Positions 1 through 64,000 of a stretch of DNA of 64,000 bases are shown piece by piece. Location: contig CALFNN010000105.1 of assembly GCA_937902925.1 (NCBI GenBank), positions 62,001-126,000 of the forward strand, written 5' to 3'. The notes beneath the pieces were generated by a model. It was not told where the DNA came from. It worked only from the letters and a program-made list of their open reading frames with translations, and made no database searches. Origin of the DNA: an uncultured Opitutaceae bacterium (GTDB lineage Bacteria > Verrucomicrobiota > Verrucomicrobiia > Opitutales > Opitutaceae). Numbering within the stretch: the first letter of the stretch is position 1; every line of letters starts with the position of its first letter. A program made the translations under genes and the position numbers.

Positions 1-699
1 CACGGCAGTGCGGAGGCGGAAGTCTCCCAAGTTACGGCCGTCGCGGTGGGCCTCGACTACGTCCACACGAACTACAAGCGCGCGGGCTATGGCGATTCGG
101 ATGACTATACGATGCCGATCAATTTCTATTACAAATGGACCCCCAAGGTCGACTTGAGCGCGGGCTATCGTTATCGCGACTTCCAGACCGCCGTTGGCTC
201 GGATTCCACGGACCATTTCTTCAACGTTGGCGCGCGTGGCGAATTCACGCCGAAATTGACCGGCAAGTTTGCCGTCGGCTATCTGGAGCGCCGGCTGCAG
301 AAAGGGGCGAGTGAAAACACGATTGGCCTCGATGCCAGTCTCACCGCTGCCCTGACTCCGAAGACATCCTTGCAGCTAGGAGCCTCCAACGCGCCCGACA
401 CGAGTCCCCAAGGATTGCAGCAGAAGAATTTTTCGCTCAACGGAGTCTTGACGACAAACATCTCCGACCAATGGAGCGTGAACGGCGGTCTCAGTTACCG
501 GGCGATCGATTATCAGGCCACGGCGACCGCGGCAGGCCGGACGGATGACTACGTCGAGGGTTCGTTGGGCGCGACCTACACCGTCAACGCTTATGCGCGG
601 GTGGTGGGCGCCTACACCTATCGCCATAACAGTTCGGATATCTCGTCGAGCGAGTTTACGAACAACGTGTTCAGCGTTGCAGTGAGTTTTCGCTATTGA
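1..699 (+). CDS. Outer-membrane beta-barrel protein, C-terminal part (5' end outside window)
   Basis: The frame is open from base 1, so the gene begins upstream of the window; only its last 232 residues are visible. The protein alternates short hydrophobic and polar strands with frequent Tyr, Gly and Thr and ends in Ser-Phe-Arg-Tyr. A terminal aromatic residue is the usual outer-membrane barrel signal. It lies directly before Wza-like and Wzc-like genes, so it is probably the barrel protein that often accompanies exopolysaccharide export loci in Gram-negative bacteria. A perfect intrinsic terminator follows the stop codon. I cannot name the exact family, and strand count cannot be judged from the fragment. 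Confidence 0.7.
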   Translation, partial: HGSAEAEVSQVTAVAVGLDYVHTNYKRAGYGDSDDYTMPINFYYKWTPKVDLSAGYRYRDFQTAVGSDSTDHFFNVGARGEFTPKLTGKFAVGYLERRLQKGASENTIGLDASLTAALTPKTSLQLGASNAPDTSPQGLQQKNFSLNGVLTTNISDQWSVNGGLSYRAIDYQATATAAGRTDDYVEGSLGATYTVNAYARVVGAYTYRHNSSDISSSEFTNNVFSVAVSFRY

Positions 700-730
700 G
701 CATTCGCCACGGCTCGCTGGGCCACTCTAG

Positions 731-766
731 CGGAAGAAGATCGTCGCGGTCTTCTTCCGTTTTTTG
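731..766 (+). terminator. Intrinsic terminator after the barrel gene
   Basis: Perfect 10-bp stem (731-740 with 750-759), 9-base loop, then six T (760-765). It ends only 7 bases before the first ATG of the next gene, so it may act as an attenuator for the downstream export genes. Confidence 0.88.
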
Positions 767-772
767 TCAGCG

Positions 773-1420
773 ATGAATTTCTGCATGTTTCGCTCCGCCT
801 GTTTTTTTCTGCTCGCCATCGCCAGTGGGATTGCCGCCCAAGGGGCGCCGTCCGATGCATCCCCGGCGACGGATGCGGCCAAGTCCGATACCGTGAAGAC
901 TGACGTGGTCGTAAAGAGCGATTATGTGCTCCAGCCGCAGGACTTGATCAGGGTGCAAGTCTTCCAGGAGGATGACCTCAACCGGGAGGTTCGCCTGTCG
1001 CAGGAATCGACGGTGAACCTGCCGCTGATCGGCAATGTCGACCTCAAGGGCAAGACGGCACGGCAAGCGGAGGAGCTGATCCGTGCCGCCTATGATCGTG
1101 ACTATCTGGTCAACCCCGGGGTCAACCTGTTCGTGATCGAATACGCCAAGCGCTACGTCAACGTGCTCGGGGCCGTGGGCAATCCGGGTCCGGTTATCTT
1201 TCCGCCGGAGGAAGGGCTCACGCTGTTGGATGCCATTTCCCGGGCCGGCGGCTTCGCCCGGATCGCGGATCGAAAGCACGTCACCGTCAAGCGCACGAAC
1301 GCTGACGGGAAGACCGAGACTTCGATCGTCAATGCCGACGATATCATGAAGGGCCGCACCGACGAATCCTGGCCCTTGCAGCCGAACGACACCATTTCCG
1401 TGCCCGAGATCATTTTCTGA
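773..1420 (+). CDS. Polysaccharide export protein, Wza-like (Poly_export + SLBB)
   Basis: 215 residues from the ATG at 773; a TTG at 764 lies inside the terminator T-tract and is unlikely, and an ATG at 785 is the alternative. A signal peptide (FFLLAIASGIAAQ) is followed by the polysaccharide-export domain (about residues 48-130, starting YVLQPQDLIRVQVFQEDDL) and one SLBB-type segment (about 130-185, VLGAVGNPGP... LLDAISRAGG). It is shorter than E. coli Wza and has no lipobox cysteine that I can see, like many short export proteins paired with PCP-2a kinases. Role: periplasm to outer-membrane passage of a capsular or exopolysaccharide. No Shine-Dalgarno sequence is visible. The kinase gene follows after 17 bases. 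Confidence 0.88.
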   Translation: MNFCMFRSACFFLLAIASGIAAQGAPSDASPATDAAKSDTVKTDVVVKSDYVLQPQDLIRVQVFQEDDLNREVRLSQESTVNLPLIGNVDLKGKTARQAEELIRAAYDRDYLVNPGVNLFVIEYAKRYVNVLGAVGNPGPVIFPPEEGLTLLDAISRAGGFARIADRKHVTVKRTNADGKTETSIVNADDIMKGRTDESWPLQPNDTISVPEIIF

Positions 1421-1437
1421 GCGACCGCTTCGTTTTC

Positions 1438-3678
1438 ATGGATCCTGCCTCAAAGTCGAAACAAACACCCGAAAGTGGCGGCAGTGGCTATGGCTACAGT
1501 TACGGTGGCAATTATGCGGGATATTCCGCGGTGGGCTACGGTTATGGCGACGGCGGCGGTGGTGGCGGGGTGCAGCGCAGCTTTCAGGACTACCTGTTGA
1601 TCCTGCGCGAGCGCATCTGGTATATCATCGTTGTCTTCCTGGTTGTGTTCTCGAGTTCGCTCGTCTTCACGCTCAGCCAGGTGAAAGTCTACGAGTCGTC
1701 GGCGACCGTCCAGATCTTCCGGCGCGATCCCACGGTCATGCAGGTCCAGCAGGTGATGGATAACGACATTCGCGGGGCCGAGGATCTCAATACGCAGATG
1801 AAGGTGCTGGAGAGCGGCTCGATCATCCAGCGCGTGGCCGAGCGCATCACCGGCGAGGACAAGAGTGCCTTTCTCGCGCCCTACGAGCGGAGCACGGCGG
1901 ACACGGCCTTTGTCGCCGATATCCTCGCGAAAAATCGGAAGGTGCAACTCCAGCGGCTTACGCTGATCGTCACGGTCTCCTACGATCATCCGAATCCGGC
2001 GGTCGCTGCCAAGGTCGCCAATTTTTTCGTCGACGAGTATATCGCCTATAATACGCGGCAGCGGATTGACGATTCGGAGAAGGCATTCGGCGATCTTACG
2101 GTGACGGTCGACGCGCAAAAAAAGAAGGTCGATCAGCTGGCCCGCGACCTCCAGGCCATGAAGGAGAAGAGCAACGAGGTTTCGCTCGACACCCGCAAGG
2201 ACATCGCGACGGATACCCTGAAGGCGCTCAATCTCGAGGCCTCCCGGGCGAACATCGCGTTGGGCGAGCAACAGGTCCGCCTTAACCAGGTCAACGAATA
2301 CGTGGCCAAGGGAACGCCGCTGACCGACCTGCCGTTCGTCGCCAACCAGCCGGTGATCACGCAGCTGACGCAGCAGCTGGCCGCCCAAAAGATCGCCATC
2401 GAAAGTCTGCGCAAGCGTTACCGCGACAAGCACCCCAACCTCGTCAGTGCGCTCACCTCGCTGCAGCAGACCCAGCAGGAGCTCGACCGGGCGATCAACA
2501 ATGCCCGGGCGCAGATCGAGTCCGACTACCAGTCGGCGGTGCGGAACAACCAGCACGCGCAGGATGAACTCGCGCGGCAAAAAGCCGAGTCGATCGACCT
2601 CGATCGCAGCGGGCTTCCGTATGCCAGCGCTGAACGCGAGCTGCACACGCAGGAACAGATTCTCCAGAGCCTCACGGCCCGCGCGCGAGAGACGTCGCTG
2701 TCGGGCGACATCTCCACGCAGAATGCACGCATCATCGATCGCGCGGCACCGCCGCCCGAGAGCAAGCCGATTTCGCCCAATGTGACCCTCAACCTCGGTC
2801 TCGGCGTCGCTGGCGGCCTCGGCCTCGGGCTGGCCTTTGCCTTCTTCGTCGCGTTCATCGACGACCGCGTGAAGAGTTCCTTCGACATCGAGGGCGTCGT
2901 CGGTCTTCCGCTCATCGGGATCATTCCCCAGATCAAGCGAATGGACCAGGCCGACAAGGCCCAGATCGTGGTGAACAACGCCGACCGGCAGGTCGCCGAG
3001 GCCTTCCTCACGCTGCACTCGAGTCTGCGGCTCAAGGATGAGAGCAAGAATGCGAAATGCATTCTGATCACCAGCACCATTCCCGGTGAGGGCAAGTCCT
3101 TCACGACGACGAACCTCGCGCTCACGTTTGCGGCCCATGGCGAGCGCGTCGTGATCCTCGACTGCGATTTGAGAAAACCGAATATCCACAAGTCGTTTCG
3201 GGTCGAGAATCTCAAGGGGATCATCGATATTTGTGCCGGCTCCTCGACGATCGACGATGTTGTCCTGCGCGGGGTGCAACCGAACCTCGATGTCCTGCCC
3301 GCCGGCGGCCGGGCCAAGAATCCGACCCAGATTTTGAACAGCAAGAACTTCGAGGTGATGCTTTCGGAGCTGCGCAAGCGCTACGACCGCATCTTCATCG
3401 ATACCCCGCCGCTGGCCGCCGTGAGCGACGCCCTTATCATTCTGCCCTTGGTCGACGGCTCGATCTTCACGATTTTCTTCAACAAGGTTCGCCGCAAGGC
3501 CGCGCAGTTCAGCGCGAAGAAGATGCTCGATTCCAACGTGCCGGCGTTCGGTGCCGTCCTCAACGGGCTCAATCTCGCGGTTTCCGGTTATTACTACGCG
3601 CAATATTACGACAAATCCTACAAGGACTACTACGTCGTGATGGCCAAGGAAGATGACAATCAGCCCGAGGCGCGCTGA
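1438..3678 (+). CDS. Polysaccharide co-polymerase / tyrosine autokinase, Wzc-like
   Basis: 746 residues. Order: Gly/Tyr-rich cytoplasmic leader (about 16-45), TM1 (about 60-80), Wzz-type periplasmic region with long coiled coil, TM2 (about 450-475, LGLGVAGGLGLGLAFAFFVA), then a BY-kinase domain with Walker A TSTIPGEGKSFTTTN (about 545), Walker A' VVILDCDLRKP and Walker B IFIDTPP. The C-terminus carries eight tyrosines within about 20 residues (GYYYAQYYDKSYKDYY), the expected autophosphorylation cluster. Role: inner-membrane control of exopolysaccharide chain length and export together with the preceding Wza-like protein. The N-terminal GYGY-type low-complexity leader is unusual for the family. 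It is the last gene of the locus; the next gene is convergent. Confidence 0.95.
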   Translation: MDPASKSKQTPESGGSGYGYSYGGNYAGYSAVGYGYGDGGGGGGVQRSFQDYLLILRERIWYIIVVFLVVFSSSLVFTLSQVKVYESSATVQIFRRDPTVMQVQQVMDNDIRGAEDLNTQMKVLESGSIIQRVAERITGEDKSAFLAPYERSTADTAFVADILAKNRKVQLQRLTLIVTVSYDHPNPAVAAKVANFFVDEYIAYNTRQRIDDSEKAFGDLTVTVDAQKKKVDQLARDLQAMKEKSNEVSLDTRKDIATDTLKALNLEASRANIALGEQQVRLNQVNEYVAKGTPLTDLPFVANQPVITQLTQQLAAQKIAIESLRKRYRDKHPNLVSALTSLQQTQQELDRAINNARAQIESDYQSAVRNNQHAQDELARQKAESIDLDRSGLPYASAERELHTQEQILQSLTARARETSLSGDISTQNARIIDRAAPPPESKPISPNVTLNLGLGVAGGLGLGLAFAFFVAFIDDRVKSSFDIEGVVGLPLIGIIPQIKRMDQADKAQIVVNNADRQVAEAFLTLHSSLRLKDESKNAKCILITSTIPGEGKSFTTTNLALTFAAHGERVVILDCDLRKPNIHKSFRVENLKGIIDICAGSSTIDDVVLRGVQPNLDVLPAGGRAKNPTQILNSKNFEVMLSELRKRYDRIFIDTPPLAAVSDALIILPLVDGSIFTIFFNKVRRKAAQFSAKKMLDSNVPAFGAVLNGLNLAVSGYYYAQYYDKSYKDYYVVMAKEDDNQPEAR

Positions 3679-3709
3679 GTGGGTCTGACGGCCCCGGCTC
3701 CAAGGCAGC

Positions 3710-4711
3710 CTAGCGGGTGGCGGCGCGCTGCAGCCGGTCGTTGATCGCGTCGGCGAGTCCCCCGCCTTGGGCCAGTTCGACGTGAATGCGCTCGAAGCGT
3801 CCGTCATCAAGCCGACGCAACGTGGCGAACAGCCGGCGGGCGGCACCCCGCAAATCGCCGCGGGGATCGAGCCAGAAAACGTGTTTCGGGCGGCGACGGT
3901 GAACGGGCTTCGCGATCAGGAGGCAGGCTTCGCGGGCTCCACGCACTTCGGCACCGGCGAGTCGTTCATGCAACGTCAGCGGCGTTCGCGGACTGTAGTG
4001 CCGCGGCAGCATTCCCGGAGCAAGGAGCCCGGCGGATTTTTTGGCGAGGTGGACGGCCGGTCGAACAGTGACAAATTTTCGCCCCAGCGCCTTTTCCAGC
4101 GTCGCGAGGGTGATTGCCCCCGGACGCAACAAGCGCGGCTTTTGCGGATCGCGCAAGTCCACGATCGTGGATTCGAGCCCGATGCGCGCCGCGCCGCCAT
4201 CCAGAATATGTCGGATTCGGTTTCCGAGTCCCTGCTGAACGTGCCCGGCGGTCGTCGGGCTGATATAGCCGAAAGGATTTGCGCTCGGGGCGGCGAGCGG
4301 CGTGCCGGCCAGCCGCAGCAACCGGCGAAACAACGGGTGGGCGGGCATCCGGACGGCGACGCTCGACCGCCCGGCGGACACCACTGCCGGCACGGCGCGA
4401 TTCTTGGGCAGCACCAAGGTGAGCGGGCCGGGCCAGAATTTCCGCGCCAGTTTCTGCGCCGCGGCATTGGCCTCGGCGACACGGGCGAGATCGCGATGGT
4501 CGTGAATATGAACGATCAGCGGATCGCTGGCGGGCCGGCCCTTGGCGGCAAAAATCTTCCCGCACGCCGCGGCGTCGAAGGCATTGGCGGCGAGTCCATA
4601 AACCGTCTCGGTCGGCACGGCGACGATTTCACCGGCCTGCAACCGGCGCGCGAGCATCGCAAGGTTACGCGGCGTTCCGCGATAGATCCGGGCGGTGGAC
4701 GTCCTCGGCAT
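3710..4711 (-). CDS. L-threonylcarbamoyladenylate synthase, Sua5/TsaC family
   Basis: 333 residues, the length of the two-domain Sua5 type and longer than YrdC. The N-terminal YrdC domain shows VPTETVYGLAANA, the nucleotide-binding KGRPASDPLIVHI and SANPFGYISPTTA. The linker motif GLLAPGMLPRHYSPRTPL leads into a C-terminal Sua5 domain. It makes threonylcarbamoyl-AMP from threonine, bicarbonate and ATP, the first step of tRNA t6A37 modification in the cytoplasm. The start at 4711 is chosen because the family's first conserved segment begins some 15 residues later. The S18 terminator ends 6 bases upstream of the ATG, so transcription must read through it or start inside it. Confidence 0.93.
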   Translation of the reverse strand: MPRTSTARIYRGTPRNLAMLARRLQAGEIVAVPTETVYGLAANAFDAAACGKIFAAKGRPASDPLIVHIHDHRDLARVAEANAAAQKLARKFWPGPLTLVLPKNRAVPAVVSAGRSSVAVRMPAHPLFRRLLRLAGTPLAAPSANPFGYISPTTAGHVQQGLGNRIRHILDGGAARIGLESTIVDLRDPQKPRLLRPGAITLATLEKALGRKFVTVRPAVHLAKKSAGLLAPGMLPRHYSPRTPLTLHERLAGAEVRGAREACLLIAKPVHRRRPKHVFWLDPRGDLRGAARRLFATLRRLDDGRFERIHVELAQGGGLADAINDRLQRAATR

Positions 4712-4717
4712 GACATG

Positions 4718-4745
4718 AAAAAGGCCGGAGCGATTGACTCCGGCC
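4718..4745 (-). terminator. Intrinsic terminator of rpsR
   Basis: On the minus strand a perfect 8-bp GC-rich stem (4745-4738 with 4730-4723), 7-base loop, then five T (4722-4718). It follows the S18 stop codon by 27 bases and directly abuts the Sua5 start codon. Confidence 0.85.
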
Positions 4746-4772
4746 GAGAAACCAGATCGGGCGACAGCCCGT

Positions 4773-4967
4773 TTACTGCGCGAGCAGCATGTTGCGCGAG
4801 TGCTTGATCGTCTTGGTGACGGCGCGCTGGTGCTTGGCGGTGAGATGCGTGTATTTGCGCGGCAGAATCTTGCCCGTGTCGGTCACATAGTGACTCATGA
4901 CCTGCGGCGTCGTGAAGGGAATTTCCGCGGGAGTGGGAGTCTGTTGTTTCGTTTCTGTGGTGCTCAT
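4773..4967 (-). CDS. rpsR: 30S ribosomal protein S18
   Basis: 64 residues from the ATG at 4967 (MSTTETKQQ). The frame runs on upstream, but only this start gives a normal S18. The core TDTGKILPRKYTHLTAKHQR followed by a basic helix (VTKTIKHSRNMLLAQ) is the S18 signature that binds 16S rRNA and S6 on the platform of the small subunit. It is somewhat shorter than the usual 70-80 residues at the N-terminus. It stands alone rather than in the common rpsF-ssb-rpsR-rplI cluster and has its own terminator. Confidence 0.93.
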   Translation of the reverse strand: MSTTETKQQTPTPAEIPFTTPQVMSHYVTDTGKILPRKYTHLTAKHQRAVTKTIKHSRNMLLAQ

Positions 4968-5072
4968 GGCTTGAAAGGGAGGGAAGAAGCTGGAGCGGCG
5001 CACCGGCTTGTCAACCCGCATTTTGGAGTGGAAAACAGGGCGGTTTCCCGGGACTTTTGCCCTCCGAAACCT

Positions 5073-5148
5073 GTCCCCGTAGCTCAACTGGATAGAGCAG
5101 CGGTTTCCTAAACCGTCGATCCCGGTTCAAGTCCGGGCGGGGGCGCCA
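5073..5148 (+). tRNA. tRNA-Arg (anticodon CCU)
   Basis: Full cloverleaf: 7-bp acceptor stem 5073-5079 with 5138-5144 (one U-G pair), D arm 5082-5098, 5-bp anticodon stem with loop TTCCTAA giving CCU (5107-5109), T arm 5121-5137 with TTCAAGT loop, discriminator G and encoded CCA at 5146-5148. Confidence 0.96.
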
Positions 5149-5292
5149 TCCGGCGAACAGAATGGAAGGGGCTATTTCGTCGCCGGCATCGAGAACCGGC
5201 ATGCGGAGCGGGTGCGCCGGGTGGATTGCCGCAACTTTTCCATTCCCTGCGAGTCTCGACAATTGCGCCGTTAACTTCCATTGCTTTTCGTT

Positions 5293-5826
5293 ATGCAGCT
5301 TTCCCCGCGCTCCATTTTTCGTCGTCCTTTCCGCGTGCGTGCCGTCCGCGATCCCCTCGCGGGTTTCGGTCGCCGTCCGGAGAGTGGCTTCACCATGATG
5401 GAGCTGTTGGTCGTCCTCGGAATCCTCGCACTCCTGGCGGGCCTGGCGATCGTCAACGTCAATGGCATATTTGGCGGCGCACAGACCCAGACGGCCCAGC
5501 TATTCGTGCGGGAAACCCTGAAAACCCCGCTCTTCGCCTACAATCTTCGCATGGGCGGCTATCCGTCGACGGCCGAGGGTTTGAACGCACTTATCACGCC
5601 GCCGCCCGACAAGGCGGACCGTTGGGGCACCACGCCCTATCTCACCGAGCCCAAGGTTCCGCTCGATCCCTGGGGAGAACCCTACCAATACGAAAACCCC
5701 GGCAAGCACAACAAGGGCGGCATCGTGCCCTACGATCTCTGGTCCAAGGGCCCGGACAAGATCTCCGGCACCGAGGACGATGTCGGTAACTGGGACAGCT
5801 CTTCGTCGTTGGCTGCGCCCAAGTGA
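5293..5826 (+). CDS. gspG: Type II secretion major pseudopilin GspG
   Basis: 177 residues from the ATG at 5293 (a TTG at 5281 is the alternative). A 32-residue basic leader ends in the prepilin peptidase site RRPESG/FTMMELLVV with Glu at mature position 5, followed by the hydrophobic pilin helix. The globular part carries the GspG signature: GGYPSTAEGLNAL, PLDPWGEPYQY and the calcium-loop-like GPDKISGTEDD near the C-terminus. It forms the bulk of the periplasmic pseudopilus that pushes substrates through the secretin. First gene of a tightly overlapping run gspG to gspM. Confidence 0.95.
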   Translation: MQLSPRSIFRRPFRVRAVRDPLAGFGRRPESGFTMMELLVVLGILALLAGLAIVNVNGIFGGAQTQTAQLFVRETLKTPLFAYNLRMGGYPSTAEGLNALITPPPDKADRWGTTPYLTEPKVPLDPWGEPYQYENPGKHNKGGIVPYDLWSKGPDKISGTEDDVGNWDSSSSLAAPK

Positions 5827-6479
5827 CCGATGGGTGCGCCGGGTGGTTGAATCAAATGGCGGGTGCAGCCCCGCGACCGTCTCCCGTGCCTCCGTGCCTT
5901 CCCAACTACCGCTTGTGGTTCCCGGTCCCGGCCCCCGGGCGTCCACGGGCTCACCGCGCCGCTTGGTCGCGCGGATTCACGATCCTCGAGCTGCTCCTCG
6001 CGCTTGCGATCATCGCACTCCTGGCCGCCGTGTTGATTGGCGGCTCCGCACAATTGCTCAGCGACCGGCCGGCGTCGGTCGACGATGTCTTTTGGAAAGC
6101 CGTCCAGACCGCGCGGAAATCGGCGCTGGCCTCCGGGCGGGAGGTGCGGCTCACGTTTGTGAACGACAGGGATCACGGGAAGGAATTCGTCGTCGATAGC
6201 GGTGAAGCCAAACAGGAACTGCCGGTGTCCGTGACTTCGGTCGACACCTTGGAGGTAACCTTTCTTTCCACGCAGAAGGGTGGCAACGCCATCTTGGTCG
6301 GTGGCGTCGTCGTCGAGACGCAGCCGATCCCGGGGGCGACCTTTTACTCCGACGGCACGTGCACGCCATTTCGCGTGCAGGTGTTCAGCCATGGCGGCGC
6401 CCACATCGTTGCCATCGATCCATGGACCTGCGCTCCAATTCTAACACCACCCGATCCTAATGCGCCGTCGCCCTCGTGA
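5823..6479 (+). CDS. Type II secretion minor pseudopilin, GspH-like
   Basis: 218 residues from a GTG that overlaps the gspG stop by 4 bases (GTGA); an in-frame ATG at 5856 is the alternative. The leader is long (about 50 residues) and ends SRG/FTILELLLALAII, a prepilin cleavage site with Glu5. The remaining part is beta-rich and not diagnostic; position between gspG and a GspI-like gene suggests GspH. Minor pseudopilins form the pseudopilus tip. Confidence 0.82.
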   Translation: MTDGCAGWLNQMAGAAPRPSPVPPCLPNYRLWFPVPAPGRPRAHRAAWSRGFTILELLLALAIIALLAAVLIGGSAQLLSDRPASVDDVFWKAVQTARKSALASGREVRLTFVNDRDHGKEFVVDSGEAKQELPVSVTSVDTLEVTFLSTQKGGNAILVGGVVVETQPIPGATFYSDGTCTPFRVQVFSHGGAHIVAIDPWTCAPILTPPDPNAPSPS

Positions 6480-6975
6480 GATTTTTCCCGCCGCAGGCGC
6501 CGCGCGGGTCGGCGGGGCTTCCCGGGCGAGCGGGTTCACGCTCGTCGAGGTGCTCGTCGCACTGACCATCTTTTCGATCTCGGCCATCATCTTGAGCGCG
6601 GCCTACGTGAACGTGCTGCTCGGGTATCAGCTCGCCACGCAGACGGAGCAGACGAGCGACGATGTCGCCTTCGCCCGCTCGCTCGTCCTGACGGAGCCCG
6701 ATCGCACGAAACTCGAACAGGGCGGCGAATTCGACACCGCGGCCGGCCGCCACGCGACTTGGAGCGTCGATATCGCCTCCACCAACATGCCCGATCTTTT
6801 CACGGTCACCTTTACCTGTGAAATCAGCGACCCGGCGCAGCCCACGCCGCAAAAGACCGTCCAGACCTTCACCGTGCTCCGCCCAACCTGGGCGATCGAC
6901 CCGGCCGAGCGCGATAAACTCCGGCAGGATGCGCGAACCCGCATCCTGGAAATGCAAGGCAAACCCACGACGTGA
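6460..6975 (+). CDS. Type II secretion minor pseudopilin, GspI-like
   Basis: 171 residues. The ATG lies 20 bases inside the end of the preceding gene. Leader of 24 residues, then cleavage site RASG/FTLVEVLVALTIF and a pilin helix. The assignment to GspI rests on size and order (H-I-J-K); the globular domain alone would also fit a PilV-type minor pilin. Its stop overlaps the next start by 4 bases, so translation is probably coupled. Confidence 0.8.
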   Translation: MRRRPREIFPAAGAARVGGASRASGFTLVEVLVALTIFSISAIILSAAYVNVLLGYQLATQTEQTSDDVAFARSLVLTEPDRTKLEQGGEFDTAAGRHATWSVDIASTNMPDLFTVTFTCEISDPAQPTPQKTVQTFTVLRPTWAIDPAERDKLRQDARTRILEMQGKPTT

Positions 6976-7685
6976 GCGCCCGCCACTCCATCTCCTCTGG
7001 TTGGACGCCGCGCCAGCCCGATCCCGGCCGGGCTCGCGCCGGGGGTTTTACGCTCCTCGAGATCCTGCTGTCGCTTGCGCTCACCGCGTTGATGCTGGTC
7101 GCGCTCAACACCTTCGTATTCTCGATGGGCGAAATCTGGGGCCGGGGTGCCGACGTGCGCCTCTTCGACCAGCATGTGCGGGCGGTCACGCGTTTTCTGG
7201 AGCACGAGCTGCGGGCGGCCGGCCTGCCGCCTGCGGCGCTCGCGCGTTCCACGCCGTTCGGCGTGCAGGAGATCCGCCCGCAGAGCGGCACGTCCGAGAA
7301 CCTGCTCACGTTCGATCTGCCGGCGGGCAGCCGGCTCTTCACGTGGCCCGATGCCAAGCGGCCGCTCCCCGAGGTCGTCTGCTCGCTCCAAGTGCGGGAG
7401 AACGAGGGCCTCATCCTACTCTGGCATTCGCGACTGGAGAAGAATTTCGACACCGATCCGCCGCGCGAAACCGTCGTGACTCCGCTCGTCACCGGCCTGA
7501 GCTACGACTACTATGACCCCGACTCCACTCGTTGGACGACCGAGACGGCGCTCAAGCCCGATCCCGCCGGCGGCTCGACTCCCCTGACGCCGCAGCGCCT
7601 GCGGCTCAAGTTCACCTACGGCAAGCTGACGCGCGAGAGCGTCGTTACGCTGCCCGCGCCGACGGAGGCGCTGCCGCTCTTCTGA
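6972..7685 (+). CDS. Type II secretion minor pseudopilin, GspJ-like
   Basis: 237 residues from a GTG overlapping the previous stop (GTGA). Leader of 24 residues, prepilin site RAGG/FTLLEILLSLALT with Glu5, helix, then a large beta domain ending ESVVTLPAPTEALPLF. Size and order match GspJ, which forms the tip complex with GspI and GspK. Confidence 0.82.
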   Translation: MSARHSISSGWTPRQPDPGRARAGGFTLLEILLSLALTALMLVALNTFVFSMGEIWGRGADVRLFDQHVRAVTRFLEHELRAAGLPPAALARSTPFGVQEIRPQSGTSENLLTFDLPAGSRLFTWPDAKRPLPEVVCSLQVRENEGLILLWHSRLEKNFDTDPPRETVVTPLVTGLSYDYYDPDSTRWTTETALKPDPAGGSTPLTPQRLRLKFTYGKLTRESVVTLPAPTEALPLF

Positions 7686-7688
7686 CGC

Positions 7689-8879
7689 ATGAGCCGCTTC
7701 CACCAATCTCGGGTTACCGGCCGGCCGCGGCGGCGAGAGCGCGGATCGGTGCTCGTGATCATGCTGGTCACGATTCTGTTCACCGCGTTCGCGCTCGTCG
7801 CCTTCATCGAGAAGGCGGGCAACGATCTCATCGTCGAGCAGCGCTATGCCGAGACGCGGCGGCTGCGGGTGGAGGCCTACTCGGCGCTCGAGGTCACGCT
7901 CGCCGTCCTGAACGAGTTTCGCCAGACCGACAACGGTCTCCACAGCCCGGCGGAAGGCTGGGGCGATCCGCTCGCTTTTGCCGGCTACACCCCCACGGAT
8001 GGCCGCACCGTGGACATCGCGTTCGAGGACGAGAGCGGGAAAATCTCCCTGCCGCGCGCCGATGCGCCGACGCTCTCCCGGCTTTTTCAGTCGTGGCAGA
8101 TCGCCGAGACCGATGCCGACGCGATGGCCGACGCGCTCCTCGGCTGGATGCAGCGCAACCATACCTACACCTCGACGTTCGAGCCGGACTACGACCAGGG
8201 AGACCTGCCGTTCGTGACGCCCGGCCGCCCGATGCGTTCCTATGGCGAACTTGCGGACGTCGACAAGGTGCGCGATGTCTTCTACGACACCGACGGCCGC
8301 CCGACCGATTTTTGGTATCGCTTCGTCGATTCCGTGTCGCTCCTCAACTTTCCCCGGCCGAACATCAATGGTGCGAAACCCGCCGCGCTGCTGGCCCTCG
8401 GCCAGTTCGAGCTGACCCAACAACAGGCCTTGAGCGACTACCTCGCGGGCACCGGCAGCTATCAAAGCCAGGGTCCAGGGCTGCCGTTTCAGAGCCCGGC
8501 GGAGGCCCAGACGGTTACCGGTCCCGGTGGCAACATCGCGGCTTTTGCCACCACGATCAGCGCGCTGCGGATCCGTGTGACCGTCCATGATGGCACCTCG
8601 GAGTTTCACCTCGCGGCGGTCGTGGCTCCTCCCAACGGCGCCACTGTCGTGCAAACGACGGCGACGGCGACCCGCGCCGAGACGTCCGCCAGCGCCGCTG
8701 GCTCCGCAGCCCAGCAACAACCAGCCCAGGCGACCGCCAGCCAGCGTTCTCCGACCGCCTCGGCCCGCTCTCCCCAGACGCCGGCCCAGCGTGCCCTCAA
8801 CTATCCCTTTACGCTCTTGGAAATCCGGGAGAACGATGACATTCCTCCGCCTCCGCCACCCCCGCCGCCCTCCGCCTGA
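7689..8879 (+). CDS. gspK: Type II secretion pseudopilin GspK
   Basis: 396 residues. The N-terminus is basic, then RRRERGSVLVIMLVTILFTAFALVAF; as in GspK proteins the helix has no Glu at position 5. The large domain with DESGKISLPRADAP, DALLGWMQ and a repeated helix-hairpin-type region (LLNFPRPNINGAKPAALLAL) fits GspK, which caps the pseudopilus. The C-terminal 70 residues are low-complexity (Ala, Gln, Thr, Ser, Pro) and end in nine consecutive prolines plus Ser-Ala, an extension not normal for GspK. Three bases separate it from gspJ. Confidence 0.87.
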   Translation: MSRFHQSRVTGRPRRRERGSVLVIMLVTILFTAFALVAFIEKAGNDLIVEQRYAETRRLRVEAYSALEVTLAVLNEFRQTDNGLHSPAEGWGDPLAFAGYTPTDGRTVDIAFEDESGKISLPRADAPTLSRLFQSWQIAETDADAMADALLGWMQRNHTYTSTFEPDYDQGDLPFVTPGRPMRSYGELADVDKVRDVFYDTDGRPTDFWYRFVDSVSLLNFPRPNINGAKPAALLALGQFELTQQQALSDYLAGTGSYQSQGPGLPFQSPAEAQTVTGPGGNIAAFATTISALRIRVTVHDGTSEFHLAAVVAPPNGATVVQTTATATRAETSASAAGSAAQQQPAQATASQRSPTASARSPQTPAQRALNYPFTLLEIRENDDIPPPPPPPPPSA

Positions 8880-8951
8880 AATGCGCTTTTCCCTTTTATC
8901 GTTCTGCGCCTTGCTCGGCGCGCCGCCGCCGATACTCTCGTTGCCCGCCGC

Positions 8952-10142
8952 ATGAAATCCTCGCTGCTCCAAACCCTCCGCGCCGGTCCCCCGCCGCCGA
9001 AGGTTGCCTTCCTGCCGGACGGGTTGTTCTTCACGCGCGCGGTGCCCGTGGCCGCCAGCGCTGCAGCCGCCGAGGCAGCCACGCAGGTGGAACTCGCGCT
9101 CGAGGCCATCTCGCCGTTCCCGCTGGCCCAGCTCTACTACGGCTGGTTCTGGGTGCCCGGTGCCGACCACGCCCTCGTCTTCGCGTCTTATCGCCGTCGT
9201 TTTACCCAGGAGCAAAGTGCGGGCTGGGCCGGGGCCGATGCGGTCCTGCCCGCGTTTGCCGCGCTGCTCGGAGGCGAGGTCCAGCCGGCGACGACCGTCA
9301 TTCTCGCCGCGCCCGAGGGATTGACCGCCGTGCATTGGGAGACCGGCCCCGTGCCGGCGAAGGTGCTCTTCCAACCGTTCGCGCCGGCGGCGGAGGAGGG
9401 TTCCGTTGATGACGCGGCGGCGGCCGACGAACAGCGGGCCCGGGCGCGTGAGGAACTGATTCGCGCCGCCGGCGGGAGCAAGAACGTGATCGATCTCGCG
9501 GAGCCGCCCGTCGCCGATCCGGCGTTGACGGATCGCGAGATGGTGTTTCGCGCCGGCGAATTCGTCTCGCGGCTGTCCGCCGCCGTGGTGGCCACGCTCG
9601 ACGTTCGCGACAAGACCAGCCTGGCCGACTTCCGCTCGGCCCGGCAGCGCGACGTGATCCTGTGGCGCGTGGCGCTCGGCTGCGCCGCCGCGTTTCTCGT
9701 TCTGCTGGTCGGCGAGTTTGCCCTCGTCGGCGGCAAGGCCTGGCAGAAGGTCCGGGTCGCCACGGTCAACAGCCAGCAGCCGCGGGTGGAAAAAATCCTC
9801 GAGTCCCAGGCCTTCGCCAGCCGCATCGACGAGATCACGACCAAGCGTCTGCTCCCGATGGAAATGATCACGCAGCTCATGGGGACGAATCGTGAGATTC
9901 TCCCCGAGGGCATTCTCTTCAAGCGGGTGGTCACCGATTCGGCCGGCGGCATCTACACTCTCCACGTCGATGCCTCCGCGACCAATCCGGCGCTGATCAA
10001 TGTCTACCAGGCGGCGCTGGAAAACCTTCACATTTTCGATGACGTCACGGTCACCGTGGGCAACACGAACAGCAACCTGTCGCTGTTCACCCTCTCCGTC
10101 ACCTTCAAGCCCGGCGCGGTGAAGCCGACCCCCTCCGCATGA
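8952..10142 (+). CDS. Type II secretion assembly protein, GspL-like
   Basis: 396 residues. The N-terminal 200 residues look like the weak actin-like cytoplasmic fold of GspL/PilM (KVAFLPDGLFFTRAVPVAASA... VELALEAISPFPLAQLYYGW). One membrane segment (about 237-258, VALGCAAAFLVLLVGEFAL) is followed by a coiled segment and a ferredoxin-like periplasmic domain (GGIYTLHVDASATNPALINVYQAALE). This architecture matches GspL, or a PilM-PilN fusion, and its neighbours are GspK and GspM-like genes. In the family it links the GspE ATPase to the inner-membrane platform. Sequence conservation of GspL is low, hence moderate confidence. Confidence 0.72.
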   Translation: MKSSLLQTLRAGPPPPKVAFLPDGLFFTRAVPVAASAAAAEAATQVELALEAISPFPLAQLYYGWFWVPGADHALVFASYRRRFTQEQSAGWAGADAVLPAFAALLGGEVQPATTVILAAPEGLTAVHWETGPVPAKVLFQPFAPAAEEGSVDDAAAADEQRARAREELIRAAGGSKNVIDLAEPPVADPALTDREMVFRAGEFVSRLSAAVVATLDVRDKTSLADFRSARQRDVILWRVALGCAAAFLVLLVGEFALVGGKAWQKVRVATVNSQQPRVEKILESQAFASRIDEITTKRLLPMEMITQLMGTNREILPEGILFKRVVTDSAGGIYTLHVDASATNPALINVYQAALENLHIFDDVTVTVGNTNSNLSLFTLSVTFKPGAVKPTPSA

Positions 10143-10678
10143 TCCGCACCCTTCGCGCCTTTTTTCTGCGTTGTCTCCTGCGGGAGAAGATCCTGCTCCT
10201 GGTCTTCGTGCTGATCGCGGTCCTGCTTTGGCTCTCGAGCTTCAGCGCCCGGGCCGGAAGATTCTGGGCCCAGCAACGCGCGACGACGAGTTCCCTCCAC
10301 CAGCAAAATCAACTGCTCGCCCAGCACGATGCGATCGAGGCCGCCGCCCAGAAAGCGGCGGCGCTGCTCGACCCGACGAAGACGCGCAATGGCAACCGGC
10401 TCGTCGCCGAAGTCCAGCAACTCGCCAACGACGCCGGACTGCACAATTTTCAGAGCAACGGTGCCCCGACGACCAAGACCAGCGGTCAGGTCTCGATCCA
10501 CACGCTGGACTTTCAGATCAGCCGCATCACGGCCGCCGACTGGCCGGCCCTCAATAATTTCTATTTGGCGCTCAGCGCCCGCTCACCCTACATCGGGATC
10601 GTGAAGTTCGCCCTGAACTCGAATGGCGTGCAACATACCCTGGCGCTGACGGTCTCCTCGGTCGAAATCGCCCACTAG
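10139..10678 (+). CDS. Type II secretion assembly protein, GspM/PilO-like
   Basis: 179 residues; the ATG overlaps the previous stop by 4 bases (ATGA). Short basic cytoplasmic start, one membrane helix (about 15-35, REKILLLVFVLIAVLLWLSSF), a coiled coil (40-75) and a small periplasmic domain. This is the GspM/PilO layout, and the order L-M matches type II operons. Last gene of the run; 141 bases without a clear terminator separate it from the DUF3570 gene. Confidence 0.75.
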   Translation: MIRTLRAFFLRCLLREKILLLVFVLIAVLLWLSSFSARAGRFWAQQRATTSSLHQQNQLLAQHDAIEAAAQKAAALLDPTKTRNGNRLVAEVQQLANDAGLHNFQSNGAPTTKTSGQVSIHTLDFQISRITAADWPALNNFYLALSARSPYIGIVKFALNSNGVQHTLALTVSSVEIAH

Positions 10679-10819
10679 CCCATGCCCCCGGTCGCCTTGC
10701 GACCGCGGGTGGACTGGAGGCCGGACGTTCGAATCCTAAATGAACTGTTACGCTTCGACCCTTGCCGCGGGCCCGGGGGCCGGCCAATTCCGGGCGATGT
10801 TTGCGCTCGCGTGCCGCCG

Positions 10820-11989
10820 ATGAAGGTTGTTCCGTCCCCACATTTCCGGGCCGCGTTTCTCGCGGGGTTGCTCGCCTGGCTCGTCCCGCGGGCCGCGCGC
10901 GCCGAAAATTCCCTGGCCTATAAATACGAGGACTACCGGGAGTCAGGCGATCGCATCGCGGTGCAGACCCAGGGCGCGTATCTCGAGCAGGATCTCGGCA
11001 CCGACACGCATCTCAAGCTCGAGGGCGTGCTCGACACCATCACGGGCGCCACGCCCACGGGCGAACCCGCGCCGGCGGGCAGCAATCAGGTCGTCCTGAG
11101 TGAGCTTCATCCCGAGCACCGCCGCGCATGGAATGCCGATCTTTCCCGGCAATTTCCCCGGATCAATCTCTCGGCCGGATTGGCGAACAGCCGCGAGAGC
11201 GACTACGTCTCCAACGGCTGGTCGGTCAATACGCTCATCGATTTCAACCAGAAGAACACCACGCTGCTCGGGGGTTTTGCGGGGACGGACGACAAGCTCA
11301 AGGTCCTCTACTCGTCGATCGCTCCGCGCGCCCACAAGCACACCAACGACGCCATCCTCGGGGTGACGCAGCTGCTGGATCCACGGACCTCGGTTTCCCT
11401 CGACGTCACGTGGGGCCGCGCGGGCGGCTACCTGAGCGACCCCTACAAGCTCGTGTCGAAAAACGTGGAAATTTTCCCCGGCGTGTTTCTCCCGCGGACG
11501 CCGAACGAAAACCGCCCGAGCTACCGCGAGAAATGGATCGCGCTGTTGGCGCTGAACCGCGCGTTTCCGGAATGGCGCGGCACGGTCGACGCGAGCTACC
11601 GCTATTATCGCGACACGTTCGGCACCGATGCCCACACGCTCGACGTCGCGTGGTTCCAGCGCTGTGGGGCGAAATTCATCGTGCGCCCGTCCCTGCGTTT
11701 TTACGAGCAATCGGCGGCGTCGTTCTACATCTACGATCTCAACTCGACCTCGATCACGCCCGTGGCCGGCCCGCCCCGCCCCCAGGGCCCGTTCTACTCG
11801 TCCGATTTCCGGTTGTCGGCGATGCGGACGTTCACCTACGGGCTCAAGGTCATCTGGAATGCGACCGACTCCCTGCAACTCGACGCGGCCTTGGAACAAT
11901 ACGACATGCGCGGCAAGGACGGCATCACCCCGCAGAGCGCTTACACCGATGCCCGCATCGTTACCGCCGGGGTGAAATTTGCTTGGTGA
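10820..11989 (+). CDS. DUF3570 outer-membrane-like protein
   Basis: 389 residues from the ATG at 10820; the frame is open further upstream, but this start gives a proper signal peptide (HFRAAFLAGLLAWLVPRAARA/EN). The mature part shows DUF3570 features: SLAYKYEDYRESGDRIAVQTQGAYLEQ split by short loops, DTITGATPTG, ELHPEHRRAWN, SRQFPRINLSAGLANSRESDY and a TYGLKVIWNATDSLQLDAALEQYDM end. It finishes in Lys-Phe-Ala-Trp, an outer-membrane barrel-type terminal aromatic. Function of the family is unknown. It sits in a fixed set with ApbE, a thioredoxin and DUF4266, which suggests a shared redox or flavin-related job in the envelope. Confidence 0.88.
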   Translation: MKVVPSPHFRAAFLAGLLAWLVPRAARAENSLAYKYEDYRESGDRIAVQTQGAYLEQDLGTDTHLKLEGVLDTITGATPTGEPAPAGSNQVVLSELHPEHRRAWNADLSRQFPRINLSAGLANSRESDYVSNGWSVNTLIDFNQKNTTLLGGFAGTDDKLKVLYSSIAPRAHKHTNDAILGVTQLLDPRTSVSLDVTWGRAGGYLSDPYKLVSKNVEIFPGVFLPRTPNENRPSYREKWIALLALNRAFPEWRGTVDASYRYYRDTFGTDAHTLDVAWFQRCGAKFIVRPSLRFYEQSAASFYIYDLNSTSITPVAGPPRPQGPFYSSDFRLSAMRTFTYGLKVIWNATDSLQLDAALEQYDMRGKDGITPQSAYTDARIVTAGVKFAW

Positions 11990-12041
11990 GATTTATTGGC
12001 GAACCTCAACCCAGCCGAAATTCCGCAAGCAAGAACCCTCG

Positions 12042-13037
12042 ATGGCCGTAGTCTCGCAATCCCGCCGCCCAACCCCGCCCGCCGCCGCGAGCGAGACCGC
12101 GGCGCTGCCCTTGCGGCGGCTTTCGTTTCCCGCGCTCGGGACCACGTGCGAGGTGCAATACGCCGCGCCGGGTGGCGACGGGCAGGCCGCAGGTTTCGAG
12201 CAGGCGGCGATCGGCTGGGTCAACGCGTTCGAAGCGAAGTATTCGCGGTTCCGGCCCGACAGCCTGGTGAGCCGGATCAACTCCGCGGCGGGCCGCGATT
12301 GGGTCGAGGTCGATGCCGAGATGGAGGCGCTGCTTAAACTTTGCGACACCCTGCATTTCATGACGCAGGGCGTGCTCGATCCCACGGCGCTGCCTCTCAT
12401 CCGCCTGTGGAACTACCGGGCCGAGCATCCAAGGATTCCCCGGCCGGATGAAATCGCCGCCGCGCGGGCGCTCGTCGGTTGGAAGAAGGTGCAGCAGGCG
12501 CCGGGCAGGGTGTTTCTCCCGGAGCGCGGCATGGCGCTCGACTTTGGCGGCTTCGGCAAGGAATACGCGGTCGACCTCGTCGCCCAGATCGCCGTTGACC
12601 ACGGCATCGGCAGTGTGCTCGTCGACTTCGGCCACGACCTGCGCGCGCTCGGTGCGCCACCGGGCCGGCCGGCGTGGCATATCGGACTGGAAAACCCGGC
12701 GAAACCCGGCAGTGCGGCCGGCAGCATCGGTGTGACGGGCAGGGGCGTCGCCTCATCCGGCGACTATCTGCGTTGTTTCGTGGGAGCCGACGGGAAGCGC
12801 TACGGGCACATCATCGACCCGCGCACCGGTGCGCCCGTCGCCAACGGTTGCACGCAGGCCACGGTCGTGGCGGCCACGTGCCTGCAGGCCGGCGTGCTGG
12901 CCACCACCGCGTTCGTGCTCGGTGTCCCGCAGGGCATCGACTTCATCCAAGCCTGCCCGGGTGCCGAGGGCCTGTTGCTGACCGATAAAGCGCGCGCGCA
13001 AACCCGGGGATTTTTTCACCATGTGGCTTCGAACTAG
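12042..13037 (+). CDS. FAD:protein FMN transferase, ApbE family
   Basis: 331 residues from the ATG at 12042. The ApbE fold is recognisable by FPALGTTCEVQY, DPTALPLIRLWN, LDFGGFGKEYAVDLVAQI and the metal/FAD-site segment RYGHIIDPRTGAPVANG. The usual GGD-type segment reads VLVDFGHDLRALG here, a departure from the consensus. ApbE enzymes move FMN from FAD onto a Ser or Thr of a target protein, normally outside the cytoplasm. No signal peptide or lipobox is obvious, so its location is uncertain. No NqrC/RnfG-type FMN-binding domain is encoded nearby; the natural candidates for its substrate are the DUF4266 lipoprotein or DUF3570 protein of the same cassette. Confidence 0.92.
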   Translation: MAVVSQSRRPTPPAAASETAALPLRRLSFPALGTTCEVQYAAPGGDGQAAGFEQAAIGWVNAFEAKYSRFRPDSLVSRINSAAGRDWVEVDAEMEALLKLCDTLHFMTQGVLDPTALPLIRLWNYRAEHPRIPRPDEIAAARALVGWKKVQQAPGRVFLPERGMALDFGGFGKEYAVDLVAQIAVDHGIGSVLVDFGHDLRALGAPPGRPAWHIGLENPAKPGSAAGSIGVTGRGVASSGDYLRCFVGADGKRYGHIIDPRTGAPVANGCTQATVVAATCLQAGVLATTAFVLGVPQGIDFIQACPGAEGLLLTDKARAQTRGFFHHVASN

Positions 13038-13542
13038 AATCGTTTCCTGCGTATCGCTGGTGCTCGCCGCGGCCGCGGCCATCCGGGCCGACGTGAAGGT
13101 CGGCGACGTTTTTCCCCGGTTTGCCTCCATGGGCGTGGTGAATCTCGCCGGCGGCGACGTGCCGGCGACGACAGGGCACGTGATGCTGGTCGACTTCTGG
13201 GCTTCGTGGTGCGCGCCCTGCAAGGCCTCTTTCCCGGCGATGGCGAAGATCTATGCGGACTATTCGTCGCGCGGCCTCGTGGTCGCGGCGGTCAGTGTCG
13301 ACGAAAAGCCTGCGAACGCCGTCGCATTCTGGAAAAAAATGGCACCGCCCTTCATCACGCTTCATGATCGTGGACAAAACCTCGTCAAGGAAGTCGTGGT
13401 GCCGACGATGCCCTCCAGCTACGTGCTCGGGCGGGACGGCAAGGTGCGCTTCATCCACGAGGGGTTTCACGGCGACCCGACCGACCGGGAAATTCGACGG
13501 GAGATCGAGCTGCTCCTGGCCGAAAAGGATTCGACGCCGTGA
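13021..13542 (+). CDS. TlpA/ResA-like thioredoxin-family protein
   Basis: 173 residues; the start lies 17 bases inside the end of apbE. A signal peptide (SCVSLVLAAAAAIRA) precedes a thioredoxin fold with active site WASWCAPCKASF (Cys64 and Cys67), then VAAVSVDEKPANAVAFWKK and the cis-Pro region PTMPSSYVLGRDGKV. It is probably a periplasmic thiol-disulfide reductant or resolvase. Within this cassette the two C-terminal cysteines of the DUF4266 lipoprotein are a conceivable partner; that is inference. Confidence 0.92.
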   Translation: MWLRTRIVSCVSLVLAAAAAIRADVKVGDVFPRFASMGVVNLAGGDVPATTGHVMLVDFWASWCAPCKASFPAMAKIYADYSSRGLVVAAVSVDEKPANAVAFWKKMAPPFITLHDRGQNLVKEVVVPTMPSSYVLGRDGKVRFIHEGFHGDPTDREIRREIELLLAEKDSTP

Positions 13543-13605
13543 GTGCCCTTTTCACCCCCGTTCGTCCCGCCGCACAGTTTTTCTCCGCTTGAGATTTTTC
13601 CGATC

Positions 13606-13836
13606 ATGCACCGCCTCACTTTTCTCCTGCTCGTCCTGGCCGCGACTTTCCTCTCCGGCTGCGCGAGCGCGAATCTCGCGCGGGTCAAACCGTGGGAGCG
13701 CGCGACGCTGGCCGACTACACGATGCGCCCGGACCGCGATCCCCTGCACACGGCCATGGCCGAGCACGTCTACTTTTCGCGCGAGTCGGCCACGGGCGGT
13801 CGCGGCGTCGGCGGCAGCGGCTGCGGTTGCAACTGA
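13606..13836 (+). CDS. DUF4266 small lipoprotein
   Basis: 76 residues from the ATG at 13606. A lipoprotein signal peptide ends in LSG/C19. The mature 58 residues include VKPWERATLADYTMRPDRDP, HTAMAEHVYFSRES and a Gly-rich tail that ends Gly-Cys-Gly-Cys-Asn (Cys73, Cys75). This matches the DUF4266 family, which I know as a companion of DUF3570 and ApbE. Ser61-Ala-Thr63 resembles the short Ser/Thr-Ala-Thr context that ApbE modifies, so the protein may be a membrane-anchored flavin carrier; this is inference. Confidence 0.88.
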   Translation: MHRLTFLLLVLAATFLSGCASANLARVKPWERATLADYTMRPDRDPLHTAMAEHVYFSRESATGGRGVGGSGCGCN

Positions 13837-13969
13837 CAGCGTGCGCCGCCCGTGTGGCGGGTGCGAGCGGGCGCGGTCGTGGGAACACGCAGTAACACCG
13901 TGCGGTCAGTGCGCGTCTGAAGCCGGGGAGGGCTGCGTCCTTTCCGCTGTTCCTCTCTCGCTGTAACCC

Positions 13970-15607
13970 GTGACCCGATTTTCCCTTTTTTTCCACCGCC
14001 TTCACTGGCTCAATGTGCCCGGTGCGATGCTGGTTGCGCTCTTGCAGCGCACTCCGGTCGTGCGGCTCGCGACCACGGCGGAGGAGTTCGTGCTCGCGGC
14101 TCCGGCCGGCACCTTGCTCCGCTCCGCGGTCGGGGCGGTGGCCTCGCTCGGCGCCCTCCATTCGCTCGCAGGTGCGACGACCCTGCAGACGAATGGACAT
14201 CCATCGCCGTTCAACGTGACCGCAGGCACGGCGGTTCCGACCGTGTTCTTCACGGTCACGGGCACCCAAAGCGCGCCGGGTTCCTGGCGCATCGGCGGCA
14301 GCATCCCGCCGGGACTTTCGTTTTCCGGGCGCACCACGCCGGGCACGGTCAATGTCTCGACGCTGCAACTCTCGGGCGCGCCCACGACGGCGAACCAATA
14401 TGCCGTGACCTTGCAGGCGTTCGAGGGCCCCAATCTTTCGCTCACGAGTTCGCCCGTCTACACGTATGTGATTAACGTCGCCGCTGCGACCGCGACCCCG
14501 CCCGCGATTACATCGCCGCCCTCGAATCAAACCGTGAGCGCGGGCGGCGCGGCGGTCTTCGCGGTGGCCGCGACCGGTTCACCAGCGCCCAGCTTTCAGT
14601 GGCAAAGAAATGGCGTGAACCTCGCCGGCCAGTCGGGCACGACGCTGACGCTGTCCGCGGTGCAGCCGTCCGACACCGGACTCTACCAGGTCGTGGCGAC
14701 CAATGCCTCCGGCAGCACGACAAGCGCGTCCGCGTTGCTCGGTCTATCGTCGATGGCGAAGGTGATCGGCGACGGTTCAGTCATTGGCGAGAACATCGTC
14801 CACCCCAATCACAATATCTTCGACCAGGTGCTGCTGACGGGCGTGGCTGAGACCCTCACCGCGGATCCGGGTCAGGTGACGCGGACCTCCTACATCGACC
14901 TGAACGACGATATCGTGCAGGTGGAATTCAGCGGCGCGGGCACGCTCTCGCTCGTGTTGGACGACTCGTCCGGACCGGCGGCGCCGGTGAACTACAATCA
15001 ACCGACGGTGAATTACATGAAAGGTCACGCCGGGATCGTTATCACGGGGGCCGATGACACCACGAATGTGTCCGTCTTCACGGTGGGTCGCGCGACGGCG
15101 TTCGATCCCACCGGGGGCTACAACATCCTCCTGCCGCCCGGCGATGCGAACAATCCCGCCAACAACGGCAGTTCGCTGTTTCAGGGGCACGACACGACCA
15201 ACTACGACGGGATCGCGGGCATCGCGTTCATCGCGATCGCGAGCACCAATGGAAAATTCGGCGGCGTGCGCACGTCCGATGCGACCTACTTTGCGACGCA
15301 GGGGATGACGGGTATCTATGCACCCGGCGTCCAGTTCACGGGGCCCGTGTTCATCGGCGACATCAGTGCTTTTAACACGGCGACGCCCGTCATCCTGCTG
15401 GGCTCGGTGAGCGACGCGCGGATCACCGGTGGCGATCTGTTGCAGGACAACGACCAGCCGGTCCAGGTGAGCGGGATTTCGCAATTGAAGTTTACCGCGG
15501 GGATCGACTCGCAGGGCAACCCTTTGCCGGCACAATCCAACCAGGGCACCTTGCAGCAGAACGGATCCGACGTGACGGCGCAGATCGTGGTCAATCCAGC
15601 GCCTTGA
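13970..15607 (+). CDS. Large secreted Ig-domain protein with unassigned C-terminal domain (paralogue 1)
   Basis: 545 residues from a GTG at 13970. A leader of about 69 residues has two hydrophobic stretches around LLQRTPVVR and ends in a likely signal peptidase site HSLAGA/TTL. Then come a putative-Ig/cadherin-like segment (about 75-175, WRIGGSIPPGLSF...), an immunoglobulin-like domain (about 178-260, FQWQRNGVNLAG... QPSDTGLYQVVATNASG) and a C-terminal domain of about 284 residues (from 262) shared with the genes at 21827 and 23692. No catalytic motif is visible. It is exported and could be a cell-surface or type II secretion client. The function is unknown. Confidence 0.85.
   Translation: MTRFSLFFHRLHWLNVPGAMLVALLQRTPVVRLATTAEEFVLAAPAGTLLRSAVGAVASLGALHSLAGATTLQTNGHPSPFNVTAGTAVPTVFFTVTGTQSAPGSWRIGGSIPPGLSFSGRTTPGTVNVSTLQLSGAPTTANQYAVTLQAFEGPNLSLTSSPVYTYVINVAAATATPPAITSPPSNQTVSAGGAAVFAVAATGSPAPSFQWQRNGVNLAGQSGTTLTLSAVQPSDTGLYQVVATNASGSTTSASALLGLSSMAKVIGDGSVIGENIVHPNHNIFDQVLLTGVAETLTADPGQVTRTSYIDLNDDIVQVEFSGAGTLSLVLDDSSGPAAPVNYNQPTVNYMKGHAGIVITGADDTTNVSVFTVGRATAFDPTGGYNILLPPGDANNPANNGSSLFQGHDTTNYDGIAGIAFIAIASTNGKFGGVRTSDATYFATQGMTGIYAPGVQFTGPVFIGDISAFNTATPVILLGSVSDARITGGDLLQDNDQPVQVSGISQLKFTAGIDSQGNPLPAQSNQGTLQQNGSDVTAQIVVNPAP
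14753..15604 (+). repeat. Copy 1 of the shared C-terminal domain
   Basis: Encodes about 284 residues with the blocks IDLNDDIVQVEFSGAG, SGPAAPVNYNQP, KGHAGIVITGADDTTNVSVF, NNPANNGSS, NGKFGG, MTGIYAPGV and TGGDLLQ. The blocks recur at 22679-23530 and 24877-25722. Confidence 0.9.
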
Positions 15608-15739
15608 CCGCGGCCCGGCCGGACCGCCGGGTTTCCCCGCCGCTCGGCAAGAATGTTGGTGCGAAATACCCCGAGGGAGGACAAGAATCGCGATTACGGG
15701 TCGACGCCCGGGCACGTTGGCCAGCCCGACCCCGATCGA

Positions 15740-16417
15740 ATGCGCATTCTGGTCATCGAAGACGAACGCCAGCTCGCCGGGCACATAACCCGGGCGCTGG
15801 CGCGGCATGCCCATGTGGCGGCAGCCTGCCACGACGGGGCGGAAGGCCTGCAGGCCGTGCTCGCCGATCCCCCCGACCTCGTCGTGCTCGACCTGAACCT
15901 GCCCGGCCTCGACGGACTCGGCGTGTTGGCGCGGCTCCGCCGGGCGGGGAGTCCGGCGCGCGTCCTGATCCTGACGGCGCGCGGCGAGGTGGAGCACCGG
16001 GTGAAGGGTTTGCAGGCGGGGGCCGACGATTATCTGGCCAAGCCGTTTGCCATGGATGAACTCGTCGCCCGCGTGGAAGCGTTGGGGCGGCGGGGGACGG
16101 CCCCCACGGCGGCGGATTTCCTGAAGGTCTCGGATCTCCACATGGACGTGCTGCACCGCCGGGTGACCCGCGCCGGCAGGCCGATCGCGCTTTCGCCCCG
16201 TGAATTCGATGTGTTGCAGGTGCTCATGCAGGAGCCCGGCCGCGCCTTTTCCCGCACGGAATTGTGCGAACGGGTCTGGCAGCGGGATCACGAATACGAC
16301 ACGCGCACCGTCGAAATCTTCATCACCCGCTTGCGAAAAAAAGTGGATTCGGGTTTCGGTGCGGCCCTCATTCAGACCCTCCGCTCCATCGGCTATACCA
16401 TTCGCCCCACCGAGTGA
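15740..16417 (+). CDS. OmpR-family response regulator
   Basis: 225 residues from the ATG at 15740 (MRILVIEDE). Receiver domain (1-115) has the acidic pair Glu-Asp-Glu, phospho-acceptor Asp in VVLDLNLPGLDG (about 51), Thr in ILTARG and Lys in YLAKPFAMDELVARV. The C-terminal winged helix (about 130-222) has LSPREFDVLQVLMQEPGRAFSR and the recognition region TRTVEIFITRLRKKVD. It is a DNA-binding transcription regulator, presumably phosphorylated by the histidine kinase two genes downstream. It closely resembles QseB/TctD-type regulators in layout. The cupredoxin gene follows after 27 bases. Confidence 0.94.
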   Translation: MRILVIEDERQLAGHITRALARHAHVAAACHDGAEGLQAVLADPPDLVVLDLNLPGLDGLGVLARLRRAGSPARVLILTARGEVEHRVKGLQAGADDYLAKPFAMDELVARVEALGRRGTAPTAADFLKVSDLHMDVLHRRVTRAGRPIALSPREFDVLQVLMQEPGRAFSRTELCERVWQRDHEYDTRTVEIFITRLRKKVDSGFGAALIQTLRSIGYTIRPTE

Positions 16418-16444
16418 TGTCGCCGGGACGGCCCCGGACCCCGC

Positions 16445-17092
16445 ATGAATCTTCTCCGCCCCGCCCGTCTCGTTCTCGCCTGGAGTGCGCTGCCCGCCTT
16501 CGTCTTCGCGCAGGCCGCGGTCGAGGGGAGGGTGACGTTGCCCGCCACCCGCGCCGCACCAGTCGTGAACAAGCGCTACGAGATCGTCACCAAGGGCGGG
16601 GTTCTGTCGACGAATCCGCCCCTCGCGGTCGTCTATCTTGAGGGCACGTTTTCCCCGCCACCCGTGCCTCCGCTCGCGCAGGTGGCCCAGAAGGATCTCG
16701 CGTTCATCCCCACGCTCCTGCCCGTGCAGGTCGGCACCCGGGTCGAGTTTCCGAACTTCGACGACACCTACCACAATATTTTCTCGTTCTCGCCCGCAAA
16801 GCGCTTTGATCTCGGCCGCTACCGCTCGGACGAAAAGCCGGTGCCATCGGTTGTCTTCGACGAGGCCGGCCTCGTCACGCTCCGCTGCGACATCCACGAG
16901 CACATGCGGGCGCTCATCCTCGTGCTGCCCACGCCCTATTTCGTCGTGACTGACGCCGACGGGCGCTACCGGCTGGGCGGACTGCCGCCCGGTCGCTACA
17001 CGGTCGCGGCCTGGCTCGATAGCAAGACCACGGCACCTTCCCGGCCGGTCGACTTGCAGAATGGCGTGACCGCCCACGTCGATTTCCCGTGA
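16445..17092 (+). CDS. Secreted cupredoxin-like protein
   Basis: 215 residues with a signal peptide (LVLAWSALPAFVFA/QA). A plastocyanin-like fold spans about 70-160. Likely type 1 copper ligands are His110 (in FDDTYHNIFSF), Cys148, His151 and Met154 (in RCDIHEHMRA). The last 60 residues form a carboxypeptidase-regulatory-like beta sandwich (DADGRYRLGGLPPGRYTVAAWL). Such proteins are often annotated as methylamine-utilization proteins without evidence for that pathway. The gene is placed between a response regulator and its kinase and overlaps the kinase start by 4 bases, so it may be an electron carrier or a copper/redox input to the sensor. Confidence 0.85.
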   Translation: MNLLRPARLVLAWSALPAFVFAQAAVEGRVTLPATRAAPVVNKRYEIVTKGGVLSTNPPLAVVYLEGTFSPPPVPPLAQVAQKDLAFIPTLLPVQVGTRVEFPNFDDTYHNIFSFSPAKRFDLGRYRSDEKPVPSVVFDEAGLVTLRCDIHEHMRALILVLPTPYFVVTDADGRYRLGGLPPGRYTVAAWLDSKTTAPSRPVDLQNGVTAHVDFP

Positions 17093-18813
17093 TCGCCCCG
17101 GGCACATCGCCGCAGTCCCGCGTCGCCGGCTTCCGGACGAAGCTGCTCCTGGCGATGATGCTCGTGGTCTCGGCGGTGACGGCCGCCGGACTCTATTTTG
17201 CCGAGCGCAATCTGGTCGCCGGCGCCGAGCAGGATTTGCAGCGGAGTTTTCAAAGCGAACTCGACGCGCGCCAGCGGGTGGAGGAAGTGCGCCGCGCGGC
17301 GCTCGCCGAACGCTGCCGCGCGCTCGTGCGCAAGCCGCGCATTCAGGGGGCGCTGGAAGACGACGCCCTCGATCTGCTCTACCCGAACGCGGAAAACGAA
17401 CTCAGCGACCTCATGGCGGCGGACGACGACCCGGCCGGCGGTGCGACGACGCCCGCTTTGCACGCCCGGTTCTACCGCTTCCTCGACTCCCGAGGCGCCG
17501 TCATCGCGCCGCCGTCCGAGAATCTGGCGTCCGTCGGGGCGTTGGGCTCCGTTGAAGAAGCCCGGCTGGCGCTGCCGGCGGCGCCGGAGCGCCAGCAGAT
17601 CGGTTACCTGACGCAACGCACGGCGGGCGGCGGGGAAGCCGTTTCCGAGATCATCGCCATGCCAATCATCTCGGATCAAACCCGCGAGGTGATTGCGGCG
17701 CTCGTCCTGGGATTTCGTCCGTTTGAATTTGCCGCGAGCCGCGGCAGCGCCGGCATCGCCAGCGGTCTGTGGTTCGACGGGCGGCTGCATTTCTCGAGCC
17801 CGCCGGCCGACGCCCTCGCGCGCGAGGTGGCCGGCGCGATCGCCGCCCCGGGCGGAGCCGGGATGCCTCGGCGGATCGTGCTCGCCGGGGTGCCGCAGTT
17901 GCTCTTCTGCAAGCTGCTCAATCCCGGCTCGCGATTCGCCCCGGCCTACGAGGTTTGCGTTTATCCGCTGACCGATTTGCGCGCGCGACAGTGGCAACTG
18001 CGCTGGCGGGTCATCGGCACGGGCACGATGCTGCTGCTCGGCGGGTTGCTCGCGAGCCAGGTGCTCTCCCGCCGTCTTTCCGAACCAGTCGAGAAACTCG
18101 CGATCGACTCGGAGCGTTCCGCACGCTTTTCGGCGGACGCCTCCCACCAGCTCAAGACGCCGGTCACCGTGTTGCGCGCCGGACTCGAGGAGCTCTTGAC
18201 TCATGACCGGCTCACCTCGGAGGAGTGCAACGAGATCTCCAGCCTCATTCACCAGACTTACCGCCTGTCGGGAGTCATCGAGGATTTGCTGCTCCTGTCG
18301 CGGATGGACGCCGGCCGGCTGAAGATCGACTTCGCGACGGTCAACCTCACGCAGTTGATCGAGGCGTCGCTGGACGACCTGAGCGCGCTGCCGGGCGAAC
18401 TCGATCTCACCCTCGAAACGGACGTTCCCGTCGCCCTCCAGGTCGCGGGCGAGAAGCGCTACATCGCGCTGATCCTGCAAAACCTCTTGGAAAACGCGCG
18501 GAAATACAACCGGCCCCGCGGGCGCATCCGGATTGCGGCGCACGCGGACGGCGACCGCGTGGTGCTCGCGATCGGCAACACCGGGACGCCGATCCCAGCG
18601 CCGGCACGGGCGCACATTTTCGAGCGTTTTCACCGGGGGGCGATGGGAGAAAACGTGCCCGGCTACGGACTCGGGCTGAACCTCGCGCGCGAGCTCGCGC
18701 GGCTCCACCAGGGCGATTTGCGACTGGCGCGATCGGACGGGAACTGGACCGAATTCGAAGTGAGTTTCCGGCTGGCTCCCGCCCTGGCTGGAAGCACCCG
18801 TTCCTCCGCATGA
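17089..18813 (+). CDS. Membrane sensor histidine kinase
   Basis: 574 residues from a GTG overlapping the cupredoxin stop (GTGA). TM1 (about 18-38), a periplasmic sensor region of about 270 residues with no recognised domain, and TM2 (about 306-326, VIGTGTMLLLGGLLASQVL). Then HisKA with FSADASHQLKTPVTVLRAGL (His353) and HATPase_c with N box LILQNLLENARKYN, IFERFHRG and GYGLGLNLARELA. The layout and the dimerization motif resemble QseC/heavy-metal kinases. It presumably phosphorylates the regulator encoded at 15740. Confidence 0.93.
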   Translation: MIAPGTSPQSRVAGFRTKLLLAMMLVVSAVTAAGLYFAERNLVAGAEQDLQRSFQSELDARQRVEEVRRAALAERCRALVRKPRIQGALEDDALDLLYPNAENELSDLMAADDDPAGGATTPALHARFYRFLDSRGAVIAPPSENLASVGALGSVEEARLALPAAPERQQIGYLTQRTAGGGEAVSEIIAMPIISDQTREVIAALVLGFRPFEFAASRGSAGIASGLWFDGRLHFSSPPADALAREVAGAIAAPGGAGMPRRIVLAGVPQLLFCKLLNPGSRFAPAYEVCVYPLTDLRARQWQLRWRVIGTGTMLLLGGLLASQVLSRRLSEPVEKLAIDSERSARFSADASHQLKTPVTVLRAGLEELLTHDRLTSEECNEISSLIHQTYRLSGVIEDLLLLSRMDAGRLKIDFATVNLTQLIEASLDDLSALPGELDLTLETDVPVALQVAGEKRYIALILQNLLENARKYNRPRGRIRIAAHADGDRVVLAIGNTGTPIPAPARAHIFERFHRGAMGENVPGYGLGLNLARELARLHQGDLRLARSDGNWTEFEVSFRLAPALAGSTRSSA

Positions 18814-20060
18814 AACGCCTCCGGGTTATTTTCGGATGTTACGCCCTGCTGGCGGGCCCGGCCGTCGCGGGTGGCGATTTCCTGGACCGGGTGGACGATT
18901 CCCTGACGACGAGCGCGTTGCACGATGCGGTGAGGCTGCGGCTCAGCGGCACCCTCGACCTCGAAGCTTACCAACTGCGGCAGCCCGCCCCGAGTCTCAT
19001 CTACTCCGACGGCTCCGGTCTCTTCAGCCCGCGGCTCAGCCTTTTTCTCGATGTCCAGATCGGCGCCCACGTTTATGTCTACGCGCAGGCGCGGGCGGAT
19101 CGCGGGTTCGACCCGGGCGACGGTGGATTGCGAGGCCGGCTGGACGAGTATGCTCTGCGCTACACGCCCGTCGACAACGGCCGGTTGAATTTCCAGGTTG
19201 GAAAATTCGCGACGATCGTCGGCAACTGGATGCCCCGGCACGGTTCTTGGGACAATCCGTTCATCACGGCGCCGCTGCCGTATTCGAATCTCACGGGGAT
19301 CTGGGATGCGATGGCGGCGCGAACGACCGACCAGCTTTTCCTCTGGGCGAGTGTGCGACCGCGACCGGCGCAAGGCGGCGAGTATCTGGACAAGGCGCTG
19401 AGCGTGCCGATCATTTGGGGCCCGAGCTATGCGACCGGCGCCGCCGTGTTCGGCGAGATCGGCCGATTCGACTACGCGGTTGAAATGAAGAATGTCGCCC
19501 TCGCGTCGCGTCCCGCAGTCTGGGATCTCGATGGGAGCCGCTGGGACCGGCCGGCGTGGAATGGCCGCCTCGGCTATCGCCCCAATCCGATGTGGAGTTT
19601 CGGGGTTTCCGCGAGCACCGGATCTTACCTGCGGCCATTGGCCCAGCGCACGCTGGCGCCGGGCCACGGCCTCGACGACTACCGGGAGTTCGTGTTTGGC
19701 CAGGACATCGGATTCGCCTGGCATCATACCCAGTTCTGGGCGGAGGTCTACGAGGCGCGTTTCACGATTCCCACCGTGGGCGATGCCCGCACGGTGGCCT
19801 ATTATCTCGAGGGAAAGCAGAAACTCACACCGCAATTGTTCATCGCACTGCGGTGGAACGAGCAGTTTTTTTCGACGTTCCGCGACCGCACCGGGACGGC
19901 CGTGCGATGGGGCCGGGATGTGTGGCGCATCGATATCGGGCCGGGCTATCGCTTCACCCCGCACACGCAGCTCAAGGTGCAATACAGCTTGCAGCACGAG
20001 GACGCCGACGCCCGCGAACTCGGGCACATGCTGGCCGGACAATTCACGGTGCGGTTCTAG
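18810..20060 (+). CDS. Porin-like outer-membrane protein
   Basis: 416 residues; the ATG overlaps the kinase stop (ATGA). A signal peptide (VIFGCYALLAGPAVAGG) is followed by alternating amphipathic strands typical of barrels (LSLFLDVQIGAHVYVYAQAR, LDEYALRYTP, GRLNFQVGKFATIVGNW) and the protein ends in Phe-Thr-Val-Arg-Phe, a strong outer-membrane signal. No substrate can be named. It is translationally coupled to a two-component system and cupredoxin, so it is likely a regulated or functionally linked pore. A palindromic terminator follows. Confidence 0.82.
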   Translation: MKRLRVIFGCYALLAGPAVAGGDFLDRVDDSLTTSALHDAVRLRLSGTLDLEAYQLRQPAPSLIYSDGSGLFSPRLSLFLDVQIGAHVYVYAQARADRGFDPGDGGLRGRLDEYALRYTPVDNGRLNFQVGKFATIVGNWMPRHGSWDNPFITAPLPYSNLTGIWDAMAARTTDQLFLWASVRPRPAQGGEYLDKALSVPIIWGPSYATGAAVFGEIGRFDYAVEMKNVALASRPAVWDLDGSRWDRPAWNGRLGYRPNPMWSFGVSASTGSYLRPLAQRTLAPGHGLDDYREFVFGQDIGFAWHHTQFWAEVYEARFTIPTVGDARTVAYYLEGKQKLTPQLFIALRWNEQFFSTFRDRTGTAVRWGRDVWRIDIGPGYRFTPHTQLKVQYSLQHEDADARELGHMLAGQFTVRF

Positions 20061-20099
20061 GGTGGCGGCACTGACCCTGGAACCCGGGCATCCGCCCGG

Positions 20100-20128
20100 A
20101 AAGTGTCACGTATTACGTGACACTTTTT
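20100..20128 (+). terminator. Palindromic terminator after the porin gene (or operator)
   Basis: Stem of 11 bp (20100-20110 with 20116-20126), loop TATTA, T-run 20124-20128. The core GTGTCACG/CGTGACAC is symmetric, so a dimeric regulator site upstream of the gene at 20217 is possible as well. Confidence 0.65.
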
Positions 20129-20216
20129 CCATGGCGGCTGACGCGCCGGGCTGGAGCGGCGCCAAGGGTAACAGTCCTGTTACCGTCACCCGCTTTCGCC
20201 GCCCGCTGCGGGGATT

Positions 20217-21830
20217 ATGTTTGGCGGAATCCCGATGGCGTTCATGCATCATCACCGGCAGGAAAATCCGGTCCTCTTCCGGCGTTTTGCGCTGGCGGGA
20301 CTGTGCCTGACGGTCGGTTTCGTGGCGCCGGCCTCGCGCAGCCAGGGGATCGTGCCGGCCGCGATGCCGGATCCAGGGGTTTCCGGTTACCGGTTCCCCG
20401 AGAGCGAGGCGACCCTGACGGGCTGGATCACCGAGGCAGACCGAGGTGACGCCGGGGCGCCAGCGGCGAGGGCGAAGATTTTTCTCCATGGCTGGGGCCT
20501 GTGGACGGCCCTGACGGCGGAAACACCGCAGTTCTTCGCCGGCCAGCGACTGCGGGTGTTTGAGACTTGGCTGACACCGGAAGACCTGACCAGCCAACCG
20601 AACCTGCGAACGGTGGGCGCGCGGTCGCGGCAGCAGCGGCGGCGCGCTCCACTTCGCACGCTCGACCAGCTCGGAGCGAGGGCGCGCGCGGCCGGCCCTT
20701 CCACCCGGACGGCCGACGACGGGGCCGCGGGCCGCGTCGTCGGCTTCGTGAAGTTCGATCCGGCGGCGGCGGATCACATTTTGCAGCAGCGGTTGCTGGA
20801 GACCGGGGCGTTGGATTCGTTGCTCCAGGGCGGAGCCCAGGGCGTCCCGCCGTTTCCCGCCTCCGCGCTCGCGGTCAAATCGATTTTTCAAGTCATCCCC
20901 GCCGCCGATCTGGTCGATGGGCGCTATTACGCCTTGAAGGCGTGGTCCGGTCCGCCCGCCGTGGTGCAGGCCTGGGGGCCGGCGCAGTGGCCGGGCTGCG
21001 TGTGGATCGACTTGTTCGATGGCGGCAGCGGGCAGGGGGCGATTGACGAAGCGCCGCAGAGCGACGGCAGCACGCGCGCGGCGGAGACGACCTACCCGCT
21101 GTTGAATTTCATCCACTACCGGCTGTCGGCCGACGACGCGGCCGCGGTCAACGCGGACAAGCCGGCGACGGGCGCGAGCGCCGGCGACTACGCGATCCTC
21201 GTCGGGATGCACGTGGCGGGCCGCGAGATCGCACGCTGGACCTGGCAGACGTTCTGGTGGACGCCGGCGCCGGACGATCCGCCGGCGCCCAGCTCAGCGG
21301 CGATCGCGAGCCAGCGTCCGTTGCAGCTGCGGGGTCCCGCGCGCCACTACGCCATGGCGCTCGCCTACACGATGCTGTCACCCGACCAGCCCTACATCGG
21401 CGGCGACAATGCCGGTGCGGCCGTCTACGCGTATAACCCGTGGGTCGAGGCGCGCTTCGCTCCCGCCGACCTGCCGGATTCGCAGCCCGGCCTCGACCCG
21501 GCCGGCCGGCCCGCAGGCAACAACTACGGCGTCGAGACGAATTGCATGAGCTGCCACGCGCGTGCGACCTACAACCCGAACGCGCGCAGCACCGCCCCCC
21601 GGTTTGCCGGGGCCCGCTACGTGGATCTGATCGATCCGCAATTCGTCGGCACGCTGCAGGTGGACTTCCTGTGGTCCCTTCCGCGCCGCGCGGTCAGCCG
21701 GGCGACGGAGCCGGCGGCGTCGTTTCCGCTCGGTCCCGGGGCGGACGTTTCCCTGACCCCGCCGATGCCGATGCCCCTTCCAATCCCCGACTTCAATCAC
21801 CCGAGAAATCCGAACTCATTCGAACCATGA
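20217..21830 (+). CDS. Secreted protein with one c-type heme motif
   Basis: 537 residues from the ATG at 20217 (20235 and 20244 also possible). Signal peptide around RRFALAGLCLTVGFVAPASRSQG. Most of the chain has no family I recognise; features include KIFLHGWGLWTALTAE, FETWLTP, FVKFDPAAADHI and a single CxxCH at 443-447 (NCMSCHARATYNPN). Similar layouts occur in long hypothetical proteins of environmental bacteria that carry a lone heme site in the last quarter. It is probably periplasmic and redox-active. The stop codon overlaps the start of the Ig-domain paralogue 2 by 4 bases, implying coordinated synthesis. Confidence 0.75.
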   Translation: MFGGIPMAFMHHHRQENPVLFRRFALAGLCLTVGFVAPASRSQGIVPAAMPDPGVSGYRFPESEATLTGWITEADRGDAGAPAARAKIFLHGWGLWTALTAETPQFFAGQRLRVFETWLTPEDLTSQPNLRTVGARSRQQRRRAPLRTLDQLGARARAAGPSTRTADDGAAGRVVGFVKFDPAAADHILQQRLLETGALDSLLQGGAQGVPPFPASALAVKSIFQVIPAADLVDGRYYALKAWSGPPAVVQAWGPAQWPGCVWIDLFDGGSGQGAIDEAPQSDGSTRAAETTYPLLNFIHYRLSADDAAAVNADKPATGASAGDYAILVGMHVAGREIARWTWQTFWWTPAPDDPPAPSSAAIASQRPLQLRGPARHYAMALAYTMLSPDQPYIGGDNAGAAVYAYNPWVEARFAPADLPDSQPGLDPAGRPAGNNYGVETNCMSCHARATYNPNARSTAPRFAGARYVDLIDPQFVGTLQVDFLWSLPRRAVSRATEPAASFPLGPGADVSLTPPMPMPLPIPDFNHPRNPNSFEP

Positions 21831-23533
21831 ACATCATCGTCAAACCCACCATCCAGCGCGCCTGGCTGCGAGCCCAACTGCCGGCGGCGCTCTTGATCGC
21901 GTTCTTGCAACGCACGCCTGTCGTCCGCCTGTTTCAGGTGGCCGATGAGTTCGTCAGCGCCTCGCCGGCGGGCGCGCTCCTGCGTTCCACCGCCGCGGTG
22001 GCCGCCTCGCTTGGCACGCTGCATTCGCTCGCGGGGGCGACCACCCTGCTCGCGTCGAAAACCAGTCCGGCTGCCCTCACGGCCGGAACGCAGATCACCC
22101 AGATCGCGTTCACCGTCACCGACACGATCAACATCGCGTCGTGGAAAATCGGGGGCGCGCTGCCGCCCGGCCTGAGCCTGTCGGCCCTGGAGGGAGGCGG
22201 CAGCCTGACGGGCCCCGGGATGCTGGACGCGACCACGCCGGGAGTGGATGACGGCTATGGTGGCATGAGTGGTGGGATCGCCTCGACGACGCCGTTCCTC
22301 GCGGGCACGCCGACGCAGCCGGGACTTTACACGTTCACGCTGCAGGCCTTCGAGTTTGCGGGCCTCGCCGGACTGGCCTCGAACACGTTTAGCTACAGCA
22401 TCAATGTGACCGCAGGAGGCGGCGGAGGATCGGCCCCGACCGTGACGACCCAGCCGACCAGCCGGGCGGTGGCGGCGGGCGCCAGCACCACGTTGAGTGT
22501 GGCGGCGACCGGCAGCCCGACGATTCAGTGGCAGCGCAACGGCGGTGATTTGACCGGTGCGACGAGCGCGACCCTTTCCCTCGCGAATGTGCAGCCGTCC
22601 GATGCGGGCCTCTACGCCGCGGTATTGACGAGTGGCGCCACGACCACGAGCGACGCGGCGATCGTGGGGGTGGCGACGACGAGCAAGGTGATTGGCACCG
22701 GGACGGAGCTCGCGGCCGACATCGTGTATCCGACTGGAGCCAAATATGACCAAGTGCTGCCTTCGGGCGGGGCGCTGGCGGTCACGGCGGACGCGGGCCA
22801 AGTCACCCGATCCTCCTTCATCGACCTGAACGATGACATCGTGCAGGTGGAGTTCAGCGGTGCGGGCACCCTCTCCCTCGTGTTGGACAGCACCTCCGGC
22901 CCAGCCGCGCCGGTGAACTACAACCAGCCGAGCGTCGCCTACATAAAAGGCCACGCCGGCATCGTGATCACGGGGGCGGACGAAACCACCAACGTGTCCG
23001 TGTTCAGCGTCGGCCGGGTAAACGCGAACGATCCGACGGGCGGTTTCAATTTCCTGAACCCGATCAGTGCGACGAACAATCCCGCGAATAATGGCAGTTC
23101 GCTGTTCGTCGGCCATGCGACGACAGCTTATGACGGCGTCGCGGATATCGGCTTTATCGCGATCTCGAGTGCGAATGGGAAATTCGGCGGCCTGCGCGCC
23201 TCGGATGCGAGCTGCTTCGCGACGCAAGGCATGACCGGCATCTACGCCCCCGGGGTGACGTTCAATGGACCGGTGTTTATCGGCGACATCAACGCTTCCG
23301 ATGCGGCGACGCCGGTGTTCGTCATCGGATCGTCGCCCGACACGCGGATCACTGGTGGCGACCTGTTGCAGACGAACGGAAAACCGGTGCAAGTCAATGG
23401 GCTGACGCAACTGAAGTTTACCGCGGGCGGAACTTCGAATAACGTGGCGCTGCCGGCCCAGAACAACCGGGCTGTCCTTCAGCAGAACGGCACGGATGTG
23501 ACCTCCCAAGTCGTGGTCAATCCGAGTCCCTGA
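21827..23533 (+). CDS. Large secreted Ig-domain protein with unassigned C-terminal domain (paralogue 2)
   Basis: 568 residues from the ATG at 21827, overlapping the heme-protein stop (ATGA). The leader of about 71 residues is nearly identical in pattern to paralogue 1 (FLQRTPVVR, EFVSASPAGALLRS, SLGTLHSLAGA/TTL). Next come a putative-Ig region (WKIGGALPPGLSLSALEGGG), an Ig-like domain (IQWQRNGGDLTGATSATLSL, QPSDAGLYAAVL) and the shared C-terminal domain from about residue 285. It is exported and non-enzymatic as far as can be seen. Coupling to a CxxCH protein sets it apart from paralogue 1. Confidence 0.85.
   Translation: MNIIVKPTIQRAWLRAQLPAALLIAFLQRTPVVRLFQVADEFVSASPAGALLRSTAAVAASLGTLHSLAGATTLLASKTSPAALTAGTQITQIAFTVTDTINIASWKIGGALPPGLSLSALEGGGSLTGPGMLDATTPGVDDGYGGMSGGIASTTPFLAGTPTQPGLYTFTLQAFEFAGLAGLASNTFSYSINVTAGGGGGSAPTVTTQPTSRAVAAGASTTLSVAATGSPTIQWQRNGGDLTGATSATLSLANVQPSDAGLYAAVLTSGATTTSDAAIVGVATTSKVIGTGTELAADIVYPTGAKYDQVLPSGGALAVTADAGQVTRSSFIDLNDDIVQVEFSGAGTLSLVLDSTSGPAAPVNYNQPSVAYIKGHAGIVITGADETTNVSVFSVGRVNANDPTGGFNFLNPISATNNPANNGSSLFVGHATTAYDGVADIGFIAISSANGKFGGLRASDASCFATQGMTGIYAPGVTFNGPVFIGDINASDAATPVFVIGSSPDTRITGGDLLQTNGKPVQVNGLTQLKFTAGGTSNNVALPAQNNRAVLQQNGTDVTSQVVVNPSP
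22679..23530 (+). repeat. Copy 2 of the shared C-terminal domain
   Basis: Same ordered blocks as at 14753-15604 (IDLNDDIVQVEFSGAG, SGPAAPVNYNQP, KGHAGIVITGADETTNVSVF, NNPANNGSS, MTGIYAPGV, TGGDLLQ). DNA similarity is high as well, indicating fairly recent duplication. Confidence 0.9.
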
Positions 23534-23691
23534 ACTGGGGTTCGCGTCAAAGCTGCCGCTCCGATAAGGAGCTTCCCCCGGGTGCCGCACCGGCTTTTTC
23601 GCCGCATGCGGCGTCCGGTATCGAAGGACCGAGAGTTCGCGGGGAACAATCGGATTGGCGGCGCGTCAAGGGTCGTCCAACCTTGAACTGC

Positions 23692-25725
23692 ATGTCTTTT
23701 GCCAACCGACTTCTTCCTGTTCTCATTCTGGTCACCGCGATCTCGACGCGGGCGCAATCCACGGTGCCGACCGTGACGCAACAGCTCCCGGCGCAGTCGC
23801 TGGTGGCGGGGGGCGCCTCGGTGAGCATCGATTTGCGCAATTACTTCAACGTGCCAGGGGTGACCGGCCAAGTGGCGCAATTCGACACGGTGCTGGGGAA
23901 ATTCAACGTGGAGCTGCTCGCGAGCGCGGCGCCACAGACGGTGGATAATTTTGCGGCGTATGTGAACGCCGGCTCCTACACCAATACGGTGATCCATCGG
24001 TCGGTCGCCCTCAACGGCACCACGAATCGTATCGTGCAGGGGGGCGGTTATGACACCGGCTTCAACGCCATCGGCCGCGGATCGCCGATCCCCCTTGAAT
24101 ACAATCTGCCCAACATTCGCGGCACTCTCGCGATGGCTCGCACCAGCGATCCGAACAGCGCCACCAGCGAGTGGTTTTTCAACGTCGACGACAACACCGA
24201 CGTGCTGGGCACGAGCAACGGTGGAGGCTATGCGGTGTTCGGTCGCGTGCTTGGCACCGGCATGACGGTGGTGGACGCGATCTCCGCCGTTCCGTCTTCA
24301 TATAGCATCGGGTCGTTGACCAACGTCCCGCTCCAGAACATGCAATCCGGACAAACAACCTACACGGTCGACAACGAGATCGTAGTCAAATCGGTCATCG
24401 GCGCGCAGGTTTATCCCACGATCGGCTATACCGGGTCCGTTTTGAACTTTTCGGGTAACTTTACCACGGGCGGAGCGGTGGTCGGCTCGGTATTGGGTTC
24501 GAAGCTGGTGCTGACGCCGATTGCCGGCGGTTCCACCAGTCTGGCCGTCACCGCCACCGATACGAACGACAACACGGCTTCGTCGACGTTTGCCATCACC
24601 GTCGCGGCGTCCCCGGCCTTTACCACCCAGCCCGCTTCGCAGTCTGTCGTCGCCGGTCAGCCGGTCAGCTTTACCGCCGGAGTCACCGCCGGCACCACGC
24701 CGATTTTCCAATGGCAGCTCAGTGGGAACAATATCGGCGGAATTTCCAATCCGACCTCGGCGACCACGCTGACCGTCAATAACGCGCAGCCGAATTATGC
24801 CGGGCTGTATGTCGCGACCGCGACCAACACGGGAGTCACCGGTGCGAGCACGCCCGCGATTTTCGGGGTCTCCACGACCAGCGAAGTGATAGGCAGCGGC
24901 TCCGTGCTGCAGCCGACCCACATTCAACATCCGAATGGCAACTACTACGACCAGGTGCTGCTGACCGGGGAGGCCGAGACGATTACGACGCCCGGCTACG
25001 TCGTGCGGACCTCCTTCATCGATCCGAATGACGATATTGTGCAGGTCGAATTTGGCGGCCATGGCAACCTGTCGCTGGTGCTCGATGGCTTTTCGGGTCC
25101 GGCCACGCCCGTGAACTACAATCAATCCTCGGTGACTTATATGAAAGGGCGCGCGGGCATCGTGATCACGGGCGCGGACGAAACGACCAACGTGTCGGTC
25201 TTCACCGTCGGCCGGGCCACCGCCTACGATCCGACCGGCGCCTACAACATCCTGCTCGCTCCCAATACCACGACCAACAACCCCGCGAACAACGGCAACT
25301 CGATCTTCGTCGGGCACACCTCGACGACCTACGATGGCATGGCGGACATCGCGTTCATCGCCATTTCCAGCTCCAACGGAAAATTCGGCGGCGTGCGTGC
25401 CTCCAACACCCGTTTCGGGGCCGCGAAGGGCTACACGGGAATCTACGCCCCGGGCGTGGCATTCACGGGACCGGTCTACGTGGGCAACATCGTCGCATCC
25501 GATGCGGCGATCCCGGTGCTGTTGATCGGGTCCTCGTCCGACGTGCGCGTGACCGGCGGTGATCTGCTCCAGGCGAACAACCAGCCGATCAAGGTCGCCG
25601 GCATCACCCAGTTGAAGTTCACCGCCGGCGTGAACTCGGGCGGGACGGCGCTGCCCGAGATCTTCAACCAGGCGCTGCTGCTCCAGAACAACGTCAACGT
25701 CACCGGTCAGATTGTTTCCTACTGA
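23692..25725 (+). CDS. Secreted cyclophilin-Ig fusion with unassigned C-terminal domain (paralogue 3)
   Basis: 677 residues from the ATG at 23692 (TTG at 23683 is less likely). A short normal signal peptide (LLPVLILVTAISTRA/QS) replaces the long leader of the other paralogues. About residues 55-245 form a cyclophilin-type peptidyl-prolyl isomerase domain (FDTVLGKFNVELLASAAPQT, VIHRSV, GTLAMARTSDPNSATSEWFF, YAVFGRVL). It continues with a cadherin-like stretch, an Ig-like domain (about 305-395) and the shared C-terminal domain (from about 396). The active-site Arg (HRS), Gln-like and Phe positions look roughly kept. Probably an extracytoplasmic folding factor linked to this protein family. Confidence 0.86.
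   Translation: MSFANRLLPVLILVTAISTRAQSTVPTVTQQLPAQSLVAGGASVSIDLRNYFNVPGVTGQVAQFDTVLGKFNVELLASAAPQTVDNFAAYVNAGSYTNTVIHRSVALNGTTNRIVQGGGYDTGFNAIGRGSPIPLEYNLPNIRGTLAMARTSDPNSATSEWFFNVDDNTDVLGTSNGGGYAVFGRVLGTGMTVVDAISAVPSSYSIGSLTNVPLQNMQSGQTTYTVDNEIVVKSVIGAQVYPTIGYTGSVLNFSGNFTTGGAVVGSVLGSKLVLTPIAGGSTSLAVTATDTNDNTASSTFAITVAASPAFTTQPASQSVVAGQPVSFTAGVTAGTTPIFQWQLSGNNIGGISNPTSATTLTVNNAQPNYAGLYVATATNTGVTGASTPAIFGVSTTSEVIGSGSVLQPTHIQHPNGNYYDQVLLTGEAETITTPGYVVRTSFIDPNDDIVQVEFGGHGNLSLVLDGFSGPATPVNYNQSSVTYMKGRAGIVITGADETTNVSVFTVGRATAYDPTGAYNILLAPNTTTNNPANNGNSIFVGHTSTTYDGMADIAFIAISSSNGKFGGVRASNTRFGAAKGYTGIYAPGVAFTGPVYVGNIVASDAAIPVLLIGSSSDVRVTGGDLLQANNQPIKVAGITQLKFTAGVNSGGTALPEIFNQALLLQNNVNVTGQIVSY
24877..25722 (+). 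repeat. Copy 3 of the shared C-terminal domain
   Basis: Same order of blocks as copies 1 and 2, more divergent (IDPNDDIVQVEFGGHG, SGPATPVNYNQS, KGRAGIVITGADETTNVSVF, NNPANNGNS, YTGIYAPGV, TGGDLLQ). Confidence 0.88.
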
Positions 25726-25758
25726 GGCACGCAGCCCGGGTCGCCGGGGGCGTCGCCT

Positions 25759-27027
25759 TCATCCGCCCAATTTCAGGCTGCTGCTGGTCGCGAAGACCGC
25801 CTGCACGATGCCGACGGCGATGAAGCCGACGAAGATGAACACGATCATCAGGACGCCGCTCGCGATCACCTTGGTGAACATGTTCAGCTGGCCGGAGATC
25901 AGCTTCTGGTAGGCCTGCGCGATCTGCTTCAGGCTGGGGACGACATTGCCGGTGTTCTCGCCGACGGCCAGACGGTCGAGCACGAGGTCGGGGAAGCAGC
26001 CGGTGCGGGTCAGCGCGGACGACAGCGCCTCGCCTTCCAGGACGCGGCCGGTGGCGGTGTTGAACGCGGCGCGGTGCACGCGGTTGGCGATCTGGCGCTC
26101 GGTCATCCGCAGGGCCTCGGCGGCGGTGATGCCGTTTTCCAGGAGCACGGAAAGGGTCTGGCTGAAGGCGAGCACGGTCTGCGCGACGGCGAACGGCCCG
26201 ATCAGCGGCAGGGTGAGCATCCACGCGTCGGTTGTCCGGCGCCCCGCCTCCGTCGCCCGCCAGCGCCAGAAGAATACCAGTCCGATTGCGATGCCGATGA
26301 TGATGAACAGCCCGTAATGAAGCGCGAAGGTCGAGAGGCCGATCAGAAGCTTGGTTGACAATGGAATCTTGCCGCCGAGCGAGGTCAGCAGGCCCTGGAT
26401 CTTCGGCAGCAGGAAAAACAGGAAAAACATGATCACGCCAAAGGCGACGAACACCATGAAGATCGGGTAGGCGAGGGCGGTGAGGAGCTGCCGGCGCAAT
26501 TCCCGTTGCTCGATGAGATGGGCGATGATGCGGCCAACGGTGTCGTTGAGCGAGCCGGTGGCTTCGCCCGCCTGGATGAGGTTGGTGATCGAGGGGTCGA
26601 AGATCTGCGGAAAATCGGCCATCGCCCGCGACAGCGGCGCGCCCTCGCTGATGCGCTCCCACAGCCCGATGCAGAGCGAGCGCAGCCGCGGCTCCTTGAT
26701 GCGGATCGAGAGGAGGCGGACCGCTTCACCCGCGGAAAGCCCGCTGGCCATGAGATCGTAGAGGGCCTCGAGAAACGGCAGGCGTTCCGCGGCGCCCGGG
26801 AGCAGCGCGGCGGCGCGGCGGGCGGCGCGGGCCGCCGCGCGATCGGGCTTGGTCGCGGGGGCGGCGCCCGCGGCCTTGGGCGAGGATCCCGCCAGTTCGG
26901 CCACCGACGACGCCTGCAGGCCGCGGGCCGAGAGGAGGCGGAGCGCGTCCTTGCGACTCGGGGCGTCGAGGCTGGCGTTGACCGGTTTGCCGGAGCGGTC
27001 GAGCGCAGTGTAGGCGAAACGCGGCAT
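25759..27027 (-). CDS. gspF: Type II secretion inner-membrane platform protein GspF
   Basis: 422 residues. Two T2SSF domains: the first with LMASGLSAGEAVRLLS, IQAGEATGSLNDTVGRI and the membrane helix FMVFVAFGVIMFFLFFLLP, the second with LLENGITAAEALRMTERQI and GENTGNVVPSLKQIAQ, then a final membrane helix (VLMIVFIFVGFIAVGIVQAVF). It is the polytopic core that couples GspE ATP hydrolysis to pseudopilus growth. The N-terminal 40 residues (FAYTALDRSGKPVNASLDAP) are the usual GspF start. It lies 4 bases after gspE in a minus-strand run gspD-gspE-gspF. Confidence 0.95.
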   Translation of the reverse strand: MPRFAYTALDRSGKPVNASLDAPSRKDALRLLSARGLQASSVAELAGSSPKAAGAAPATKPDRAAARAARRAAALLPGAAERLPFLEALYDLMASGLSAGEAVRLLSIRIKEPRLRSLCIGLWERISEGAPLSRAMADFPQIFDPSITNLIQAGEATGSLNDTVGRIIAHLIEQRELRRQLLTALAYPIFMVFVAFGVIMFFLFFLLPKIQGLLTSLGGKIPLSTKLLIGLSTFALHYGLFIIIGIAIGLVFFWRWRATEAGRRTTDAWMLTLPLIGPFAVAQTVLAFSQTLSVLLENGITAAEALRMTERQIANRVHRAAFNTATGRVLEGEALSSALTRTGCFPDLVLDRLAVGENTGNVVPSLKQIAQAYQKLISGQLNMFTKVIASGVLMIVFIFVGFIAVGIVQAVFATSSSLKLGG

Positions 27028-27031
27028 CGGC

Positions 27032-28756
<1,725 letters not shown>

Positions 28757-28778
28757 GACGGCACGGCGCGCGACGCGC

Positions 28779-30878
28779 TCACTTGACGAAACGATCGATC
28801 ACGCCGGAATTGGGCATCTTCGACGGATCCTTGAGATAGGAATGAATATCGTCCTTCTCGGAGAGTTCGTCGATTTTCTGGGTGGCGTCGGCCGTGCCCT
28901 GCAATGCGGCAATGATGTGGGGCTTGACGAACAAGAGGAGTTCGCGGCGATCCGTCTCGTTGTTGCGGCCCCCGATCAAATTACTGAGGATCGGAATCTC
29001 GTAGAAGAAGCCGACCTTGCTGCGGTTGGTGGAGAGCTTGTTGCTCTGCAGGCCGCCGAGGACGATCATCTGGCCGTCCTGGCAACTGACGGTCACGTTC
29101 GCCTCCCGGTGGCCCACGATGGGAACGGGACCGTTGTCGATCGTGACGTTCCCGAGGATGTCATCGACGATCTGGTCGATCTTCAACTCGATGCCGCCGT
29201 CGGCGCCGATCAACGGCGTGACCTTCACCTCGACGCCCACATTGATGTATTGGGTGTTGGACTGCGTGGTGACGCCCGTCGTGGAGGCGCTGTTGGGCGT
29301 GCTGGTGACGCCGGCGGCGTAGGGTTGCTTCTGCTGCACCTGGAAATCGCCCTCCTTGCCATGCTGCGTGATGATGGTGTTCGCCTGGAGCACCTTCACC
29401 CGGCTGTTGCCACCATTGCTCTGCAGCGCGGCGGCAAACGAGAGCGGGTTGACCACGCCGGTCGTGACATTCCAGCCGCCCAGCGTGGCGCCAAAGTTGG
29501 TGATGTGCGTGCCGCGGCCATTGTCTCCGCCCGCGCCGGCGGGCGTGTCGGTGCCGACGGTCAGGTTCAGCGCGGAGAGGCCGCTGACATCGGTGTCGGT
29601 CAGCGTGACCTCGGCGATGACCACCTGGATGCTGACCTGCGGCAGCAGGACATCCAGTTTATCGACGAGCTGCTTGATCAGGCGAATGTCGTCGCCGGTG
29701 CCCGAGACGACGATCGAATTGCTCCGCTCGTCGCTGGCGATGGTCATGAAGATGCTGAATTCATTCGTGGAACCGCCATTGCCGTCGCCATTGCCGGCGT
29801 TGCTGGCGGAAACGACCGCGGGCGCGACCGGGCCGGGCGCGGCGCCGGGAGGGGCTCCGGGAATAACCGGCGCCACCGGCTGCGTGATGTTTTGTGGCAC
29901 GCGCGGGGCGTTCTGGCTGTTGGCGCGCTGGGCCGCGTTCTGGCCCTGGATGATGCGGGTGAGGGTGTCGGCAACCTTGGCCGCCTCGGCGTGTTTCAGG
30001 AAAATGACTTCGTTGCGCGTCTGGGGATCGGCGGGGGTGTCGAGCTTGGCGACGAGCTCGTCGAAGATCGGATACTGGCGCGGGTCGGCGAAGACGATGA
30101 TCTGGTTGGTCCGGTCATCGGAGCTGAAGGTGGTGTTGATGCCGATCTGCTGCCGGAGCTGGCCGCTCAACATCGTGTTCAGCTTGTTGACGATCGTGGT
30201 GGCGGAGGCGTTGTGCAGCGGGTAGAACTTCGGCGTCAGCCCGGAGATGTTGGGCCGGTCGACCGACTTGAGGAGCGATTCGATGCGCTGCAGGTTGCTG
30301 ACGCTGTCAGTGACCATGACCGAGTTGGCGCTCTGAAACATCACGACGCCCTGGATATTCGGATTCAAGATGCCCTGCTGGATGAGCGGGGCAAATTCCT
30401 GAACGCGGAGGAAATCGAGCTGGAAGATCTTCGTGGCGATTTTCCCGCTGGGCGGCAGATCGAGCGTCGAGCCGGTGATCATCTCCGGCGCCGTGGTCCG
30501 GGTGAGCTGCAGTTGGGAGACGATGAGGGAACGGTCGCCCTGCTCCGTCACGCCGATGAGGTTTTGCGCGAGGACCGTCTCGATCGCGAGGATGGCCTCG
30601 GTTTTCGAGATGGGCTTGGTGATCTTGAGATTGTAGGTCGCGGTCTGGAGCTGGGCGGGACGCAGCACGAAACGACCGGTGAGCATCTCGAGCGTGCTGA
30701 GGACGGTGTCGAGGTCGGCATCGGGCAATTTGAGCTCATTGACCATCTCGACATCGGTGGCCGGGCTGGCGCCCGCGGGGCGGGCGGCGGGCGGGGGGGC
30801 GGCGGGCTGGGCAAAGGCGGCGACTCCGGCGGCAACCAGAAGAGCGGCTAGGCACGGACGGACAAAACGCGGGGTCAT
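28779..30878 (-). CDS. gspD: Type II secretion secretin GspD
   Basis: 699 residues from the ATG at 30878; the longer open frame upstream lacks a signal peptide. Signal peptide (CLAALLVAAGVAAFA/QP), a Pro/Ala linker, N0 domain (about 40-125), N1-N3 repeats (KIFQLDFLRVQEFAPLI, YPLHNASATTIVNKL, VIFLKHAEAAKVADTL) with a disordered Asn/Pro/Gly insert in N3 (about 340-400), then the secretin pore (VQQKQPYAAG..., VPIVGHREANVTVSCQDG, GFFYEIPILSNLIGG, RRELLLFVKPHII). It forms the outer-membrane channel. No pilotin-binding S-domain is evident. First gene of the minus-strand block; aroC is divergent. Confidence 0.95.
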   Translation of the reverse strand: MTPRFVRPCLAALLVAAGVAAFAQPAAPPPAARPAGASPATDVEMVNELKLPDADLDTVLSTLEMLTGRFVLRPAQLQTATYNLKITKPISKTEAILAIETVLAQNLIGVTEQGDRSLIVSQLQLTRTTAPEMITGSTLDLPPSGKIATKIFQLDFLRVQEFAPLIQQGILNPNIQGVVMFQSANSVMVTDSVSNLQRIESLLKSVDRPNISGLTPKFYPLHNASATTIVNKLNTMLSGQLRQQIGINTTFSSDDRTNQIIVFADPRQYPIFDELVAKLDTPADPQTRNEVIFLKHAEAAKVADTLTRIIQGQNAAQRANSQNAPRVPQNITQPVAPVIPGAPPGAAPGPVAPAVVSASNAGNGDGNGGSTNEFSIFMTIASDERSNSIVVSGTGDDIRLIKQLVDKLDVLLPQVSIQVVIAEVTLTDTDVSGLSALNLTVGTDTPAGAGGDNGRGTHITNFGATLGGWNVTTGVVNPLSFAAALQSNGGNSRVKVLQANTIITQHGKEGDFQVQQKQPYAAGVTSTPNSASTTGVTTQSNTQYINVGVEVKVTPLIGADGGIELKIDQIVDDILGNVTIDNGPVPIVGHREANVTVSCQDGQMIVLGGLQSNKLSTNRSKVGFFYEIPILSNLIGGRNNETDRRELLLFVKPHIIAALQGTADATQKIDELSEKDDIHSYLKDPSKMPNSGVIDRFVK

Positions 30879-31075
30879 GCGAAAAAGGGATGGTGGATGG
30901 CGACGGGCGCGCGAAAGGCGGATGAGAGGTGAAAGTGACCGGGTTGTAAACGGTCTTATGTGTGGCCAAATGAGACGGCTTTGGCCGGGAAATGTTGCCG
31001 GAGATGCGTCCGCGCGGCGGCGGCGGATTTGCCGCTTGCCGCTCCCCGGGGCGCCGCCAACGCTCCCGCCCCGCG
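30879..31075. promoter_or_regulatory. Divergent promoter region between gspD and aroC
   Basis: 197 bases without a gene. On the minus strand TTTACA, a 17-base spacer and TCTCAT (about 30950-30922) could be a weak sigma-70 promoter for gspD. Nothing convincing was found for aroC. No operator or riboswitch was seen. Confidence 0.35.
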
Positions 31076-32191
31076 ATGCCAAACAGCTTCGGAAAACTCT
31101 TCACCGTCACCACCTGGGGCGAAAGCCATGGCCCCGCGGTCGGAGCCGTCGTGGACGGGTGCCCGCCGCGGCTGCCGCTGGACGTGGCGGAAATCCAGCT
31201 GGAACTCGACCGCCGCCGGCCCGGGCAGAGCGACATTGTCACCCCGCGCAAGGAAGCGGATCGCGTCGAGATTCTGGCCGGGGTGTTCGAGGGCCGCACG
31301 ACGGGCGCGCCGGTCTCGCTGCTGGTGCATAACACCGACGCCCGGCCCGGCGCCTACGACGAGATGCGGGAGAAATTCCGCCCCTCGCACGCCGACTACA
31401 CCTATCAGGAAAAATACGGGGTGCGCGACCACCGCGGCGGTGGGCGCAGCTCCGCGCGCGAAACCATCGGCCGGGTCGCCGCGGGGGCGATTGCCAAAAA
31501 GATTCTCGCGCTGGGCGGAGCCGCCCGGCACGGCGCGCCAGTCGAGATCCGGGCGTGGCTCACGCAGGTGCACGACATCGTCGTGCCGGCGGACGCGATG
31601 ACGATGTTCCCCACGCTGGCGGAAGTGGAGGCGACCGCGGTGCGTTGCCCCCATCCGGCGACGGCCGCGGCGATGATCGAGCGAATCAAAGCGGTGCGGG
31701 CGGAGGGCGATTCAGTGGGCGGGGTGATCGAGTGCCGGGTCCGCGGCGTGCCGCCGGGGCTCGGCGAGCCCGTGTTCGACCGGCTGGAAGCCGATCTCGC
31801 GAAGGCCATGCTGTCGTTGCCGGCGACCAAGGGTTTTGAAATTGGCAGCGGGTTCGCGGGCACCCGGCTGCGGGGCAGCGAACACAACGATCCGTTCGAG
31901 CCGCGGGCGGGGCGCGTCCGGACGACGACGAATCGTTCCGGCGGAGTGCAGGGCGGCATCAGCAACGGCGAGGAGATGGTGTTCCGCGTCGGCTTCAAGC
32001 CGACCGCCACGATCCTGCAGCCGCAAAAAACCGTGGACATCCACGGGGCGGCCACCGAACTCACCGGTCGCGGCCGGCACGATCCGTGCGTGGTGCCGCG
32101 CGCGGTGCCGATCGTCGAGGCGATGGCGGCGCTGGTGCTCGTCGACCACTGGCTGCGGCAAAGCGCGCAGGGTGGAACGTTTCGATTTTAG
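31076..32191 (+). CDS. aroC: Chorismate synthase
   Basis: 371 residues from the ATG at 31076 (MPNSFGKL). Signatures: [20 protein letters not shown] at the start, [39 protein letters not shown] and [37 protein letters not shown]. It converts 5-enolpyruvylshikimate-3-phosphate to chorismate using reduced FMN, the last common step of aromatic amino-acid synthesis in the cytoplasm. Length and motifs are complete. No other shikimate genes are nearby. Confidence 0.96.
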
Positions 32192-32279
32192 CCGGCGGGA
32201 TCGCGGGCGAATTCCCCGCCCCGGCGCCGCGCATGAATTGGGTTTCTTTTTTCGAGGTTCTGCGCCTTGTTGCGACTGG

Positions 32280-33035
32280 ATGAACGCACCGCAAAAAACC
32301 CTCGTCTATCTCGTGCTCGGCGCCGCCGGTTCGGGGCGGCGCGAAGTGCTGGCGGACTTGATCGAAGGCGGGCTGGCCGAGGGCGAAACCGCCGCGGTGC
32401 TGCTCGCGGCGGGCGAGGCGCCGGATGCGGTCGACGCGAGGTTGCCGGGGCTGGCGCGCTGGTCATGGCAGGACGAGACGATCGCTGGACGGTTGCCGGC
32501 GGGGCCGGCGGCCGTGTTTTTTGTGTCCGATGGCCGCCGCAATCCGGTGGAGCAGATCGAGGTGTTCAAGCCGTGGCTCGAGGCGCAGGGCGGCGAGCTG
32601 GCGCGCGTCCTGTGCATCGTGGACTGCCAGCGCGCGGAGAAAAATCCGCCGCTGCTCGCGTGGTATGAGGCGTGCGTCCATTTCGCCGACGTCGTGCTGC
32701 TCAACCGGCGGGACGGGGTGGAGAACAAGTGGCTCTCGGACTTTCAGACGCATTTTAAGAAACAATTCCTGCCGTGCCTCTTTGAACTCGTGAAAGCGGG
32801 CCGCCTGAAGAATCCGGCCCTCGTTCTCGTCCCGGAAGCGCGGCGGATGTCGCACTACTTCGACGCGGAGCAGGATTGGATTTTTACCGACGCCGAGGGC
32901 GACGTGATCGACGAGGACGAGGAAACGGAGGGCGACGAGGAGATCGAGGCCACGCCCGAGGAGGATCCCTATTTTGCGCGCGATGCGGCGGGTCGCCGCG
33001 TGAAAAAACTGCCCGACATCGCGAAGTTCCTGTGA
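32280..33035 (+). CDS. Hypothetical protein with degenerate P-loop
   Basis: 251 residues from the ATG at 32280. It starts YLVLGAAGSGRREVLADLIE, where a Walker A-like loop has Arg-Arg in place of Lys-Ser/Thr. Later segments VLCIVDCQRAEK and FADVVLLNRRDGVENKW resemble the CobW/G3E GTPase order (switch region, then the NKxD-type element). The last 55 residues are strongly acidic (DEDEETEGDEEIEATPEED) and end in a basic stretch. A CobW-like fold that has lost nucleotide hydrolysis is a guess. It ends 5 bases before a convergent gene. Confidence 0.6.
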   Translation: MNAPQKTLVYLVLGAAGSGRREVLADLIEGGLAEGETAAVLLAAGEAPDAVDARLPGLARWSWQDETIAGRLPAGPAAVFFVSDGRRNPVEQIEVFKPWLEAQGGELARVLCIVDCQRAEKNPPLLAWYEACVHFADVVLLNRRDGVENKWLSDFQTHFKKQFLPCLFELVKAGRLKNPALVLVPEARRMSHYFDAEQDWIFTDAEGDVIDEDEETEGDEEIEATPEEDPYFARDAAGRRVKKLPDIAKFL

Positions 33036-33039
33036 ACCG

Positions 33040-33396
33040 TCAGAGTGGGGGTGGCGGAATCTTCCCTCCGAAGTGCGCCTTGAACTCCGCGGAGTCCATG
33101 ATTTCCCACAGCTGCGATCCGAGTCTCGGCCGGGCCAGGTAGAGTAAACCGCAGATCCGGCTGAAAAACCGCCCGGTCGGGGCGCCGAACCAGACGAGCA
33201 GGCCGGTGAGGCAGTAGAGCGCCGCAAACCCGCCCGTGACGAAGTAGGTGCCGGAGGTGAACTCGATCGGGAATTTTTCCGTGAGCCAGCGCAGCAACCC
33301 CAGCGAGGCGAGCATGATGCCGCCCACGAGCCAGTGCGTGCGCGCGACGAGGGCGACGCAGGCGGGCGGACACGACGATGGCAGGGGACTCTCCAT
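33040..33396 (-). CDS. Small membrane protein, unknown function
   Basis: 118 residues from the ATG at 33396. Two or three hydrophobic segments (HWLVGGIMLASLGLLRWL, YFVTGGFAALYCLTGLLVWF, and a short FFSRICGLLYLARP), then a soluble C-terminal tail with ELFKAHF-like character (SAEFKAHFGGKIPPPPL). No family recognised. Convergent with the preceding gene and divergent from the aldolase gene. Confidence 0.6.
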   Translation of the reverse strand: MESPLPSSCPPACVALVARTHWLVGGIMLASLGLLRWLTEKFPIEFTSGTYFVTGGFAALYCLTGLLVWFGAPTGRFFSRICGLLYLARPRLGSQLWEIMDSAEFKAHFGGKIPPPPL

Positions 33397-33615
33397 GGGT
33401 GGGGGAGGCAATCTGGCTCCCGAAGGACGCAGGGCAACGAAATCAAATCTCTCGGCCGGCCGGCGCCACCGCGGCCGGCTTTTCCGGGGCATTCGGCGCG
33501 CTTAAATCGCGCGGGGCGCGTCCGGCCGTCCGGCTTTCCGCTTGCGACTCCGCCGCAGCGCCGGAGAATCCGTTTTCCGTCTTTCGCTCCTCGAAACTCA
33601 TCCCAGGATACTCCC

Positions 33616-34299
33616 ATGGCTCGTTACACGCGCATGCAGGTGCTCACCGCAATCTACGACATCAGTGTCGTGCCGGTTTTCTATCACCCGGACCTCGAGA
33701 CGGCGAAGAACGTGGTGGCTGCGATCAGCCGGGGCGGGTGCAAGCTGGTCGAGTTCGTCAATCGGGGCGACCACGCCTGGGAGGTGTTCAACGAATTGGA
33801 GAAGCATTTCGCGAAGGCGGATCCTTCGCTGATCCTCGGCGTCGGTTCGATCGTCGAGCCTTACACGGCCGCCCTGTATATCAACTGCGGCGCAAATTTC
33901 GTGGTGGGCCCGTCGCTCAATGCGGAGGTGGCCAGGCTCTGCAACCGACGGATGATCCCCTATTCGCCCGGTTGCGGCAGCGCCTCGGAGATCTCGGACG
34001 CGCAGGAACTCGGCTGCGAAATCGTGAAGGTATTTCCGGGCAAGGAAGTCGGCGGGCCGGGTTTCGTGAAAAATGTGCTCGGGCCGATGCCCTGGACGCG
34101 CGTCATGCCGACCGGCGGCGTGGAGTCCACCGAGGAGTCGCTGACCGCATGGCTCGGCGCGGGCGTCGCTGCGATGGGGATGGGCAGCAATCTCGTGACC
34201 AAGGACATGCTCGCCAAGAAGGACTGGACGGCAATCGAACAAAACGTCCGTGACACCCTGACCCGCGTGAAGACGATCAAGGCAAAGCTCCGCTCCTGA
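33616..34299 (+). CDS. KDPG/KHG aldolase family protein (Eda-like)
   Basis: 227 residues from the ATG at 33616. The TIM-barrel aldolase shows VVPVFYHPDLETAKNVV, VEFVNRG (Glu46, Arg50), LILGVGSI, ANFVVGPSLNAEVARLCN, IPYSPGC and the Schiff-base lysine in EIVKVFPGKEVGG (Lys138), and PTGGVESTEESLTAW. The family cleaves 2-keto-3-deoxy-6-phosphogluconate or 4-hydroxy-2-oxoglutarate to pyruvate plus an aldehyde. VNRG and VFPG differ slightly from the enterobacterial VTLR and LFPA, so substrate choice is uncertain. No Entner-Doudoroff partner gene is near. Confidence 0.9.
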   Translation: MARYTRMQVLTAIYDISVVPVFYHPDLETAKNVVAAISRGGCKLVEFVNRGDHAWEVFNELEKHFAKADPSLILGVGSIVEPYTAALYINCGANFVVGPSLNAEVARLCNRRMIPYSPGCGSASEISDAQELGCEIVKVFPGKEVGGPGFVKNVLGPMPWTRVMPTGGVESTEESLTAWLGAGVAAMGMGSNLVTKDMLAKKDWTAIEQNVRDTLTRVKTIKAKLRS

Positions 34300-34381
34300 G
34301 TCGGGCGGTCGTGGTCCGCCCGCGGAAATCAATTTTCTTGCCCCGGGGAGCGGCGGCGTGTCTTTTGCCCGTCCGCCTTTT

Positions 34382-34466
34382 GCCCGGGTGGTGGAATTGG
34401 TAGACACGCAGGTCTCAGAAGCCTGTGCCTAACAGCGTGGGGGTTCGAGTCCCCCCTCGGGCACCA
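34382..34466 (+). tRNA. tRNA-Leu (anticodon CAG)
   Basis: Class II tRNA of 85 bases. Acceptor stem 34382-34388 with 34456-34462 (one G-U), D arm with GGTAGAC-type loop, anticodon stem 34409-34413 with 34421-34425 and loop CTCAGAA giving CAG (34416-34418), long variable arm, T arm 34439-34455, discriminator A and encoded CCA 34464-34466. Confidence 0.96.
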
Positions 34467-34521
34467 TGTCGGCGGCGGATCACCGCCCCGCCCGTGAACA
34501 ACGGTGCGAATGCGAGGGGTG

Positions 34522-35685
34522 CTATTCATGGCCCGTGGGGTTGAAAGGCAGGCGCGGTTGCACCTTGCCGATCCAGGCGATCCAGCTGCCGGGCGGCGCC
34601 TCCACCTGCGCGTCGAGCTTTCCGACGGATTCGTTGTAGTTGTGCGCCGTATCGCGGAGCCGCGCCAGGGTTTGCCGCCGCTGGTCCTCCAGAGCCGCAA
34701 AGCGGCGGCTGCTCTCGATCTGGTCGTCGTCCTTGGCGACGCCATTATGGTCGTAGCGTCGCATCACCCGGGCGAGGAGGGTCAGGACTTGTTCCATCCG
34801 CTCGGCGGAGAGCACGATTTCCTGGTCCGTCTGCGCGTTGCGCCACGCGGTGAGCCTTTTCTGGGTCAGGGCCACGGTATAACGCTCCTCGGTGCTGTAA
34901 CTCGCGATGCACGCCACGTAGTCCGGGGCGAGCGCGTAACGCTGGCGCAACACGGCCTCGAGGTCGTGCCACTCGTGATCGATTTTCGTGTTGAGGGAGA
35001 CAAGGCGGGAAAGCTCGAGGGCACCGAGAATGAAAACAACTCCCGCCGCGGCCACGGCGAGCCCGAGCCGGTGGGCCGACGCCCAGAGTTTCACGACGTC
35101 CCAGCGCGTCGCGGAAAACGAGATGGGCCGGGCCCGGTAGGGTTGATTCTCCGGAATCTCGACTTCGCGTTTCTCCCGGGTGCGGGCCAGCCGCTTGCTC
35201 AGGATGGCGACGAGTTCCTCGGCCGTGGGCTCCCCCGAGGAGGCCGCCTCGTGTCGCAACGATTCGCGCGCGGCCTCGAGCGCCGAATGCGGCGACGACG
35301 AGTCCGTTCCCCTCGGCAACGCCCACGTTGCGGTCTCCGTCCCTGGTTCGGGCAGCTTGGATGCGGGCGGCGGGGGTGGCGGTGGAGTCTTCCGGGCGCC
35401 CCACGGGACGAGTCGGGCGACGAAGCTGGGTTTCGGCGCCGCCGTGGGCCCGGGGAAAGGCGCCGACAGCGCCGATGCCGCGTCCGGGGCCGGCGGAACA
35501 GGCGCCGGCGGCGTGGATTTTGCCGCTGCCTTTGCGACGCCCCACGGAACGTGTTTCGCCGACAAGGGCGCGGTCGGAGGCTTGACCGCGATCGGACTCG
35601 ACGCGGATTTGCGCGCGCCCCACGGCACCTGTTTGGTCAGGAGATTGGCCGGCGGAGGCGACGGCGGTTTTTCGGGCGACGACAT
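34522..35685 (-). CDS. LemA-like membrane protein with three VPWG repeats
   Basis: 387 residues. The N-terminal 130 residues are disordered, Pro/Ala-rich and contain three evenly styled motifs: KQVPWGARK (20), KHVPWGVAK (46) and RLVPWGARK (93). A charged helical region (135-180, ELVAILSKRLARTREKREVE) precedes one membrane helix (about 207-226). The outer part resembles LemA proteins (WHDLEAVLRQRYALAPDYVACI, later RLRDTAHNYNESVGKLDAQV). It is probably an inner-membrane protein with a long cytoplasmic binding tail. It is co-oriented with, and downstream of, the prepilin cassette, so the two may be functionally linked. Confidence 0.65.
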   Translation of the reverse strand: MSSPEKPPSPPPANLLTKQVPWGARKSASSPIAVKPPTAPLSAKHVPWGVAKAAAKSTPPAPVPPAPDAASALSAPFPGPTAAPKPSFVARLVPWGARKTPPPPPPPASKLPEPGTETATWALPRGTDSSSPHSALEAARESLRHEAASSGEPTAEELVAILSKRLARTREKREVEIPENQPYRARPISFSATRWDVVKLWASAHRLGLAVAAAGVVFILGALELSRLVSLNTKIDHEWHDLEAVLRQRYALAPDYVACIASYSTEERYTVALTQKRLTAWRNAQTDQEIVLSAERMEQVLTLLARVMRRYDHNGVAKDDDQIESSRRFAALEDQRRQTLARLRDTAHNYNESVGKLDAQVEAPPGSWIAWIGKVQPRLPFNPTGHE

Positions 35686-35966
35686 GCTGGAGTGAGACTC
35701 AGCCGGTGGACGGCCTGTCGCTCACTGAGAAGCTCCGCGGGGCGGATGCAAGACTCTCCGCGGCCCGACGCGGCTGCGGGTTGCTGGCGAGACGGAGGCG
35801 GCGGGGTGCGGCGGCAAACTCCCGCGTGCGGGTTCGATTGGTTTGGGCATGGCGGGCGTTCGCGTCAGCACCGCGCGTGCAGCTGTGGCCGGGAGCCGGT
35901 GCTAAGGCGGCGGTGCGGACGTCCGGGTCATCCTTGCCCGGCGGGTCCGGCAATCAATCACGGAGT
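35686..35966. other. Intergenic gap, 281 bases
   Basis: GC-rich gap between two minus-strand genes. I see no gene, hairpin with T-run or repeat. It presumably carries the promoter of the LemA-like gene. Confidence 0.5.
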
Positions 35967-38480
35967 TTACGGCCAGAGCGCGGCTTTTTGCGCGGCATAT
36001 TGCGCGGCGCTCAGATCCGTGAAATCGACCCGGCGATACGACATCACTTTCGGGGCGAACGGCGGATAGTTTCCGTTCTTGAAGATGGAATCGAAGCCCC
36101 ATTTGCGGACCGGGGCCGAATAGTAGGCCTGCGCCCACCCTTGCGAGGCGATGCGGCTGTTGAACATCGCGACCATCGAGCCGCGGATCGCGACGGTGTT
36201 GCTGCCCCAGTCCTCGAGAAAGCGCGGCAGATTGTGGGCGCCGCCGCTGTAGGCCGTGCCGGTCTTCGTCGTCCCGACCATGAACGCGGCGGCGATTTCC
36301 GCGTTGCCGACGGCGTTCGGCGCGAGGGTCAGGCTGCTCGCGTCGGACCACCCGGGGGAGAGGATCGTGATCGCGTCGGCGGCCAGCGACACGGGCGACT
36401 CCTTGCTCGTGTGTCCGGTGGTGCCGTCCTTTCCGTCGTCGGGAATGGTGGGACTCGTGGTGGTGATGGTGCCGTCGGCGTTGAAATGACCGAGCACGTA
36501 GAGCGGCGCGTTGGTCGACAGGGAAAGGCCGATCCCGTGAGGGCCGTAGTCGGGAATCAAGCTGCTGCTGCTCGCCACGGTGCCGTTGACCAGGCGCACA
36601 CTGGTCGTCTGGTGGCTGGTGCCGGAGTTCGGCGCCTGGACGTCCACATAGATGCCGCCGTTCCACGGCAGTTTTTCGGCGTCGGTCGGCTGGGTCGCCG
36701 AAACGAGGCCGCTGGCGACGGCGTTGCTGTTGTTCCAGAGCTTGGTCGTGTGATCGGTGGGATCGGTATAGGTGATGGCGTTGGTATCGGTGGCGTTGTT
36801 CTTCATCGACGTCACGAGCGCGGTGACGGCGCGCATGTCGATTTGCACGAGATCGATCTGGCCATCCGTGTTGGGCGAACTGCTGGTGGTGTAGTCGGTC
36901 CGTCCGCCGCGGCGCTGGTCATACAGGCCATAACCGTAGGAGCCGGTGTTGGAATCGCCATACACGGAATACGTGGTGCCGGTCGAACCGCTGCTGGAAG
37001 TCGTCGGCGCGACGATCTTGGTGAGATCGGTGGTGCCGTCCGGGTTGAGCACCGTGTAGGTGGTCGTGTAGATGTAGGAACCGGACGTGCCGGTGCGGGT
37101 GACCACCTTCTTCAGCCGGCGGAAAGGAAGATAGGCGACCAGCGGAGGCGTCGCGGCGGAAGGCGCGTTGAGGACGTTGGCCGGTGGGTTGAGCAGCAGG
37201 CCGCCGTTGGGGCCGACCTGGGCGGCGGGGGTTCCGGCGGGAGCCGAGCCCGGGGGCCCATAGAGGCTGACCGTCGCCGCGCCGGCGGCGGTGGTCACGA
37301 CCTTGATGTAGAGGCCCGCCTGCATGGACTTCTTCTGGCTCTCGACTTCCGTCTTGGCGGCATAGTAAGCGTCGGTGGAAACTGGCGGGGTCGGGGCATC
37401 GATCAGGACGGATGGGTCGGGATGGTCGCCGGCGGCATCGATGATTTCATTCAGCGAAATCGGATTATAGACCTGGATGCCCGAGGCGCCCGTCAGAAGA
37501 TTTCCACCCCAGGTTGCGGCGGCGTTCTGGCGGAAGGCGAGGGTGACGGCGGGCGTCACCAATGCCTGGAGGGCCGCGGTGCCCGAGACGTTGTAGGACA
37601 GGCCCATCGTGCTGTCCTTCCAGCTCGTGGAGTTGCTGGTCGCCTTCATGCTCGTCTGGTTGCCGGAAACGTTCACGAACGTGACCGGCGTCTGGCCCAG
37701 GCCTTCGCCCGAGCCCTGGGCCGAGCTCAGGTTGCTGCTCCAGGCGTGGAAGATGTTGCCGGCGCAGGTCACCGGGCCGAGAAAGTTGAGGCCGCCGGAG
37801 TTTTCGCCCGCGGCGAAAATATTTCCGTTGGCGTGGACCGGGCCGGATATGTCCATCTGGGGTCCCGGGTTGAGTTCCAGGTCGCCGGTGTAGAAGATCG
37901 CGTAGGCAAAGAGCGGCGCGCCGCGCACGGACACGGTCTCGGTGACATAGTGGGTGAGCGTCTGGCCGACCGAGGTCAGCACCGTGGCCCGGGCGAGGAC
38001 GACGATGTCCTGGCGGAAGACCCATTTTCCCTTCAAGGGGTCGAACTGATTGTTGAGGTTGGCCGGGTCGACGTAATACATGCCGGTGAACGCGCCCGCG
38101 TTGTTGGGCATCGGAACCGCGGGCCCGCCGATCAACTCGAGGCCGTTCGGATTCGAGGACGAGATGGCGTCGGTGACGACGTCGGTTCCGGCAAAAATGG
38201 ACGATGGCGGCAGGTTCAGCGCATTGGCGGTGCCAGGCTTGAAGATGCCGGGGGCGGACTTGGTCTCGTAGTCATTGCGCACCTGGGAAAAGCCAAACTC
38301 GGCCACACCCTCGGCGGCGTTGCGCGCCGCCAGCCAGCCCGCCGCGCGCGCGTTCAGGCGCCGTTCCGAGACCGACCAGCGCAGGATCGAGAACGCCAGC
38401 ATGGCGCAGACGACGGTGAAGAGGAGGCTGACCGCCAGAGCCGAGCCGCGGGAACTTCTGAAGGCGGAAACGGGTTTCAT
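35967..38480 (-). CDS. Giant PilX-like pilus assembly protein
   Basis: 837 residues. It begins RSSRGSALAVSLLFTVVCAMLAFSIL, a PilX-type N-terminal membrane helix without the prepilin Glu5, followed by an amphipathic stretch (RRLNARAAGWLAARNAAEGV). The remaining 780 residues are beta-rich, Ser/Thr/Gly/Asn-rich and exported. Features: GPVHANGNIFAAGENSGGLN, a region like bactofilin-style container text, and a C-terminal RKWGFDSIFKNGNYPPFAP. It follows two prepilin genes, so it is probably the large minor component at the tip of a pilus-like fibre. A member of the Verru_Chthon cassette families is an alternative that needs profile comparison. Confidence 0.72.
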   Translation of the reverse strand: MKPVSAFRSSRGSALAVSLLFTVVCAMLAFSILRWSVSERRLNARAAGWLAARNAAEGVAEFGFSQVRNDYETKSAPGIFKPGTANALNLPPSSIFAGTDVVTDAISSSNPNGLELIGGPAVPMPNNAGAFTGMYYVDPANLNNQFDPLKGKWVFRQDIVVLARATVLTSVGQTLTHYVTETVSVRGAPLFAYAIFYTGDLELNPGPQMDISGPVHANGNIFAAGENSGGLNFLGPVTCAGNIFHAWSSNLSSAQGSGEGLGQTPVTFVNVSGNQTSMKATSNSTSWKDSTMGLSYNVSGTAALQALVTPAVTLAFRQNAAATWGGNLLTGASGIQVYNPISLNEIIDAAGDHPDPSVLIDAPTPPVSTDAYYAAKTEVESQKKSMQAGLYIKVVTTAAGAATVSLYGPPGSAPAGTPAAQVGPNGGLLLNPPANVLNAPSAATPPLVAYLPFRRLKKVVTRTGTSGSYIYTTTYTVLNPDGTTDLTKIVAPTTSSSGSTGTTYSVYGDSNTGSYGYGLYDQRRGGRTDYTTSSSPNTDGQIDLVQIDMRAVTALVTSMKNNATDTNAITYTDPTDHTTKLWNNSNAVASGLVSATQPTDAEKLPWNGGIYVDVQAPNSGTSHQTTSVRLVNGTVASSSSLIPDYGPHGIGLSLSTNAPLYVLGHFNADGTITTTSPTIPDDGKDGTTGHTSKESPVSLAADAITILSPGWSDASSLTLAPNAVGNAEIAAAFMVGTTKTGTAYSGGAHNLPRFLEDWGSNTVAIRGSMVAMFNSRIASQGWAQAYYSAPVRKWGFDSIFKNGNYPPFAPKVMSYRRVDFTDLSAAQYAAQKAALWP

Positions 38481-38504
38481 GAGTGAGGGAATGGCGGGGC
38501 CGCC

Positions 38505-39167
38505 TCAGCCGCGCGGCGAGACCGTGAAATTATAAGTGTTGACCGCGCTCTTCGACTCGTTGCCCCGCTCCACGATCTGCCCGCGGATCATGATGCTGCG
38601 GTCGTAGAAGTCGTAGAAAAGATTTCCATCGGACAGCCCCTGCGCGAGCTGGATGACGATGGGGTTGTTGTGGGCCGAGCTCACCGGGGCGTATTTGGCG
38701 TTGTTGAGCAGCGAGGTGAGGTCCGAGCTGCCGTCCGCCGCGTCGATCATTTTGTCGAATTTGCGGACCGGGCCCAGGCTGGTGGGATCGTTCGGGTCGA
38801 CGGGATCGCGGTAGTAGCCGACGAGGCGCGTGGTGGTCGTGATCCCGGTGCTGGCGCTCGTGTCGGCAAAGATCAGCACGAGAAATTCGCCGGAGTAACC
38901 ATCGGTGACGGCGGTCGTCCGGTTTTGAAAATCGGGAAAGATCCGGAAATAATTCGAGGCGACGGAATTGTCGGCGAGTTCGTTGGTGAAGGTCCGGATG
39001 TCCTTGTTCACCATCAGGCGGCCGCTGTCGTAGAAGTAAACGTTCAGGCTTTGGATGGCGAACCGCAGGATGCCGACCATCACGATGCTGAGAATGCCCA
39101 GCGCCACGAGGATTTCCACCATCGTGAAGCCGCGGGCGCCGCGGGCGGGTTTTGTTTTCGGGATCAT
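38505..39167 (-). CDS. Prepilin-type protein, PilW/GspJ-like
   Basis: 220 residues. Short leader, cleavage site GARG/FTMVEILVALGIL with Glu5, pilin helix (SIVMVGILRFAIQSL), then a beta domain with FRIFPDFQNRTTAV and DGYSGEFLVLIFAD. It lies between another prepilin gene (9 bases upstream) and the giant PilX-like gene. It is processed by a prepilin peptidase that is not encoded in this window. Confidence 0.83.
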   Translation of the reverse strand: MIPKTKPARGARGFTMVEILVALGILSIVMVGILRFAIQSLNVYFYDSGRLMVNKDIRTFTNELADNSVASNYFRIFPDFQNRTTAVTDGYSGEFLVLIFADTSASTGITTTTRLVGYYRDPVDPNDPTSLGPVRKFDKMIDAADGSSDLTSLLNNAKYAPVSSAHNNPIVIQLAQGLSDGNLFYDFYDRSIMIRGQIVERGNESKSAVNTYNFTVSPRG

Positions 39168-39176
39168 CGCCGGAGG

Positions 39177-39935
39177 TCAGTAGGTCATCACCGCCGAGCG
39201 CATGCACTGGACGGTGTCGGTGACAAACCGGGTGCGACCGCCATCGGAATAGGCCCAGGTGTAGATCAGCGTGATCGAATAAATCCGGTTGGAGCGCTGC
39301 GAGGGCACGGACACATCCCTGACCCACAGCCACACGTTGAGATGAAGATGATTTTTCCCGGTGCCGGTCGGGGGATTGGCGGTCGTGTAGTCCGTGGCGC
39401 CGGGCCACACCGATGCCCAGGTCGCCTGCGTCGTCGTGGAATAGGACAGGTCATCCGTATTGCTCAGGTCGGTTGCGTCCAGATCCTTGGCCATGTCGAA
39501 GCCCTTCAGGTTGTCCTGCACGCCGGCGGGCGTCACTCCGTTGTTGATCGAGGTGATCGACGGGAGGGCGCAGGTCGACGTCTTGATCGAATCGAGCGTG
39601 TTCTTGTCGAAGTAAACCGGGATGCTGTAGGAGCCGGTGGCGGGGATGGGGTTCCCGTTGGAATCGGTCGTGGTGCTGCCCAGCATCTGGCCGAGATCCA
39701 TGTTCTTCATTTGCTCGATGTAGCCCTGGATGATCGTGAGCGCGGCGTTTTGATAGACGCTGCCCTCGGTCAGCCGGCGGCTCTGCAGAAACGTTGCGAG
39801 GATCCCGCCGAGCGCGATGGTCAGGACCCCGGTTGCAAACATCACCTCGACGAGGGTCATGCCTCGAACCAACCGCCCGCGACGGTGCCCGGGCCGGCCG
39901 GGTTCAGCGGGCGGGGAGGGCGGGCAAGCAGGCAT
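39177..39935 (-). CDS. Prepilin-type protein, PilV/GspI-like
   Basis: 252 residues from the ATG at 39935 (TTG at 39953 also in frame). The 25-residue basic leader (RGRLVRG) is followed by an unusual cleavage context G/MTLVEVMFATGVL with Met at position 1 and Glu5, then the pilin helix and a globular part with IIQGYIEQMKNMDLGQML. First gene of the three-gene cassette. Role: minor pilin or pseudopilin. Confidence 0.82.
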   Translation of the reverse strand: MPACPPSPPAEPGRPGHRRGRLVRGMTLVEVMFATGVLTIALGGILATFLQSRRLTEGSVYQNAALTIIQGYIEQMKNMDLGQMLGSTTTDSNGNPIPATGSYSIPVYFDKNTLDSIKTSTCALPSITSINNGVTPAGVQDNLKGFDMAKDLDATDLSNTDDLSYSTTTQATWASVWPGATDYTTANPPTGTGKNHLHLNVWLWVRDVSVPSQRSNRIYSITLIYTWAYSDGGRTRFVTDTVQCMRSAVMTY

Positions 39936-40073
39936 GGTGGGAGCGGTGCTCAACGTCTTTGAGTTTTTTTTGACATTCGCGGCGGGGCCTGTCGAAGGGG
40001 GATTACACGCAACGACTGCGTAGTAACCCGGCTGCGGGGATGGCGGGGTTTCACGCCCGGATTCACTCGCGTC

Positions 40074-41402
40074 TCAACGGGCAACCATCGGGGAGCTCGC
40101 GGGTCCGGCCGTCCGGGCGTCGACCACGGTGGCCGTCACCAGATCGGAGCCGACATTCGTCATCGTGCGCGTCATGTCCAGGATCCGGTCGGCGCCGAGG
40201 ACGATGCCGATTCCCTCGGGCGGGATGCCGAAGGTGGCGAGCAGACCCGCGATCAGCGGCAGCGAACCGCCGGGAATGCCGGCGACCGCCACGGCGCTCA
40301 GGACCGCGAGGATGAGCAGCGTGACTTGTTGCGCGAGCGAGAGGTCGACGCCGAACACCTGGGCGACGAACAGGACGACGCAGCCCTCGTAAAGCGCCGT
40401 GCCGCTCATGTTCATCGTCGTGCCGAGCGGCAGGACGAAACCGGCCACGCTCGGCTTCAACCCGAGGGTTTCCTTCGCACAGTCGAGCGCCGCCGGCAGC
40501 GTGGCGTTGCTCGAACTCGTCGAGAAGGCCGTGATCAGGACGGCGCGGATGTCGCGAAAAAACCGGACCGGCGTGTGCCGCGTCCAGAACTTGAGCCACA
40601 GCGACATCGTCCCGAAGAGATGCAGCAGGAGCACGCCAACGCAGCCCAGGACGAACACCCCGAGGGCGAGCAGGATATCCAGCCCGATCTTCACGATCAC
40701 GCTGTAGATCATCGCGGGGACGGCGTAGGGCGCCAGCCGGAGCGCGAAGTGCACGATGCCGGTCATGAGTTCGCTGACGAGTTCGAGCAACTCCTGGAGT
40801 TTCCGGCGCCGCTCGTCGCCGAGCTGGGTGCCCGCGGCGCCGACGAGGATCGCGAACAGGATGAGCGGCAGCACGTCGCCGATGACGGTGTTCGTGTGCC
40901 CGACGACCGCCCCGAAGAGATTTTTCGGCATGAACATCTCGACCAGCGTGGCGAGGTTCATCGGTGGCGCCGCGGCACCGGTTGCGATGTGCTTCTGGGC
41001 CGCGCCGCCGAATTCCTGGAGCAGCCGCGCCTTCGCGGCGGGATCGAGGTGGTCGCCCGGGCGCAGGACATTCATCATCACCAGCCCGAGCGCGACGCCG
41101 ATCGCCATGTTCAAGACAAAGAGCGCAAACGTCCGCCCGGCGAGCGGCCCCAGCCGGTCGAGCCGGCCCAACTGGACCACGCCCAGCGCGAGCGAGGCGA
41201 AGACCAGCGGGATCACGACGAAGAAAAGCATCCGCAGGAACACCTGGCCGATCGGATCGAGGACGTTCGTCGACACGTCGCGCATGAAGGCGAGCGCGCC
41301 CGGCGAGAATTGGCCGACCGCCAGTGTGGCGCAGCCCGCCGCGATGCCGACGACCAGCCCGACGAGGATGCGATTCGCCAGCGACGAGGGGGAGCCGGAC
41401 AT
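40074..41402 (-). CDS. Dicarboxylate/amino acid:cation symporter (SDF/DAACS family)
   Basis: 442 residues from the ATG at 41402 (MSGSPSSL); the frame is open much further upstream but overlaps mobA and lacks features there. Eight or so membrane helices. Family signatures: FSTSSSNATLP (hairpin 1), LGTTMNMSGTALYEG, AGIPGGSLPLIAGLLATFGIP (hairpin 2) and DRILDMTRTMTNVGSDL. It imports C4-dicarboxylates or acidic amino acids with Na+ or H+. The Arg-Thr-Met-Thr-Asn segment of TM8 suggests binding of a carboxylate substrate, but which one cannot be told. Confidence 0.93.
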   Translation of the reverse strand: MSGSPSSLANRILVGLVVGIAAGCATLAVGQFSPGALAFMRDVSTNVLDPIGQVFLRMLFFVVIPLVFASLALGVVQLGRLDRLGPLAGRTFALFVLNMAIGVALGLVMMNVLRPGDHLDPAAKARLLQEFGGAAQKHIATGAAAPPMNLATLVEMFMPKNLFGAVVGHTNTVIGDVLPLILFAILVGAAGTQLGDERRRKLQELLELVSELMTGIVHFALRLAPYAVPAMIYSVIVKIGLDILLALGVFVLGCVGVLLLHLFGTMSLWLKFWTRHTPVRFFRDIRAVLITAFSTSSSNATLPAALDCAKETLGLKPSVAGFVLPLGTTMNMSGTALYEGCVVLFVAQVFGVDLSLAQQVTLLILAVLSAVAVAGIPGGSLPLIAGLLATFGIPPEGIGIVLGADRILDMTRTMTNVGSDLVTATVVDARTAGPASSPMVAR

Positions 41403-41555
41403 GCGGGCTGAAGCTGGTGGCCGGCGGCGCATCTGTCCAACGGGAAGTGGTTGTCGAGCGTGGACGCCGGGCGCCGGGAGCGTTGCACGGTGGCGGCGAG
41501 GCCTTGTCGGATGCCCGCGGGTCGCGTAAGGTGGCGCGGCAGGCAAGCCACCGAC

Positions 41556-42152
41556 ATGATTCCCGGGAAATTTTCCGCCGTTCTCCTCGCCGCCGGCCGT
41601 TCCACCCGCATGGGGCGCGACAAGGCGCTGCTGCCCGCGCCCGATGGCCGGCGGATGTGGGAGCGGCAGCGCGACGTTCTGCATACGGCGGGAGCGGCGG
41701 AGGTTTTTCTTTCGGCCCGGCCCGATCAGGCCTGGGTCCGCGACACGCGCGGATTCGCGGCGCGGTTGCACGACGGGCTCGCGGACGGCGGGCCGATGGT
41801 GGGCATCACGGCCGCGCTCGAGCGCACCGAGCGCTCGCACGTGATGGTGCTCGCGATCGACCTGCCGCGGATGACGCCGGAGTGGCTCGCCGCGCGCGCG
41901 GCGGCCTGTTCGCCCACGGCGGGGGTCGTGGCGCGGCGCGGGGAATTCTTCGAGCCGCTCGCCGCGATCTATCCGCGGGAACTCCGGTGGTTGGCGTGGG
42001 AGGTGCTCGCCCGCGCGGAATACTCGTTGCAGCGCCTGCTGGCCGCGGCGGTGGCTGCGGGGCTGATGCAGGCCTACGCGTTACCCGACCCGGAAATGCC
42101 GCTGTTCGAAAACTGGAACGAGCGCGGCGCCGCGCCGCCCGTTCACGCGTAG
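41556..42152 (+). CDS. Molybdenum cofactor guanylyltransferase-like protein (MobA family)
   Basis: 198 residues from the ATG at 41556. N-terminal nucleotide-binding signature VLLAAGRSTRMGRDKALLP (conserved Lys23 region), a glycine-rich GLADGGPMVGITAALE and the metal site VLAIDLPRMTPEWL. MobA attaches GMP to molybdopterin; CTP-specific MocA is close in sequence. It overlaps the convergent sulfite-oxidase-like gene by 10 bases. That enzyme family normally carries the non-nucleotide form of the cofactor, so the pairing does not by itself explain this gene. Confidence 0.85.
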   Translation: MIPGKFSAVLLAAGRSTRMGRDKALLPAPDGRRMWERQRDVLHTAGAAEVFLSARPDQAWVRDTRGFAARLHDGLADGGPMVGITAALERTERSHVMVLAIDLPRMTPEWLAARAAACSPTAGVVARRGEFFEPLAAIYPRELRWLAWEVLARAEYSLQRLLAAAVAAGLMQAYALPDPEMPLFENWNERGAAPPVHA

Positions 42153-42784
42153 CGGTCTTCCGTCCACGGGTCGGCGGTGTTCGAGTAGCCGCGGACCTCC
42201 CAGAACCCGAGCTTGTCCTCGGCGAGAAACGTGAGGCCGCTGACGAATTTCGCGCCCTTCCACGCGTAGAGTTTCGGGATGATCACCCGCGCCGGCCCGC
42301 CATGTTCGCGCGACACGGGCTGGCCGTCGAACGACGTGGCCACCAGGACATCGTCGTCGAGGCAGGCGGCGAGCGCGACGTTCGTCGAGTAGCCGTCGTA
42401 GCTCGTGAAATAGACGAACTTGGCCTCGGGCGCCGGCTGCACGAGTTCGTAGAGCGTGGTGAACGCGACCCCGCCCCAGCGGCAGTCGTAGCGGCTCCAC
42501 GTCGTCACGCAGTGGAAGTCGCTCACGTCCTCGACCTGCGGCAGCGCGTGAAACTCGTCCCACGACAGCGTGGCCGGCTTCGCGACCAGCCCGTCGATTT
42601 TCAGCGTCCATTTCTCATGGGTGATCTCGGGCTGCACGCCGAGGTCGAGCACGGGGAAACCGGTCGTGAGTTTCTGCCCGGGCGGCAGCCGGTCGTGCGA
42701 GGCGACCGCGCGCGCCATCACGCCGCGGGCCTTTTGTTTTTCCGCCCACTTCTGCTTCGCGGCGATGTAGCGTTCCCTGGACAT
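42143..42784 (-). CDS. Sulfite-oxidase-like molybdopterin oxidoreductase
   Basis: 213 residues, consisting only of the molybdopterin domain. GFPVLDLGVQPEITHEKWTL, SWDEFHALPQV, the Mo-coordinating cysteine in DFHCVTTWSRYDCRWGGV (Cys92), EHGGPARVIIPKLYAWKGAK and DKLGFWEVRGYSNTADPW match the family of short YedY/sulfite-oxidase-like proteins. No signal peptide or Tat motif, so it is probably cytoplasmic, unlike MsrP. The substrate is unknown. The C-terminal codons overlap mobA on the other strand. Confidence 0.9.
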   Translation of the reverse strand: MSRERYIAAKQKWAEKQKARGVMARAVASHDRLPPGQKLTTGFPVLDLGVQPEITHEKWTLKIDGLVAKPATLSWDEFHALPQVEDVSDFHCVTTWSRYDCRWGGVAFTTLYELVQPAPEAKFVYFTSYDGYSTNVALAACLDDDVLVATSFDGQPVSREHGGPARVIIPKLYAWKGAKFVSGLTFLAEDKLGFWEVRGYSNTADPWTEDRYA

Positions 42785-42856
42785 GGGCCGACCCTATGGA
42801 GCGGGGCGCGCTGCGCAAGGATGGCGGCAGTCCTCGTGCCGCGGCCCCGGCCGCGG

Positions 42857-43363
42857 TTAGATTTCGCCTTCGAGCGCCCGGCGGATGGTTGCACGGCGCC
42901 GCAGGTAATAGAGCGCCATCCCGCCCTGGTAGAACAGCGTCGCAACCGCCACGCCGCTGTAGAGCATCCGGTTGAACATCCGGAGAAACTCCGCCACGCT
43001 CATCCCGAGCTGGTCGGCGTCCTGTTGGATGAGGGTCTGAACCTCGGGGGGAAGCTCGGGCAGCTTCGTGCGCGCGAGTTGGAAAGCGCAGTAGCCGAGG
43101 ATGCTCGCGAGGAGAAAAATCTGGCTGCCCCACAGCCAGTTCATCCCGCGCGTCTCGAAATGGTGGAGCAACGTCACGCCGTGCAGCTCCATGGCGCCCG
43201 CTCCCGCGACGAGGAGGCCGATGACCGCTCCAACCACGTCACCCGCCAGGGCCGAGATGAGCGCGAATATCCCCGCGACGACGAGGATGCTCATGCCATC
43301 GAACCGCCCCACGCGGCAGACGCGGGCGAAAGTCTCGGCGGGCAGGAGGGGAGGAGCTTGCAT
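42857..43363 (-). CDS. Multi-spanning membrane protein, unknown function
   Basis: 168 residues. Four hydrophobic segments (SILVVAGIFALISALAGDVVG, AVIGLLVAGAGAMELHGV, IFLLASILGYCAFQLA, LYSGVAVATLFYQGGMALYY) with a polar loop LPELPPEVQTLIQQDADQL between the third and fourth. I do not recognise the family. It is divergent from hrpA; a TTGTCATTC-type repeat lies just beside its start codon. Confidence 0.65.
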   Translation of the reverse strand: MQAPPLLPAETFARVCRVGRFDGMSILVVAGIFALISALAGDVVGAVIGLLVAGAGAMELHGVTLLHHFETRGMNWLWGSQIFLLASILGYCAFQLARTKLPELPPEVQTLIQQDADQLGMSVAEFLRMFNRMLYSGVAVATLFYQGGMALYYLRRRATIRRALEGEI

Positions 43364-43370
43364 GGAAGGT

Positions 43371-43399
43371 TTGTCATTCCCGCGCCGACGCGGAATCTC
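43371..43399. repeat. TTGTCATTCC hairpin element beside hrpA
   Basis: About 29 bases beginning TTGTCATTCC with an imperfect inverted repeat (ATTCCCGCG against CGCGGAAT). It shares its first nine bases with the arm at 56538. It sits in the 48-base gap between two divergent genes. Confidence 0.5.
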
Positions 43400-43411
43400 A
43401 AGCCTCTTTCC

Positions 43412-46400
43412 GTGCCGTCACCTTCGCGAGACAAACCTTTTCCTTTCCGCCTCGAGTTCCCGCCCGAGCTGCCCATCAGCGCCCGGGCGGAGGAAATCAC
43501 CGCGGCCATCCACGACCACCAGGTCGTGGTTCTGGCCGGCGAGACGGGCTCGGGCAAGACGACGCAGATTCCGAAGATGTGCCTCGCGGCCGGTCGCGGC
43601 ACGACCGGACGGATCGCCTGCACCCAGCCGCGCCGCGTGGCCGCCCTGTCGGTCTCGCGTCGCGTCGCCGAGGAAATGGGCGTCGCGTGGGGCCGCGAGG
43701 TCGGTTGCAAGATCCGGTTCAACGACCAGACGACCCCGGCCACCGTGATCAAGTTTCTCACCGATGGCATGTTGCTCGCGGAGGTGCAGGGTGACCCGCT
43801 GCTGCGCGACTACGATACCATCATCATCGACGAGGCGCACGAGCGCTCGCTCAACATCGACTTCCTGCTGGGGCACCTGCGCAACCTGCGCTTCAGGCGC
43901 CCCGAGCTGAAGATCGTCATCACCTCGGCGACGATCGACACGGCGATGTTCAGCACGGCGTTCGACGACGCGCCGGTCGTGCAGGTCGAGGGCCGGACGT
44001 TTCCGGTCGACGTGATTTATGCCCCCCTGGACGAGCTGGGCTCCGATGCGGCGGAAGGCGACGAGCGCGAGGCGAAAGCCGAGGCGCTGCACTACATCGA
44101 TGGCGCCGTCGAGGCGGTGGAGCGGATCGCCGGCGAAAGCACGGCGGGCGACGTCCTGGTTTTCCTGCCGAGCGAGCGCGACATCCGCGAAGTCGGCGAC
44201 TTGCTCGATGGCCGCCGGCTGCGCGACTGCGAAATCGTTCCGCTCTTCGGCCGGCTCTCGAACGCCGAACAGCAGCGTGTCTTCGCCCCGACCCAGCGCC
44301 GCAAGATCGTCCTCGCGACCAATATCGCGGAGACCTCGCTCACGATTCCCGGCATCCGCTTCGTCGTCGACACGGGGCTGGCGCGGATCAGCCGCTACTC
44401 GCCGCAAGCCCGCACGCGCCGGCTGCCGATCGAGCCGGTCGCGCAGTCGAGCGCCGACCAGCGCAAGGGCCGGAGCGGCCGCGTGGCCGAAGGCGTGTGC
44501 ATCCGGCTTTATTCGGAAAAGGACTTTCTCGAGCGTCCGCGTTTCACGCAGCCCGAGATCCAGCGGGCGAATCTCGCCGATGTCATCCTGCGGCTGAAGG
44601 CCTTCGGGCTCGGCGATATCGAGCGATTTCCGTTCATCAACATGCCGGCGGCGAAATCCATCCGCGCGGGCTATGCGCTGCTCGAGGAACTGGGGGCGCT
44701 GGAGGAAGCAAAAGGTGGCGTCGATGACGCGCGCGCGCTTACCGCCGTCGGCCGCGAACTCGCCCGGCTCCCCGTGGATCCCACGGTGGGCCGGATGATC
44801 CTGCAGGCGCGCACCGAAAAGGCGGTCCGCGAAGTCCTCGTCATCGCCGCCGGTCTCAGCATCCAGGACCCGCGCGAGCGGCCGCTGGAAAAACAGGCGC
44901 AGGCCGACGCCGCGCACCGGCGGTTCGCGCACCCCGACTCGGATTTTCTCACGCTCCTCGCCATCTGGGAGTCGTGGCACGACGAGTTTGAAAACCTCTC
45001 GCAGGCGCGGCTCCGCCGTTTCTGCCGCGATCATTTTCTCAGCTACACCCGGATGCGCGAGTGGCGTGACATCCACGCGCAGCTCCTCGACACCCTGCGC
45101 GAGCGCGAGGATTTCAAGCTGACGTCGGCCTATCACGGCCTGCAGGAGATCGATCAAAAAACGACGGGCTTCGGTTCGCCCGCTTATCGCGCGATTCATC
45201 GCAGCATCCTCGCCGGGCTGCTCGGCAATATCGCCCACCTCGATGAGGAGAACGGCGGCTACAAGGCGACGCATGAGCGCAAGGTGACGCTGTTCCCCGG
45301 GTCGGTGCTGTTCCGGCGCGAGGAGCCGAAGAAGCGCTCGTCCGAAGCGGGACAACGTCCCGCGCCAAAGAAAGACGCGAAGAATCCGCGGTGGATTCTG
45401 GCGGCGGAAATCATGGAAACGTCCCGGCTCTATGCCCGCACCTGCGCGCGGCTCGATCCCGCCTGGGCGCTCGATCTCGGCGCGCATGTCGTCCGCGTGG
45501 CGCACAGCGAACCGTTCTGGGATGCGGAGAAGGGCCGCGTGATGGCGAAACAACGCACGCGCCTCTACGGACTCGAACTCGAGAGTCGCGCGGTCGGCTA
45601 CGGCAAAATCAGCCCCGTGCCGGCCACGGAGATTTTCATCCGCGAGGGACTGGTGAACGACACGGTCACATTCCCGCTCGATTTTATCACGCACAACCGT
45701 GAGGTCCGCGAGCAGCTCGAGGTGGCGCTCACCCGCGCCCGCGACAGCGGTTATCTGAATCTCGACGAGGCGGCCTACCGGTTCTACGCCGCACGGTTGC
45801 TGCCCGACGGGGCCGCAGGGGGCGGCTCGGAGAGCCACCCCTACCTCGGCGTTTCCACGGTCGCCGAACTCGTCGATCTCGTCCGCGAGCGCCGGGCGGC
45901 CGAGCCGCGTTTCCTGATGATGGAGCCCGACGACCTCCGCGACCCCGCCACGATCGCGCACGACGCGGCGGAATTTCCCGAGGCGCTGCCGCTCGAGAAC
46001 CGCGCGCTGCCGCTCAATTACGCCTACAAGCCCGGCCAGGCCGACGATGGCGTGACGCTCGACGTGAACGTGGCGGAAGCCGGGGCGCTCACGCCCGCGG
46101 CGCTCGACTGGGCGGTGCCCGGCCACCTCGAGGCCAAGGTCGAGCATTACCTGCGTGCGCTGCCCAAGGAGTTGCGGCGCGCATTCGTCCCGCTCGCGGA
46201 GACGGCGAAGAGCCTCGCGGTGCAACTCGCCGCGCGCGACCGGCTGACCGGCCGGCGCGAGTCGCTCCCGGAGGCGCTCGCGGTGCAGATCGCGGAGCGC
46301 TTTCGCGTCACGGTCGATCCGGCGGTCTGGCGCGACAAGCCGCTGCCCGACTACCTTCGCGTCCGGATTCGCGTGCTCGACAATCGCGGGCGCGAACTCT

Positions 46401-47533
46401 GTGCCAGCCGTGAGCTGGGGGAGATCGACGCGGCGCTGCATGCGCAAAAACGCGAGGCCAGTGCGACCATTGCGCGCGCCGAACCCGAGGCGTGGCGGCG
46501 GGCGCGCGCGAAATGGGAAACGGCGCCGCAGGCGGCGTGGACGTTCGGCGAGATCCCCGCGCAGGTCTCCGTCGCGGAGCAGGCGGGCGTGCCGGCGTCC
46601 GCCTATCCAGGGTTGCTCGCCGGAAAAGACGGCGTGGCGCTGCGACTTTTCAAGACGCCGGAGGAAGCGCACGAGTCGACCGAGCGCGGACTCGCGGCGC
46701 TGCTGGAGCGACAACTCAGCCACGACCTGGGCTGGTTGGAGCGCGACCTGCGTGCCGTCCGCATGCTCGGGCCGCTCGCCGCCACGCTCGCGCCATTGGA
46801 CGAATTGCAGGCGCAGGCATTCGATTCGATCCGGCGGTGGTTATGCGACCCGGCCAGGGTGGAGCCTGTCCCGAACCGCCCTGGGTTTGATATCCAGCAG
46901 CAGGCGGGAGCGGGAACTCAGGCCGGCGCGGAGGGCGAGCGTCACCTGTCGGCGAAGGCCTTTGGGGCCGCGCTCGAGAAGGCGAAGGCCGACATCCGCG
47001 GTCTCGTGCCGCGATTTTGCGATTTGCTGAAGGAGATTCTGGCCGCGCGGCAGGAATTGCTCGTCCATCCGAAACCCTATGCCGGCCTCGACGCCGATCT
47101 CGCGGCGCTGCTGCCGCCCGATTTTCTACGGACGACGCCCTACGCGCAGCTCGCGCATTTTCCGCGTTACCTGAAAGCGATGAAGCTGCGCGCCGACCGC
47201 TGGCGGCAGAATCCGGCGAAGGACGCCGAGCGGGCGGCGCAACTTGCGCCCTACGTGAAGGCGATCGCGAAACCGCCGACCGCCGACCGCGGAGCCTTCC
47301 GCTGGCTCGTGGAGGAGTTTCGCGTGAGCCTGTTCGCCCAGGAACTCGGCACGGCGGAACCGGTGTCCGCGGTGAAGCTCGACCGTGCGCTCGCGGCGTT
47401 GTCATCGAACGCTCCGGCGACGGCCGTCGCGGCCGCGCCGGTGGCAAAGCCGATCGTCACTGCGCCCGTCACGACCAGAAAAACCACGCCGCTGAAAAAC
47501 CTCGGCGCGCTCGACCGGCTTTTTCCGCGTTAG
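43412..47533 (+). CDS. hrpA: ATP-dependent RNA helicase HrpA
   Basis: 1373 residues from a GTG at 43412; the frame is open further upstream but runs over other genes, and no in-frame ATG lies closer. DEAH helicase core: Walker A GETGSGKTTQ (43-52), QPRRVAALSVSRRVAEE, DEAH box (140-143) in IIIDEAHERSLN, TSATID, and QRKGRSGRVAEG. Winged-helix/ratchet and OB-fold regions follow, and the last 600 residues form a DUF3418-type C-terminal domain, as in E. coli HrpA (about 1300 residues). It remodels RNA and is linked in E. coli to rescue of stalled or collided ribosomes. Complete length, no frame problem. Confidence 0.94.
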   Translation: MPSPSRDKPFPFRLEFPPELPISARAEEITAAIHDHQVVVLAGETGSGKTTQIPKMCLAAGRGTTGRIACTQPRRVAALSVSRRVAEEMGVAWGREVGCKIRFNDQTTPATVIKFLTDGMLLAEVQGDPLLRDYDTIIIDEAHERSLNIDFLLGHLRNLRFRRPELKIVITSATIDTAMFSTAFDDAPVVQVEGRTFPVDVIYAPLDELGSDAAEGDEREAKAEALHYIDGAVEAVERIAGESTAGDVLVFLPSERDIREVGDLLDGRRLRDCEIVPLFGRLSNAEQQRVFAPTQRRKIVLATNIAETSLTIPGIRFVVDTGLARISRYSPQARTRRLPIEPVAQSSADQRKGRSGRVAEGVCIRLYSEKDFLERPRFTQPEIQRANLADVILRLKAFGLGDIERFPFINMPAAKSIRAGYALLEELGALEEAKGGVDDARALTAVGRELARLPVDPTVGRMILQARTEKAVREVLVIAAGLSIQDPRERPLEKQAQADAAHRRFAHPDSDFLTLLAIWESWHDEFENLSQARLRRFCRDHFLSYTRMREWRDIHAQLLDTLREREDFKLTSAYHGLQEIDQKTTGFGSPAYRAIHRSILAGLLGNIAHLDEENGGYKATHERKVTLFPGSVLFRREEPKKRSSEAGQRPAPKKDAKNPRWILAAEIMETSRLYARTCARLDPAWALDLGAHVVRVAHSEPFWDAEKGRVMAKQRTRLYGLELESRAVGYGKISPVPATEIFIREGLVNDTVTFPLDFITHNREVREQLEVALTRARDSGYLNLDEAAYRFYAARLLPDGAAGGGSESHPYLGVSTVAELVDLVRERRAAEPRFLMMEPDDLRDPATIAHDAAEFPEALPLENRALPLNYAYKPGQADDGVTLDVNVAEAGALTPAALDWAVPGHLEAKVEHYLRALPKELRRAFVPLAETAKSLAVQLAARDRLTGRRESLPEALAVQIAERFRVTVDPAVWRDKPLPDYLRVRIRVLDNRGRELCASRELGEIDAALHAQKREASATIARAEPEAWRRARAKWETAPQAAWTFGEIPAQVSVAEQAGVPASAYPGLLAGKDGVALRLFKTPEEAHESTERGLAALLERQLSHDLGWLERDLRAVRMLGPLAATLAPLDELQAQAFDSIRRWLCDPARVEPVPNRPGFDIQQQAGAGTQAGAEGERHLSAKAFGAALEKAKADIRGLVPRFCDLLKEILAARQELLVHPKPYAGLDADLAALLPPDFLRTTPYAQLAHFPRYLKAMKLRADRWRQNPAKDAERAAQLAPYVKAIAKPPTADRGAFRWLVEEFRVSLFAQELGTAEPVSAVKLDRALAALSSNAPATAVAAAPVAKPIVTAPVTTRKTTPLKNLGALDRLFPR

Positions 47534-47704
47534 TCGTCCGACGAATCCCTGCGTTGCTGGAGCGGCGGCGGTGGCAGTCGGAACGTTTTCCACCGGATTG
47601 CCGGACGCCCATATTTTTTCTCGCGGTTCACGCCACCGCCCGCATTTTCGCATCACCCCACGATTGAAGGCCGGCGCCCGCCGCGGCACAGCCCGAAGTT
47701 CCCC

Positions 47705-50128
47705 ATGTTCCCCCCGCCCAAGTCTTCGCTTGCGTCAAAATCCGTCCCGCGGGGCATCCGCGCGGTGATGGCACTGACCGGCGCGCTGGGCGGTCTTGCC
47801 CGGGCCGCGACGGCGGTCACCGCCGGCAAGCCGGTGGTTCACGCGGTCGATTCCACGGCGGCGGTCCTCGAGCAATATTGTTTCAACTGTCATGATTCGG
47901 TCGCGAAGAAGGGCGGGCTTGTCCTCGACGGGATCGCCGGCGAGGACCCGGCGGCCGAGCGCGATCTCTGGGAACGGGTGTTCCGCAAACTCAACCACCG
48001 CCAGATGCCGCCGCCCGGCGAGGACCGGCCGGATGAGGCGACTTACGGTCGATTGGTCTCGGGCCTGGCGTCGTCGCTCGATCGCGCGGCGGTCGCGCAG
48101 CCCAACCCCGGACGCACGGACACGTTTCGCCGGCTCACGCGGACCGAGTATCAGAACGCCGTGCGCGATCTTCTCGGGCTCGACATCGACGCCACGACGC
48201 TCCTGCCCAACGACGAACCGGGCCATGGTTTCGACAACGTCACCGTCGGCAATCTCACGCCGACCCTGATGGACCGCTATGTTTCCGCGGCGCAAAAGAT
48301 CGCCCGGCTCGCCGTCGGCACTCCGCGCAAGACTCCCGGTGGCGACACGTTTCGCGTGCCGGCCGACGTGACGCAGGAGGAGCAGGTCGAGGGCCTGCCG
48401 GTCGGGACGCGCGGCGGCGCGTCGTTTCCCTACAATTTTCCCGAGGACGGCAGCTACGAGTTTCAGGTCCGCCTTGCGCGCGACCGCAACGAGCAGGTCG
48501 AGGGCCTCAAGAAACCCCACGAGGTCGAGGTGCTCGTCGACCGCGAACGCGTGGGATTGGCGACGGTCAAGCCGCCCGGCGCCGACAAGAATGCCGAAGC
48601 GGTCGATGCGAACCTCAAATTCCGCGTGCCGGTGAAAGCGGGTCCACACGACGTCGTGGTCACGTTCCCGAAAAATCCCACCGACCTCCTCGAGACCGAG
48701 CGCGAGCCGTATCTCGCCCACTTCAACATGCACCGGCATCCACGGAGCGCGCCGGCCCTCTACCAGTTGTCGATCACCGGCCCGTTCGATCCGACCGGGC
48801 CCGGCGATACGCCGAGCCGGCGCCTGATTTTCGGCGCGGCCAAACTCGCCGCGACGCCGGTGTCTGCCGCGGCCGAGGAAGCGCGGGCGCGCCAGATCCT
48901 CGCCCCGCTGCTCCGCCGCGCCTACCGCCGGCCCGTGACCGAAGAGGATCTGCGCAAGCCGCTGCAGTTTTTCCGTGAGGGCAGCGCCGAGGGCGAGGGC
49001 TTCGACGCCGGCATCGAGAACGCGCTGGCCGCGATCCTCGTGAGCCCGCGGTTTCTCATCCGGGTGGAGGAGGATCCCCCCGGCCTGGCGCCCGGCACCG
49101 CCTATCGCGTCGGCGACCTCGCGCTCGCCTCGCGCCTGTCGTTTTTCCTCTGGAGCAGCCTCCCCGACGACCCGCTGCTCGACGCGGCGGTGCGCGGCGA
49201 CCTGCACCAGCCGAAACTCCTCGAGCAACAGGTCCGCCGGATGCTCGCCGACGAGCGCGCGCGCAGCCTGGTCACCAACTTCGCGGCGCAGTGGCTCCAG
49301 CTCGGCAAGCTCGATGCGACCACACCCGACATGCGGCTCTTTCCCGATTTCGACGACAACCTGCGCCAGGCAATGCGGCGGGAAACCGAACTCTTCGTCG
49401 AGAGCATCCTGCGCGAGGATCGCAGCGTCACCGAGCTCCTCTCCGCCGACTACACTTTCCTGAACGAGCGCCTCGCGAAGCACTATGGAATTCCCAACAT
49501 CTACGGGAGCCGTTTCCGGCGGGTGTCGTTCGCCGGCGAACCGGACCGCCAGCGCGGCGGACTCCTGCGCCAGGCCAGCGTCCTCACCGTCACGTCCTAC
49601 GCCACGCGCACCGCGCCGACGATTCGCGGCAAATGGATTCTCGATAATTTTCTCGGCACGCCGCCGCCGCCGCCGCTGCCCAACGTGCCCGCCCTCGACG
49701 ACAACACGGTTTCGTCGCACCTGCCGATTCGCGCGCGCCTCGCCGCGCATCGCGCCCAGCCGGTCTGTGCGAGCTGCCACGATCTCATGGACCCGATCGG
49801 TTTCGCGTTGGAAAACTTCGACGCTGTCGGCCACTGGCGCGCCGCCGAGGAGCACAAGCCGGTCGACGCGTCCGGCGGACTGCCCGACGGCAGCGAGTTC
49901 CAGGGTGTCGAAGGCCTCGAGCGCGGCTTGCTGCAACGTCCCGATCTTTTCGCCGGCACCGTGAGCGAAAAGCTCCTGACCTTCGCGCTCGGTCGCGGCG
50001 TCGAAACCTACGACGCCCCCGCGATCCGCGAAATCGTGCGTCGCGCCCAGGCGGAAAACTACCGCTTCTCGTCCCTGATTCTCGGCATCGTCAACAGCGT
50101 CCCGTTCCAAATGAGGAAATCCCCATGA
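47705..50128 (+). CDS. DUF1592-family cytochrome-c-like protein
   Basis: 807 residues. The N-terminal heme motif CFNCHDSVAKKGGLVLDGI (about residue 59) begins a planctomycete-type cytochrome segment, then DUF1587 (FRRLTRTEYQNAVRDLLGLDI), a carbohydrate-binding-like region, DUF1595 (LLRRAYRRPVTEEDL), DUF1592 (RLSFFLWSSLPDDPLLDAA), DUF1588 with a second CxxCH (VCASCHDLMDPIGFALENFD) and DUF1585 near the end. An apparent signal peptide is weak. It is normally co-transcribed with DUF1552, as here (4-base overlap). Biochemical role is unknown; a periplasmic redox enzyme acting on complex substrates is often suggested. Confidence 0.93.
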   Translation: MFPPPKSSLASKSVPRGIRAVMALTGALGGLARAATAVTAGKPVVHAVDSTAAVLEQYCFNCHDSVAKKGGLVLDGIAGEDPAAERDLWERVFRKLNHRQMPPPGEDRPDEATYGRLVSGLASSLDRAAVAQPNPGRTDTFRRLTRTEYQNAVRDLLGLDIDATTLLPNDEPGHGFDNVTVGNLTPTLMDRYVSAAQKIARLAVGTPRKTPGGDTFRVPADVTQEEQVEGLPVGTRGGASFPYNFPEDGSYEFQVRLARDRNEQVEGLKKPHEVEVLVDRERVGLATVKPPGADKNAEAVDANLKFRVPVKAGPHDVVVTFPKNPTDLLETEREPYLAHFNMHRHPRSAPALYQLSITGPFDPTGPGDTPSRRLIFGAAKLAATPVSAAAEEARARQILAPLLRRAYRRPVTEEDLRKPLQFFREGSAEGEGFDAGIENALAAILVSPRFLIRVEEDPPGLAPGTAYRVGDLALASRLSFFLWSSLPDDPLLDAAVRGDLHQPKLLEQQVRRMLADERARSLVTNFAAQWLQLGKLDATTPDMRLFPDFDDNLRQAMRRETELFVESILREDRSVTELLSADYTFLNERLAKHYGIPNIYGSRFRRVSFAGEPDRQRGGLLRQASVLTVTSYATRTAPTIRGKWILDNFLGTPPPPPLPNVPALDDNTVSSHLPIRARLAAHRAQPVCASCHDLMDPIGFALENFDAVGHWRAAEEHKPVDASGGLPDGSEFQGVEGLERGLLQRPDLFAGTVSEKLLTFALGRGVETYDAPAIREIVRRAQAENYRFSSLILGIVNSVPFQMRKSP

Positions 50129-51477
50129 TCATCACGAAAAAGGCCCTGCCCCGCCGGACTTTCCTCCGCGGCATGGGCGCCACGCTCGCCCTCCCGCTGC
50201 TCGACGCGATGATACCCGCCGCGACCGCCGCCACCAGGACACCCGCGCTCCCCGTTCGCCGTCTCGGCTATGTCTTCATGCCGATGGGCTGCGACCAGTC
50301 GCGCTGGACGCCGCCCGGCACCGATGGATTGCTCGGCGAACTTTCGCCCATTCTCGGTTCGCTCGGCTCGATGAAGCAGCACGTCACCGCTTTCACCAAT
50401 CTCGAGCTGCGTCCCGCCTATCCCGGTTCGCACGCCACCTCGAACTCCGCCTTCCTCAGCGCCGCGAAGGCGAAACACACCGAGAGCTCCGACTACTATC
50501 TCGGCACGACCGCCGACCAGCTCGCCGCGCAGCAGATCGGCCGCGACACCCAGCTGCCGTCGCTCGAGCTGTCGATGGACATGCTCCAGACCACGGGCCA
50601 GTGCGACAACGGCTATGCGTGCGTTTATCAGAACAACCTTTCGTGGTCCTCGCCGACCACGCCGCTGCCGTCGGAGGCGCATCCGCGCATCGTCTTCGAG
50701 CGGCTCTTCGGCGAGGGCGGCACGCTCGCGGAGCGCCGCGCCGCCCTCCGCAAACGCGCCAGCCTGCTCGACTGGGTGACGGAGGACATTGCGAGCCTGC
50801 GACGGGAGCTCGGCCCCGCCGATCAGGCGCGCCTGGGCGAATATCTCGACACCGTCCGCGAGGTGGAACGCCGCATCCAGAAGGCCGAGGCCGACGCCGC
50901 GACCAGTTCGCTGCCCGTCGACCTCGAGCGCCCGCTCGGCGTGCCCGCCGCCTACACCGACCACGCGAAGCTGATGTTCGACCTCCAGGTGCTCGCGATG
51001 CAGGGCGACATCACGCGCATTTGCACCTTCCAGCTCGCCCGCGAGACGAGCAACCGCACGTATTTCGCCGAGACCGGTGTGGCCGATCCGCATCACCCGC
51101 TTTCCCACCACGGCAATGACCCGGAGAAGATTGCGCGGATGTCGAAGATCAACGCCTTCCACGTCTCGCTCTTCGCCTATTATCTCGAGCGCCTGAAAGC
51201 GACGCCGGATGGCGACGGTTCGCTCCTCGATCATTCGCTCATCCTCTATGGCAGCGGCATCGGCAACCCGAATGTCCACGATCACACGAACCTGCCCATC
51301 CTCGTCGCGGGCGGCGCCGCCGGTGGCATGAAGGGCGGCCGGCACATCCGTTACCAGCAGCCGGTGCCGTTGGCGAACCTGCACCTCACGCTCCTCGACA
51401 AGGTGGGCGTGCGCATCGATTCGTTCGGCGACAGCACCGGCAAGATCACCGAGCTGTTCAATCCGCTGACGGTGTGA
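50125..51477 (+). CDS. DUF1552 protein with Tat signal
   Basis: 450 residues; ATG overlaps the preceding stop by 4 bases. The N-terminus PRRTFLRGMGATLALPLLDAM is a Tat-type twin-arginine signal. The body matches DUF1552: RLGYVFMPMGCDQSRWTP, LTAFTNLELRP, HATSNSAFLSAAK, MFDLQVLAMQGDITRI, HHPLSHHGNDPEKIA and YGSGIGNPNVHDHTNLP. It is a companion of the DUF1592 cytochrome protein, and the Tat route suggests that it carries a cofactor or folds in the cytoplasm. Function unknown. The gap to the ankyrin gene contains one arm of an inverted repeat. Confidence 0.93.
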   Translation: MIITKKALPRRTFLRGMGATLALPLLDAMIPAATAATRTPALPVRRLGYVFMPMGCDQSRWTPPGTDGLLGELSPILGSLGSMKQHVTAFTNLELRPAYPGSHATSNSAFLSAAKAKHTESSDYYLGTTADQLAAQQIGRDTQLPSLELSMDMLQTTGQCDNGYACVYQNNLSWSSPTTPLPSEAHPRIVFERLFGEGGTLAERRAALRKRASLLDWVTEDIASLRRELGPADQARLGEYLDTVREVERRIQKAEADAATSSLPVDLERPLGVPAAYTDHAKLMFDLQVLAMQGDITRICTFQLARETSNRTYFAETGVADPHHPLSHHGNDPEKIARMSKINAFHVSLFAYYLERLKATPDGDGSLLDHSLILYGSGIGNPNVHDHTNLPILVAGGAAGGMKGGRHIRYQQPVPLANLHLTLLDKVGVRIDSFGDSTGKITELFNPLTV

Positions 51478-51494
51478 CCGCGCCGCCAACGCGG

Positions 51495-51621
51495 GAACTC
51501 CAAGCCCCAACGTCCAAGCGCCAATGCAACTTCAACCCGCTCAAAGCTCCAAACGCCCGATTCTTTGGTGCCTGACCGCTTGGTGCTTCTTTGGCGCTGG
51601 GAGCTTGGTCCTTGGAGCTTC
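51495..51621. repeat. Imperfect inverted repeat spanning the start of the ankyrin gene
   Basis: Arms 51495-51523 (GAACTCCAAG...) and 51592-51621, near reverse complements with a few mismatches and a one-base gap. The interior holds further TTGGTGC/GCTTGG-type runs and a small AAAGCTCC hairpin. The composition (AGCTCCAAG, CTTGGAGC) differs from surrounding coding DNA. The second arm encodes the signal peptide of the gene at 51524. Confidence 0.65.
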
Positions 51622-53032
51622 TGGTGCGCCGCTCGCCGATGCCGTGGAAAAAAAGGACGCCGCGGTCGTGCGAGCGCTGATCACCGACACCAACGTCAAC
51701 GCCCCGCAGGTCGACGGCATGACTGCGCTGCACTGGGCCGTTTACCACGACGACCTCGACATTGCGAAGCGCCTCCTCGCGGCGGGCGCGAACGCCAAAG
51801 CGACGAACCGCTACGGCGTCATGCCGCTTTCGCTCGCCTGCACCAACGGCGATCCCGCGATGGTCGATCTCCTGCTCGCCGCCGGCGCCGATGCCGATGC
51901 GCCGCTGCACGGCGGCGAGACGCCGCTCATGACCGCGGCGCGCACCGGCCGCCTCGCTCCCGTGAAGTCGCTGCTCGCCCGTGGCGCCAATCCCAACGCG
52001 AAACTTCCCAGCGGCCAGACCGCGATCATGTGGGCCGCCGCCGAGGGCCACACCGCCATCGTCGAGGCACTCATCGCCGCCGGCGCCGATTTTCGCGCGT
52101 CGGGGGCGACCGGGCTCACGCCGATGCTCTTTGCGGCGCGCGCGGGTCACACCGACGTCGTGCGTGCCCTCGTCAAGGCCGGCGTCGACGTCAACGCGGT
52201 CACGCAGCCGACCACGCGGATCACCGCCAAGCTTCCCCGCAAAGGCGACAGCGCCCTGGTCATCGCCGTCGAGAACGGCCACTTCGAACTCGCGGGGCTG
52301 CTCCTCGACCTCGGCGCCGACCCGAACGACATGCGCTCGGGTTATACGCCGCTCCACATTCTCTCGTGGGTCCGGAAGCACGACATCGGCGAGGACGACG
52401 GCGACCCCATCCCCGAGGATCCCGGCAACATGACGAGCGAGGATTTGATCCGCAAACTCGTCGCCAAGGGCGCCGACGTGAACAAGCGGCTCACGAGCGG
52501 CCCATCGGGCAGCGGTCGCATTGCGCGGACCGGTTGCACGCCGTTCATGCTCGCCGCCGACACCGCCGACACTCCCTTCCTGAAACTGCTCGTCGAACTC
52601 GGCGCCGATCCCACGATCATGAACGTCGACCATTGCACGCCGCTGATGGCCGCCGCCGGGCTCGGCACGCGCTCGGCCGAGGAGGAGGCCGGCACCGACG
52701 ACGAGGCGGTCGAGGCCTGCGGCTACCTCCTCAGCCTCGGCGCCGACATCAACGCCGTCGCCGACACCGGCGACACGGCGATGCACGGCGCGGCGTTCGC
52801 GAATTTTCCGAAGGTCGTGAAGTTCCTCGCGTCGAAGGGCGCGAAGATCGAGATCTGGAACCGGAAAAACAAGCGCGGCTGGACTCCGCTCCTGGTCGCC
52901 GAGGGCCACCGCTACGGAAATTTCAAACCGTCGTTCGAAACCATGGCTGCGTTCCGGGAGGTAATGGTCGCCGCCGGCGTGACCCCGCCGCCGCCCACGC
53001 CCGAGGTCCCCGTGCGTGGCTACGGGAATTGA
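51524..53032 (+). CDS. Exported ankyrin-repeat protein
   Basis: 502 residues. The leader PILWCLTAWCFFGAGSLVLGASG is hydrophobic and looks like a signal peptide, but it is encoded by one arm of an inverted repeat. From residue 36 on there are about ten ankyrin repeats (for example GMTALHWAVYHDDLDIAKRL, ETPLMTAARTGRLAPVKSLL, TAIMWAAAEGHTAIVEALI), interrupted by longer loops (about 285-335 with GEDDGDPIPEDPGN). Ankyrin proteins act as binding scaffolds. In this position it is the third gene after DUF1592 and DUF1552, a grouping common in Planctomycetes and Verrucomicrobia, so it likely binds one of these proteins. Confidence 0.9.
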   Translation: MQLQPAQSSKRPILWCLTAWCFFGAGSLVLGASGAPLADAVEKKDAAVVRALITDTNVNAPQVDGMTALHWAVYHDDLDIAKRLLAAGANAKATNRYGVMPLSLACTNGDPAMVDLLLAAGADADAPLHGGETPLMTAARTGRLAPVKSLLARGANPNAKLPSGQTAIMWAAAEGHTAIVEALIAAGADFRASGATGLTPMLFAARAGHTDVVRALVKAGVDVNAVTQPTTRITAKLPRKGDSALVIAVENGHFELAGLLLDLGADPNDMRSGYTPLHILSWVRKHDIGEDDGDPIPEDPGNMTSEDLIRKLVAKGADVNKRLTSGPSGSGRIARTGCTPFMLAADTADTPFLKLLVELGADPTIMNVDHCTPLMAAAGLGTRSAEEEAGTDDEAVEACGYLLSLGADINAVADTGDTAMHGAAFANFPKVVKFLASKGAKIEIWNRKNKRGWTPLLVAEGHRYGNFKPSFETMAAFREVMVAAGVTPPPPTPEVPVRGYGN

Positions 53033-53109
53033 GGCGGCGCCGGCTAACGCGCGAGAGCAGCGGCGGCGCTTTCATTATACCGGCGTCCCGTCGCGTTTGG
53101 ACTCTTGGA

Positions 53110-53184
53110 GGAGAACGGACCTCCTGGTCCGTTCCTTCGTCAACGGGCATAGTCTTCAGGAACGGACCGGGAGGTCCGTTCTCC
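53110..53184. repeat. REP-like inverted repeat between convergent genes
   Basis: Two 27-base arms (53110-53136 and 53158-53184) are reverse complements with one mismatch (a G-T wobble), with a 21-base spacer. Each arm is itself a short palindrome (ACGGACC TCCT GGTCCGT). It lies between two convergent genes and may serve as a bidirectional terminator or be a mobile extragenic palindrome. Confidence 0.75.
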
Positions 53185-53214
53185 GCAAAATCCAATTGTC
53201 AGCGGAGGTCGATA

Positions 53215-54198
53215 TTACTCCCGCACCTGCGCCACCAGTTCATACGAACGCAATCGCGCCGCATGGTCGAAGATCGCGGCCGTCACCATCAACTCATCGA
53301 CGCCGGTGCGCCGGAGAAAGCTTTCGATGCCCGCCTTCACGGTTGCGGGCGAGCCGACCACCGCCTCGCTGAATGCGTGCCCAACCATCGCCTGTTCCAT
53401 CGGCGACCAGAGGCCGTCCATCGTGTCGACGGGCGGCGGCAGCGGGCCGGGCGTGCCGCGACGGAGCTTGAGAAAGCTCTGCTGGATCGAGGTGAACAAT
53501 CGCGCCGCTTCGGCGTCGGTGTTGGCCGCGAACACGCCGATCGCCGCCATCGCATGTGGCTGCGGCCACGACTCCGACGGCCGGAATTTTTCGCGATAGA
53601 GTTCGAGCGCCTCGTCGAGGTGGTCCGGCGCGAAGTGCGAGGCGAAGGCGAAGGGCAGCCCGAGCGCCGCGGCGAGCTGCCCGCTGAACAGGCTCGAACC
53701 GAGCAGCCAGATCGGCACCGCCAGTCCGGCCCCCGGCACCGCCTGCACCGGCTGGCCCGGCACGGCGGCGCGGAAGTAAGCCTGCAACTCCTGCACGTCC
53801 TGCGGAAACGTGTCGGCGGAATTCGCCTGGCCGCGGCGCAGCGCACGGGCCGTGAGTTGGTCCGTCCCCGGCGCGCGCCCGAGTCCGAGATCGATCCGCC
53901 CGGGGAACAGCGCCTCGAGCGTGCCGAATTGTTCGGCGATGACGAGCGGCGCGTGGTTCGGCAGCATCACGCCGCCCGAGCCGACGCGGATCGTCTTCGT
54001 CCCGGCGGCGACGTGGCCGATGGCGACCGCGGTCGCCGCGCTCGCGATCCCCGGCATGTTGTGATGCTCCGCCAGCCAGTAACGGCGGTAGCCGAGCCGC
54101 TCGGCGTGGCGCGCGAGATCGAGCGAATGCTGCAACGCCTCACCCGCCGTGCCGCCCTGCACAATCGGGGAAAGATCGAGAATCGAAAACGGGACCAT
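53215..54198 (-). CDS. LLM-class flavin-dependent oxidoreductase
   Basis: 327 residues from the ATG at 54198 ([12 protein letters not shown]); the frame is open further upstream but that portion has no match to the fold. The luciferase-like TIM barrel shows [60 protein letters not shown], and [21 protein letters not shown] at the end. It resembles the MsnO8/LuxA-like group. A flavin-dependent monooxygenase or reductase with unknown substrate. It belongs to a run of minus-strand genes but is separated from the esterase by 122 bases. Confidence 0.9.
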
Positions 54199-54320
54199 GC
54201 GGCACTGTGCGCAACTGCGCGGGATTTTCCAGCCGGCATGGAAACGGTGGCGGTGGAAATCATCCGCCTCCGACCACGCGACGGCCGGGAATCGAAACCG
54301 CCGGCGTGCGCGCGTTCGCC

Positions 54321-55217
54321 TTAACGTCCGAAAGACCGGTCGATGAAGGCGAAGGCCGGGACCATCTGGGTTGCCATGTAGGCGGGGTCTTCGTGGCCGG
54401 CTCCCGGCAGGATCGTGAGCGTGGATTTTGCGCCGGCCTTGAGCAGCGCCTCGTGCAGTCGGCGCGCTTGCCGCGGTGAGATGATTTGATCGGCGTCGCC
54501 ATTGGCGATCTGGAATGGCGGCAGAATCTTGGCGGTCGGAAGGTAGCGCTGAATGCTGAGCTTTGGATCGCGCAGCCGATCCTCGGCACCGAACCAAACG
54601 ATCACGGCCTGGACGGCGCTCGATACCGCGGCGTTGCCCAGACTCGGGTCGTCAAAGACGGAGGCTTGGTCGCCGGTCGCCCCGAGCACGGCGGCCATGT
54701 AACCGCCGGCGGAATTGCCCCAGACGGCGAACTTGGCGGCATCGAGATGATATTGGCCGGCGTGCGCGCGGAGGAAACGCACCGCCGCCTTGCCGTCCCG
54801 AACCGCCGACAGGGCGGCGTCGGACATCGTCGGGCCCAGCCGATAGTTGAGACTGACGACGGCATAACCCTTCGCCATGAGCGCGGCGACGTCCGGGACC
54901 TGAACCTGAAACGGCCCCATCGGGCCGGCCGGCTTGGGTGGCGGGCCGAAATCGCGGCGCGACATCGAGCGTTTGTCGCCCACCATGAACCCGCCCCCGT
55001 GAATCCAGATGACGAGGGGCGCCGGCTCCCCGCCGGATTTGGGTAGATAGAGATCGAGCTTCTGAGCCGGCGACTGCTCCGCATACGCCAGGTCGGCAAA
55101 GCTCGGTTTCGGCGGTGCGTCGCCAGGCTGCGCATTGAGCGTCGAAGGAATCATGCAGGTCGAGACGGCCCACGCGCCAAGGGCGATCTTTTGCAAGGTC
55201 GAAGCGGTCGGGAACAT
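54321..55217 (-). CDS. Exported alpha/beta-hydrolase (BD-FAE/esterase-like)
   Basis: 298 residues from the ATG at 55217; two further in-frame ATGs lie upstream (55235, 55277). A signal-like N-terminus ([20 protein letters not shown]) precedes the esterase fold: oxyanion motif [15 protein letters not shown] (73-76), nucleophile elbow [10 protein letters not shown] (Ser169), acid [11 protein letters not shown] and catalytic His in GAGHEDPAY. The family includes bacterial feruloyl and acetyl esterases. It probably hydrolyses short esters in plant-derived polysaccharides, in the periplasm; substrate is a guess. Confidence 0.85.
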
Positions 55218-55299
55218 CCACCGATTGCCCGGCATGCCGCGGAATTCGTCAAATCCATTGAGCAAACGGGGGAGCACAGCCGGCCGGCGGATTCACCTA

Positions 55300-55737
55300 T
55301 CAGTCCGTCTCCTCGATCTCGTCGGGCAGTTCGTTGCGGTCGTCGGATCGATGAGGGAAGTGTTCGGCGAGGAGCGCGCCGGCGCGCTCGATGCCGTGGA
55401 CGAGGCCGGCGGTGAAATCGCCGCGCTTGAAGTGCTCCGTCATCGCAGCGGCGAGCTCGGTCCAGAACGGGTCGCCGCATTTTTCGTGGACGCCCTGGTC
55501 CCCGATGACGGCGAACGTGCGGGAGCGCGGGGCGAGCAGGATCAGGACGCCGTTGCGCGCGGCCGTCTGCGTCATGCCGAGGCGTTCGAACTGGCGTTGC
55601 GCCTCAACGACGGGATCGGAGACCTTGCGGCGCGAGAGGACGACGCGGATTTCTCCGGAAGTCGTGCGTTCCGCCGCGCCGATCGCGGCGACGACGCGCG
55701 GGTGATCGATTTTCGGGAGCGATGAAAAGAGGCTCAT
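55300..55737 (-). CDS. TPM-domain protein (small form)
   Basis: 145 residues. A TPM (TLP18.3/Psb32/MOLO-1) domain: AAERTTSGEIRVVLSRRKV, FERLGMTQTAARNGVLILLA, RTFAVIGDQGVHEKCGDPFW and HFKRGDFTAGLVHGIERAG. It has no signal peptide and ends in an acidic tail (SDDRNELPDEIEETD). It follows the larger TPM gene by 3 bases, forming with LemA a common three-gene set. Function in bacteria is not established. Confidence 0.88.
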   Translation of the reverse strand: MSLFSSLPKIDHPRVVAAIGAAERTTSGEIRVVLSRRKVSDPVVEAQRQFERLGMTQTAARNGVLILLAPRSRTFAVIGDQGVHEKCGDPFWTELAAAMTEHFKRGDFTAGLVHGIERAGALLAEHFPHRSDDRNELPDEIEETD

Positions 55738-55740
55738 GGG

Positions 55741-56544
55741 TTACCAGCTTCCTCCCGCGCCGCCGCCGCCAAAACTGCCGCCACCGCCGGAAAAACTTCC
55801 GCCCCCACCGCCGCCGCCGCCCCAGCCACCGGAACCGCCGCCACCCCATCCGCCCGGGCCGATCCACGGCGAGATGTAGCCGCGCCGACCATAGAAAGTG
55901 TTGCGGCGGGACGAGGAGCGCAGGACGGAAATCACGATGATGAGAAGGATGATGACGCCCGGACCAAAGGCGAAACCGGCGCCGCGGTTTCCTTTTCCCT
56001 CGGCCACCGTGCGGCCCGTGCCGCGGTATTCGCCTTTGACGGCGGCGATCATAGCGTGCACGCCCGCCGTGACGCCGCCGGTGAAATCGCCGGCGCGGAA
56101 ACGCGGCGTGATTTCGTTTTCGACGATCTGCTTGCAGAGGGCATCCGGTAGCGCGCCCTCGAGGCCATAGCCGACCTGGATGAAAAGTTTACGGTCCTGG
56201 CTGAAAATGAAGAGCACCGCACCGTTCTTTTTGTCCTTCTGACCGACGCCCCACTTTTGCGCGACGCGCACGGTGTAGTCCTCGATCGACGAGTCCGACT
56301 GCATGTGCGGATAAATCGCGACGAGGAGCTGGTTGGAAGTGTCGCGCTCGAACTGCGTGAGCTCGGCATCGAGCTGACGCGCGGCGCCGGACGCAACCAC
56401 GCCGGCGTAGTCGTTGAAATGATTGGGCGGTGCGGGCGGGATCGTCTCGGCCGCACGGGCAAAGGAGACGAGCGACAACAGCCCGCCGACCAACGAGAGG
56501 AAAATCCATTGGCGGATCGGAAAGATATTCGCGTTTGTTGTCAT
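55741..56544 (-). CDS. TPM-domain protein with Gly-rich tail (YgcG-like)
   Basis: 267 residues. Signal peptide (QWIFLSLVGGLLSLVSFARA/AE), TPM domain (about 35-175, FNDYAGVVASGAARQLDAEL, VAQKWGVGQKDKKNGAVLF, GYGLEGALPDALCKQI), membrane helix (FGPGVIILLIIVISVL) and an extreme Gly/Ser tail (GGGGSGGWGGGG...) ending GGSW. The ATG that begins the protein (56542-56544) lies inside one arm of a 29-base inverted repeat, and no other good start is nearby. Likely anchored in the envelope with LemA. Confidence 0.9.
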   Translation of the reverse strand: MTTNANIFPIRQWIFLSLVGGLLSLVSFARAAETIPPAPPNHFNDYAGVVASGAARQLDAELTQFERDTSNQLLVAIYPHMQSDSSIEDYTVRVAQKWGVGQKDKKNGAVLFIFSQDRKLFIQVGYGLEGALPDALCKQIVENEITPRFRAGDFTGGVTAGVHAMIAAVKGEYRGTGRTVAEGKGNRGAGFAFGPGVIILLIIVISVLRSSSRRNTFYGRRGYISPWIGPGGWGGGGSGGWGGGGGGGGSFSGGGGSFGGGGAGGSW

Positions 56545-56635
56545 TCTGAGCGGAGCGAAGAATCCAATCGGGTTAACTCCGCGCTTTTTGGATTCGTAGC
56601 TCCTGCTGGATTCTTCGCTGCGCTCAGAATGACAA
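56538..56635. repeat. Long inverted repeat covering the start codon of the TPM gene
   Basis: Arms 56538-56566 and 56607-56635 match in 28 of 29 positions as reverse complements (TTGTCATTCTGAGCG...), separated by 40 bases. The element belongs to the widespread TTGTCATTCTGAGCG-type palindromes. It lies between the LemA and TPM genes of the same operon and includes the TPM ATG. Confidence 0.9.
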
Positions 56636-56662
56636 TCAGGGGAGCCCGGCCGGGGCTTTTGT

Positions 56663-57304
56663 TCACGGCGATTTCGGGGCGTCGGTTTTCTTGCCGAAGT
56701 CGAATTGAACGGCGGGCGGTTTGTCGGAGCCGGCGCTGGCCGAGAAATACGGCCGCGCGCTGTGGCCGAACATGCCGGCGAAGATGACGGCGGGGAAACG
56801 CTTGATCGCGGTATCGTAAGCCTGCACGGCCTCGTTGAAGCGCCCGCGCTCGACGCTGATCCGGTTCTCCGTGCCCTCGAGTTGCGCCTGCAGATCGCGG
56901 AAGCCCGCGGTCGCGGTCAAGGTCGGGTAACGCTCGGCGACGACGAGGAGCCGCGAGAGCGCGCCACCGAGCTGGGCCTGGGCCTGCTCGAACTCGGCGA
57001 GTTTCTGCGGATCGGTCGGTGCGCCGGCGGCGGGGAGTTGCACGCGGCCGACCGAGGCGCGGGCCGCGGTGACCTCGGTAAGCGTGGACTTTTCGAAGTT
57101 GGCGGCGCCCGAAACGGTGTTGACGAGGTTCGGAATCAGGTCGGCCCGGCGCTGGTAGACATTCTGCACCTGCGCCCAGGCGGCGTCGGTGCCCTGCTGG
57201 AGTGAGACGAGGCCGTTGAAGATGGACATCACCCACAACCCGACGACGATCGCGAGGACGACGAAAAAGCCGAAGACGGCGAGAAGGATTTTTCCGACAC
57301 TCAT
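56663..57304 (-). CDS. LemA-family protein
   Basis: 213 residues. An N-terminal membrane helix (ILLAVFGFFVVLAIVVGLWVM) then the LemA helical domain: LVSLQQGTDAAWAQVQNVYQ, RRADLIPNLVNTVSG, LSRLLVVAERYPTLTATAGF and ENRISVERGRFNEAVQAYD. Tail reading SASAGSDKPPAVQFDF is standard for the family. First gene of a LemA-TPM-TPM operon; an inverted repeat separates it from the next gene. Confidence 0.95.
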   Translation of the reverse strand: MSVGKILLAVFGFFVVLAIVVGLWVMSIFNGLVSLQQGTDAAWAQVQNVYQRRADLIPNLVNTVSGAANFEKSTLTEVTAARASVGRVQLPAAGAPTDPQKLAEFEQAQAQLGGALSRLLVVAERYPTLTATAGFRDLQAQLEGTENRISVERGRFNEAVQAYDTAIKRFPAVIFAGMFGHSARPYFSASAGSDKPPAVQFDFGKKTDAPKSP

Positions 57305-57485
57305 GGTGCCGGGAGGGAAGCGCTAATCGCCACGACCCGCAAGGGACAACGCGGTCGAATCCGGGAGGAAGATTCCAATGGACGCAGAACCGGCGCGCGA
57401 CAAATCGGTCAGTGACGACGCAGCCTTTCGGGTTGCGATGCGAATCCATGCCATCACACTCGTTCCAACCCCATCAGTTAACCCC

Positions 57486-57929
57486 ATGAACACTCCCATC
57501 TCAGCCCTGTTGGAGCGGAAAGGCTCCGTCGTCTACACCGTCCCGCCGACCCTCAGCATCTATGATGCGGTCTCGGAAATGAACCGGCACCGGATCGGCG
57601 CCATTGTCATCGTCGATGGCGCGCGGCTGGTGGGGATTTTCACCGAGCGCGACGCGTTGCGCCGCGTGGTCGGCGCCGGGCTCGATCCGCGGCGGGCGTT
57701 AGTGGCGGACGTGATGACGGCCGGGCTCATCACCATCGCACCGGAGGCCACGATCGAGCAGACGATGAATATTTTCACCGAGAAACGCTGCCGTCACCTG
57801 CCGGTGGTCAGTGAAGGACAACTGCTGGGGCTCATCTCCATCGGCGACGTGACGCGTTGGATGGCTGATGCACATCGCGCCGAGGCGGAGCATTTGAAGA
57901 GCTACATCGCCGGCGGATTTCCGGCGTGA
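57486..57929 (+). CDS. CBS-domain protein
   Basis: 147 residues from the ATG at 57486, two CBS domains (about 10-68 and 76-133; SIYDAVSEMNRHRIGAIVIV, LVGIFTERDALRRVV, HLPVVSEGQLLGLISIGDVT). Such stand-alone CBS pairs bind adenine nucleotides and act as energy sensors or regulators of other proteins. The partner is not evident; neighbours are a divergent LemA operon and a dienelactone hydrolase. Confidence 0.92.
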   Translation: MNTPISALLERKGSVVYTVPPTLSIYDAVSEMNRHRIGAIVIVDGARLVGIFTERDALRRVVGAGLDPRRALVADVMTAGLITIAPEATIEQTMNIFTEKRCRHLPVVSEGQLLGLISIGDVTRWMADAHRAEAEHLKSYIAGGFPA

Positions 57930-58051
57930 GCGATGGCGCCGGTCCGTGAGCGGCGGCGGTTTCAACGGCGCGCGGTTTGACGCGCGGAGGCGGTGCGATC
58001 ATCGTGCCGCCGACCCGTCGGGTTTGCGTCACTTCCTTCCCTCTTTCCGTC

Positions 58052-58810
58052 ATGTCCTCCGCTCGACCCAGAATCACCACTCGATCTGTCGCTTATGAAC
58101 ACGCTGGCGTGAAGCTCGCCGGCTGGCTGGCCTACGACGAGGCGAAAACGGCCACCGGCAAGCCGCCCGGCGTCCTCGTGCTTCCGGAGTGGTGGGGCCT
58201 GGTCGAATATCCCAAGGTTCGCGCGGCGCAGCTCGCGGAGCTCGGCTACGTGGCGTTCGTGGCGGACATGTATGGCGCCGGCGTCGTGACGGCCGACCCG
58301 AAAAAGGCGGCGGAACTCGCCGGCCAGTTCTACGGCAAGCCGCTCATGGCGGAGCGGGCGCAGGCCGGCCTCGACCAGCTCCTGAAGGCGGGCCTCGCGG
58401 ATCCGGCGCGCATCGCGGCGATCGGTTATTGTTTTGGCGGGTCGACCGCGCAGGCCCTCGCCTACACGGGCGCGCCGCTGGCGGGCATCGTGAGCCTGCA
58501 CGGCGGGCTCATCCCGGCGCCGGAGGGAGCGGCGGCGCGCAACCGCGCGAAGATCCTGATCTGCCACGGCGCGGTCGATCCATTCGTGCCGGCGACGGCG
58601 GTGGAGGCGTTCACGCGATCGATGAACGAGGGCAAGTTCGACTACCAGTTCATCAGCTACGCGGGGGCGGTGCATGCGTTCTCGAATCCGGAGTCGGACC
58701 GGAACGCCGCGGCCGGGCTCAAGGGCGTGGCTTACAGCGCGAGCGCCGACCGCCGCTCGTGGGCGCACCTGCAGGCGTTCGTCGCGGAAATCTTCGCGGC
58801 GAAAAAGTGA
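58052..58810 (+). CDS. Dienelactone hydrolase family protein
   Basis: 252 residues from the ATG at 58052. Alpha/beta-hydrolase with a cysteine nucleophile: GYCFGGST (Cys127), acid HGAVDPFVPA (Asp176) and His208 (GAVHAFSNPESD), the exact dienelactone hydrolase arrangement. VLVLPEWWGLVEYPK and LAELGYVAFVADMYG are also typical. Many such proteins are not involved in chlorocatechol breakdown, and nothing nearby supports that pathway. Its stop overlaps the next start by 4 bases. Confidence 0.93.
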   Translation: MSSARPRITTRSVAYEHAGVKLAGWLAYDEAKTATGKPPGVLVLPEWWGLVEYPKVRAAQLAELGYVAFVADMYGAGVVTADPKKAAELAGQFYGKPLMAERAQAGLDQLLKAGLADPARIAAIGYCFGGSTAQALAYTGAPLAGIVSLHGGLIPAPEGAAARNRAKILICHGAVDPFVPATAVEAFTRSMNEGKFDYQFISYAGAVHAFSNPESDRNAAAGLKGVAYSASADRRSWAHLQAFVAEIFAAKK

Positions 58811-59283
58811 AGTCCGGTGCCGCGACGCGGAAGCGGTGGGCGCAGGGTTTTGCGGCCGGCCTGGCCAGCGCCTCGCTTGGCGGCTGCCTGGCCTACCAGG
58901 TGGTTTCGGTGCCGGTGAAGCTGGCGGCGACCACGGCGGTCGTCGCGGGCGACACGGCGGGCGCGGTGGTGACGACGACCGGCAAGATCGCGGTGAGTGC
59001 GGTGCGCGCCGCCGGAAACGTGGGGAGCGGCGGCATCGACGCCGCGTCGCGACTCGCGCAGGCGGGCATGGTGACGTTGGTCGACGCGGCGACCACGTCG
59101 GTCGTGCGCGTGCCCTGGCGGGAAGGCCTCACGCTGGCCGGGGCCGCCGACGCGGCACGGCTGCCGGTGGTGCTACGGGCCGTCGACGTCGTGCGGGCGG
59201 GCCGGATCGTTTATTCGGCGACGCGGGCGAGTGGCGACGGCGCGGTGCTGGCGTCGGGCGACGTGGTGCGGCTGGGAAAGTAG
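58807..59283 (+). CDS. Small Ala/Val-rich exported or lipoprotein-like protein
   Basis: 158 residues from a GTG that overlaps the hydrolase stop (GTGA). The N-terminus RKRWAQGFAAGLASASLGGC resembles a lipoprotein signal with Cys24-like lipobox (SLGGC). The rest is Ala/Val/Thr-rich with imperfect repeats (VAGDTAGAVVTTTGKIAVSAV, then VRAAGNVGSGG) and a compact end (RIVYSATRASGDGAVLASGD). No family recognised. Confidence 0.7.
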   Translation: MKSGAATRKRWAQGFAAGLASASLGGCLAYQVVSVPVKLAATTAVVAGDTAGAVVTTTGKIAVSAVRAAGNVGSGGIDAASRLAQAGMVTLVDAATTSVVRVPWREGLTLAGAADAARLPVVLRAVDVVRAGRIVYSATRASGDGAVLASGDVVRLGK

Positions 59284-59354
59284 CGCGCGTGGAGCGGGGA
59301 TGAATCCGACGCCGCGGCTTGCCTCGCGACGCACTTTGCCCTTTCCCTGCGGGC

Positions 59355-59777
59355 ATGGATCTCGAAAGCGCCCGCCGGCAAATCCAGAGCAATCTCGAAC
59401 GCATGCGCGTCCTTTACGCGAAGCCCGTGTTCGACGAGTGGGTCATCCTCGCGATGGGGGCCAAGTATGGCGGGGTCCTGGCGTATTCGGGCACGCGGCC
59501 GGAAACGTTCCGGCGGCAACTGCCCGACGACGTCGAGCCACTGCGGGCGCTCGCGGCCGGGCGGCAGTTTGCGACCGGCGACTTCGAGTTCGCGCCCGAT
59601 GCGGCCGGTCCGCGTTACGACGCGCTGATGAAAATCGGCGCGGCCAGCTACCTGGTCTGCAACAACACGGCCAAGACCATGGCGGAGATCCGCGCGGACG
59701 CGCGCTGGCTGAAGGCTCAGGCCGTGTTCTTCGAACTCGGTGAAAAGTTCCGCACGGATCCGCTGGCGGAAGCGTAG
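59355..59777 (+). CDS. Conserved-looking hypothetical protein
   Basis: 140 residues from the ATG at 59355 (MDLESARRQIQSNLERMR). Mixed alpha/beta; motifs KYGGVLAYSGTRPETFRRQL, GDFEFAPDAAGPRYDALMKI and YLVCNNTAKTMAEIRADARW look structured. No signal peptide. I do not recognise the family; coding is supported by a clean frame and amino-acid composition. Confidence 0.68.
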   Translation: MDLESARRQIQSNLERMRVLYAKPVFDEWVILAMGAKYGGVLAYSGTRPETFRRQLPDDVEPLRALAAGRQFATGDFEFAPDAAGPRYDALMKIGAASYLVCNNTAKTMAEIRADARWLKAQAVFFELGEKFRTDPLAEA

Positions 59778-59792
59778 GCGCGCGGCGGCCGG

Positions 59793-60812
59793 TTACGACA
59801 GGAAGCCCGTGCCGACGAACCAGGCGTAGGCGGCCACGAGCGGCCAGCCCAGCCAGCGCGGGAGGCCTTGGGCGAAGATCACGCACAGGCCGTGGAGCAC
59901 CGCGGCACCGATCAGGATCGCCAGGCCGGTCTCGAAAAATTTCGGCACCGGCAGCGGCGCCAGCAAGGCGCTCAGGCCGAGGCAGAGCGGGATGCAGATG
60001 TGGCCGTCGCCGACCTGCGACGCGTAGGCGATGTCGGCGCGGCGGCGCGCGGCATAATAGAACGCGATGAGGGCGTTGGGCACGACCATCAGCCAGCCGC
60101 TGAGCCAGCCGAGATTCGCGGCGCTTACGAAGCCCGCTTTCTGGGCCGTCAGCCACGTGACGAGCCAGTCGATGCTGACGTAGAGACCGTAGGCGCCGAG
60201 CATGACCAGGAACACGTCGAAATAAAACAGCGCGCCGAACGAGTGTTTGCGGCGAACGTTGTATTTGAGGACGTCGAAGACCTGGATGCACTGCCAGAAG
60301 AGAAACAATGCCACGAGGGCAAGGCCATCGCCCCGGTCGAGCCGGCCGTCGCGGCCGAGGGCCCAGGTCATCCCGCTGAAAAAAATCACGGCGGCGAGCG
60401 TGAGGAGGAGGGAGAGCCGGTTCAGCTGCTGCCTGGTCTCGGCGTCGACGGCGCCGCTTTTTTTCCTCGCGCTGGATTTTTTTCCCTTGGCGTCCGGGCC
60501 GAGATTGAGGCCCCAGATGAGCGCGGGCAGGCCCAGGACCAGGGTGAGATTGGTGACGTTGTTGACGAGGCAGTTCGTCAGCACGTCCTGGCCCGGTCCC
60601 TTGCGGGCGGCGATGATGAAGACGAAGAGCAGATTGCCGAGCCCCGAGCAGTAGGGCATGACCAGCGTGCCGAGGGCGGTGCCCTCGAGGCCGTGGTCGA
60701 GGAGCGCCTCCAACCGCCAGATCATGAGGAACGACGCCCCGAGAAAGAGCGCCAGGTAGGTCCAGACGCTCGTGAGCCCCGCGCCGTCGATGATGTCGGG
60801 CAGGGGGTTCAA
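59793..60812 (-). CDS. Sodium/calcium exchanger-like membrane protein (CaCA-type)
   Basis: 339 residues from a TTG at 60812, whose TTGA overlaps the stop of the upstream ABC ATPase. About ten membrane helices. Repeats of the cation-exchanger style: LEALLDHGLEGTALGTLVMP and TNCLVNNVTNLTLVLGLPAL in the first half and NLGWLSGWLMVVPNALIAFY with VGDGHICIPLCLGLSALL in the second. The charged central loop is Lys/Arg/Ser-rich. The family exports Ca2+ or another cation; the acidic GNE-type alpha-repeat residues are partly changed (VNNVTN, SGLGN), so substrate and direction are open. Confidence 0.72.
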   Translation of the reverse strand: MNPLPDIIDGAGLTSVWTYLALFLGASFLMIWRLEALLDHGLEGTALGTLVMPYCSGLGNLLFVFIIAARKGPGQDVLTNCLVNNVTNLTLVLGLPALIWGLNLGPDAKGKKSSARKKSGAVDAETRQQLNRLSLLLTLAAVIFFSGMTWALGRDGRLDRGDGLALVALFLFWQCIQVFDVLKYNVRRKHSFGALFYFDVFLVMLGAYGLYVSIDWLVTWLTAQKAGFVSAANLGWLSGWLMVVPNALIAFYYAARRRADIAYASQVGDGHICIPLCLGLSALLAPLPVPKFFETGLAILIGAAVLHGLCVIFAQGLPRWLGWPLVAAYAWFVGTGFLS

Positions 60813-61612
60813 CGGCGGGCCCCGCGATGGGGCGCAGGCCAGGCGAGCTGATAGCGACCGCGCGCGCGGCCCAGGCGGAGCGGGGCGCCGAACGCCACTG
60901 AGAGATGCTTCGCTGTCAGCACCGCGCGACGGGGTCCGCGGGCGACGACCCGGCCCGCCCGGAGGAGCAGGGCGTGCGTGAACGCCGGCATGATTTCCTC
61001 GACATGGTGCGTGACCAGGACGAGAGCGGGGGCGTCGCGGCGGTGCGCGACCGCGTCGACGAAGCGCAGGAATTTTTCCCGTGCGACCGGGTCGAGGCCG
61101 GCGCACGGTTCATCAAGGATGAGCAGTTGCGGTCGCGCCATGAGCGCGCGCGCGATCAGGACCCGCTGGCGCTCGCCTTGCGAAAGGAAAACCCACTCGC
61201 GTTGGGCGAGGCGGCCGAGGCCAACGAGGCGGAGGAGTTTTTGCGCCGCGACGCGGTCAGCCCGCGTGCCCGCGTGCCAGAGGTCGAGTTGCGCGAACTT
61301 GCCGCTGACGACGGTGTCGAGGGCCGGCTCGGCGGCGGGGATGGAAGCCGTGAAGGCGCTCGTGACGACACCGATCTTCAACCGCAGTTCGCTCCAGTCG
61401 CTGGCGCCATAACGCTGGCCAAGCACGGCGATTTCGCCGGCGGTCGGCGACAGGTAGCCGGTCAGTGCCTTCAGCAGTGTGGTCTTGCCGGAGCCGTTGG
61501 CGCCGAGAATGACCCAGTGCTGGCGGGGTTCGACGCGCCAGTCGACACCGCGCAGCAAGGTGGCGGACCCGCGTTCAACCCGCAGGCCGGTAACTTCGAG
61601 AACGGAAGGCAT
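60809..61612 (-). CDS. ABC transporter ATP-binding protein
   Basis: 267 residues. Walker A GANGSGKTTLLKAL (37-50), signature LSQGERQRVLIARAL, Walker B LLILDEPCAGLDPVA and His-loop VTHHVEEI. It resembles iron/molybdate-type or ModF-like ATPases. No permease or binding protein is encoded beside it; instead it overlaps an exchanger-like gene downstream. The last 30 residues form a basic extension (LRLGRARGRYQLAWPAPHRG). Confidence 0.92.
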   Translation of the reverse strand: MPSVLEVTGLRVERGSATLLRGVDWRVEPRQHWVILGANGSGKTTLLKALTGYLSPTAGEIAVLGQRYGASDWSELRLKIGVVTSAFTASIPAAEPALDTVVSGKFAQLDLWHAGTRADRVAAQKLLRLVGLGRLAQREWVFLSQGERQRVLIARALMARPQLLILDEPCAGLDPVAREKFLRFVDAVAHRRDAPALVLVTHHVEEIMPAFTHALLLRAGRVVARGPRRAVLTAKHLSVAFGAPLRLGRARGRYQLAWPAPHRGARR

Positions 61613-61797
61613 GCGGCGGCGAGCATGTTGGGCGAAGTCGCTTCAGGTCAACGGGGAGTGCACGGCTGAACGCGTCCCGGGGCGGGCGGCATGCAGGGTG
61701 CACGGGTGGAAGGTTCCCGGAAAAATCGTCGGCGCGGGCGGCAACCCGGCCCGCGTCCATCGTTCTAACAGCCGTCAACCTCAACCAAAGGATCCAC

Positions 61798-62673
61798 ATG
61801 AAAACGATGCAGCATTATGTTTCTGCTTTTTTAATCGCCACCGTCGTGACCGGCGTGTCCGCGTTGGCCCAAGGCGCCGCACCAATCGTCCAAGGCGCCG
61901 TCGGGGCGGTCGGCAATGCGGCCGGCGGCCTGTCGGTCGGCGGTGGCAATCCAGCGGCGGCGATGGCCGCGGGCTCGTTCCACGGCGCGGCGGGTGGCGC
62001 GGGTGGTGCTGCCGCCATGGGCGCCGGTGCCGGCACCGTCCCGGGCGCGGCCAACAGCGGGGCGATGTTCGACGACAGCGAGTCGATTGGAATGCGCCAG
62101 GCGCGACTCCAAGCCCAGGCCGACACCGGGGTCGGGGCCGAAGTGAAGGCGAATCCGCGCCCGGCCGCCGTCAAGACGGACTTCATGCCGGGCACCTCCG
62201 CGAGCGCCGCGCTCGACGCGACGGCGACGACGGCGAAGGTCCGCTCCGCGTCGATCGAGTCGCGCGATGACGCGATCGCGCAGATGAACAGCCAGATGAA
62301 GGCGAGCGACAAGGCGATGGCGGGCCTCAAGGCCGAGGCGAAGGAAAACGGCTCCGAGTCGCAGGCCGAGTTCAAGGCGGCGGCCAAGGACGCGGCGGCC
62401 GCGGAAAAGCAGCTCAAGAAAAGCATGAAGGCTGCGGACAAGGCCTCGGCCGAGACTTGGGCGGATTCGCGCATGAAACTCGCCGCCGACTACGACGCCT
62501 ATGCCGCGGCCGTGGCCCATGCCGAAACCGCGGCGTCGGCCCGTGCGACGCCCGCAACGCCGGCCCAGCCCAACGGCCCGGGTGAAGCGGCGACGCCGGC
62601 CACGCCCGCGACGCCGTCGATCAACTCGACGACGCACGCGACAGGCGACGCCTCCGCGACGACAAACAAGTAA
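61798..62673 (+). CDS. Ala-rich exported low-complexity protein
   Basis: 291 residues. Good ribosome-binding site (AAAGGA, 7 bases before ATG) and signal peptide (HYVSAFLIATVVTGVSALA/QG). A Gly/Ala region (25-90), a Lys/Ala-rich coiled helix (about 155-240, MKASDKAMAGLKAEAKENGS, DAAAAEKQLKKSMKAADKA) and a C-terminal Ala/Thr/Pro tract with ATPATP repeats follow. No family recognised. Perfect terminator downstream marks it as a single-gene transcript. Confidence 0.8.
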   Translation: MKTMQHYVSAFLIATVVTGVSALAQGAAPIVQGAVGAVGNAAGGLSVGGGNPAAAMAAGSFHGAAGGAGGAAAMGAGAGTVPGAANSGAMFDDSESIGMRQARLQAQADTGVGAEVKANPRPAAVKTDFMPGTSASAALDATATTAKVRSASIESRDDAIAQMNSQMKASDKAMAGLKAEAKENGSESQAEFKAAAKDAAAAEKQLKKSMKAADKASAETWADSRMKLAADYDAYAAAVAHAETAASARATPATPAQPNGPGEAATPATPATPSINSTTHATGDASATTNK

Positions 62674-62730
62674 CAACGGGTCGCCGACCCGCATCCACGG
62701 CGATTTTCTCCCCGACGGATGACAGTGCAA

Positions 62731-62758
62731 CCCCGGGCCCGGCGGCCCGGGGTTTTTT
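62731..62758 (+). terminator. Intrinsic terminator of the Ala-rich protein gene
   Basis: Perfect 9-bp GC stem (62731-62739 with 62744-62752), loop CGGC, then six T (62753-62758). Confidence 0.92.
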
Positions 62759-62821
62759 GTGGGCGGAGACGCCGGACGGTTTCCCCTTTTCTCGGACGGC
62801 CGGGGAGCCAAGGCTGACCGC

Positions 62822-64000
62822 GTGCGAATCCTGCTTGCCCTTGTCCTCGCGCTGGCCGCCAGCGCCCGGGCGCGCCCGTTCATGGTGGTCGCCTACAACG
62901 TCGAGAACCTCGTCGATGCCGATGGCGTCACGCAGTTCGAGGACTACCAGCCGGCGAAATACTCGCGCGCCCACTGCCTCACAAAGCTGCAAAACATCTC
63001 GAAGGTGGTCGCGCAGTTCGAGGACGGTCGCGGGCCGGACGTGATCCTGTTCGAGGAGATCGAGACCGACTTCACGCCGGCGAAGACGCCGCCCGACTAC
63101 GATGCGATCCTGAAACGCTACGCGGGGCTGACGATCGAGGAAATGCTCGGGCCGAAGTTCAACCCCGAGATCGCCGACCTGCCGGCCGAGGCGCTGCTGG
63201 TGAAGGCGTTCGTCGACCGCGGCCTCACCGGCTACCACGTGATCTCAGCGGAAAACATCAAGACGGCGGAAAGCACGCATCCGCTTGCCCAGAAATGCGT
63301 CGTCTTCACGCGCTTTCCGGTAAAACAGGTGCGGTCGCATCCGACGCTCGACGCCCGGGCAATCCTCGAGGTGCAGGTGGAGGTCGACGGGGCGCCGCTC
63401 TATTTGTTTGCCAACCATTGGAAGTCCGGGGCGGGCGATCCCGAGACGGAGAAAATCCGCGTCGCCAACGCGAAGACCCTCCGGACGCGGCTCGACGAGA
63501 TCCTCCGGGCCGATCCGAACGCCGACATTGTCCTCGGGGGCGACTTCAATTCGCAATACAACCAGAAGCAGCGTTACCCGAAGATGAAGGTCACGGGGAT
63601 CAATGATATCCTTGGCTCGCAGGGCAACGAGCTCGCGATCCGGGGCGCGGCGCGCGATCTTTACAACCTCTGGTATGAACTGCCCCCGGCCCAGCGGGGG
63701 AGCGACACTTTTAAGGAGGAGTGGGGCACGTTGATGCAGATTATCGTTTCGCGCGGGCTCTACGATTTCCGCGGGGTCCAATATGTGGACGGGTCGTTCG
63801 GCGTCGCGAAGTTTCCCGACCTGAACATGGAGCCCGATGGCACGCCGCGACGCTGGTCATTCGACGGGCCGGCGGGATCGGGTTTCTCGGATCATTTCCC
63901 GGTGTTTGCGAAATTCATCACCGTGCCCGATGGCCGCACCGACCGGTATCTCTCGCTGCGCAACGCGTCCGTCGACCGGGGCGGCCCGCCGCCGGACACG
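62822..64000 (+). CDS. Endonuclease/exonuclease/phosphatase-family protein (3' end outside window)
   Basis: 393 residues visible from a GTG at 62822, open to the window end. Short signal peptide (ILLALVLALAASARA/RP) and the EEP fold: FMVVAYNVENLVDADG, DVILFEEIETD, LYLFANHWKSG, IVLGGDFNSQYN and SGFSDHFPVFAKF, covering the catalytic Asn, Glu, His-Trp, Asp-Asn and Asp-His positions. Exported metal-dependent phosphodiesterase or nuclease; substrate unknown. Confidence 0.88.
   Translation, partial: MRILLALVLALAASARARPFMVVAYNVENLVDADGVTQFEDYQPAKYSRAHCLTKLQNISKVVAQFEDGRGPDVILFEEIETDFTPAKTPPDYDAILKRYAGLTIEEMLGPKFNPEIADLPAEALLVKAFVDRGLTGYHVISAENIKTAESTHPLAQKCVVFTRFPVKQVRSHPTLDARAILEVQVEVDGAPLYLFANHWKSGAGDPETEKIRVANAKTLRTRLDEILRADPNADIVLGGDFNSQYNQKQRYPKMKVTGINDILGSQGNELAIRGAARDLYNLWYELPPAQRGSDTFKEEWGTLMQIIVSRGLYDFRGVQYVDGSFGVAKFPDLNMEPDGTPRRWSFDGPAGSGFSDHFPVFAKFITVPDGRTDRYLSLRNASVDRGGPPPDT

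Follow-up and report, generated by a model that had tools for sequence, protein, structure and literature searches.

An undescribed C-terminal domain, probably a delivery or surface-attachment tag, ends dozens of otherwise unlike exported proteins in a few bacteria of one family

Genes and domains at the locus

The window analysed here, namely the whole stretch of 64,000 nucleotides from an uncultured Opitutaceae bacterium, contains three genes encoding proteins (P0001, P0002 and P0003) that share a C-terminal domain, hereafter abbreviated as CTD-A. The two halves of a type II secretion cluster flank these genes, as listed below (E values are from Pfam).

5281-10678, + strand: type II secretion cluster, first half, with GspG at its start and then genes occupying the positions of H, I, J, K, L and M
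13970-15607, + strand: P0001, 545 aa, with a leader containing two hydrophobic segments, a region unmatched in Pfam, Ig_3 and CTD-A
13970-14185, + strand: leader of P0001, about residues 1-72 (boundary set by eye), conserved in proteins tailed by CTD-A or by the second domain CTD-B presented below
14498-14704, + strand: Ig_3 of P0001 (E 1.4e-15)
14756-15604, + strand: CTD-A of P0001, 283 aa (model pLDDT 95.9)
21827-23533, + strand: P0002, 568 aa, with leader, Ig_3 and CTD-A
22436-22615, + strand: Ig_3 of P0002 (E 7.7e-9)
22682-23530, + strand: CTD-A of P0002, 283 aa
23692-25725, + strand: P0003, 677 aa, with signal peptide, cyclophilin domain, Ig_3 and CTD-A
23878-24327, + strand: cyclophilin-type peptidyl-prolyl isomerase domain of P0003 (PF00160, E 1.1e-29)
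24613-24828, + strand: Ig_3 of P0003 (E 5.2e-9)
24880-25722, + strand: CTD-A of P0003, 281 aa
25759-31082, - strand: type II secretion cluster, second half, with GspF (T2SSF, E 5.2e-42), GspE (T2SSE, E 1.1e-133) and the secretin GspD (Secretin, E 2.1e-33), convergent with P0003

Within the first half of the cluster, Pfam recognizes T2SSG (E 7.9e-26) and N_methyl in the first four genes, the matches to GspH, T2SSK_1st and T2SSM_b each lying slightly under the cut-off; the L-like gene, which has no Pfam match, is assigned by its place, and the cluster shows synteny in other genera. Between the stop codon of P0003 and the end of gspF there are 33 bases. Scans for promoters and terminators gave results at chance level. 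All three proteins had been considered exported in the preliminary description of this DNA. A crude test finds a classical signal peptide in P0003 only; the leader at the start of P0001 and P0002 is unusual in having two hydrophobic segments (a shape recognized by eye); the N-terminal motif is presumably the one named LEPR-XLL.

Extent, copy number and fold of CTD-A

CTD-A spans 283, 283 and 281 residues in P0001, P0002 and P0003, respectively, rather than the 284 given previously, but the ordered conserved blocks reported for it are all present, in order, in the three translations (13970-15604, 21827-23530 and 23692-25722). The copies of P0002 and P0003 share 70% and 67% identity with that of P0001, the overall range among the three window genes being 67-70%. 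Sixteen places in the same genome, the query's own included, match the domain over its full length with E 8.5e-96 or lower, which excludes chance. The copy count per genome proposed in the preliminary description reveals a more extensive family than was depicted there: this genome (G000) encodes 35 copies or more, and a related complete genome (G003) at least 40 domains, in 39 ORFs.

Taken together, the copies define a soluble domain whose length is about 250-285 residues, with a long subclass that comprises, by length, 16 of the 35 copies in the genome of the window and 8 of the 40 in G003. An alignment of selected copies indicates that this subclass is characterized by an insertion of about 24 residues holding the NNPANNG block, which the preliminary description had listed among the conserved blocks shared by the three window copies. 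Across 56 sequences, ten positions with polar residues never vary, a pattern that suggests a putative binding site, even if R43 and D48 alone among the ten stay invariant in a more diverse alignment of 25 rows.

CTD-A is an undescribed domain with respect to Pfam, NCBIfam, PHROGs, the sequences of the PDB and open-access papers searched by title or start of abstract. None of the sequence collections returned a family match (PDB sequences gave just two rows, with E 0.14 and 0.27, which look like chance), and the literature search found no description of it. The earlier remark that no known family was recognized in this region is in line with this, no described family of these collections covering it. 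AlphaFold2 modelling of the domain of P0001 produced a confident, all-beta structure, for which Foldseek found no match at E 0.001 among the PDB and viral models. When the model was structurally aligned to a list of 114 chains, Z was 2 or more for 10 of them. CTD-A aligns weakly (153-167 residues, Z 3.9-5.2, 4-9% identity) with RbmB (9ozl), which gives the best alignment (Z 5.2), HxuA (4rm6) and HpmA (3fy3), three proteins that we take to belong to the right-handed beta-helix fold class.

Among the genomes searched, CTD-A was found in Opitutaceae and near relatives only, with a patchy distribution within the one family. The copies of one genome cluster together on the tree of the domain, since G000 requires 17 changes versus a mean of 27.2 after shuffling, and 0 of 500 shuffles gave a value as low.

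Carrier proteins, exchange with CTD-B and the type II locus

Most copies of CTD-A form the very end of a protein that looks exported. It ends no more than three residues from the stop codon in 28 of 35 ORFs of its own genome and 33 of 39 ORFs of G003, and signal-peptide-like starts, again with a crude test, occur in 24/35 and 26/39 of these carriers, versus 29/398 control ORFs. An Ig-like domain usually precedes it; a profile of the stretch upstream of the three window copies finds matches directly upstream in 29 of the 34 testable copies of the same genome and 70 of 79 in all. The N-terminal parts of the carriers differ, including subtilases, GH43, GH28, pectinesterase, matrixin, cyclophilin, NHL and DUF5122 propellers and a xylanase-like protein (whose match lies under the NCBIfam cut-off), while giant Ig-like arrays of up to 3138 aa also end in CTD-A. 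There are, however, copies elsewhere in the protein: six of the 35 ORFs of the own genome and three of the 39 of G003, DUF1800 proteins among them, continue for 25 to more than 680 residues beyond the domain, and a separate set of proteins has CTD-A near the N-terminus.

Cyclophilin and leader proteins that are homologous between sister genera end either in CTD-A or in an unrelated tandem domain, hereafter CTD-B, for which 17 of 57 relatives have at least 20 matches each and in which no distant homology with CTD-A was seen (hhalign probability 0.3%). The 24 cyclophilin-type proteins examined carry CTD-A in nine cases, CTD-B in twelve and neither in three. Parsimony on the cyclophilin tree requires six changes of tail type, which rest on weakly supported branches (the starred branches alone require one or two), and a single CTD-A clade is rejected. 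The leader family bears CTD-A in 15 proteins and CTD-B in five, with three changes (p-AU 0.04). The two domains are thus interchangeable on homologous proteins.

Genes with such tails recur at the type II locus. Eight of 35 family genomes have one that is convergent with gspF at a distance of no more than 1.5 kb (CTD-A in two, CTD-B in six), and in L134, L152 and L181 the distance is no more than 0.8 kb. No tail gene is present in the 5.4-5.7 kb beside gspF of the CTD-B-rich genomes G013, G014, G021, G028 and G033, and the type II cluster also occurs in genomes with neither tail (e.g. G001, G002, G004 and G005). The suggestion of a surface-attachment, assembly or secretion-signal module, made from the window alone, gains from the recurrence of this neighbourhood in other genera and from the interchange with CTD-B, but loses from the type II genes found without the domain and from the internal or N-terminal copies; sequence does not separate its three options.

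Possible roles of the C-terminal domains

We infer that CTD-A may be a C-terminal module, exchangeable between proteins, for targeting or for retention at the surface, and that its carriers are probably cargo of type II secretion. The reading towards which we lean, on balance, is that of a folded all-beta module for delivery or retention. Its carriers would cross the inner membrane by export and then leave the cell, most likely via the type II machinery, given that three of them lie between its genes in the window, and CTD-A may either keep them at the surface of the cell or within the extracellular matrix, or serve in their recognition for export, with the preceding Ig-like domain as a spacer. 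Fusion with CTD-A would thus give any exported protein the same fate, and in sister genera the unrelated CTD-B would do this job on the same kinds of protein. The recurrent type II neighbourhood and the interchange of the two tails support a targeting, attachment or secretion module, as do the many copies, mostly C-terminal, on unlike proteins with signal-peptide-like starts, whereas the type II clusters of genomes with neither tail, the internal and N-terminal copies, the five CTD-B-rich genomes without a tail gene beside gspF and the restriction of invariance to R43 and D48 in the more diverse alignment argue against delivery or retention. Exosortase and rhombosortase were both discovered by following up C-terminal regions present in many copies. 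The present case offers two domains unrelated in sequence, each with dozens of matches per genome, which are exchanged on homologues and which gene order links to type II secretion, in bacteria that have received little study. Should they direct export or display, fusion experiments could address the open question of how type II cargo is chosen, and dozens of unknown proteins per genome would receive a first annotation.

Alternatively, CTD-A could be a substrate- or matrix-binding module, comparable to carbohydrate-binding or collagen-binding/PPC domains, by which enzymes stay attached to extracellular polymers, with no part in export or in anchoring to the producer. We regard this possibility as doubtful but deserving attention, since several carriers degrade polymers and the internal and N-terminal positions would be tolerated. 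Moreover, CTD-B, which substitutes for CTD-A, resembles PPC and collagen-binding domains (ColG s3a-s3b, 5iku): its best Foldseek match is the collagen-binding tandem domain 5iku (E 3.5e-7), and it aligns to collagen-binding and PPC chains with Z 6.2-7.0. Yet CTD-B and 5iku have a global TM-score of just 0.3, and unrelated chains also reach Z 6.4-6.6. In P0001-P0003 themselves the PPC profile finds nothing with E of 1 or less. The cyclophilin, the NHL propellers and the giant Ig-like arrays are carriers without an obvious polymer, and the strongly C-terminal position of CTD-A and the recurrence of tail genes at the type II locus also speak against a mere binding role.

A bolder version of the targeting proposal, which we consider rather unlikely, would have CTD-A and CTD-B as folded tags, unrelated but swappable, which mark a single class of cargo for a verrucomicrobial type II system and so form a modular, transplantable signal for export or display; the cyclophilin and leader proteins encoded at the gsp locus would then be its resident cargo or helpers in folding. 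To our knowledge, type II secretion has no common sequence signal; such tags, if real, would supply one.

It is improbable, in our opinion, that CTD-A is a strict, cleaved C-terminal signal for secretion or sorting with a dedicated translocon or sortase, even if its many copies on unrelated exported proteins, mostly at the extreme C-terminus, and its patchy distribution inside one family would fit. The cited parts of the type IX literature describe one folded beta-rich C-terminal domain on diverse exported proteins (the Por secretion tail, TIGR04183; PMC4804311, PMC8754138), as seen with CTD-A, which differs in being about four times as long as this profile of 72 positions, sometimes internal and in the vicinity of type II genes. 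TIGR04183 exceeds its cut-off in none of eight genomes (none in G000, one sub-threshold match in G004), and the C-termini of P0001-P0003 have no match in NCBIfam. The tails of the PEP-CTERM/exosortase and GlyGly-CTERM/rhombosortase systems, in the cited part of PMC3237569, are likewise multi-copy C-terminal homology regions on unrelated exported proteins, with alternative tails on homologues, but measure about 22-24 residues (motif, transmembrane helix and basic cluster), in contrast with the 250-285 of soluble CTD-A. Direct reading of the C-termini of P0001-P0003 revealed neither hydrophobic helix nor basic cluster, and exosortase as sole partner of CTD-A is unsupported, for PF09721 is present in 47 of 57 relatives irrespective of the domain. 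The internal and N-terminal copies also argue against a strict cleaved signal. Least probable of all is that CTD-A serves as a passive cap or mobile spacer that duplication and recombination have spread and that is kept without common function, which would explain the clustering by genome on the tree of the domain but not the ten polar positions invariant in 56 sequences (albeit two in the more diverse set), nor the retention of a tail in 21 of the 24 cyclophilin-type proteins.

The genome of the window has, beside CTD-A, four exosortase genes and five PEP-CTERM tails. The idea that PEP-CTERM, CTD-A and CTD-B replace one another across genomes is weak and plays no part in the readings above: the Spearman correlation over 37 genomes of the family is -0.18 (p 0.28), and the comparison of genomes with and without any CTD-A or CTD-B gives a Mann-Whitney p of 0.02, uncorrected for kinship.

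A shared C-terminal domain on exported proteins

Translation and alignment of three neighbouring genes bear out the preliminary description, which had reported a C-terminal region common to them. This region, hereafter abbreviated as CTD-A, spans 281-283 residues, and its three genes lie between the two parts of a type II secretion (gsp) cluster:

5281-10678, gspG to gspM
13970 (+), P0001
21827 (+), P0002
23692 (+), P0003
25759-31082, gspF, gspE, gspD

An Ig-like domain precedes CTD-A in each protein (Pfam). P0001 and P0002 begin with the same unusual leader, containing two hydrophobic stretches, and P0003 combines a normal-looking signal peptide (crude test) with a cyclophilin domain (Pfam PF00160, E 1.1e-29). 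The earlier impression of an unrecognised family also held in our searches: Pfam and NCBIfam gave no match at E values up to 1, PHROGs gave none, PDB sequences returned just two chance-like rows, and in the open-access literature we found no paper that seems to describe the domain.

The AlphaFold2 model of CTD-A, built from 56 aligned sequences (pLDDT 95.9, pTM 0.93), consists of strands plus a few short helical turns. Foldseek retrieved nothing at E 0.001 among PDB and viral models, and the best structural alignments with 114 chains were those with RbmB (Z 5.2, rmsd 4.3, 167 aligned), HxuA (Z 4.3) and HpmA (Z 3.9). All three are beta-helix proteins, and the likeness of the predicted fold to them may reflect only a common arrangement. 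Residues Q24, R43, S45, D48, D52, Q55, E57, Y80, Q82 and Y87 are invariant in the 56 sequences; in a more diverse alignment of 25 rows only R43 and D48 are invariant, with Q24, D52, E57, Y80, Q82 and Y87 kept in at least 90%.

G000, the genome of the window itself (6.0 Mb in 105 contigs), has 53 matching segments that resolve into 35 copies of CTD-A, and the complete related genome G003 (5,957,605 bases) has at least 40 domains in at least 39 ORFs. Matches occur in 6 of 57 relatives and in 5 of 387 genomes sampled evenly across the phylum, all five from the same family (f1), which, judging by its named relatives, would be Opitutaceae. In a scan across 84,980 species genomes, a single degenerate pattern that detects close relatives only yielded 75 loci. 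This set overlaps the relatives, as some of its records represent the genomes G022 and G049; every title reads Opitutaceae, Opitutus, Opitutae or Verrucomicrobia/-iia/-ota.

According to Pfam, the 35 carriers of G000 include two S8 subtilases, GH43, GH28, a pectinesterase, a matrixin, a kumamolisin activation domain, cyclophilin, YHYH, propellers of the NHL, PQQ-like and DUF5122 types, and Ig or Big arrays within proteins that reach 3138 residues. Five carriers (L032, L034, L035, L064 and L069) have no Pfam match at E 1e-4, the nearest NCBIfam family of L064 being xylanase XynC, far under its cut-off. The crude signal-peptide test is positive for 24 of 35 carriers in G000 and 26 of 39 in G003, versus 29 of 398 control ORFs, which are mostly non-coding frames.

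Among the matches listed, at most 3 residues separate the end of CTD-A from the stop codon in 28 of the 35 G000 ORFs and in 33 of the 39 from G003; at least 25 residues follow it in six and three ORFs, respectively. Pfam places CHRD and DUF1800 downstream of CTD-A in L023 and L026, both among the six of G000; L029 and L109 are further internal cases. Nine of the 75 scan loci (L168-L172, L174, L175, L185 and L186) have the domain starting at residue 31-106, with at least 828 residues after it, and eight distinct ORFs carry it just behind an LExLExRQLLA-like motif, which we take to be LEPR-XLL. A profile built from the 100 residues preceding the three window copies matches before CTD-A in 29 of 34 testable copies in G000 and in 70 of 79 overall.

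Two layouts were also seen near the N-terminus. A divergent CTD-A directly behind the above motif, reversing the usual order, occurs in L035, L044, L083, L092, L175, L184 and L186. In L023, L026, L090 (a fragment), L124, L143, L146 and L153 the proteins have roughly 900-1240 residues, their Ig plus DUF1800 composition being Pfam-confirmed for the first two and assigned by layout for the others.

A second tail and its exchange with CTD-A

Searching 14 genomes with the leader produced matches in five, and G033, G012 and G007 possess leader plus Ig proteins with a different C-terminus, CTD-B, a tandem repeat with an LVEVY-like end:

L212, 1486-3309, CTD-B locus
L210, 1357-3114, CTD-B locus
L209, 1438-3063, CTD-B locus

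CTD-B has no Pfam match in three proteins, and one narrowly exceeds the cut-off of the NCBIfam DVUA0089 family (30.2 vs 29 bits). Counted as matches, not copies, CTD-B occurs in 28 of 57 relatives, 17 of which have at least 20 each; G000 has a single weak match and G003 at least 14. The model from six sequences (pLDDT 83.5) finds its best Foldseek match in the collagen-binding tandem domain 5iku (E 3.5e-7, but over its full extent only TM-score 0.3 and rmsd 17.6); collagen-binding and PPC chains align at Z 6.2-7.0, and unrelated chains score only slightly lower. Profile comparison of CTD-A with CTD-B gave no alignment. Two domains with no detectable kinship thus act as C-terminal tails in one family.

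The cyclophilin-type set comprises 24 proteins, namely 18 of the 20 places found in genomes (G038 and one of G056 left out) and six MAG proteins, after removal of a truncated duplicate and a short stand-alone cyclophilin. Nine carry tail A, twelve tail B and three neither (one of these being cut by a contig end). Tail type requires six changes on the cyclophilin tree, which is weakly supported, its starred branches by themselves forcing one or two. Grouping all A tails in one clade is rejected (p-AU 5.6e-10 for 24 rows; 6e-108 for 20 rows, where the long-branch row of G049 is represented through its duplicate L173). Shuffled tail labels were equally good in 172-174 of 500 cases, and thus the tail hardly tracks the tree. 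The leader family (15 A, 5 B), analyzed without L207 (truncated) and L183 (broken frame), requires three changes, with a marginal p-AU of 0.04. In the MAG locus L152 a tail-A leader gene is followed by a tail-B cyclophilin gene; no ORF among the leader and cyclophilin proteins examined bears both tails.

The type II secretion locus and the possible function of CTD-A

The last CTD-A gene of the window lies 33 bases from gspF. The flank of gspF on the tail side was surveyed at 41 loci. These come from every one of the 35 family genomes in which gspF was matched, G036 contributing two, and from 5 of the 12 further relatives that also have a match. In 8 of the 35 family genomes a tail-bearing gene stands convergent to gspF at no more than 1.5 kb, with CTD-A in G000 and G003 and CTD-B in G006, G007, G020, G024, G025 and G030; the gene is of cyclophilin type in G000, G006, G007, G020 and G025. 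Seven genomes (G004, G009, G015, G016, G026, G027 and G036) have gspM beside gspF, at 0.02-3.7 kb, and no tail was detected in the interval. Total tail matches are 0-7 in these seven versus 37-86 in the former eight (Mann-Whitney p 0.001, for groups picked post hoc and with kinship ignored). Of the remaining 20 family genomes, G032 has a CTD-B gene 1.5 kb from gspF in opposite orientation, and none was seen in the other 19 (fewer than 350 bases being visible in G017 and G029). Five of the 75 scan loci contain gspE or gspF (L119, L122, L134, L152 and L181), the gsp gene being convergent with the tail gene within 0.8 kb in L134, L152 and L181. GspD was found in 12 of 13 genomes tested, whether tails are present or not, and the tails are therefore an addition to the system and not a requirement.

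CTD-A recurs on unrelated exported proteins, mostly at their C-terminus, is exchanged with a second tail on homologous proteins and repeatedly resides at the gsp locus. Together these traits argue for a common targeting (delivery) or retention function, a reading that we consider somewhat more probable than not. A module that binds to the cell surface, the matrix or the secretion machinery is a better fit than a cleaved signal to the copies placed internally or N-terminally, to the lack of a membrane anchor and to the folded domain; that CTD-A would serve purely for binding substrate or matrix appears unlikely. The analysis establishes the presence, position and exchange of the domain, the gene order and a predicted model; on the proposed reading the carriers would be exported via type II secretion and presumably retained at the surface, and a receptor for CTD-A may exist.

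Type IX tails and PEP-CTERM are multi-copy C-terminal regions like CTD-A, but their defining sequence features are absent from it. GlyGly-CTERM shares with CTD-A and CTD-B the use of alternative tails on homologous proteins, as described in PMC3237569; since its species in general possess type II secretion, the parallel exceeds formal likeness.

Neighbouring genes in the window

Upstream of the gsp cluster, at 764-3678, translations inspected by eye suggest two genes, one for a putative protein of polysaccharide export and one for a chain-length kinase resembling Wzc. Consecutive DUF3570, ApbE, thioredoxin-like and DUF4266 genes (Pfam-confirmed) occupy 10682-13836, a row corresponding to the flavinylation-associated cluster outlined in PMC8238504. 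The 537-residue protein encoded at 20217-21827 contains a CxxCH motif, is without Pfam match and may be a cytochrome-like exported protein. At 16445-20057 a cupredoxin-like gene (by eye) is followed by a porin-like gene without Pfam match. The order cupredoxin-like, porin-like and leader plus CTD-A is repeated in six of the 75 scan loci (L129, L134, L152, L158, L162 and L165), and because of this recurrence the leader protein may be functionally tied to the porin-like outer-membrane protein.
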